Shown here piece after piece: positions 1-27,942 of a DNA stretch of 27,942 nt. The stretch's first letter is position 1. Every line of letters begins with the position of its first letter. A model generated the notes under the pieces. The model was not told where the DNA came from and did not search any database. It was given only the letters and a program-made list of their open reading frames with translations. The position numbers were made by a program, and so were the translations under genes. Source of the DNA: Gammaproteobacteria bacterium (GTDB taxonomy: Bacteria > Pseudomonadota > Gammaproteobacteria > Granulosicoccales > Granulosicoccaceae); contig JAHQVR010000160.1 of assembly GCA_019634245.1 (NCBI GenBank), positions 1 to 27,942 of the forward strand, read 5' to 3'.

Positions 1-967
1 CACGTATAGCAGGATCCATTGCATCCATTTGATTAGGTTCGTAGCCGCAGTACTTATCAGGACATTCACCTCTACCACCGGTCAACTCCGCTGGATCCCA
101 TCCGGCATTGCCACCGTTAACCAAAGCCGTGATTTCATCGCTGTGCCATGGTCCGTGTTCTGCTGTAAACGCCCTACCATCACTCGGACGAAAATCTATA
201 CCTTGCACATTCCTATGTCCGTAGGTGTAAATACGTTTGTCATAGCCTTCAGGCGGATTGTTGTCAGGATGTGCGTTACCGTCCCCGTCAATTCTGAGGA
301 TTTTCCCGCACAGTAATTGTCCGTCCTGCGGACAGATTCCCCTATGACGATCACCACCTGTTACCCACAAGTAGCCATCTGGCCCAATGCGCAGCCTACC
401 GCCATTGTGAGCACCAGGCCCTCCAAACGGTTGATCTGATTCAAACGGTTTATATTGAATATCGGTGACGATGTCGGTTCTATCTGAAACACTCTTAAGG
501 TCATCACTCACCTTAAATTTCATTACAATATTACCGTCGCACTTTTCAAAGTTGGTTTTACAACCATCTCCATAATACTTCGTGGATGAAGAATACAAGT
601 ACACCGTGCGATTTTCCGCAAAGTTCGAATCGGCAACCACACCCAACACACCCGCTTGTCCATCGCAGAAAAGATCATCCCCCATATCAGCAAAGCCGCT
701 GGTGTCCTTAGCCCCGTAGAGTGCGTTTACCGCGCCAGAAGGATCTCGCACAGAAAGGCCCTTACACTTTTCTGTGAAGAACATGGTTCCGTCGGGCAAA
801 AACGACATATCCCATGGATTCTCCAGCCCGGTCATGAATTCTGTTGTTTCAATGAACGGTACATTCATACCCTTACCATGACCATCGGCGTATACATTAG
901 AAGCTATTCCCGCAAATGCGATCGTTGACGCAAAGAGCGCAGTTACGGTTTTTCCATATTCAAACAT
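1..967 (-). CDS. PQQ-dependent sugar dehydrogenase (glucose/sorbosone dehydrogenase family), 3' end cut by window
   Basis: The frame is open from ATG at 967 to the window edge, giving 322 residues without a stop. A strong Shine-Dalgarno (GGAGGAAGG) lies just upstream. Residues 1-27 form a signal peptide ending VYA-DG, so the product is exported. The segment GAHNGGRLRIGPDGYLWVTG (187-204, with H187 in the place of the catalytic base of soluble quinoprotein glucose dehydrogenase), TYGHRNVQG (248-256) and EHGPWHSDEI (270-279) are typical of the six-bladed beta-propeller GSDH family, which oxidises sugars or alcohols with PQQ in the periplasm. It lies 32 bp downstream of a cytochrome c gene in the same direction, a natural electron acceptor. 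Several cysteines (C101, C136, C143, C212, C220) could form disulfides. The substrate cannot be read from sequence. The family call is firm; the cofactor is inferred from the family. Confidence 0.88.
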   Translation of the reverse strand, partial: MFEYGKTVTALFASTIAFAGIASNVYADGHGKGMNVPFIETTEFMTGLENPWDMSFLPDGTMFFTEKCKGLSVRDPSGAVNALYGAKDTSGFADMGDDLFCDGQAGVLGVVADSNFAENRTVYLYSSSTKYYGDGCKTNFEKCDGNIVMKFKVSDDLKSVSDRTDIVTDIQYKPFESDQPFGGPGAHNGGRLRIGPDGYLWVTGGDRHRGICPQDGQLLCGKILRIDGDGNAHPDNNPPEGYDKRIYTYGHRNVQGIDFRPSDGRAFTAEHGPWHSDEITALVNGGNAGWDPAELTGGRGECPDKYCGYEPNQMDAMDPAIR

Positions 968-999
968 TTCCCTTCCTCCAGTGTGATTAACGTGTTACA

Positions 1000-1371
1000 T
1001 CAGTTCGCTGCAACCTCTAAATATGCTGATAAATTCAGGATTTCTTCGTCTGTCAATGGCTTTGCCATCATAATCATTAAAGATGAATTGGGTCCGATCT
1101 TAATTCCATCTCTATAGGTTTCCAATTTTTCTATGGTGTATGAAATATCTTTACCAGATATTTTTGGATAACTCGCTACCCCTTTACCAGCAGCGCCATG
1201 ACAGTTATTGCAAGACTGGTTGTATCTCTCCTCTCCTGCATCAATATCCCCAGTTAATGCGTCACTCGCGGATGACACACTGTCTTCAGTTGAGGTATCA
1301 CCACTGATTGCGTTACCGAAACAACCGAACAGAATTATGAAGGGCAGAAGCTCAAGTGGCCTAAAGTTCAT
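1000..1371 (-). CDS. Small c-type cytochrome, probably a lipoprotein
   Basis: This 123-residue protein has one haem-c motif, CNNCH at residues 54-58, followed by GAAGKG as in class I cytochromes c. Axial methionine candidates lie in SLMIMMAKPLTDEEI (M99, M101 or M102), and the C-terminal helix LSAYLEV is typical of the family. The N-terminus is a short hydrophobic segment ending LFGC (C17), a reasonable lipobox, so the protein may be lipid-anchored on the periplasmic face rather than soluble. A Ser/Thr/Asp-rich linker (residues 24-44) follows. The gene is the first of a two-gene unit with the PQQ-type dehydrogenase 32 bp downstream, so it probably carries electrons from that enzyme to the respiratory chain. 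No good Shine-Dalgarno is visible before the ATG. The lipoprotein call is less certain than the cytochrome call. Confidence 0.88.
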   Translation of the reverse strand: MNFRPLELLPFIILFGCFGNAISGDTSTEDSVSSASDALTGDIDAGEERYNQSCNNCHGAAGKGVASYPKISGKDISYTIEKLETYRDGIKIGPNSSLMIMMAKPLTDEEILNLSAYLEVAAN

Positions 1372-1482
1372 GACATTTAGCCGTATAAGATATGTTTATT
1401 ATTAGCGTTGGAGGAAGTTTATCGTAGGTGTATACGTCTTCAAATAGATTACGAGAATTCATTTTCATAATTTTGTAATATT

Positions 1483-1499
1483 TGAGACAAATCGTCTCA
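1483..1499. promoter_or_regulatory. Operator-like inverted repeat TGAGAC-N5-GTCTCA
   Basis: Perfect 6-bp arms (TGAGAC 1483-1488, GTCTCA 1494-1499) flank a 5-bp spacer, about 110 bp upstream of the cytochrome c start. The size suits a dimeric repressor or activator. No matching regulator is in the window, so the role is inferred from shape and position only. Confidence 0.3.
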
Positions 1500-1719
1500 C
1501 CTAATTCTCAAGTCATGTGTAATATTACAGAGTAACTATAGGCTAACCAATCCTCTATGCCGTTCACTAGTGAATGTATAATGGTTGTGTTTCTAAAATT
1601 CAGCGCAAACAGTTAAAGTATTTTCTGAAGAGCAGTGGGAACAGAGACACTCTTGACAGTGCAATTCGGACTTTACGCCTACTCCATGACACCGGTAGTT
1701 TGCGAAACTTCACGAACGT

Positions 1720-1735
1720 ATGAGATATTTCTCAT
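1720..1735. promoter_or_regulatory. Operator-like inverted repeat ATGAGA-N4-TCTCAT
   Basis: Perfect 6-bp arms (1720-1725, 1730-1735) flank TATT, roughly in the middle of the divergent region. The arms resemble those of the dyad at 1483-1499 (TGAGAC), so the two may be sites for one protein. This is weak evidence of a binding site. Confidence 0.28.
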
Positions 1736-1893
1736 GCATAGAAGACTTAAGCAATCGTAACTACTAACTCTCACAACGCTTGTATTTAAGTGGGTGAACG
1801 ATGTATGTAACAGTTGCCAACGATAGATTCCATCGCCCACGCAAAACCAACAAAAACTGTAGAAGAAAACTCACCGACGCAAGCTCAACTTAA

Positions 1894-1915
1894 CCTTCTC
1901 TATTCCTTCTCTATT
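1894..1915. repeat. Perfect tandem 11-bp repeat, CCTTCTCTATT x2
   Basis: Positions 1894-1904 and 1905-1915 are identical. The 11-bp period is one helical turn, which is how OmpR/PhoB-type response regulators line up on DNA. A replication-slippage duplication would look the same. It lies about 180 bp before the start of the plus-strand transporter operon. Confidence 0.5.
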
Positions 1916-2028
1916 AAGTAATCAGAGTAACAACACATAACAAAGCACACGAATAGGTATCCGTTCCGTATTGCTTCAATGAGGCTGAAAGACAATGCGC
2001 AGGTGCATTGGATCAATAATTTTGGGCA

Positions 2029-2046
2029 CGGTCATCTAGTTGTAAT
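2029..2046 (+). promoter_or_regulatory. PHO-box-like PhoB site candidate
   Basis: CGGTCAT (2029-2035), 4 bp, then TTGTAAT (2040-2046) follows the 7-4-7 layout of the PhoB box CTGTCAT-N4-CTGTCAT and matches it at 11 of 14 positions. A -10-like TTACAT follows at about the right distance (2056-2061). The site ends 45 bp before the GTG start of the ugp-like operon. PhoB control of ugp genes is established in enterobacteria and rhizobia. That this site is functional is inference. Confidence 0.4.
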
Positions 2047-2091
2047 TTGACTCGGTTACATTCGCTCTACCACTCGGTACGGGCATGAACG

Positions 2092-3276
2092 GTGAGCATT
2101 TCACTCGTTGGAATAGAGAAATCATTTGGCACCAATCTGGTACTTGATGGGGTTGATATCTCAGTTGATCCGGGTGAGTTTGTCACTCTCGTCGGCGCTT
2201 CGGGGTGTGGCAAATCGACTCTGTTAAGAATTCTTGCCGGGCTTGAAAGCCCTGACGCTGGGCAGGTATGTGTGTCGGGCAAAGATATGACGCAAGTCAG
2301 ACCGGCTGAGCGAAATCTGGCGATGGTATTTCAATCTTACGCGTTATACCCGCATTTGACAGTGGCAGAAAACATGGTCACACCTCTTCGTCTTCGCGAT
2401 TTGCCGTGGCATGCTCAAGTACCGTTACTTGGCACCTTCTTTCACCGCAAGGCTATTAAAGAGCTGTACCGTCAAGTGAATAATGCAGCTGAGGTGCTGA
2501 AAATCTCTCACCTTCTAGATCGCAAGCCGGGTCAGCTCTCCGGCGGACAGCGCCAGCGGGCAGCTTTGGGTCGCGCATTGGTCAGAAAACCCGTGGCATT
2601 TTTAATGGATGAGCCACTGTCTAACCTCGATGCAGCGCTTCGTGTTCATATGCGGGCAGAGTTAAGTGAACTGCACCGTCGTTTGGGAACCACTTTCATA
2701 TATGTTACTCACGATCAGTCAGAAGCGCTCACCATGTCCGATCGTATGGCGATGATGGACCGGGGAAGGATACTTCAGTACGGACCACCAGATGAGATTT
2801 ACAACAACCCGCTGAATATTGAAGTTGCGAAGTTTATCGGTTCGCCACCCATCAATATCCTGAACGGTCAGATCGACGAAGCTGGCAAATTGTCGCTGCT
2901 TGGCATGCCTATTGGTCAGGCGAATACAGCTGCCCATTCGATACAGTTCGGTTGCAGACCGGAAAATGTGACTCTGAGCGAGACTGGTGTACATGCTGTC
3001 GTCACTCACAGAGAGAACCTGGGATCTGAAGTTTTTCTGCACACTACTTTGCACGAAACCAATGAACGTGTGGTACTGCGTGCACCGGCTGGGACAACGG
3101 AGAAAGTCAACGATCAGGTCTGTTTGCAGCTCGAACTGGAAAAGTTACTCGCCTTTAACGAACTGGGTGATCGTGTTCATCTGATACCAGACCTCCACTC
3201 GCCTCGACTGAACGGCAATCCGGGGCTCGTTCGGACAAAAAATAATTCAGACAGTCCACAGGTGGAGTCCCGTTGA
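2092..3276 (+). CDS. ugpC: ABC transporter ATP-binding protein, UgpC/MalK type
   Basis: This cytoplasmic ATPase should power the importer encoded by the next three genes. Visible motifs are Walker A GASGCGKST (35-43), Q-loop Q81, signature LSGGQ (149-153), Walker B with D173-E174, and switch H207 in THDQ. A C-terminal OB-fold/TOBE region of the MalK/UgpC class follows. At 394 residues it is longer than the usual 355-370. The helical domain has an extra stretch of roughly 18 residues (about 103-122, DLPWHAQVPLLGTFFHRK), and there is a C-terminal tail of about 25 residues. The only start in frame with the conserved N-terminus is GTG at 2092, without a clear Shine-Dalgarno; the nearby ATG at 2085 is in another frame. 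Its stop overlaps the next gene. It is first in the operon, unlike E. coli ugpBAECQ. The symbol rests on context. Confidence 0.88.
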   Translation: MSISLVGIEKSFGTNLVLDGVDISVDPGEFVTLVGASGCGKSTLLRILAGLESPDAGQVCVSGKDMTQVRPAERNLAMVFQSYALYPHLTVAENMVTPLRLRDLPWHAQVPLLGTFFHRKAIKELYRQVNNAAEVLKISHLLDRKPGQLSGGQRQRAALGRALVRKPVAFLMDEPLSNLDAALRVHMRAELSELHRRLGTTFIYVTHDQSEALTMSDRMAMMDRGRILQYGPPDEIYNNPLNIEVAKFIGSPPINILNGQIDEAGKLSLLGMPIGQANTAAHSIQFGCRPENVTLSETGVHAVVTHRENLGSEVFLHTTLHETNERVVLRAPAGTTEKVNDQVCLQLELEKLLAFNELGDRVHLIPDLHSPRLNGNPGLVRTKNNSDSPQVESR

Positions 3277-4196
3277 TACAGCAGCGTAACGTCCATTGGT
3301 GGTTAACCGGACCGGCCCTGATGCTGATGATCGTCATACTACTGTTGCCGGTAGTAATGGCTCTTTTCTTGAGTTTCACCAACTACTCGCTGGGCAATAG
3401 CGGAGCTCAATTCGTCGGATTGTCCAACTACGAAAAAATATTCACGCGTTCAACGTACGAAAAGATGTTCGGCGCTACCTTTCGTTACGTGTTTACAGTA
3501 GTGCCAATTACTGTAGCGCTCGGCCTCGGTGCCGCCTTGCTGATCAATTCACTAACGCGTTTTGGCGATCTGTACAAAACCATTTACTTTTTACCCGTCA
3601 TGGCTGCACTCATTGCCATGGCTATCGTTTGGGAGTTCGCACTGCACCCGACGATTGGAATTGTCAATTCTACGCTGGAAAGAGGATGTGGTACTTGGCT
3701 GGAACACTGGGCCTGGTATCAGCAAGGGTGCGAGAAAACGTTTCCGCTTTGGCTCACTGATCGGGCCTACGCAATTTGGACGGTCGCCTTTATCGGTATC
3801 TGGCAGGGGTTTGGTTTTAATATGGTGTTGTATCTCGCGGGGCTCACTTCGATACCGCGAGAACTCTACCACGCCGCAGAAATGGATGGAGCCAAATCCG
3901 CCTGGCAGCGCTTCAGGCTGGTCACTTGGCCCCTGCTCGGTCCGACGACAGTGTTTGTTGTCACGATCAGTTTTATTCGTAGTTTTCAAGTGTTCGATAC
4001 AGTTGAGGCCTTTTATCCGCAAGGCGGCGGTCCATCCAAATCAGTTTACGTCATGATGTTTGCCATCTACGAAAAAGCCATTCAGCAAAATCTGATGGGG
4101 ATTGGAGCTGCAATCACCGTTGTATTCCTCGCTTTTGTCATGTTGCTAACGGTGATCCAGCGCTGGCTGGTTGACCGAAGGACCCACTACGCATGA
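3273..4196 (+). CDS. ugpA: ABC transporter permease, UgpA-like (MalF class)
   Basis: This 307-residue inner-membrane permease has about six hydrophobic segments (for example residues 14-34, 70-92, 104-122 and 167-190). The ATPase-contacting EAA loop reads HAAEMDGAKSAWQRFRLVTW within residues 198-221. The start is TTG at 3273, with GGAG 5 bp upstream. The TTG overlaps the TGA of the ATPase gene, so translation is coupled. A periplasmic loop of about 40 residues carries two cysteines (C139 and C153), possibly a disulfide. The next permease starts inside the last codon (ATGA overlap). It pairs with the UgpE-like subunit and UgpB-like binding protein downstream; the substrate assignment depends on those neighbours. 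Confidence 0.87.
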   Translation: MIQQRNVHWWLTGPALMLMIVILLLPVVMALFLSFTNYSLGNSGAQFVGLSNYEKIFTRSTYEKMFGATFRYVFTVVPITVALGLGAALLINSLTRFGDLYKTIYFLPVMAALIAMAIVWEFALHPTIGIVNSTLERGCGTWLEHWAWYQQGCEKTFPLWLTDRAYAIWTVAFIGIWQGFGFNMVLYLAGLTSIPRELYHAAEMDGAKSAWQRFRLVTWPLLGPTTVFVVTISFIRSFQVFDTVEAFYPQGGGPSKSVYVMMFAIYEKAIQQNLMGIGAAITVVFLAFVMLLTVIQRWLVDRRTHYA

Positions 4197-5104
4197 CGAA
4201 TAATTATGCGATACCCCACCGGTTCTCATCCACAGAAACCATGAAACATCTCGTGCTAATTATCGGTGCGGTTGTGGTTTTGTTGCCGTTTTACGTGATG
4301 ATCAGCTATTCGTTTAAAGCCCCGCATGAAATCATGCAGAACACCGGGGGGTTTTTCGGTGCCCAGGAGCTTTTCCGGGATGACTACTGCATCAAGCTGG
4401 GTAACGCAGCCAGTGATTGCATGGTCAGACCGGCAATCTACAACTACACAACTGCCTTTGAAAAGGCACCGTTGCTTCGGTATTTGTTCAACGGATTGGT
4501 CGTAACACTCTCGATATTTTTTATCCAGGTAGTCGTCGCGCTGCCCTGTGCTTATGCACTGGCAAAGTTGCGTTTTTGGGGTCGTAATGCGGTATTCGGG
4601 CTGGTGTTATTTTGTCTGTTAATTCCTGTCCATGCGATTGCACTGCCACTTTACATAGGGCTGGCGAAACTGGGACTTACCAACACTTACGCCGCTCTCA
4701 TTATTCCCTGGACTATCTCGGTATTCGGCATCTTTCTGATGCGGCAGTTTTTTAGCACCGTACCCGACGACCTGGTTGACGCCGCTCGCATGGACGGTAT
4801 GAGTGAATTCAGCATTGTCTGGAAGGTAATGCTGCCTACCGCAGTGCCGGCATTACTCGCGTTCGGCATTTTCAGTGTGGTGGCTCATTGGAATGACTAT
4901 TTCTGGCCTCGCATTGTTATCACCGGAAACCGAGATTTATTTACACCGCCTCTCGGATTGAGAGAATTCAAAGGTGATGCTGATGGCGATAATTTTGGTC
5001 CCATGATGGCCACGGCCTGTGTGATCGTCTCACCGTTGATTGCAGCATTTTTAATGGCACAACGTCGATTTATTGAGGGCATAACGCTATCTGGAATGAA
5101 ATAG
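4193..5104 (+). CDS. ugpE: ABC transporter permease, UgpE-like (MalG class)
   Basis: This is the second membrane subunit, 303 residues. It has an N-terminal membrane segment (about 19-39), a periplasmic loop with cysteines C66 and C76, further membrane segments and the EAA loop DDLVDAARMDGMSEFSIVWK (192-211) that docks onto the ATPase. It ends with the MalG-type tail EGITLSGMK. The ATG at 4193 overlaps the upstream TGA by 4 bp, so the permeases should be made in equal amounts. A stable hairpin lies just after the stop (5129-5148) and may separate expression of the permeases from that of the abundant binding protein. Family is clear; substrate is inferred from context. Confidence 0.88.
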   Translation: MTNNYAIPHRFSSTETMKHLVLIIGAVVVLLPFYVMISYSFKAPHEIMQNTGGFFGAQELFRDDYCIKLGNAASDCMVRPAIYNYTTAFEKAPLLRYLFNGLVVTLSIFFIQVVVALPCAYALAKLRFWGRNAVFGLVLFCLLIPVHAIALPLYIGLAKLGLTNTYAALIIPWTISVFGIFLMRQFFSTVPDDLVDAARMDGMSEFSIVWKVMLPTAVPALLAFGIFSVVAHWNDYFWPRIVITGNRDLFTPPLGLREFKGDADGDNFGPMMATACVIVSPLIAAFLMAQRRFIEGITLSGMK

Positions 5105-5128
5105 ATCAAATATTGAGTTTTATAAAAC

Positions 5129-5148
5129 GAGGCGGCAGAAGCCGCCTC
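5129..5148 (+). terminator. Intercistronic hairpin after the permease genes
   Basis: Perfect 8-bp stem GAGGCGGC (5129-5136) / GCCGCCTC (5141-5148) with a tetraloop AGAA, 24 bp after the UgpE-like stop. No U-run follows on the plus strand, so it is more likely a partial terminator, RNA-processing or 3'-end-stabilising element than a full intrinsic terminator. Confidence 0.5.
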
Positions 5149-5192
5149 ATTAACCCCCGAATGAACTTGTAAAAGTGCAATCGGGAACACCA

Positions 5193-5224
5193 GGAGCCTG
5201 CCAATCGACAAACCGTCAGGCTCC
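5193..5224 (+). promoter_or_regulatory. Second hairpin, leader of the binding-protein gene
   Basis: Arms GGAGCCTG (5193-5200) and CAGGCTCC (5217-5224) pair perfectly across a 16-nt loop. The stem ends 18 bp before the ATG at 5243, just upstream of the AGGAAA ribosome site. It could set mRNA stability or translation of the binding-protein gene. Confidence 0.4.
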
Positions 5225-5242
5225 CAGCAACAGGAAAATAGC

Positions 5243-6496
5243 ATGAAAAAGCTTCTAGCCGTATTGGCAACCAGTGTATTGGCGGGTTCTGCCTTCGCCA
5301 GCGATAAAATCATAGTGGAGTTTGCGTACCCGTACAGTCACCTGTTTGACGTAACGTATGAAAAAATACTGCCAAAGTTCTACGAACAGCACCCGGACAT
5401 CGAAGTCAAAATGCGTGCTACTTATGAAAGTTACGAGGACGGAACCAACACCATCTTACGCGAGGCGGTAGCCGGAACCCTCCCCGACGTCACCATGCAG
5501 GGTCTCAATCGCCAGGCCATACTGGTTGAAAAGGGCATTGCAAAATCTCTAGAACCCTGGATCGCCAAGGAATCAGATTTCGCCAAGGATGGGTATCACA
5601 AAGCCATGCTGGATCTCGGTACTTTTGCCGGGGAAGTTCATGGCCTGCCTTTTTCAATTTCGTTACCAGTGGGTTACTACAACATGGAAGTCATGGCTAA
5701 GGCCGGTTACAACGCGGACAACCTGCCCACGAGCTGGCCAGAGGTCATCGAAGCCTGTGGAAAACTTCGCGATGCCGGTGTCGCAAACCCGATGTTTTGG
5801 GGATGGAATATTACGGGCAACTGGTTTCTTCAGGCACTGATGTGGAGTCAGGATGAGCCGACAGTCAACGGTGCAGATTTCAGACTCGACGAGCCTTCAG
5901 GTCTGACCGCTCTGAATACCATGAAAAATCTGTTTCGAGGTTGCGATATGCAAAACCTGGAATGGAAAGCCGCACTAGCGTCTTTCTCTGCCGGAGAGAT
6001 CGGCATGATGTATTGGTCAACTTCTGCTGTAGGAGCCGTTGAGCGGGCGATGGGAGATTTTACACTCGTCACAAATGAGTACCCGGGACTTGATGATGGC
6101 AGTCCACTGGGACTGCCAGCCGGAGGCAACTCCGCCATGATGGTGTCAACTTCAGAGAACCCTGAAGAACTGGAAGCGGCGTGGAAATGGCTGAAGTTTA
6201 TTACGTCCGGCGAAGGTGCTGCCGATGTCGCTCGTACTACTGGTTACATGCCACCGAACCAGGCTGCCAATGAAATCATTCTGAAAGATTTCTATCAGCA
6301 GAATCCAGCTAAAGCAACAGCCGTCAGGCAATTACCTCTTTTACGTGAATGGCAGGCTTATCCTGGCGACAATGGTCTTGCTGCCACGCAGGTTATTTAC
6401 GATGGTATTGAAGGCATCGTGACGGGAGAGTATGACGACATGGAAGAGCTTCAGGCAGAACTCGCCGAAGAAGTTCAGGAGCTACTGACACAGTAA
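5243..6496 (+). CDS. ugpB: Periplasmic solute-binding protein, UgpB-like
   Basis: This 417-residue family-1 extracellular binding protein has a signal peptide (residues 1-19, cleavage near AFA-SD). ATG is preceded by AGGAAA. The C-terminal part, GYMPPNQAA (residues 334-342) followed by FYQQNP and an RQ pair, closely follows the corresponding GYLP...FYEKNP...RQ stretch of E. coli UgpB as I remember it. A Trp-rich segment around FWGWNITGNWF also fits the UgpB binding-site region. The predicted ligands are sn-glycerol-3-phosphate or glycerophosphodiesters, which agrees with the phosphodiesterase gene downstream. A general sugar-binding protein of the same family cannot be excluded. Strong hairpins bracket the gene on both sides, which is common for highly expressed binding-protein cistrons. 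Confidence 0.82.
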   Translation: MKKLLAVLATSVLAGSAFASDKIIVEFAYPYSHLFDVTYEKILPKFYEQHPDIEVKMRATYESYEDGTNTILREAVAGTLPDVTMQGLNRQAILVEKGIAKSLEPWIAKESDFAKDGYHKAMLDLGTFAGEVHGLPFSISLPVGYYNMEVMAKAGYNADNLPTSWPEVIEACGKLRDAGVANPMFWGWNITGNWFLQALMWSQDEPTVNGADFRLDEPSGLTALNTMKNLFRGCDMQNLEWKAALASFSAGEIGMMYWSTSAVGAVERAMGDFTLVTNEYPGLDDGSPLGLPAGGNSAMMVSTSENPEELEAAWKWLKFITSGEGAADVARTTGYMPPNQAANEIILKDFYQQNPAKATAVRQLPLLREWQAYPGDNGLAATQVIYDGIEGIVTGEYDDMEELQAELAEEVQELLTQ

Positions 6497-6509
6497 GCAC
6501 TCTCGATTG

Positions 6510-6538
6510 TCACCCGCGGCGATAACAGCCGCGGGTGA
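6510..6538 (+). terminator. Strong hairpin between binding-protein and phosphodiesterase genes
   Basis: An 11-bp perfect stem, TCACCCGCGGC (6510-6520) / GCCGCGGGTGA (6528-6538), with loop GATAACA. It begins 13 bp after the ugpB-like stop. The tail ATCTCCTTT is only weakly T-rich, so read-through to the phosphodiesterase at 6574 is likely. It probably protects the binding-protein mRNA or lowers downstream expression. Confidence 0.55.
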
Positions 6539-6573
6539 ATCTCCTTTACGTCACCACAGTTGAGCAGGTATAG

Positions 6574-7398
6574 ATGAAACTATTACAGATGACAGACATC
6601 CATCTCACCCCCCCAGGAAAGACTATCGGTGGCCGCGACCCCAATGAGAATTTCAAGCGAGCGCTATCCCATGCCATGGATTTCCATAGCGATGCTGAAG
6701 GATTGTTTCTTACCGGCGATTTGTCTGATTGGGGAGAAACAGACGACTATGAACGTTTAAAGATGATTATTGCTGATATTAAAATGCCTGTGCATCTGTG
6801 CATTGGAAATCACGATGATAGAAAAACGTTTCTAAATTCATTCCCGGAATGGGAGGGTGAGGACGGGTTTGTCCAACATGTGATCAAGTTGTCTGCTGGT
6901 AATGCCATAACGCTTGATACTTGGGGTGAGGCTACACACGCTGGGCATTTCTGTGACTTGAGAGCAGATTGGTTAGCTAAGCAATTAACCGATCTACCAG
7001 GACCAATCTGGGTTTTTATGCATCACAACCCGGTGGCAACTCGAATTAAACCGATGGATCAGATTATGTTGCTTGATTCGCAGCGCTTCAAGCAGACCAT
7101 TGCGCCGCACAAAGATAAAATTGCACACCTTTTCCATGGGCACTGCCATTTACCTTTATCCGGAAATATTGCAGGTGTATCGTTTTCAGCACCCCGTGGA
7201 ACCAACCACGCGGGATGGCCCGACTTCTCTGCGGAGCGGTTACTCTCCGCGTCTGATCTACCAGAGAGTTACTCGGTCATATACGCTGAGGCAGATAGTA
7301 CAATGTGTGCGATGGTTGAGTACGGGTACAGTGGCGAAATACGATCTGAAGGGTCCCCCGAATACGAAAACTGGGATCAGGCCACCATGATCCGGTGA
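6574..7398 (+). CDS. Calcineurin-like metallophosphodiesterase, GpdQ-like
   Basis: This 274-residue cytoplasmic enzyme (no signal peptide) has all the dinuclear-metal ligands: D8 and H10 (TDIH), D49 (TGDLSDWG), N79-H80 (GNHDD), H150 (MHHNP), and H190 and H192 (GHCH). Length and spacing match the glycerophosphodiesterase GpdQ and the related class III cyclic-nucleotide phosphodiesterases (CpdA/Rv0805). Sitting last in a ugp-like operon, it takes the place UgpQ has in E. coli, so cleavage of imported glycerophosphodiesters to glycerol-3-phosphate plus an alcohol is the best guess. cAMP phosphodiesterase is the main alternative. The ATG follows AGCAGGT. A strong hairpin lies between it and the binding-protein gene. 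Confidence 0.84.
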   Translation: MKLLQMTDIHLTPPGKTIGGRDPNENFKRALSHAMDFHSDAEGLFLTGDLSDWGETDDYERLKMIIADIKMPVHLCIGNHDDRKTFLNSFPEWEGEDGFVQHVIKLSAGNAITLDTWGEATHAGHFCDLRADWLAKQLTDLPGPIWVFMHHNPVATRIKPMDQIMLLDSQRFKQTIAPHKDKIAHLFHGHCHLPLSGNIAGVSFSAPRGTNHAGWPDFSAERLLSASDLPESYSVIYAEADSTMCAMVEYGYSGEIRSEGSPEYENWDQATMIR

Positions 7399-7441
7399 AT
7401 AGTATTTAAATTTGATTCAGAAACTTTACTCGAAGAAGGGA

Positions 7442-7470
7442 TATCTGCAAGCTACCGCAGATAGGTAGCT
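7442..7470. promoter_or_regulatory. Two interlocked inverted repeats downstream of the phosphodiesterase gene
   Basis: TATCTGC (7442-7448) pairs with GCAGATA (7457-7463), and AGCTACC (7450-7456) pairs with GGTAGCT (7464-7470). The arms alternate, so the two 7-bp hairpins exclude one another or form a strained pseudoknot-like fold. The element lies 43 bp after the phosphodiesterase stop in the convergent gap. No T-run follows. The function is unknown; a 3'-end or termination structure is possible. Confidence 0.4.
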
Positions 7471-7635
7471 ACGCTCAGACGGAAAAATAAGCTGGCGGGT
7501 AAGTCGCATCACCCTGGATGAACTATCTGATTACAACTTACTCTTCGTCACACATTCACTGACATCTGTTTTGTTTTGGCCAAGAATGCTGTCGGTAATA
7601 AATTTGGTGAATATTCACTGATCATCTAAGAATTA

Positions 7636-8007
7636 TTATAACTTCAGTGGCATATTGGCCGAATCTTTAAACTCAACAGTCGTAAAGATCAAATCAGTTA
7701 AACCAATATTCTCAATGCTATGAGTCATGCGCTCGCCCTCAGCAAAGGTGAAATGTTTGGTATCCCCCGGTACGTACTCAACGTCGACATACGTTCCATC
7801 CGATAAGTAGTTACGAGCCTTTCCCGAGCTGTGAACCGTCCAGAAATAGTCGAGTACATGCGTGTGCACTTTGAGACGATCACCGGGTTTTGAATGGATA
7901 TGCCAGACTCTGACTCGCTCGGTTTCTGATACTAATTCAGACCCCACTCTTCCGTTTTCCGCTAATTCAACAAATTCGTGACTCCAGTTTTCTGATCTAC
8001 TCATCAT
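7636..8007 (-). CDS. Small single-domain cupin protein
   Basis: This 123-residue protein has the two cupin motifs: PGDRLKVHTHVLDYFWTVHSG-like motif 1 (residues 41-61, candidate metal ligands H48 and H50) and motif 2 PGDTKHFTFAEGERMTHSIENIG-like (80-102, H96). Small cupins may be isomerases, dioxygenases or non-catalytic binders; the substrate cannot be read. It is translationally coupled to the RidA-family gene: the upstream TGA overlaps its ATG. Two starts compete, ATG at 8007 and ATG at 8004. GGAGG upstream gives better spacing (7 nt) for the second, so the true protein may be one residue shorter. Confidence 0.75.
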   Translation of the reverse strand: MMSRSENWSHEFVELAENGRVGSELVSETERVRVWHIHSKPGDRLKVHTHVLDYFWTVHSSGKARNYLSDGTYVDVEYVPGDTKHFTFAEGERMTHSIENIGLTDLIFTTVEFKDSANMPLKL

Positions 8008-8489
8008 TCAACCTCCGCCCAAAATACCAACAATGTTGCACAGTTAATCGGCATCGACGGGTTGGAATAAATCATTCGCGTATGCGCCCCTTTTTCTGCA
8101 AACACAGCATTTACCAGGTGGGAGGCACCATTCAAAGCAATGGGCATCTCGACAAAGTCTGGTGTTGCGCCACCCGTACCTTCGAGCCGATGAATTCTTT
8201 TAATGTTTGAAAGATCACCGACAATTGATTTCAGCAGGGAAAGACCGTTCAACGCAGACAGTTGAAACGCCTCATAACCCTGCTCGACTGTTAAATCTGC
8301 ACCCATCTTACCGGTATATTTTAGATCACCGCCAATCCACGGCAGCATACCTGAGGTGTATATTACACTTCCTATTTGGGTATGAGTAACGTAGTCAGCA
8401 ACAGCCTCAGGCACTGGCGGCATCTTTAAATTAAGTTCATCCAACCGCTCTTCCGGTGTCGACCCTTTTAGATCAGTTGTTATGTTCAT
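8004..8489 (-). CDS. RidA/YjgF/YER057c/UK114 family protein
   Basis: From ATG at 8489 this is a 161-residue protein. GAGG sits 6 bp before that ATG, so I prefer it to the in-frame TTG at 8501. Sequence features of the family are VIYTSGMLPWIGGDLKYTGKMG (the fold's N-terminal strand pair), a helix with AALNGLSLLKS-like spacing, and the C-terminal NPSMPINCATLLVFWAEVE. It resembles the longer YjgF-like subgroup (about 150 residues with an N-terminal extension) rather than RidA proper. RidA proteins deaminate reactive enamine/imine intermediates, while other subgroups act in specific catabolic pathways. The 1- to 4-bp overlap with a cupin gene suggests the two act on the same metabolite. No transporter or regulator is directly attached. 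Confidence 0.8.
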   Translation of the reverse strand: MNITTDLKGSTPEERLDELNLKMPPVPEAVADYVTHTQIGSVIYTSGMLPWIGGDLKYTGKMGADLTVEQGYEAFQLSALNGLSLLKSIVGDLSNIKRIHRLEGTGGATPDFVEMPIALNGASHLVNAVFAEKGAHTRMIYSNPSMPINCATLLVFWAEVE

Positions 8490-9478
8490 CAATATCCTCA
8501 ATCTCTGCTTAACGCCAGTAGAGTTTTTCGCAAACTAAAGAATATAATGTCACTAATTCTCATCTACCTCGCGAACGACAGCGACTAGTGGAACCGACAT
8601 TCACACCATATGTTTCATGTCAATAGCATCAATCAAAAATAAATTTTTTTTTATTTCACAACACCTTAACACAACCGAACGACCCGAGAGACCGAACGGT
8701 ATGTGCTTGAATTAGCGAAAATAATCGCCGCTTAGCAGCATTAATGCCAACGGCTAGAGAAAATTAGCTAGTAAAAATTTTATGATGAAAAATGGCTTGC
8801 CAACGTTTGAATTAGTTTGGTAAAACTTAAGTCGTCGAAGCAACGGTGGTTACGAACCTCAAGGAGCTGATCTTCAATCGAAACGTGGCACAGTCAAAAC
8901 GCTTATCGCACAACCGACTAGGTGTTTTTAAGGGTTAACCGTATCGTGTAGTGTTGTGACTCGATACAACCAACCAAAGACTGGGGGTGAGGAGGTTTGC
9001 TGTTTAGCCTTCATCCTGCGTTACCGGATCTGCCAGAGTGAACCTGGAAACCGCGTTGGACAACCAACGATTAGATCGACAAGCTTGATGCGACCGAACT
9101 GTTAAGGGAATTAAGATATCCAACAACAACAGCAGTGAGGATTTAATTAAGCGGAAGTGTTGATCTTGCCAACAGGCAGAAACATACTGCAGAATTTGAG
9201 AAATGAACTGAAGCTGTTAGGAGCGACCGTAAATTCGTACCACTGCAACGCTCAGTATTTACTCAATAAATGGTAGCAGTAATGTTAGACGCAGCAAAAA
9301 CAGACTGCTTAGCGGGATCTGACAGCGACCTTCTACGGAACGGCGTGTCACCGACTACAGAATCAGACCACGCCGGCAACCGGGCCGGCTGTGGTGGCAA
9401 CTAATCAAAAGGATTCCTCGACTACCCGTGAAGCATTGAAAATCCTCAAGACCAAGCGCCCTTAGAGAATGTAAGTGC
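8490..9478. other. Nearly 1 kb without a credible gene, rich in small hairpins
   Basis: No coding frame of convincing length or family is visible on either strand. The RidA end is A/T-rich (a T9 run near 8644-8652). From about 8930 to 9400 there are several hairpins: GTATCG/CGATAC with flanking GGTT/AACC (8933-8975), CGTTGG-ACAA-CCAACG (9054-9069), and the G+C-rich stem at 9367-9395. This could be a structured non-coding RNA, a 3' region of the minus-strand transporter operon, or a decayed gene. I do not recognise it. Confidence 0.4.
9367..9395 (-). terminator. G+C-rich hairpin downstream of the second ABC operon
   Basis: ACCAC plus GCCGGC (9367-9377) pair with GCCGGC, a single bulged T, and GTGGT (9384-9395); the loop is AACCGG. 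The stem has 11 bp and lies about 84 bp beyond the stop of the ATPase gene at 9479. No U-run follows on the minus strand, so intrinsic termination is doubtful, but it would block 3' exonucleases. Confidence 0.4.
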
Positions 9479-10549
9479 CTACCTGATTCGAGCGCCAGTG
9501 CTCTCATCAAACACAAACAGTTGATCACTGGGGAGAATTATTCCGACATCATCACCCTGCAACCCTGTAAAGTCTTTAGGGGCTTTAATCGATATTTGAT
9601 CACCACCCCAATCCACTGTGACCAGTGTGTGATCGCCGATCAGTTCGTTAGTGTAGATTTTTCCTGTAAGAGTACCTTGTGATGGTGGCGCTACAGCGCA
9701 ATCTTCGGGACGGATACCGACAACGGCCTTCTCGACATGATCCTGAACCTGCGTCTTAATGGCAACACCTTGTGTGTAAAACTCGTTGCCCCTCAGAGAA
9801 CCGTGGACGACGTTCATCGGTGGCGACCCGATGAACTGCGCAACAAAGAGGTTCGCCGGGTCATTGTAGATCTGAGCCGGTGTAGCCAGTTGTTGCAAAA
9901 CTCCTTTCTCGAGAATGGCAACCCGATGCGCCAAAGTCATGGCTTCAATCTGGTCGTGAGTTACATAAATAGTTGTGATACCCATGGATTGCTGCATGTG
10001 CTTAAGCTCAGCTCGCATGTGCCCGCGTAACTTAGCATCGAGATTCGACAGCGGCTCGTCCATCAGAAACACCGATGGCCTGCGAATAATAGCTCGGGCC
10101 AATGCGACACGCTGTCGCTGACCGCCAGACAGTTCTCGCGGGAAGCGATCCAATAATCCGTCGAGTTGCACCTGGCTAGCGGCTTCTACGATAGCCGAGT
10201 CCATCTCCTGCTTTGAGACTTTGCGCACCTTGAGCGGAAATCCGATGTTTTCAGCAACCGTTTTATGTGGATACAGCGCATACGATTGGAAGACCATTGA
10301 GATATTGCGGTATTTAGGCAAGATTTCCGTGACATCCTGGTCTTCGATATATACACGCCCGGCTGTTGGTGTCTCCAAACCAGAGAGAATTCTAAGAGCA
10401 GTTGTTTTTCCAGATCCCGATGCGCCGAGCAGCACCACGAACTCTCCCGGTTCCACTTCGAGATCGAAGTCTCTTAGCACTTGAACCGAACCAAAGCTCT
10501 TTTCTATATTCTCAAATCGAACCGATGTTTTTTGCAAATCGCCTGCCAC
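9479..10549 (-). CDS. ABC transporter ATP-binding protein, UgpC/MalK type (second system)
   Basis: This 356-residue ATPase is of typical family length. Walker A is GASGSGKTT (42-50), Q-loop Q88, signature LSGGQ (140-144), Walker B with D164-E165, and switch H198 in THDQ, followed by the C-terminal regulatory beta-domain of the MalK/UgpC class. The start is GTG at 10549, 3 bp after the stop of the preceding permease gene, with AAGGGT upstream. It is last in an SBP-permease-permease-ATPase operon and should energise that importer. It lacks the helical-domain insertion found in the ATPase at 2092-3276, so the two systems are not recent duplicates. Sugar or polyol specificity is inferred from the neighbours. 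Confidence 0.9.
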   Translation of the reverse strand: MAGDLQKTSVRFENIEKSFGSVQVLRDFDLEVEPGEFVVLLGASGSGKTTALRILSGLETPTAGRVYIEDQDVTEILPKYRNISMVFQSYALYPHKTVAENIGFPLKVRKVSKQEMDSAIVEAASQVQLDGLLDRFPRELSGGQRQRVALARAIIRRPSVFLMDEPLSNLDAKLRGHMRAELKHMQQSMGITTIYVTHDQIEAMTLAHRVAILEKGVLQQLATPAQIYNDPANLFVAQFIGSPPMNVVHGSLRGNEFYTQGVAIKTQVQDHVEKAVVGIRPEDCAVAPPSQGTLTGKIYTNELIGDHTLVTVDWGGDQISIKAPKDFTGLQGDDVGIILPSDQLFVFDESTGARIR

Positions 10550-10552
10550 AGG

Positions 10553-11737
10553 TTAACCCTTTATCGCGCCAGATAACACGCCTTTAGAAATGAACCGCGT
10601 GAGTAATATCGCCATTACGATGACCGGAATGATCATCACTACAATCAGCGCACACATCTCCCACCAAAATATGCCTTTCTCTCCAGTATTCTTAGCCGCC
10701 ACCATGATCGGCATAGTTTGGACTTTAACCGTCGCTAAAAAGACTGCAAAGAGGTATTCATTCCAAGTTAGAACGAGTATTAGAAGTGTGGTGGCAGCCA
10801 GACCCGGGCGAGTTAGCGGCAGTACAATCTCCCTAAAAATACCGATACGTGTGGCACCGTCAAGCTGCGCAGATTCCTCCAGTTCAATCGGAAGACTGGC
10901 AAAAAAGTCATGCATCAACCATACGACGATCGGCATATTTGCTACCGCATAAAGCAGGATCAACGCTATATGCGTGTCGAGCAGTTTCACAGCCTGAAAC
11001 ATCACATAAATAGGTATCACCACGACAATAGGTGGCAAGATTCTCTGCGAAATAATCCAGAACAGTATGTCCCCATTGCCAAGCTTCATTTTAAAGTGGC
11101 GCCCAAACGCGCGCACCAGAAAAAAGAACAGTGCTAAGGCTACGCTGGAGGAAACCCACCACGGAATTTTGTAGTAGCTAGTGGCCAGAATAACGGCAAT
11201 AATCAACAGTACGAACATCATGATATTGCCGAACTTTGGTGAGTACTGGATGCGAGCCAAGGCGTAAGCTGCCATCGACCCAACCAGCACACAAAGCGCT
11301 GTGGCAAAAATACTGATCACGACTGAATTGGTGAAGGCCAAATAGATTTTACATATCTGTGGCTCCATGGGTGAAATAGTCACCAATGGCGAGAGTACAA
11401 ACGCCACACTGTTGTAAGCCAATAAACCGAATTGACGCCCGATTGAGGCAATGTTGCAATGCGGATCTTCAGTGAACTGCACCCGCCATGCATCGAGCGT
11501 GGGCTGAAAATCTAAGAACGGGATATAGAACGGCCCTTGATTCACGGCCGCTTGGTCTTTGAAGGACGTAATTATGACCCAATATATGGGAAACAATACA
11601 ATGATGGTCCAGAGGATCAGCAGTGAGTAGGCAATGAACTTCGCAGCCGGTGACATCTTCCCCACCGCTGGCGCTTCAAACAACCGTTGCACTAACGTTT
11701 TACGTGCCGCCTCAAACCGATAACTGGCATCACTCAT
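10553..11737 (-). CDS. Carbohydrate ABC transporter permease (MalG class) with extra membrane insert
   Basis: At 394 residues it is about 110 longer than a usual MalG-type subunit (270-300). It has an N-terminal membrane segment (about 34-56), a long periplasmic loop (60-130), the core segments, the EAA loop ELEESAQLDGATRIGIFREI (285-304) and the tail RFISKGVLSGAIKG. Residues about 172-226, between the segment ending AAYALARIQYS and ILPPIVVVIPIY, hold an extra pair of hydrophobic stretches (174-187 and 193-209) plus a basic linker. In normal family members these flanking parts are nearly adjacent. The ATG overlaps the previous gene by 4 bp. The partner permease is also enlarged, but elsewhere. 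Confidence 0.87.
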   Translation of the reverse strand: MSDASYRFEAARKTLVQRLFEAPAVGKMSPAAKFIAYSLLILWTIIVLFPIYWVIITSFKDQAAVNQGPFYIPFLDFQPTLDAWRVQFTEDPHCNIASIGRQFGLLAYNSVAFVLSPLVTISPMEPQICKIYLAFTNSVVISIFATALCVLVGSMAAYALARIQYSPKFGNIMMFVLLIIAVILATSYYKIPWWVSSSVALALFFFLVRAFGRHFKMKLGNGDILFWIISQRILPPIVVVIPIYVMFQAVKLLDTHIALILLYAVANMPIVVWLMHDFFASLPIELEESAQLDGATRIGIFREIVLPLTRPGLAATTLLILVLTWNEYLFAVFLATVKVQTMPIMVAAKNTGEKGIFWWEMCALIVVMIIPVIVMAILLTRFISKGVLSGAIKG

Positions 11738-12888
11738 CGGCTGGGCCTTCTGATTCGACCCAGAACCACATAGTTAAAAAACGATGCACAGACCACCACC
11801 GTCAGTATCAGTAATAAATACGCTATTGCCGCCGAAGATCCCAGATCATTAGCGCGCCAAATATACATGGAATTCAGTGTCATCGATTCGGTTGCTGAGC
11901 CCGGACCTCCACCGGTCATAATGTTGGGCAAATCGACAATCTTAAACGCTTCTATCATTCGGATGAGTAACACCGTCACAGCAACAGGCACTATTTGCGG
12001 CCAAGTTATCTCGCGAAAAATCTGAAAGCTAGAAGCACCGTCGACCTGCGCTGCCTCTACATGATCACGCGGAATATTCTCTAGCGCTGCCAGCATGCAT
12101 ATAAAAATAAAGGGAATCCATTGCCACGAATCGCCAATCATCATGACAAATCGTGCTGACCACGCATCAACAGACCACACCCAGTTTTCAAGTCCAAACA
12201 CACCCAGCAGAGGCTGAATGGGGCCTTTAGTCACATCAGCTAACATCCGCATGGCATAGCCAATACCCAATGGTGTAATCATGAGTGGAATAAAGAAAAC
12301 CACTCTAAAAAAGTTCTTACCCTTAATAGGCTGGGAACACAGAAAGGCTAACCCGGTTCCAATTACAAACTGCAGTGTGCAACCAACGATCACATAAAAA
12401 AGTGTGGTATACAGTGTACCTATGGCATTGCCGGACAACAGCGATGCACACAATATCCAACTAAGAAAAATCCCCATGGCCGCAGAGATCGTGCGTCCGA
12501 TCATACCGACCCAAGTGGCTTTGCCAAATGACCGAAACCACCACCAAACAATCGCAATGACGACGATCGCGAACACCAGCATACCGACGATATGAACCGG
12601 TTCAGTGCGACCAAGGAAATGCACCTCGGAGCTACCGAAAAACTGTTTGGAAAAATTGCGAAACCCAACATACCGGAACTTCAAACCGTCGGGAGTAAAC
12701 CTCACCCGACTAACGGCAAAGAACAACGAATAAATGGTAGGAAAGATAGCAAAGATTAAAATTAGCGTCACGGCCGGTGCGATAAAGAAAGTACCGCAAT
12801 GCCGATCCACCCACTCGCCAAAACGATCGCGCCGGGATGCGCCAGCCAGAACAGACTCCGGCTGGCGCTCATGATTATAGGAAAGCAT
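11734..12888 (-). CDS. Carbohydrate ABC transporter permease (MalF class) with extra membrane insert
   Basis: This 384-residue permease is about 80-90 longer than the common 290-310. The first membrane segment is near 38-60. Residues about 98-155 add two further hydrophobic segments (100-117, with WWWF, and 131-152) before the usual second core segment (about 160-185). The EAA loop reads HVEAAQVDGASSFQIFREI (276-294). ATG at 12888 is preceded closely by AGGGG. The binding-protein gene ends 45 bp upstream and the next permease overlaps by 4 bp. Extra segments in a MalF-type subunit are known (E. coli MalF has a large periplasmic loop), but this insert is membrane-like. Confidence 0.87.
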   Translation of the reverse strand: MLSYNHERQPESVLAGASRRDRFGEWVDRHCGTFFIAPAVTLILIFAIFPTIYSLFFAVSRVRFTPDGLKFRYVGFRNFSKQFFGSSEVHFLGRTEPVHIVGMLVFAIVVIAIVWWWFRSFGKATWVGMIGRTISAAMGIFLSWILCASLLSGNAIGTLYTTLFYVIVGCTLQFVIGTGLAFLCSQPIKGKNFFRVVFFIPLMITPLGIGYAMRMLADVTKGPIQPLLGVFGLENWVWSVDAWSARFVMMIGDSWQWIPFIFICMLAALENIPRDHVEAAQVDGASSFQIFREITWPQIVPVAVTVLLIRMIEAFKIVDLPNIMTGGGPGSATESMTLNSMYIWRANDLGSSAAIAYLLLILTVVVCASFFNYVVLGRIRRPSR

Positions 12889-12933
12889 AGCCCCTGATCA
12901 GTTCCAAATAGCTGATTCAGTCGCTACAGACAA

Positions 12934-14400
12934 TTACGACCCAAGCGCAAGGCCCTGAGCACTTACCTGCTCATCCCGACCGAAGTCTTCTGTGATCTCT
13001 TCCCAACCTTCTACGATGTTCTCCAACGCTTCCTCTACGCTGATCTCATTAGCCAGGTAGCGTGCTAGTTCAGTATCTAACACGACACCGGTGTACTGTT
13101 GCGCACCAGGAATCTTCATGTCAGAGGCCATATTGGGATTATCAAGTGCAGCATTGATGGCACCAAGGTAGTTTTCAGCCAACTCTCTAGGCATTCCTGC
13201 ATCAACCCAGAGATCAATATTTTTCAGCTGAGAAACCCTGTACGGATTATAACCGGTTTCACCGATCGTTACGTCGACGCCAGACTGCTCCGGCTGATTC
13301 ATGTGCGAGAGAAACGCATAGGCGGCCGCTTTGGTTTTTTCATCGGCACCCTTGTTGACCGCACCAGCCCAACCGCCGAAGGCAGCAAAAGGGGCGTAAT
13401 TAATTCCGTCAATCGAATGCGGTGCAGACTCGGCCGTGACAGGCACCAATTCACCAGACTCCCGATCAAGAACTTCAGTTGAGCCAATGGCAGCAACTGC
13501 GTAGAGTTTGCCTTTAACCGCTGTTGCATCGTCTGCGAGCTGCAATGTGCCCGGATCACCCCACTCAACAATCAAACCGCAGCGACCTGCCTTGAACAGC
13601 GCACGCGTATCACCGATGTCCATGTTCAGCTCTTCAGGTGGACCGTATTCGCCCGTAGCTTTGTACAACTCGAAGGCTCGCTTCCAACCCGCATTGTTGA
13701 TTAGCGGCTGCATCGTCTTATTATCAAAATGGAACCCTTGCGCTGTACCCTGGGTTTGTACGATAGGGGCTGCAAAGGTTTGAATTGCGAAATACGACTG
13801 TGCGTTTCGCTTTTTAAAGATACATGAACCGTAGTCTGCTTCTCCGTCGCCATTCATATCTTTACCGTGAATTTTCGAGGCGACATCCAGGTAGTCTTCC
13901 CAGGTCTTCGGCGGTTCAAGACCGGCTTCTGAAAGAATATCCGTTCTGTAGTACACCATCTGAAAATCACCATCGACCATCAGTAACTTGGTTTTGCCAC
14001 CCACCTTTTGGCCAAACTCGCGAAAGTACGGTGCTATATCATCCATTTGAATTTTGTCGTCTTTGGCAATATACGGATCGAGGTCTTCGAGTAGGCCTGC
14101 AGCGTCCAGCTCCACACCCCAGCCAGCGGCGAACACTCCCACGTCAATCGAGTTGGTACCGGTCGCCCAGTCATTTTGTATTTTCGGGAAAATTTCTGCA
14201 AAGGGTACCTCTGTAACCACAATTTTTGCGCCAGTCATCTCTTCAAAATCTTTACCACGTTCGATGAGTGGCCCTGCAATAACATAACCTGGGCGGGTGA
14301 GTACATTCACAGTCACGCCACTGAATTCCTGAGCATGCGCGGTACCGCCAAGTGAAACTGTACCGAGCAATGACGCCAGTAGTGTCTTACGTACAGACAT
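12934..14400 (-). CDS. Periplasmic solute-binding protein, family 1 (second system)
   Basis: This 488-residue protein is large for the family (usually 400-450). It has a signal peptide cleaved near AHA-QE (residues 21-25). The family-1 lobe pattern is visible: VYYRTDILSEAGLEPPKTWEDYLDVA (149-174) is the standard hinge-near motif. DMNGDGEAD (181-189) matches the calcium-binding EF-hand loop spacing (DxNxDGxxD) and is followed by Cys193. GGWAGAV and the C-terminal helices complete the fold. GGAG precedes the ATG at good spacing. It is the first gene of the operon and divergent from an SDR and a zinc dehydrogenase, so a sugar or polyol is the likely ligand. The exact ligand is not recognisable. 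Confidence 0.86.
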   Translation of the reverse strand: MSVRKTLLASLLGTVSLGGTAHAQEFSGVTVNVLTRPGYVIAGPLIERGKDFEEMTGAKIVVTEVPFAEIFPKIQNDWATGTNSIDVGVFAAGWGVELDAAGLLEDLDPYIAKDDKIQMDDIAPYFREFGQKVGGKTKLLMVDGDFQMVYYRTDILSEAGLEPPKTWEDYLDVASKIHGKDMNGDGEADYGSCIFKKRNAQSYFAIQTFAAPIVQTQGTAQGFHFDNKTMQPLINNAGWKRAFELYKATGEYGPPEELNMDIGDTRALFKAGRCGLIVEWGDPGTLQLADDATAVKGKLYAVAAIGSTEVLDRESGELVPVTAESAPHSIDGINYAPFAAFGGWAGAVNKGADEKTKAAAYAFLSHMNQPEQSGVDVTIGETGYNPYRVSQLKNIDLWVDAGMPRELAENYLGAINAALDNPNMASDMKIPGAQQYTGVVLDTELARYLANEISVEEALENIVEGWEEITEDFGRDEQVSAQGLALGS

Positions 14401-14540
14401 GATTTTTCTCCAATTATTAGGGCTTGTATTTCGATGTTTTTTTATATTATCGACTAAAGAGATTAACCGGACCAGTGCAAAATTGCTACTGTTTTGCCTG
14501 TAATTCGTTTTTTTAGGTGTTGCATTGCACCTTTGGTCGA

Positions 14541-14558
14541 GGTAGTTTGCAAATTACC
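14541..14558. promoter_or_regulatory. 18-bp palindromic operator candidate in the divergent promoter region
   Basis: GGTA-G-TTTGCAAA-T-TACC is symmetric at every position except one central-flank pair. It ends 17 bp before the ATG of the SDR gene and lies 140 bp from the start of the divergent binding-protein gene. A second, looser dyad (GCAAAA 14477-14482 / TTTTGC 14492-14497) lies between it and the transporter operon and shares the GCAAA core. This suits a LacI- or GntR-type repressor controlling both directions. No such regulator is encoded in this window. Confidence 0.5.
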
Positions 14559-14575
14559 CTAAGTGCGAGAACGAA

Positions 14576-15307
14576 ATGGATACTGGATTAAGCGCTCGCC
14601 CGATTCTGGTAACAGGTGCAACTGGTGGGATCGGGGCTGCGACGGTTAAGCTATTGATGACAGAAGGAGCAGATGTTATTGCGGCGGGAAGAAACCAGAA
14701 ACGCCTAACAGAAATTGCCGCTGAGACCAACTGCAGAACTTTGTCCTTCGACCTAACGTTGGAGGATGAAGTCCAGTCAGCACTCTCAGGTCTTGAACTC
14801 TATGGTGTTGTCAATTGCGGTGGTTGGGGTGGAGAGATCGCAACCCCAATGGATACTGATATGAGCGTTTTTGACAAAGTTATCGATATTAACGCCAGAG
14901 GCACTCTGCTGGTTACCAAGTACGCCTCACAGTCGATGATCAAATCGGCCAAGGGAGGCGCTATTGTCAACGTATCAAGTCAGGCATCTCTAATAGGCTT
15001 GGCGGGTCACGTTTCATACGCCTCCTCAAAGGGCGCGGTCGATGCAATGACGCGAGTATCGGCATTGGAACTTGGAAAATATAATATTAGAGTCAACGCT
15101 GTTAATCCGACCGTGGTTATGACGCCGATGTCAGAGTGGTACTGGGGACGTGATGATATCGGTGGACCACTGCTTGATGCTATGCCGCTCCATCAGTGGG
15201 CTACTGAACAGGACTGTGCCGGACCGATAGTGTTCTTGCTCTCTGATGCAGCCGCTATGATCACAGGTGTCTGTTTACCAGTCGATGGTGGTTTTACGGC
15301 CGTTTAA
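14576..15307 (+). CDS. Short-chain dehydrogenase, L-xylulose/dicarbonyl reductase-like
   Basis: This 243-residue classical SDR has the cofactor motif TGATGGIG (13-20), the catalytic set N106, S134/S135, Y148 and K152 (YASSK), and a C-terminal VDGG. The usual NNAG is NCGG here (80-83). The block GAIVNVSSQ...ALELG..IRVNAVNPTVVMTPM is very close to the dicarbonyl/L-xylulose reductase (DCXR) signature. R39 in AAGRN, after the second strand, favours NADP(H). It most likely interconverts a ketose and a polyol. It is followed after 76 bp by a zinc-dependent dehydrogenase in the same direction and lies divergent from a sugar-type ABC transporter, which supports a polyol pathway. The substrate is inferred by family resemblance. 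Confidence 0.84.
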   Translation: MDTGLSARPILVTGATGGIGAATVKLLMTEGADVIAAGRNQKRLTEIAAETNCRTLSFDLTLEDEVQSALSGLELYGVVNCGGWGGEIATPMDTDMSVFDKVIDINARGTLLVTKYASQSMIKSAKGGAIVNVSSQASLIGLAGHVSYASSKGAVDAMTRVSALELGKYNIRVNAVNPTVVMTPMSEWYWGRDDIGGPLLDAMPLHQWATEQDCAGPIVFLLSDAAAMITGVCLPVDGGFTAV

Positions 15308-15383
15308 GGACCGGCAAATGGAGTGGTCACAGCCTCTGCCCATACTGGTCTTGCTTTTCCGTACTCTATAGGAGTTAACCACC

Positions 15384-16370
15384 TTGCGCGCGACACGACT
15401 GATAAAACCAGGTAATGTGCAAACGATTGACATTGACGCACCTACTCGGGGGGACGGGGATATTATTGTAAAAGTGGAAGCTGCCGGAATTTGTGGTACC
15501 GACAGACACCTTTATAATGGCGAGTTTCCCTCCGTAGCTAATACCACTCTCGGCCACGAGTTTTCAGGCATTGTTACCGACGCCGGTAACTCCAACTTGC
15601 AACCCGGCACACGGGTGACCTGCGACCCAAACACATGGTGTGGTGCGTGTGGCCAATGCAGAAAAGGCAAAGTCAACCTTTGCGACAATAACATCGCAAC
15701 CGGCATCGCAAGAGACGGTGGTTTTGCAGAATTTTGTGCCTTCCCGGCACATAAAGCACACGTTCTTCCAGCAAATCTCGACCCTCTATACGGTCCGTTT
15801 TGCGAACCACTTGCCTGCACACTACACGGTATGGACATGGGTAATCCACAAGCCGGAGATCGTGTCATCATCATCGGCGGCGGAGTTATAGGTTTGCTGG
15901 CGGTGCAGATCGCAAGAACAGCCGGTGCTCAAGTCATGTTATTAACAAGAAGTACGAGAAAACAAGAGCTCGGTCTTTCACTCGGCGCTCATCAGGTAGC
16001 AGGGTCTAAAGCCGAAGCACTGGATCATTGGCCACAGGGAGCCGAACTTGTGGTCGAGTGTGCAGGTGTTGACGAAACAGTCAGCATGTCACCATCGCTT
16101 ACTCACACGGGTGGACGAATTGTGGTGCTAGGTGTATTACCACAAGGGCAGCAGGTAGTTATAGAACCGTTTGATCTGTTGTTTCGAGAGATACAAATGC
16201 ACTACAGTTTTTTGAATCCCTTTACACATGAACGCGCAGCTCAAATGATCGCCAGTGCCTCCATAGATGTAGCCCCGTTGGTTACACGCACGATTTCACT
16301 CGAAGACGTGCCATCGGTTATTGCGAATGATGCGCCGAGTGGTGAAGTGCGTGCTATAGCAATCCCTTAA
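15384..16370 (+). CDS. Zinc-dependent medium-chain alcohol dehydrogenase, sorbitol/threonine dehydrogenase type
   Basis: This 328-residue MDR enzyme has catalytic-zinc ligands C37, H58 and E59 (GHE) with E141 (FCEPLA), structural-zinc cysteines C86, C89, C92 and C100 (CGACGQC...C), and the Rossmann motif GGGVIG (165-170). The start is TTG at 15384, with AGGAG 9 bp upstream; no earlier in-frame start fits the N-terminal strand. Family members oxidise polyols (sorbitol, xylitol, arabinitol) or threonine with NAD+. Paired with an L-xylulose-reductase-like SDR, a polyol oxidation such as an arabinitol or xylitol route is plausible. At 328 residues it is slightly short for the family (about 340-350). 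Confidence 0.86.
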   Translation: MRATRLIKPGNVQTIDIDAPTRGDGDIIVKVEAAGICGTDRHLYNGEFPSVANTTLGHEFSGIVTDAGNSNLQPGTRVTCDPNTWCGACGQCRKGKVNLCDNNIATGIARDGGFAEFCAFPAHKAHVLPANLDPLYGPFCEPLACTLHGMDMGNPQAGDRVIIIGGGVIGLLAVQIARTAGAQVMLLTRSTRKQELGLSLGAHQVAGSKAEALDHWPQGAELVVECAGVDETVSMSPSLTHTGGRIVVLGVLPQGQQVVIEPFDLLFREIQMHYSFLNPFTHERAAQMIASASIDVAPLVTRTISLEDVPSVIANDAPSGEVRAIAIP

Positions 16371-16452
16371 CTTGTTTGTTGCACCTATCCAATACCATCG
16401 GCGCACCAGACTGTTAGCCACTAGAGACAAACTGCCATGATCGCTGCATACG

Positions 16453-17079
16453 CTAAGCTGGATGAGCCAGCCATTTGCACGGTTCAAATTCCAAGTTCGA
16501 AAATACCGCCGTGAACGAAGAATCTAGCGGACTACAAGCGTAAACACCGAAACTTACTGAGCTCTGTGTCGGTTTTGGAGGATTACTTTTCCCCATTTCT
16601 TCAGTGGTTTCGCCTAATCTATGGAGATGAAAGATACGCATTTGATTGAATACTTCACTGTCCAGTGATGATTCAATCAAAAAATCTGCACCTCTTCGAC
16701 TTAACCGATACCAAATGTGATTGGGCAACGTTATATCCGTGGTCGCCCAATCGGAATAACCCAAATTGGTCACCACACTACCCAAGCGCGAGTATCTCTC
16801 ATTTTCATATTCTATGGAGGCTTTAAACCAATTCTCACTATCCAGATAGATCAGCAACCCACACTGATCAAATCGATTCCGGTATTCAAAGCAAACTTTG
16901 GCGGTAAAACTAAAGTTTTGATCTGTCGAAACTTGTAGAGCTGGAGCATTGTCGTTCCTAAAGCCGTAGTACGACCGTTGCCATAAATCGGTTTCAGCCT
17001 CTGTGGTGATGGAAACTGATTCAGGAGTCAACTGGTAGCTATTTGGCTTATTGATCCACTTACCTTTGCTAAAGTCCAT
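16453..17079 (-). CDS. DUF1349 protein (concanavalin-like fold)
   Basis: This 208-residue protein has no signal peptide. The stretch CGLLIYLDSENWFKASIEYE (about residues 93-112), followed by RLGSVVTNLGYSDW, is the hallmark of the DUF1349 family, which has a beta-jelly-roll fold related to glycoside-binding domains. Some relatives in yeast and bacteria are annotated as regulation-of-enolase-like, but no reaction is established for most. It is a single-gene unit, convergent with the zinc dehydrogenase (82 bp apart) and separated by 199 bp from the SRPBCC gene upstream. It might bind a sugar linked to the adjacent polyol locus, but nothing in the sequence proves this. Confidence 0.78.
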   Translation of the reverse strand: MDFSKGKWINKPNSYQLTPESVSITTEAETDLWQRSYYGFRNDNAPALQVSTDQNFSFTAKVCFEYRNRFDQCGLLIYLDSENWFKASIEYENERYSRLGSVVTNLGYSDWATTDITLPNHIWYRLSRRGADFLIESSLDSEVFNQMRIFHLHRLGETTEEMGKSNPPKPTQSSVSFGVYACSPLDSSFTAVFSNLEFEPCKWLAHPA

Positions 17080-17278
17080 AGCAAACGCCTCTCGTTTAGT
17101 TGCAGATTTCTGCCGATAGTGATACTAGTTCAATGTCAAGTCGCACTTACATTGCGGCAAGGCAACACGATATCGACACCACAAATGCGTAGCTTATACA
17201 ATTTCGTACTACACCGGCTTGTTAAGGCCGCGTCAGAGCGCCCTCAACGGCTCTGGGGTATATGCTGCGGGCATTGAG

Positions 17279-17728
17279 TTATAGGTGATCGTCCACAATG
17301 TTAATTGTCGATTGATGTTCTAGCAGTGCCTTCAAAGCAATGACCACTTGGTTAAATCCGCCAGTTGAGTCAAGCGCTCTTCTTACAATTTCATCTTTTG
17401 TACCAGTGAACCCACTCTCTTCAATAGATAGTTTCGAGATTCCATCACTAGAAGATTGTATATCCCAGTGAACCTGCGTGAAGGATTTACCGCCCCCCCA
17501 TTCAATCACTATTTTATTCGGGAAAACAAGTTCTTTTACACGTACCTCAATGGCGAATGCATCTTCTGATTGACCCACGTACCAATGAACAGTCTCTCCC
17601 TCAACTAACCTGTGATCTCTTCTGGTAAACCAATATTTACTCATCAGATCAGCGCGAACAAACGCATCATAGATCGCTTCCGGTGAAGCTCGTACCAATG
17701 TCTTTGCTGTCGCAACTATTTCACTCAT
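17279..17728 (-). CDS. SRPBCC-domain protein (AHSA1/activator of Hsp90 ATPase-like)
   Basis: This 149-residue helix-grip protein begins with the family pattern KTLVRASPEAIYDAFVRADLMSKYWF (residues 9-34) and continues through VEWGGGKSFTQVHW-like strands to the long C-terminal helix GGFNQVVIALKALLEH (123-138). SRPBCC proteins bind hydrophobic ligands. In bacteria AHSA1-like members are often encoded next to ArsR-type regulators, and one lies about 1.7 kb away beyond the desaturase gene. A decayed second copy of its C-terminal two thirds lies just upstream (17878-18139). A weak hairpin (CAGAGC 17234-17239 / GCTCTG 17250-17255) follows the stop. The ligand is unknown. Confidence 0.82.
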   Translation of the reverse strand: MSEIVATAKTLVRASPEAIYDAFVRADLMSKYWFTRRDHRLVEGETVHWYVGQSEDAFAIEVRVKELVFPNKIVIEWGGGKSFTQVHWDIQSSSDGISKLSIEESGFTGTKDEIVRRALDSTGGFNQVVIALKALLEHQSTINIVDDHL

Positions 17729-17877
17729 TGAGATATCACATCTTTGGGTGTTCTATGTGGTCCGATAGCGATCGATCATAAATATAAAACAGTTATTCTT
17801 GGATGCATTGTCCTGTGAGAACGTTCAACCCTCTTTCGTAAAACTTTAACCGTCGAAGCATTTCTCGTCAACAATGT

Positions 17878-18139
17878 TCATTGATGCTCTAGCAGTGCCT
17901 TTAAAGCGATGTCAACTTGGTTAAATCCGCTACTTGACTCTAGTGCTCTGTTTATAATGTAAATTTTTTACCGATGAACCCATTTCTCATCAATAGATAA
18001 TTCCGTGGTTACGTCAACAGAAGATTGAATACGCCACTGAACTTGCCTGAAGGATTTGCAACCTCCCCACTCAATCAATATTTTAATCAGGAAAACGATC
18101 TCTTTTACTCATACCTCAATGGCGAATGCATCTGCCGAT
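17878..18139 (-). pseudogene. Decayed tandem duplicate of the SRPBCC gene (C-terminal two thirds)
   Basis: Read on the minus strand in one continuous frame it gives ADAFAIEV-stop-VKEIVF...IEWGGCKSFRQVQW...ELSIDEKWVHR-stop-K...SSGFNQVDIALKALLEHQ-stop. This aligns with residues of roughly 55-138 of the intact neighbour without frameshifts. At least two in-frame stops break it and the N-terminal third is missing. The nucleotide match (for example CTCAATGGCGAATGCATCT in both copies) shows an origin by direct duplication. It has retained similarity over about 260 bp, so decay is not ancient. Confidence 0.8.
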
Positions 18140-18308
18140 ATATATTCAATTCTCTCGAAAAGACGTAAAATGAAGATGAAAAAACTTTTTATCACTAAGT
18201 TGCACAGAAAATCCGATGTCGTATGCCTTTCAGAGGTTCGACTGTGATGGCGCAGAAACCATATAACCAGAATTTACTTAAATTGTGTGATTATTCGATT
18301 TCACATGG

Positions 18309-18322
18309 AGTGTAATTACACT
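18309..18322. promoter_or_regulatory. Perfect 14-bp palindrome AGTGTAATTACACT
   Basis: Fully symmetric with no loop, so a protein-binding dyad is more likely than an RNA hairpin. It lies about 90 bp past the desaturase stop and 170 bp upstream of the decayed SRPBCC copy, so it may be the relict operator of the gene that was duplicated. It differs in sequence from the palindrome before the ArsR gene. Confidence 0.3.
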
Positions 18323-18410
18323 TAGTTCTAATTCGAGAGTTCCAAGATATCTGCTCACTACCACTCGTTAATTCAGTCAGGTTGATCTGGATCTATCATA
18401 CACGGCCTTT

Positions 18411-19316
18411 CTAGTTCACCAACCTCAGTCCCTCACGCTGTTTAGTGTGCTCCGGCAACTGAATACTCCATACTAAACCAAGATTTTCGAGCAGTCGAAT
18501 AAAACAATATCCAGGGTCGCTTTGGTTAGCTTCCACACCCAGAAGCGCAGATTCCGGGAAAGCGTGATGATTTCCATGCCAATTCTCGCCAAATGTGATC
18601 CAACTCAGATACGGTAGGTTGTACCCCTGCACAGGGAGACTCCCAATAACCCAGCGTTGCTGACCGCGTTTGTGGGCAAAGTGCCCGACCAGCCAGTGGC
18701 CGGTCAATGAAACAAACACTCTCAAACCGACACCAATACACATCAGCGTCCAGCCACCGATATAAAACAAAACCAGCGCAATAGGTATTTGCTGCAGCAT
18801 CCAGGTACGTTCCAGCCATTCATAGAATTTGCTATCAGCCACTGAATTCTCCAATACAAACTCAGGCGGTTTATCCAGATAAAACGAACAATGCAGTTGC
18901 CACCACGCGTCTTGCCAAAAGCTGGTGGCGTGAGAAGGATAAGGCGGACAGGTTAGCTGTCTCTGGTGCCAGTCTCGTGCGTCATGAAGACGAATCATTC
19001 CAACCGGACCGGCCATACCCACCAAAACACCGAGGTATACTAGAGTAAATTCCAAATACCGTGATGTACGAAAAGATCGGTGAATGAGCAGGCGATGCAT
19101 TCCCACCGAGTGCCCAGCAAGGATAGTTACACCGGTGAGTAGTGCAAACGCAATCCAGTCCTCCATTCCAGCAAAGGGTACTGCAACTAAACCCATGAGA
19201 CACATCCCACAATAGAATAATGACTTTGTTGGATTCCAGAGAATTTCTCCGGTCTGGTTATCCGTATCAGGTAAGGCACGCATTCTTTCTGTCGAAATTA
19301 ACTTGGTTTCCAACAT
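18411..19316 (-). CDS. Membrane fatty-acid desaturase (acyl-CoA delta-9 type)
   Basis: This 301-residue integral membrane di-iron enzyme has histidine box 1 at H69-H74 (GHSVGMHR), box 2 at H111-H117 (HDARDWHQR), and box 3 at H247-H251 (GENWHGNHH). Hydrophobic segments flank the boxes (about 33-50, 54-72, 88-108 and 177-205). Box 2 departs from the common HRxHH: it is HDxRDWHQR, a variant I associate with a subgroup of proteobacterial desaturases. It probably introduces a double bond into acyl chains and so affects membrane fluidity. The gene is divergent from an ArsR-family regulator whose palindrome lies in the 70-bp gap. The start at 19316 has only a weak ribosome site; M12 is an alternative. 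Confidence 0.85.
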   Translation of the reverse strand: MLETKLISTERMRALPDTDNQTGEILWNPTKSLFYCGMCLMGLVAVPFAGMEDWIAFALLTGVTILAGHSVGMHRLLIHRSFRTSRYLEFTLVYLGVLVGMAGPVGMIRLHDARDWHQRQLTCPPYPSHATSFWQDAWWQLHCSFYLDKPPEFVLENSVADSKFYEWLERTWMLQQIPIALVLFYIGGWTLMCIGVGLRVFVSLTGHWLVGHFAHKRGQQRWVIGSLPVQGYNLPYLSWITFGENWHGNHHAFPESALLGVEANQSDPGYCFIRLLENLGLVWSIQLPEHTKQREGLRLVN

Positions 19317-19335
19317 TACCGAATTCCGTTGACTT

Positions 19336-19349
19336 AGAATATTAATTCT
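19336..19349. promoter_or_regulatory. Imperfect dyad AGAAT-N4-ATTCT near the desaturase start
   Basis: Five-bp arms (19336-19340, 19345-19349) lie about 20 bp upstream of the desaturase ATG on the minus strand. It is next to the perfect palindrome at 19362-19375 and could be a second site for the ArsR-family protein or part of the desaturase promoter. Confidence 0.3.
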
Positions 19350-19361
19350 GATTTAATCATA

Positions 19362-19375
19362 TAACTAATTAGTTA
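19362..19375. promoter_or_regulatory. ArsR-type operator candidate TAACTAATTAGTTA
   Basis: A perfect 14-bp palindrome ends 11 bp before the ArsR-family ATG at 19387 and lies 46 bp from the divergent desaturase ATG. A/T-rich palindromes of this type in the gap between an ArsR-family gene and its target are typical for autoregulation. One dimer here could block both promoters. Confidence 0.55.
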
Positions 19376-19386
19376 ATTAAGCAACT

Positions 19387-19695
19387 ATGTCAAATGTAGA
19401 TAAGGTGTTCGAGGCTCTGTCCTCTACAGTTCGGAGAAAAATATTAGCCTATATCTCAGAATCTCCGCTATCGGCAGGTGATATTGCTGAAAAATTCCAG
19501 ATGAGCCAGCCTGCTATCTCAAAACACTTGAAAATTCTTGAGAACGCAGAGCTCGTTGATAAAGCCCGGGAAGGACAATTTGTATACTACGAGATGCGAA
19601 AAGACACCTTGTCTGGCACGCTAGCAGGTTATATGCAGCAAGTGTGTCCGCCATCGCGAGCAATTAAAAAAGCACGACGTAAGACGAGCAAATAA
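19387..19695 (+). CDS. ArsR-family winged-helix regulator
   Basis: This 102-residue protein begins VDKVFEALSSTVRRKILAYI, the standard first helices of ArsR regulators. The helix-turn-helix is SAGDIAEKFQMSQPAISKHLKIL (29-51) and the beta-wing is REGQFVYYEM (61-70). No CxC metal-binding motif is present (a single Cys near residue 87), so it is of the SdpR-like, non-metal class often found with SRPBCC or membrane proteins. It lies divergent from a desaturase with a palindrome between them, so it probably represses itself and the desaturase. The inducer is unknown. The C-terminus is strongly basic (KKARRKTSK). Confidence 0.86.
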   Translation: MSNVDKVFEALSSTVRRKILAYISESPLSAGDIAEKFQMSQPAISKHLKILENAELVDKAREGQFVYYEMRKDTLSGTLAGYMQQVCPPSRAIKKARRKTSK

Positions 19696-19739
19696 CGGAG
19701 TTTTGATATTTTGGCATTGACACTGTTATAGCCTACCTT

Positions 19740-21512
19740 TTACTCCAACCAACCTGGCAGTGTCAATACACGCTCACCCGTGCACGCTGCTTCCACGCAC
19801 TCTCTCAACGAACCGAAATGAATTCTCTTTTTTACAAGCCCTGGCCCATAGTGGGCATATTTCCCGGAGTTGGTCATCAACGCTTCTGCACCTGACGGTA
19901 TAACCGGTTTGGTGATCATGCACCAGCACGTGTCGTTCATTGTCTGAACCCCAAAAGCCTCCATAGCTGCGATGTATCCTGCGGTCTCAGCTTGTTGTTG
20001 TACATATCTGCCAAGTGTTACCACGACACTTACGTCATCGTGCTTTTTTTTATTCCTGCAAACCTCCACTAGCGCTGCACACTCTGTCAACGAGAAATGA
20101 GGATTTCCCAAACAAATCATATCAACAGTAGATTCTGATGCTGTATTCAGTTCAAACCAGGCCGTTTTTAGATCCTCAACGGTTACCGACCTATTTGGAA
20201 TTTCCGTGGAGCGCACATGCTGATGAGCCACTGTTGACTCTGGGGTAACCTCATGAAGGTGAAACATTGGACTAGCAGAGGTGGTGGCAAAAGCGGCACT
20301 AAACGCTTTTAAATCATCGGTATTTGGATTCAAGGGGTCAAGACCATAGACCATCGGGATGGAATTGGGACTCACACTGCCAATGTGGTAACCCAACAGT
20401 GGCCAAAAAGCATCATCGGGGGATTCGATGGGGGCGACTGTGATACTCATTGTCGGCAAACGACCCGATTCTAAATGTGTCGTCGCTGCAGGTGCTCTTC
20501 CGGTTAGCGCAATAAACACTTCAAGAAAGTCAGGATACTTTTGCGTTTTAGCTCCAATAACACTATTGGCATAGGCCACCGCATTCGACTCAGCCCAAAC
20601 AATTTGCTCACCCAAGGCGGGAGCAGTAGGTAGTAAATAGGGGGCACAGGTATAGCTTAACTGAGCACCCATGGCCATATAGGCATCGCCTACGGCACTG
20701 GCAGACTCGCCAAAGTTTTCTTCTACACCTTGAGTGCGCCAACAGCGTTTATCTACCGATAGTGCATTTAATGTGGTGGGTATATTAACCTGAGCGCCTA
20801 GCTCCACCAATTTTTGGGCAAACATCAATGTTGACTTACCGTTATATACGCACGCATCAATATGGGCTTGAGTGACATCGATCAACGTATCAGCATTTTG
20901 AATGTCTGCCATTTTAAGCACCACCTGCATCGCAATTTGCGCAGCTCGTCCATCTTTTCCCTCAAGAATATCTCGATCTTTTTTGCTCAGAGTAATACCA
21001 CTGAACGCAGATTCTTCTGTGAATTGGTGCGAGTTCTCTGCCTCACCATTGTCGCGGACGAGATCGGCTTGGCGCCGCGCCGACCCGGCTCTATCGGTGG
21101 TTAGCGCAATGGAACTGCCGTAGATGGATAAGTGCCGTGCCTTAAGTAGGGATTCTTGCGTGCCTTTGTCCAAAACGACCACTGGAATGGATTTTTGGTA
21201 CAAGGCTTCTGCTACCAACACGCCGAGCGTGATGATTTCCTCTGGCTCAGTAAATATAAAGCCAGCCGGTGCTACATCGTTTATCAGTAACTCTAGAACG
21301 ACGCCACTACCAGAACACGATCCACGACCGCTGGGTAGCAACAATATTTTATTGTTTAGAGTCAAACCATGCCAAGGGTGATGCTGATCGATGACCACAC
21401 CATTCGTTGGATCGACACCGCCCCAAAAGCTTAACCCCACATCGGATACCAAAATCTCACCGGAAGCATTGCCATGTACTAGTGGCCTAGCTCTTAATGT
21501 TTCTTGAATCAT
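19740..21512 (-). CDS. Aconitase X family dehydratase, fused small and large domains (cis-3-hydroxy-L-proline dehydratase-like)
   Basis: This 590-residue protein joins an N-terminal swivel domain (AcnX small, DUF126; about 1-135, with the conserved LPSGRGSCSGSG at 59-70) to the large aconitase-X domain (DUF521; about 170-585, with ENFGESASAVGDAYMAMGAQ, YTCAPYLLP and GEQIVWAESNAVAYANSVIGA). Characterised bacterial members dehydrate cis-3-hydroxy-L-proline to delta1-pyrroline-2-carboxylate using an iron-sulfur centre; archaeal ones dehydrate mevalonate-5-phosphate. The fused form fits the bacterial hydroxyproline type. It is the last gene in the minus-strand catabolic run, 102 bp after the LysR gene, and converges with the ArsR gene. 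The substrate could differ given the unusual neighbours. Confidence 0.85.
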   Translation of the reverse strand: MIQETLRARPLVHGNASGEILVSDVGLSFWGGVDPTNGVVIDQHHPWHGLTLNNKILLLPSGRGSCSGSGVVLELLINDVAPAGFIFTEPEEIITLGVLVAEALYQKSIPVVVLDKGTQESLLKARHLSIYGSSIALTTDRAGSARRQADLVRDNGEAENSHQFTEESAFSGITLSKKDRDILEGKDGRAAQIAMQVVLKMADIQNADTLIDVTQAHIDACVYNGKSTLMFAQKLVELGAQVNIPTTLNALSVDKRCWRTQGVEENFGESASAVGDAYMAMGAQLSYTCAPYLLPTAPALGEQIVWAESNAVAYANSVIGAKTQKYPDFLEVFIALTGRAPAATTHLESGRLPTMSITVAPIESPDDAFWPLLGYHIGSVSPNSIPMVYGLDPLNPNTDDLKAFSAAFATTSASPMFHLHEVTPESTVAHQHVRSTEIPNRSVTVEDLKTAWFELNTASESTVDMICLGNPHFSLTECAALVEVCRNKKKHDDVSVVVTLGRYVQQQAETAGYIAAMEAFGVQTMNDTCWCMITKPVIPSGAEALMTNSGKYAHYGPGLVKKRIHFGSLRECVEAACTGERVLTLPGWLE

Positions 21513-21614
21513 CTATTTGATTCCAGTCCAGACGATAGGCCTTTAGAAGAAAGGAGCGAAAAACTACATGGCTGCTTCATCGCACGTAATTTTTAAAGAC
21601 TTATTATCACTAGG

Positions 21615-22520
21615 CTAACACGTCTCAGCGATGTAATTACTGACAGTGTGTTGAGCCAACTCTGCAAGATCACCCACTACCTTCGGTGATGTATTGGCGT
21701 CGTATCGGGCTAGAAACTCAAGCGGTGCAGGTGCCCAAGGATAGTTTAAGGGGACCAAGTCGCCTTGCTCAAAATAACGTTTGGCCATGACCAAAGGAAT
21801 TGCACTCACCCCCATCCCTTGAACACACATGTGGATACACGGTGCAATACTACTGGAGGGAACGATCGTTGGACGGTGGCTATTCTTCTGAGTAAAGTGC
21901 TGCTCAATTTCTTGAAACTGCAGAGTGTCGCGGGAATGCACCAGAATAGTCTGGGCCTGCATATCATCAAACGAGAGTTCTGTAGCTTGACTCACCGCGA
22001 GATCACGCGACGCTACCCACTGAAAGGGAAAACTTCCTAAGTCATTGGTACCAGTCGTAGTGCGAGAAAAAGGTCCGTTTTGAAACGTTATATCCAGAGC
22101 GCGTGAGAAGAGATCGGGCTTGAGATTAACCGACAAATCCACGGTGAGTTCGAGATTTAAGTTCGGAAACTGTTGTTTGACCTGCTTTAGAAATATCGGT
22201 AACCAGGTGCTCACTATCATCTCTGTCACGCCGAGCCTGATGGTTCGATTGGACAAATGTAGTAGCCCGGCCTGCGCTTCGAACCGCTCAGCACTTTTTA
22301 CAACATCCCTAGCCGATTCTAAGAGTTCTTTACCACGGCGTGTCATTGATATCGCCCCGGCACTGCGTTCAAACAATGGTGCGCCTATCGCTTGTTCCAA
22401 ATTCGCCACACGGGTGGAAATGTTGGGTTGAGTTGTGTTTAATCGCTCAGCGGCTTGCCGAAAGTTTCCTAAATCGGCTACCCAAACAAACGCTTCAATC
22501 TGTTTGTAATTGATGTTCAC
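21615..22520 (-). CDS. LysR-family transcriptional regulator
   Basis: This 301-residue protein has an N-terminal winged helix (residues 1-60, with NFRQAAERLNTTQPNISTRVANLEQAIGAPLFER) and a periplasmic-binding-protein-like effector domain (about 90-295). The start is GTG at 22520, 12 bp after the stop of the FAD oxidoreductase gene. It is co-directional with, and embedded in, the catabolic operon between the oxidoreductase and aconitase X genes, rather than divergent as is usual for LysR regulators. It probably senses the substrate or an intermediate of the operon and may have its own or an upstream target promoter outside the window. Confidence 0.9.
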   Translation of the reverse strand: MNINYKQIEAFVWVADLGNFRQAAERLNTTQPNISTRVANLEQAIGAPLFERSAGAISMTRRGKELLESARDVVKSAERFEAQAGLLHLSNRTIRLGVTEMIVSTWLPIFLKQVKQQFPNLNLELTVDLSVNLKPDLFSRALDITFQNGPFSRTTTGTNDLGSFPFQWVASRDLAVSQATELSFDDMQAQTILVHSRDTLQFQEIEQHFTQKNSHRPTIVPSSSIAPCIHMCVQGMGVSAIPLVMAKRYFEQGDLVPLNYPWAPAPLEFLARYDANTSPKVVGDLAELAQHTVSNYIAETC

Positions 22521-22532
22521 AGTGACAAATTA

Positions 22533-23867
22533 CTAAAGTTCATGTCCTGCCCGGTGTTCTCCCCACGCTAACTTAACAGCGGCACCGAGGGTATCTAACG
22601 GAGCTGGCGGTAATCTTTGGGGGACATCTTCGGCCATTTGATCGTCTAACATATCGGTTTTAAATCCACTGGCTAATTCAGCTGCCAACTTTCCCTGTAT
22701 TGTACCTTTGGCCGTGCCCAATCCGTTTTGACAACACGCCGAATATAGGTTTGTGTTCATCTGCCCAAACGCTGACACCTTATTCCTGCTCAGACACAGT
22801 CGGCCACCCCATCGATATTCCAACGACACTCCCGCCAGCATAGGAAACCGGTTGGCAAAGGAGCGATCATGCGTCTTCGATACCTTAGCGATCCTACCCG
22901 CCGGCACACTTAACGAAGGGTCGTAGGTGGCGCGATTTCTAATGAGTATGCGAGAGCCCGTTGAATCGGTTATACGCCGAACCGACGTGCCAAGGGGATC
23001 GGCGGGTGTCAGCGCCCAATTAGGTTCTCCACCAAGTTGATGGCACTCCAGATCGGTGAGTTTCCGACTGAGAGAGCCATACGTATACACGTGAACCAAA
23101 TGTTTTGGATAGTATCCAAAGCTTTGAAGATGGCCATTAACACAGAGTATCACCTTAGGTGCAACGATTGACCCTTTGTGAGTCTTTGCACACCAGTGCG
23201 ATCCTTGTGCGCTTAACTCACATACCGCCGAATGTTCATAAATCCTAAGCCGGTTGCTTTCAATACGATCCGCGAGTGATCGTATGTACATTGCCGGTTG
23301 CAACATCACGGTGCCAGCAGTGTACAACCCATCTTGGTAGTAATCGGTACCGGTAATGGCTTGCATTTCATTTGCGCCGAGTCGATCAAACGCTTCCCCC
23401 AGCCCTTTCAAATGCTCCGCATAGGAGTCGTTGTGCGCTATCCCTCTGGATGTAACGGCACCATTGATCTTGCCAGTTTGCGCTATAGCTTCATCAGGCA
23501 TCTCAAAGGCGTTTTTGGCCTCAAGCGCGTAGGCAATGCCAGCTCTGTTCAGCCGTAATTGTCGTTGATTGTCATTCAAGCTGCCGCTGTAGTCGCTGGA
23601 ATTAAGCTCGTGCGGCACATCAATCATAAACCCCGAATTTCTACCTGCTGGCCCTTCTGCTAGTGAACTTGCCTCGAGCACGGCAATACTGTCGCCTGGG
23701 TGGAGTTCCGCGAGCCGGCGGGCGGCGGATAAACCGGCAAAACCAGCACCGATCACCAACCAGTCAGCAACCGCATGCTCTTCCAGTGCGGCTCGTTGTC
23801 TGCCCGGTGGCAATATCGCGTTCCAGGCCGCTGGGCCAGGATCGTGCGGTAGCTGCGATACTTTCAT
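22533..23867 (-). CDS. FAD-dependent oxidoreductase of the DAO family (PuuB/sarcosine-oxidase-like)
   Basis: This 444-residue protein has the dinucleotide-binding motif VIGAGFAGLSAARRL (38-52) ending in acidic E65, then GPAGRNSGF (72-80), as in PuuB-like amine oxidases. The C-terminal half has the DAO motif EYRWGGRLCLSRNKVSAFG and a final GLGTAKGT stretch contacting FAD. Family members oxidise secondary amines such as sarcosine, dimethylglycine, gamma-glutamylputrescine or D-amino acids. It begins 5 bp after an MttB-superfamily methyltransferase gene, so an N-methylated amino acid left after one demethylation is a natural substrate. A PuuC-like aldehyde dehydrogenase lies two genes upstream. 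The specific substrate is not readable. Confidence 0.84.
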   Translation of the reverse strand: MKVSQLPHDPGPAAWNAILPPGRQRAALEEHAVADWLVIGAGFAGLSAARRLAELHPGDSIAVLEASSLAEGPAGRNSGFMIDVPHELNSSDYSGSLNDNQRQLRLNRAGIAYALEAKNAFEMPDEAIAQTGKINGAVTSRGIAHNDSYAEHLKGLGEAFDRLGANEMQAITGTDYYQDGLYTAGTVMLQPAMYIRSLADRIESNRLRIYEHSAVCELSAQGSHWCAKTHKGSIVAPKVILCVNGHLQSFGYYPKHLVHVYTYGSLSRKLTDLECHQLGGEPNWALTPADPLGTSVRRITDSTGSRILIRNRATYDPSLSVPAGRIAKVSKTHDRSFANRFPMLAGVSLEYRWGGRLCLSRNKVSAFGQMNTNLYSACCQNGLGTAKGTIQGKLAAELASGFKTDMLDDQMAEDVPQRLPPAPLDTLGAAVKLAWGEHRAGHEL

Positions 23868-23872
23868 CGCAA

Positions 23873-25441
23873 CTAATACTCGGTGTTCAACGCATCAACG
23901 GCGGGTATTTCGCGCTCTCGTTTCGCTATGTAGTCTCGCAAGGCCTCGTCTTTGGCAATATCCAGAGCTGGCTCTTCATAGTGGTTTAGTAGCAATCGCG
24001 CTTCCCGCAAGGCGCGTTCGGTGATCTCAACACTCCCATCAGCGATCCACTGCTCAACTGAATTGTTGTCAAACATTTTCGGCATGAAAAACGCGTCCTG
24101 GAATTTCTCCAACGTGTGCGCGTGTCCGAGGTAGTGACCACCGGGGCCAATGTCTCTAACAGCTGCCAAGCCTTCTTCAAAATCATCCCAGCGAATTCCC
24201 TCAGCCATTCGATAGCCCATCGCACACTGCTCCGCATCCACGATAAACTTAGCCATAGAGCAATGCATCCCCGCTTCGTTCCAACCTGCCGAATGCCAAA
24301 TGTAATTCGCACCCGCCATCAACACAGCCATCATGGTTGAAGCGCTTTCATAGCCTGCCTGCGCATCAAATGTTTTTGCACCGCCGAGTGTGTTGGAGGT
24401 ACGCCAGGGAACCTGATAAAACCGCGCCATTTGACCAATCATAAAGTTCATCAGACTGATCTCCGGCGTACCGGCCATCGGTGCACCGGAAGCCATCGAC
24501 ACCGTGGATAAGTAATGCCCATAGATCGCCGGGCACCCCTTTCGCACCACCTGCGTATATGCCAACGCCGAAAGTGCTTCAGCATTTAGCTGCGCCACCG
24601 CTGGTGCTGTGGAGGCGGGTGTGTTCGCACCGCCCAGTACAAACGGCGAACATAGAACGGGCTGATTGCGTTTATTAAACGCTCTCATCGCGGACAACAT
24701 GGTTTCATCCCATACTAGCGGAGAATTGCCATTGCAATTGCCCGTGACCACCGCGTGAGTCTCCATAAACTCCCGGTCGAACAATATCTCACACATGTCC
24801 AACACATCTTCGGCATTCTTACCAGAGGTGGTCATTCCCATAAAGGTCTTATCGGAATACTTCATTGACGAATAGGTGATGCGCAAATGCCGGTGCGATA
24901 CCACATGATCCATCGGCTCTACGATGTGGTGGGCACTGGAGTGAATAGCGGGCAGCATGTGGGAGAGTTTATGGAAATTCGCAAGATCATCCAGCGTCGG
25001 ACCACGCCGTTTGTCATCTAAATCCCGAAGATACGGCGCTCCCGTCATGGGTACAAATATAGAATGATCCTGACCAAATGGCAGATTGTTTTCAGGGTTT
25101 CGTGCATGGAACGTGAAACTCGAGGGAATCGACTGAATGAGCTCGCGTACTAATTCTCTATCAAGATGGACTCGATCACCTTCGCGAACATCGGCACCAG
25201 CCGCTTTCCAATCCGCTATGGCTTGATCATCACGAAAAACTACGCCGACTTCTTCAAGAATATCCATCGACGCTGAATCGATTTTCCGAACTTGCTCCTC
25301 ATCCATGGGTTCCACTAAAGGCAATCGTCGCTTCAGCGCTGGCAACATGCGCGTATCACGCATTGCACGCTTCTTCCTCAAGGATGCTCGGCCGCCACGA
25401 CGAGTTCGGCCCTCACTGAGCTTAGTGTCGGATGCGCTCAC
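23873..25441 (-). CDS. MttB-superfamily quaternary/tertiary amine methyltransferase without pyrrolysine
   Basis: From GTG at 25441 the protein has 522 residues. That GTG forms a GTGA overlap with the aldehyde dehydrogenase stop, which I prefer to the longer ATG-start frame at 25483 that would overlap by 46 bp. A basic N-terminus (RTRRGGRASLRKKR) is followed by the MttB TIM barrel: EPMDEEQVRKIDSASMDILEEVGV, TGAPYLRDLDDKRRGPT, VTGNCNGNSPL, and GGAKTFDAQAGYESASTMMA. Classical trimethylamine MttB carries an amber-encoded pyrrolysine; this frame has no internal TAG. Non-Pyl members move a methyl group from betaines (glycine betaine, proline betaine, carnitine) to a corrinoid protein. No corrinoid protein or methylcorrinoid:THF methyltransferase gene lies in the window. 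Confidence 0.88.
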   Translation of the reverse strand: MSASDTKLSEGRTRRGGRASLRKKRAMRDTRMLPALKRRLPLVEPMDEEQVRKIDSASMDILEEVGVVFRDDQAIADWKAAGADVREGDRVHLDRELVRELIQSIPSSFTFHARNPENNLPFGQDHSIFVPMTGAPYLRDLDDKRRGPTLDDLANFHKLSHMLPAIHSSAHHIVEPMDHVVSHRHLRITYSSMKYSDKTFMGMTTSGKNAEDVLDMCEILFDREFMETHAVVTGNCNGNSPLVWDETMLSAMRAFNKRNQPVLCSPFVLGGANTPASTAPAVAQLNAEALSALAYTQVVRKGCPAIYGHYLSTVSMASGAPMAGTPEISLMNFMIGQMARFYQVPWRTSNTLGGAKTFDAQAGYESASTMMAVLMAGANYIWHSAGWNEAGMHCSMAKFIVDAEQCAMGYRMAEGIRWDDFEEGLAAVRDIGPGGHYLGHAHTLEKFQDAFFMPKMFDNNSVEQWIADGSVEITERALREARLLLNHYEEPALDIAKDEALRDYIAKREREIPAVDALNTEY

Positions 25442-26943
25442 GCGATCGTGTCTGCGGCAGCAGAGTCGGTAAGATCTATCCAAATAGTTTTCAGTTCAGT
25501 GTATTGGTCATGAGCATATACGCCATTGTCGCGCCCACCAAACCCGGACTGCTTATAACCACCAAACGGTGTGGAGCTATCCCCTTCGCCATAACAATTG
25601 ATCGTAACGGTCCCGGCTCGAATCGATCGTGCCGTTCGCAGTGCTTGTTTGCCATTGGCACTGAAAACACTGGCGGTGAGCCCATAGTCCGTAGTGTTCG
25701 CGATCTCTATGGCTTGTTCGGTCGATGACACCGAGATAACGCACAAGATTGGGCCGAATATCTCTTCAGTTGCAATAGCACTGGTGGCTGACACATTGTC
25801 TACTAGTGTTGGAGTCAAGTAACCCTGATTCATTTGTCCGCCAGCTCGAATATCAGCGTCATTGCACAGAGATAGATAATGTTGAACCTTGTTAGTGTGG
25901 TCTGCGTCTATTAGCGCACCTATATGATTGGCAGGATCCAGAGGATCCCCTGTCTTCCAGTCGCGAATACGAGCGATCATGTGTTCCAATAGTTGATCTT
26001 TGATGCATTCATGCACGATGAGTCGTGAGCTCGCCGAGCAATTCTCCCCCATATTCCAAAACGCCCCATTAACCACATGTTCGGCTACTAAATCGAGGTT
26101 CTCGGCATCTTCTAGCACGATCGCAGGGTTTTTACCTCCGCATTCGAGTACGACCTTTTTTAAATTGCTGTCGGCTGCATAGCGCAAGAACAGACGACCG
26201 GTTTCCGTGGAACCGGTGAAACTAACCATGTCAACATCGTTGTGAAGCCCTAAAGGCATTCCGACATCGGGCCCAGTGCCCGGCAGCACTTGAAGTACAC
26301 CGCTAGGAATACCCGCCTCAGTAGCCAACTCAGCTATTCGCAAAGCGGTAAGTGAAGTTTGTTCGGCCGGTTTAACAATCACTGAATTCCCCGACGCCAA
26401 CGCTGGGCCGATCTTCCAAGCCAGCATCAACAAGGGGAAATTCCAAGGCAGAATCGCTGCAACCACGCCGATCGGTTCTCGAACAATCATGGCTAGAGCA
26501 TCTTCAGATGCAGGTGCAGTTTGATCGTAGATTTTATCGATGGCTTCAGCGTGCCACTTAATCGTTTCAATGGCTTCCGGGATATCCACCAACTCACAAT
26601 CACGAATCGGTTTTCCACTGTCCAATGACTCCATAACCGCAAGCTCTCGACGGTTGCGCGTCATTAGCTTGCACAGCTGTATCAGCGCAGCCTTGCGTTC
26701 AGATGGGTGCAGTGAGCACCAAAGACCTTGTTCAAACGCTTCTTTAGCTTTTTGTGCCGCAAAATTCACATCAGATTGATCACATGCAGCAATGCGGCTT
26801 AATACATCACCAGTGGCAGGATTGAGGGACTCGAGTGCCTGCCCATGTCCAGCTTGATATTTACCCGCAATATAGGCGGCCGCCGGAAAATCCAAATCGG
26901 CGGCAATCGCGGCATACTCTTCCTTGGTCAATAGATCAGTCAC
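25438..26943 (-). CDS. NAD(P)-dependent aldehyde dehydrogenase, PuuC-like
   Basis: This 501-residue ALDH has all active-site residues: N168 in PWNFP, K191, E267 in LECGGKN and the nucleophile C302 in MGENCSASSR. EEIFGP and the C-terminal PFGGYKQSGFGGRDNGVYA complete the family pattern. ESLDSGKPIRD, EAIDKIYDQ and ELKTIWIDL are very close to E. coli PuuC (gamma-glutamyl-aminobutyraldehyde dehydrogenase) as I remember it. The start is GTG at 26943, overlapping the upstream TGA by 4 bp. In the operon it may oxidise 2-oxoglutarate semialdehyde made by the upstream lyase, or an aldehyde released by the FAD oxidoreductase. Confidence 0.88.
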   Translation of the reverse strand: MTDLLTKEEYAAIAADLDFPAAAYIAGKYQAGHGQALESLNPATGDVLSRIAACDQSDVNFAAQKAKEAFEQGLWCSLHPSERKAALIQLCKLMTRNRRELAVMESLDSGKPIRDCELVDIPEAIETIKWHAEAIDKIYDQTAPASEDALAMIVREPIGVVAAILPWNFPLLMLAWKIGPALASGNSVIVKPAEQTSLTALRIAELATEAGIPSGVLQVLPGTGPDVGMPLGLHNDVDMVSFTGSTETGRLFLRYAADSNLKKVVLECGGKNPAIVLEDAENLDLVAEHVVNGAFWNMGENCSASSRLIVHECIKDQLLEHMIARIRDWKTGDPLDPANHIGALIDADHTNKVQHYLSLCNDADIRAGGQMNQGYLTPTLVDNVSATSAIATEEIFGPILCVISVSSTEQAIEIANTTDYGLTASVFSANGKQALRTARSIRAGTVTINCYGEGDSSTPFGGYKQSGFGGRDNGVYAHDQYTELKTIWIDLTDSAAADTIA

Positions 26944-27851
26944 AGTGCCGACTCCTGTTCAATACGCTCAATAGTGGTATTCATGGTCCGGATTACTTCG
27001 GCTAGTTGCCTTTTGTCATCTTTGTTCAGCGGTTGTAGCGGTTTTCTCGGTGGTCCTGCGTCAATACCGCGAAGACTCAAACCATGCTTTATGCACTGAA
27101 CAAACTTGCCGCCTTGTTCCAGCACTCGCATCAAAGGCAACATCGCGGACATAATTCTTCGCCCTTTGGTGAAATTGCCTTCCACAGCACAGGCTTTGTG
27201 CAAGGCTATGTGAGCTTCGGGCGCGAAATTCGACCCCGCACACACCCACGACTGAGCCCCCCAAGCAAAGAATTCCAAGGCTTGATCATCCATGCCACAC
27301 GACAGTTGAATGTGCGGGTAATCCCGCGCCAGCATGTGCAAACGGTTTGGGTCGCCAGAGCTTTCTTTTATCGCACAAAAGTTTGGACTGCGTCCCAGCC
27401 GATCCAGTGTCTCTGCATCCATGTTTACACTCATACGACCGGGGTAGTTGTACAACATGACTGGAAGATTAGCTGCCCGATCTATTGCCAATGCATGCAA
27501 GGCGATTTCTCTGGAAGTGGGGTATGCATAGGGAGGAGTAGAGACCAACAAGGCATCTGCTCCCACACGCAGTGCTTCCTGGGCAAAGTAGATGCTGTCT
27601 TCTGTTCGAATAGCGCCGGTTCCCACAATCAATGGCACACGATCAGCAATCTCACTTTTGGCCAGGGACATCAGCTCTAATCGTTCTTCAGGCGTTTGCG
27701 CATAGTATTCACCGGTGGTACCAGCGACGATCAACCCTGACACTCCGGCCTCAATTAGCATATTGAGCGTGTCGACAAATCGGTCCTTGTCGATGTCGAA
27801 GTTGGGTTTATGCGGTGTTACCACCGGCGTATAGATACCGTTGAAAATCAT
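26940..27851 (-). CDS. Dihydrodipicolinate synthase/N-acetylneuraminate lyase family lyase (possible HPC deaminase)
   Basis: This 303-residue class I lyase has the phosphate/carboxylate-binding GTTGE (44-48), Y134 in YNYPGR and the Schiff-base lysine K162 in AIKESSGD. It is not biosynthetic DapA by context: it lies in a catabolic operon next to an aldehyde dehydrogenase. The same pair in rhizobial and pseudomonad hydroxyproline pathways is the delta1-pyrroline-4-hydroxy-2-carboxylate deaminase plus 2-oxoglutarate semialdehyde dehydrogenase, so HPC deaminase is the favoured role. Keto-deoxy-sugar aldolase or dehydratase is an alternative. Only 1 bp separates its ATG from the preceding stop. 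Confidence 0.85.
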   Translation of the reverse strand: MIFNGIYTPVVTPHKPNFDIDKDRFVDTLNMLIEAGVSGLIVAGTTGEYYAQTPEERLELMSLAKSEIADRVPLIVGTGAIRTEDSIYFAQEALRVGADALLVSTPPYAYPTSREIALHALAIDRAANLPVMLYNYPGRMSVNMDAETLDRLGRSPNFCAIKESSGDPNRLHMLARDYPHIQLSCGMDDQALEFFAWGAQSWVCAGSNFAPEAHIALHKACAVEGNFTKGRRIMSAMLPLMRVLEQGGKFVQCIKHGLSLRGIDAGPPRKPLQPLNKDDKRQLAEVIRTMNTTIERIEQESAL

Positions 27852-27852
27852 G

Positions 27853-27942
27853 TTAAGAGCTCAATTCCATAACTTCTTCTCTACCAAGAGGCAATGCATC
27901 GGGCAATACGTATTGATCTATGTCTTTTCGAGACAATTCCCA
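27853..27942 (-). CDS. C-terminal 29 residues of an unidentified upstream operon gene
   Basis: On the minus strand the frame is open from the window edge to TAA at 27853-27855, 1 bp before the lyase ATG. It encodes a tail with DIDQYVLPDALPLGREEV followed by MELSS. The tight spacing makes it a real operon member. I do not recognise the family from so short a tail; a racemase or epimerase acting before the lyase would fit the pathway but is a guess. Confidence 0.6.
   Translation of the reverse strand, partial: WELSRKDIDQYVLPDALPLGREEVMELSS

Follow-up and report, generated by a model that had tools for sequence, protein, structure and literature searches.

A proposed corrinoid-dependent operon for hydroxyproline-betaine catabolism in a gammaproteobacterial genome

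We describe an operon that appears to encode a corrinoid-dependent variant of hydroxyproline-betaine catabolism, a reading to which we give a probability of about 0.7, with N,N-dimethyl-4-hydroxyproline (betonicine or turicine) as the most likely substrate. It lies in a 27,942-nucleotide stretch of DNA from a marine Gammaproteobacteria bacterium (GenBank assembly GCA_019634245.1, contig JAHQVR010000160.1), seemingly the contig in full, which we call the window, and the core of the idea is supported by comparative genomics.

Results

Gene arrangement

All six genes that the initial annotation had placed on the minus strand were found where it put them:

26940..27851, minus strand: DHDPS-family lyase (PF00701, 192.7 bits, Pfam)
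25438..26943, minus strand: ALDH, proposed alpha-ketoglutarate semialdehyde dehydrogenase (PF00171, 532.2 bits)
23873..25441, minus strand: non-Pyl MttB-superfamily methyltransferase, proposed hydroxyproline-betaine:corrinoid methyltransferase (PF06253, 696.9 bits)
22533..23867, minus strand: DAO-family FAD oxidoreductase, proposed (N-methyl-)hydroxyproline oxidase or dehydrogenase (PF01266)
21615..22520, minus strand: LysR-family regulator (PF00126 and PF03466, Pfam)
19740..21512, minus strand: fused aconitase X (AcnX), accessory neighbour (NCBIfam NF051439)

The first four form one tight operon, with LysR and then AcnX downstream. DHDPS overlaps ALDH, and ALDH overlaps MttB, by four bases each (GTGA), MttB and the FAD gene are 5 bp apart, and the FAD and LysR genes 12 bp apart. 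Strand, families and overlaps are thus as originally described, but the gap between LysR and AcnX is 102 bp, so that AcnX is joined less tightly than a row of short gaps and overlaps would suggest. Upstream of the DHDPS start the window has only 91 bp left; many relatives have a GntR gene in that place. GntR regulators are often included in the core-bearing clusters of relatives.

The MttB protein matches its Pfam model over profile positions 1-500 of 500. Its frame comprises 536 codons whose sole stop is terminal, with no in-frame amber, and it therefore contains no Pyl codon; the likely start is the GTG at 25441, giving a 522-residue form, while the longer open reading frame reaches 25483. 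The protein scores 487 bits against PDB 4yyc and 327 bits against PDB 9yce, a glycine betaine methyltransferase. From 1 to 14 MttB-family genes were present per genome among 12 genomes examined, and in a tree the window protein falls into a clade of its own (support 100/99) that excludes the MtgB copies located close to the corrinoid hub.

The DHDPS protein carries GTTGE at residue 44, YNYPGR at 134 and AIKESS at 160, the latter two motifs holding the family's Tyr and Schiff-base Lys. It is 26.7% identical to the HypD-type protein of S. meliloti pSymB, which we take to be HypD, and has no close kinship to it; we propose that it may work like HypD while not being a close relative. With identities of just 26-27% to the HypD- and HypH-type proteins of S. 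meliloti, DHDPS and ALDH owe their proposed roles to gene context. The ALDH has GENC at residue 299 and finds its best NCBIfam model in PuuC (516.6 bits, below the cut-off of 850), and that of the FAD enzyme is L-pipecolate oxidase (114 bits, far below the cut-off of 600).

Conservation of the four-gene core

Among the best 80 of 588 confirmed MttB genome loci, DHDPS, ALDH and FAD genes surrounded MttB in 62, and in 59 of these 62 all three ran in its direction. Well-flanked loci (at least 4.5 kb to the left and 3 kb to the right of MttB) numbered 54 among these 80; the full trio was present in 48 and missing in 6. Across 48 genomes from the order of the nearest MAG, the window's presumed order, 23 had MttB and DHDPS, 4 only MttB, 3 only DHDPS and 18 neither (p = 1e-6), and the two genes were on one contig in 21 of those 23 with both. 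The layout of the first four genes turns up again in most of the relatives that were looked at and is no product of chance, and the unlinked neighbourhoods that would have spoken against the initial annotation did not appear. Its suggestion that the operon degrades an N,N-dimethyl hydroxyproline remains the best reading; in it, MttB would take off the first methyl group, and the FAD enzyme, DHDPS and ALDH would together carry out ring opening of the 4-hydroxyproline type.

AcnX itself is securely assigned (792 bits against the NF051439 cut-off of 700, both Pfam domains found, 560 bits to PDB 7cnp). The role in ring breakage that had also been offered for it fared poorly: an AcnX adjoined MttB in 1 of the best 80 of 588 loci, and in the 48 genomes of the one order it occurred in 12 of the 27 that have MttB and 7 of the 21 that lack it (p = 0.56), sharing a contig with MttB in 1 of 12 genomes with both. 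A LysR relative (at least 45% identity) was likewise found at 1 of the best 80 loci. LysR is thus outside the conserved core, and AcnX and LysR are lineage-specific neighbours.

Links to betaine metabolism

In Cereibacter, an enolase-family neighbour of MttB scores 671 bits against PDB 4e8g/4izg/4j1o and 525 against 2pmq/4h2h, structures that we take to be Paracoccus and Pelagibaca HpbD. The window MttB type lay within the stretch read at 9 of 15 HpbD loci. In one Rhodobacteraceae-type family it occurred in 64 of 248 genomes, comprising 13 of 14 with HpbD and 51 of 234 others (p = 9e-8). HpbD was in the locus at 7 of the best 80 of 588 MttB loci. It was present (at least 55% identity) in 7 of the 48 genomes from the order presumed for the window (5 of the 27 that have MttB, 2 of the 21 that lack it), which amounts to no enrichment there, and it is not among the genes of the window, a partial contig.

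Module swaps point in the same direction. At locus L127, the neighbours of MttB-HpbD-SDR-SDR are a HypD of the S. meliloti type (71%), a DAO gene and a proline-racemase-family 4-hydroxyproline epimerase, apparently a swap of the lyase/oxidase module. At L175 (DHDPS and FAD) and L176 (full DHDPS-ALDH-FAD set), a Rieske gene stands where MttB would be. These Rieske proteins score 501 and 524 bits against 4qup/3vca, presumably Stc2, 597 and 582 bits against their top match, 3n0q (an unnamed ring-hydroxylating dioxygenase), and only about 125 bits against carnitine monooxygenase. Rieske enzymes of the Stc2 type are stachydrine demethylases. One adjoins DHDPS in two of the three genomes of the order with DHDPS and no MttB, and the type (at least 57% identity) occurs in 5 of the 48 genomes, 0 of 27 with MttB (p = 0.012). 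No such gene was found in the third genome (G532, locus L174). G562 has a second DHDPS copy, at L177; in the stretch read there, both an MttB and a Rieske gene were absent. In R. etli (L007), the trio is accompanied by a 4-hydroxyproline epimerase, a betaine ABC transporter and a Rieske gene. No Rieske-type betaine demethylase domain was found among the 24 window proteins scanned, MttB standing in its place. Betaine-type transporters lie near some cores (ProV/W/X in L002, L004, L006 and L009; BCCT in L001 and L176); among the best 80 of 588 MttB loci, ProV (at least 55%) was found at 3 and BCCT (at least 45%) at 0.

The corrinoid partners

No corrinoid protein, THF methyltransferase or reductive activase was found within the window. 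A standalone corrinoid protein is encoded in 28 of 29 MttB genomes of relatives; in gammaproteobacterial relatives it lies inside an MtgC-MtgD-MetF-RamA-like hub, an operon that includes Pterin_bind and RACo. Within the presumed order of the window, the protein occurs in 45 of 48 genomes, MttB present or not (p = 0.57), and is therefore available and not specifically coupled. A MetH-size protein is present in 8 of 12 gammaproteobacterial genomes examined, so the hub there need not be the methionine synthase.

Discussion

We suspect that the operon works as follows. MttB would move one methyl group from the quaternary nitrogen to the Co(I) of the separately encoded standalone corrinoid protein (MtgC type), from which an MtgD-like protein would pass it to tetrahydrofolate; MetF-like proteins would oxidise the methyl group and RACo/RamA would keep the cobalt reduced. 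The remaining steps would follow the DAAO-DHDPS-ALDH logic of the 4-hydroxyproline route, as given in PMC4113996. The DAO-type FAD enzyme would take (N-methyl-)cis-4-hydroxy-D-proline to the level of pyrroline-4-hydroxy-2-carboxylate, the DHDPS-family Schiff-base lyase would dehydrate and deaminate this to alpha-ketoglutarate semialdehyde, and the ALDH would yield alpha-ketoglutarate. For an L-trans substrate, HpbD would invert C2, and the SDR pair of some relatives may invert C4. AcnX and LysR would be an added cis-3-hydroxyproline module.

No second-step N-demethylase was found among the conserved core genes. The FAD enzyme, which the initial annotation had proposed for the remaining N-methyl amine, may remove the second methyl group. 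The core has one oxidase, and among the ORF clusters that were annotated no further recognised enzyme is found again at so many loci. StcD-type flavoproteins (at least 58% identical to that of R. etli) occur less often in genomes with MttB (8 of 27) than in those lacking it (15 of 21; p = 0.008, 48 genomes of the one order), and 9 of the 23 MttB-plus-DHDPS genomes, MAGs among them, have no StcD-type match even at E <= 1e-100. One tentative idea, which we consider unlikely, is that only one of the two N-methyl groups is removed: the FAD enzyme might oxidise the ring carbon of N-methyl-hydroxyproline to an N-methyl-pyrrolinium, and the lyase release methylamine instead of ammonia, so that no second demethylase, oxygenase or formaldehyde would be needed.

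Other substrates can be envisaged. MttB could be an aerobic counterpart of MtpB acting on proline betaine (stachydrine) or a different cyclic betaine, for instance a pipecolate betaine, with DHDPS and ALDH serving free hydroxyproline or another hydroxylated ring acid. HpbD acts on both proline betaine and hydroxyproline betaine, and stachydrine demethylases of the Stc2 type replace MttB in L175 and L176. PMC5144071 also names a proline betaine racemase and hydroxyproline betaine 2-epimerase as members of one superfamily. The pipecolate version would be in keeping with L-pipecolate oxidase as the top NCBIfam model for the FAD enzyme (114 bits, well short of the cut-off of 600). This reading is nonetheless unlikely: proline goes through PutA and a proline betaine route needs neither DHDPS nor ALDH, yet it is these two that accompany MttB most constantly among the best 80 of 588 loci, and related clusters hold a 4-hydroxyproline epimerase and a HypD-type gene.

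We think it very improbable that the operon degrades 3-hydroxyproline betaine, with AcnX dehydrating the ring after demethylation. In the window AcnX directly follows the other genes; in G006 (L019), a genome without a DHDPS match, MttB and AcnX are convergent ORFs 30 bp apart, with an StcD-type flavoprotein about 7 kb from MttB; and in G576 some 700 bp separate an AcnX from an HpbD-like gene. Against these stand its presence at 1 of the best 80 of 588 loci and chance-level co-occurrence (p = 0.56), and the products of AcnX do not need the conserved DHDPS and ALDH. Hardly any weight falls on an unrelated quaternary amine (glycine betaine, carnitine) sharing a promoter with the ring genes since both nutrients arrive together; the relationship to 9yce (327 bits) and the abundance of MttB-family genes (1 to 14 in each of 12 genomes) fit such a view, but the MtgB copies located close to the hub fall outside the window clade, and proline-type betaines are indicated both by co-occurrence with HpbD and by the Stc2-type Rieske genes found in place of MttB.

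If the hydroxyproline-betaine reading is correct, one large, sharply separate MttB clade (found in 64 of the 248 genomes from one Rhodobacteraceae-type family and in 27 of 48 from the nearest MAG's order) would be linked to a specific osmolyte, at a time when many MttB paralogues of marine and root-nodule Proteobacteria have substrates not yet assigned. The same gene set is seen in many marine and root-nodule bacteria. Hydroxyproline betaine is a solute of plants and plankton. Betonicine has been measured in Antarctic plankton (PMC10579395) and hydroxyproline betaine in radiolarian holobionts (PMC11965087). B12-dependent methyl removal probably replaces the oxygen-dependent step of known pathways, judging from gene content; hydroxyproline-betaine breakdown would then hinge on vitamin B12, not on an oxygenase, the methyl group would enter folate directly, and the MttB clade could serve as a marker gene in ocean data.

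Among the closest known systems is the HpbD pathway for hydroxyproline betaine and proline betaine, reportedly described in Pelagibaca, Paracoccus and Rhodobacter by Zhao in 2013 and Kumar in 2014, with R. sphaeroides among the organisms of the latter. Its DAO, DHDPS and ALDH superfamily enzymes are all found in the window (Pfam, NCBIfam), HpbD lies beside some MttB orthologues, and betaine transporters occur in some clusters. The HpbD pathway begins with an oxygenase-type demethylase, whereas the window has an MttB for a corrinoid-dependent first demethylation, and HpbD was not seen there. In R. sphaeroides (L002) this MttB adjoins hpbD, so the authors of the 2014 study may have noted it. Rhizobial clusters with Stc2-type Rieske genes share DHDPS-ALDH-FAD in R. 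etli L007 and in L176, and DHDPS plus FAD in L175; the Stc2-type oxygenase removes the methyl group as formaldehyde, and formaldehyde-detoxification genes lie near the L007 cluster, whereas the window operon has MttB. We know of no carbon-skeleton breakdown genes with MtpB, MtcB and MtyB. These non-Pyl MttB proteins of Eubacterium limosum, each with its own substrate, draw on a single corrinoid protein, a single THF methyltransferase and a single activase, whose genes lie elsewhere (PMC8604678); the window MttB would resemble them in its proposed substrate specificity and in its presumed, separately encoded corrinoid partners, but theirs is an anaerobic acetogen and ours lies inside a ring-catabolism operon of Proteobacteria. 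The MtgBCD glycine betaine system of Ruegeria pomeroyi, with a standalone MtgC with DUF1638, MtgD, MetF2 and RamA, resembles the standalone corrinoid hub of relatives, although the window MttB belongs to another clade than the MtgB copies by that hub; the same paper gives up to seven PF06253 genes and suggests other methylated substrates (PMC12478193). Finally, trans-4-hydroxy-L-proline catabolism (4HypE, c4Hyp oxidase, deaminase, aKGSA dehydrogenase), as set out in PMC4113996, has the same superfamilies and the same succession of reactions, but the window DHDPS and ALDH, at 26-27% identity, are not close orthologues of the S. meliloti enzymes.

Gene layout and conservation of the core

All six minus-strand genes proposed in the initial annotation are present in the window where it had placed them. 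Their identities, and those of two transporter sets, follow from profile and identity searches.

19740-27851, minus strand: DHDPS-family lyase, ALDH, MttB, DAO-family FAD enzyme, LysR and AcnX, by family profiles
22533-23867: FAD enzyme; best relative 65% among the matches listed
19740-21512: AcnX; 44-59% identity to AcnX within the order
2092-7398 and 9479-14400: two ABC transporter sets of the UgpC/MalK type, for which even the best NCBIfam models score under their cut-offs

The first four genes are separated by two GTGA overlaps and one 5-bp gap, with LysR 12 bp after the FAD gene and AcnX a further 102 bp after LysR. Because its reading frame contains zero internal stops, we assign MttB as a non-Pyl homologue; its closest named relatives come from Granulosicoccaceae MAGs, at up to 87-88% identity, which probably makes the host a marine member of this gammaproteobacterial family. 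At 27,942 bases, the window seems to span an entire contig. The predicted MttB structure had a mean pLDDT of 55.6, and sequence matches to 4yyc, 2qne and 9yce were used in its place. For the FAD enzyme, a sequence search of the PDB gave no match at E <= 0.001, and matches to its fold establish the superfamily only, not the substrate. The FAD enzyme and AcnX are far more divergent than MttB (~88%) and the DHDPS-family lyase (87%). A calcineurin-like phosphodiesterase (SpdA-like, below cut-off) follows the first of the transporter sets.

Linkage was surveyed at the best 80 of 588 MttB genome loci, with queries taken from the proteins of the window and from neighbouring genes at plasmid loci; the listing of ORF clusters was rich in antisense shadow ORFs, and only clusters linked to a query were kept. 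The DHDPS, ALDH and FAD genes were all present at 62 of these 80 loci, and 12 of the 18 loci without the full trio had short flanks. With enough flank, the full trio accompanied MttB at 48 of 54 loci, so that these four genes are indeed kept together elsewhere, a point raised by the initial annotation. A GntR gene (40% or more) was found at 57 of the 80, and a frequent order is GntR-DHDPS-ALDH-MttB-(HpbD)-(SDR-SDR)-FAD, where HpbD is hydroxyproline-betaine epimerase. The SDR pair follows MttB at many loci whether HpbD is present or not (for example L002:12652-14162), and its role is possibly C4 inversion. One HpbD-MttB locus (L126:7423-8270) has, next to a DAO gene, a third kind of DHDPS that is 28% identical to the one in the window. 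Among 48 genomes from the order of the nearest MAG, MttB orthologues occur in 27 (a count that leaves out a 47% paralogue in G550), DHDPS in 26 and both in 23, with the two genes on one contig in 21 of the 23. LysR and AcnX lie outside the conserved core.

Signs pointing to hydroxyproline betaine

Several signs from gene content and similarity point toward hydroxyproline betaine as the substrate of the core. Directly after MttB in Cereibacter lies an enolase-family gene whose product matches 4e8g/4izg/4j1o at 671 bits and 2pmq/4h2h at 525, structures that we take to be HpbD of Paracoccus and Pelagibaca; relatives occupy the same place in Leisingera (72%) and Pelagibius (71%). Strain 2.4.1 of Cereibacter sphaeroides also carries this MttB, on its plasmid. 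Across 248 Rhodobacteraceae-type genomes, HpbD (E <= 1e-90) occurs in 14 and MttB (E <= 1e-200) in 64, and 13 of the 14 HpbD genomes carry MttB. MttB lay within the stretch read at 9 of 15 HpbD loci; the other 6 had neither MttB in that stretch nor a match to two queries of the Stc2 type (Rieske stachydrine demethylases), and for 5 of them MttB is elsewhere in the genome. Within the 48 genomes HpbD (55% or more) was not enriched, occurring in 5 of 27 with MttB versus 2 of 21 without.

Exchanges of neighbouring modules point the same way. At locus L127, MttB-HpbD-SDR-SDR adjoin a GntR gene, a DAO gene and a DHDPS gene 71% identical to an S. meliloti HypD-type protein, and a proline-racemase-family protein there shares 90% identity with its S. 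meliloti counterpart over 332 residues; the window-type hydroxyproline module has been replaced here by another hydroxyproline module. DHDPS occurs without MttB in 3 of the 48 genomes, and a Stc2-type Rieske gene adjoins it at two of these loci (L175 and L176), with none beside DHDPS at the third (L174). Overall, Stc2-type Rieske genes (57% identity or more) are present in 5 of the 48 genomes and in 0 of the 27 with MttB (p = 0.012). The R. etli locus L007 combines the trio with a 4-hydroxyproline epimerase, a betaine ABC transporter and a Rieske gene. Passages of PMC4113996 describe the DAO-DHDPS-ALDH succession as the route from cis-4-hydroxy-D-proline to alpha-ketoglutarate. Betaine transporters near the core (ProV/W/X in L002, L004, L006 and L009; BCCT in L001 and L176) are a weaker sign than the HpbD, L127 or Rieske evidence; among the best 80 of 588 loci, ProV (55% or more) is found in 3 and BCCT (45% or more) in 0.

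AcnX and other candidate steps

AcnX, which had been proposed as a ring breaker, does not hold that place: it is linked at 1 of the best 80 of 588 loci, and its co-occurrence with MttB does not exceed chance (p = 0.56). AcnX genes often lie inside hydroxyproline clusters, according to passages of Watanabe et al. (PMC5144071), and on S. meliloti pSymB AcnX adjoins an epimerase. At 44-59% identity it is found in 19 of the 48 genomes, 12 of which also have MttB, the two sharing a contig only in G006, where they are convergent and 30 bp apart. An accessory role for AcnX in the use of 3-hydroxyproline, not ring opening in the core pathway, would fit this distribution. The G006 locus (L019:689-13360) also has a StcD-type flavoprotein ~7 kb from MttB in a genome without a DHDPS match, and is perhaps a 3-hydroxyproline-betaine variant. 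Genome G576, which carries both MttB and DHDPS, has AcnX ~700 bp away from an HpbD-like gene of 56% identity (G576:C273:3023-6560). A StcD-type NADH:flavin oxidoreductase was rejected as a universal second demethylase, its presence being inconsistent among MttB genomes.

A corrinoid hub as proposed methyl acceptor

A Pfam scan of 24 window proteins, from the longer and non-overlapping ORFs, turned up no corrinoid protein. A standalone PF02607 protein (open frame under ~450 residues) is present in 28 of 29 genomes carrying a window-type MttB. A MetH-size match also occurs in 8 of the 12 gammaproteobacterial genomes among the 29, and the gammaproteobacterial hub may therefore serve methyl catabolism only. 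Almost every genome of the order (45 of 48, with or without MttB) encodes the corrinoid protein, so that it is available but is not specific evidence, and the co-occurrence test says nothing either way. In gammaproteobacterial relatives the hub forms an operon apart from MttB, read in one locus around the standalone protein:

L096:1276-7479: B12-binding protein, DUF1638, small PF13769 protein, DUF5981, MTHFR, pterin-binding protein and RACo, by Pfam

These ORF clusters are shared by 11 to 15 of the 17 loci fetched, among them L093-L102 and L109.

Across 12 genomes examined, PF06253 matches number 1 to 14 per genome, with 5 to 14 MttB-family genes each in G002, G005, G007, G011, G013, G022, G025 and G207; several deep MttB-family clades in these eight have no known substrate. 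In a 49-row tree, a branch supported at 100/99 separates the window MttB clade from the other rows, the hub-adjacent copies included. The authors of the R. pomeroyi study (PMC12478193) mention up to seven PF06253 genes and suggest other substrates, and in E. limosum one corrinoid protein is common to several MttB proteins, according to parts of PMC8604678. By analogy, the simplest reading is that several MttB proteins would share one unlinked corrinoid hub, with a division of labour as in E. limosum.

Comparison with known pathways

The central proposal of the initial annotation, betaine breakdown by way of MttB, is probably right once AcnX leaves the core and the unlinked corrinoid hub joins it. 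In the literature searched, no paper tied MttB (trimethylamine methyltransferase) to hydroxyproline, and none of those listed on hydroxyproline-betaine catabolism names MttB in its title or the opening of its abstract, although a published link may still exist; MttB lies directly upstream of hpbD in R. sphaeroides (L002), an organism reportedly studied by Kumar in 2014, and part of the finding may therefore already be published. In the relatives, the hub operon corresponds to the genes that PMC12478193 gives for R. pomeroyi, namely MtgC, DUF1638, MtgD, MetF2 and RamA. Judged from its genes, the pathway would depart from the known one in that a corrinoid methyltransferase replaces the oxygenase.
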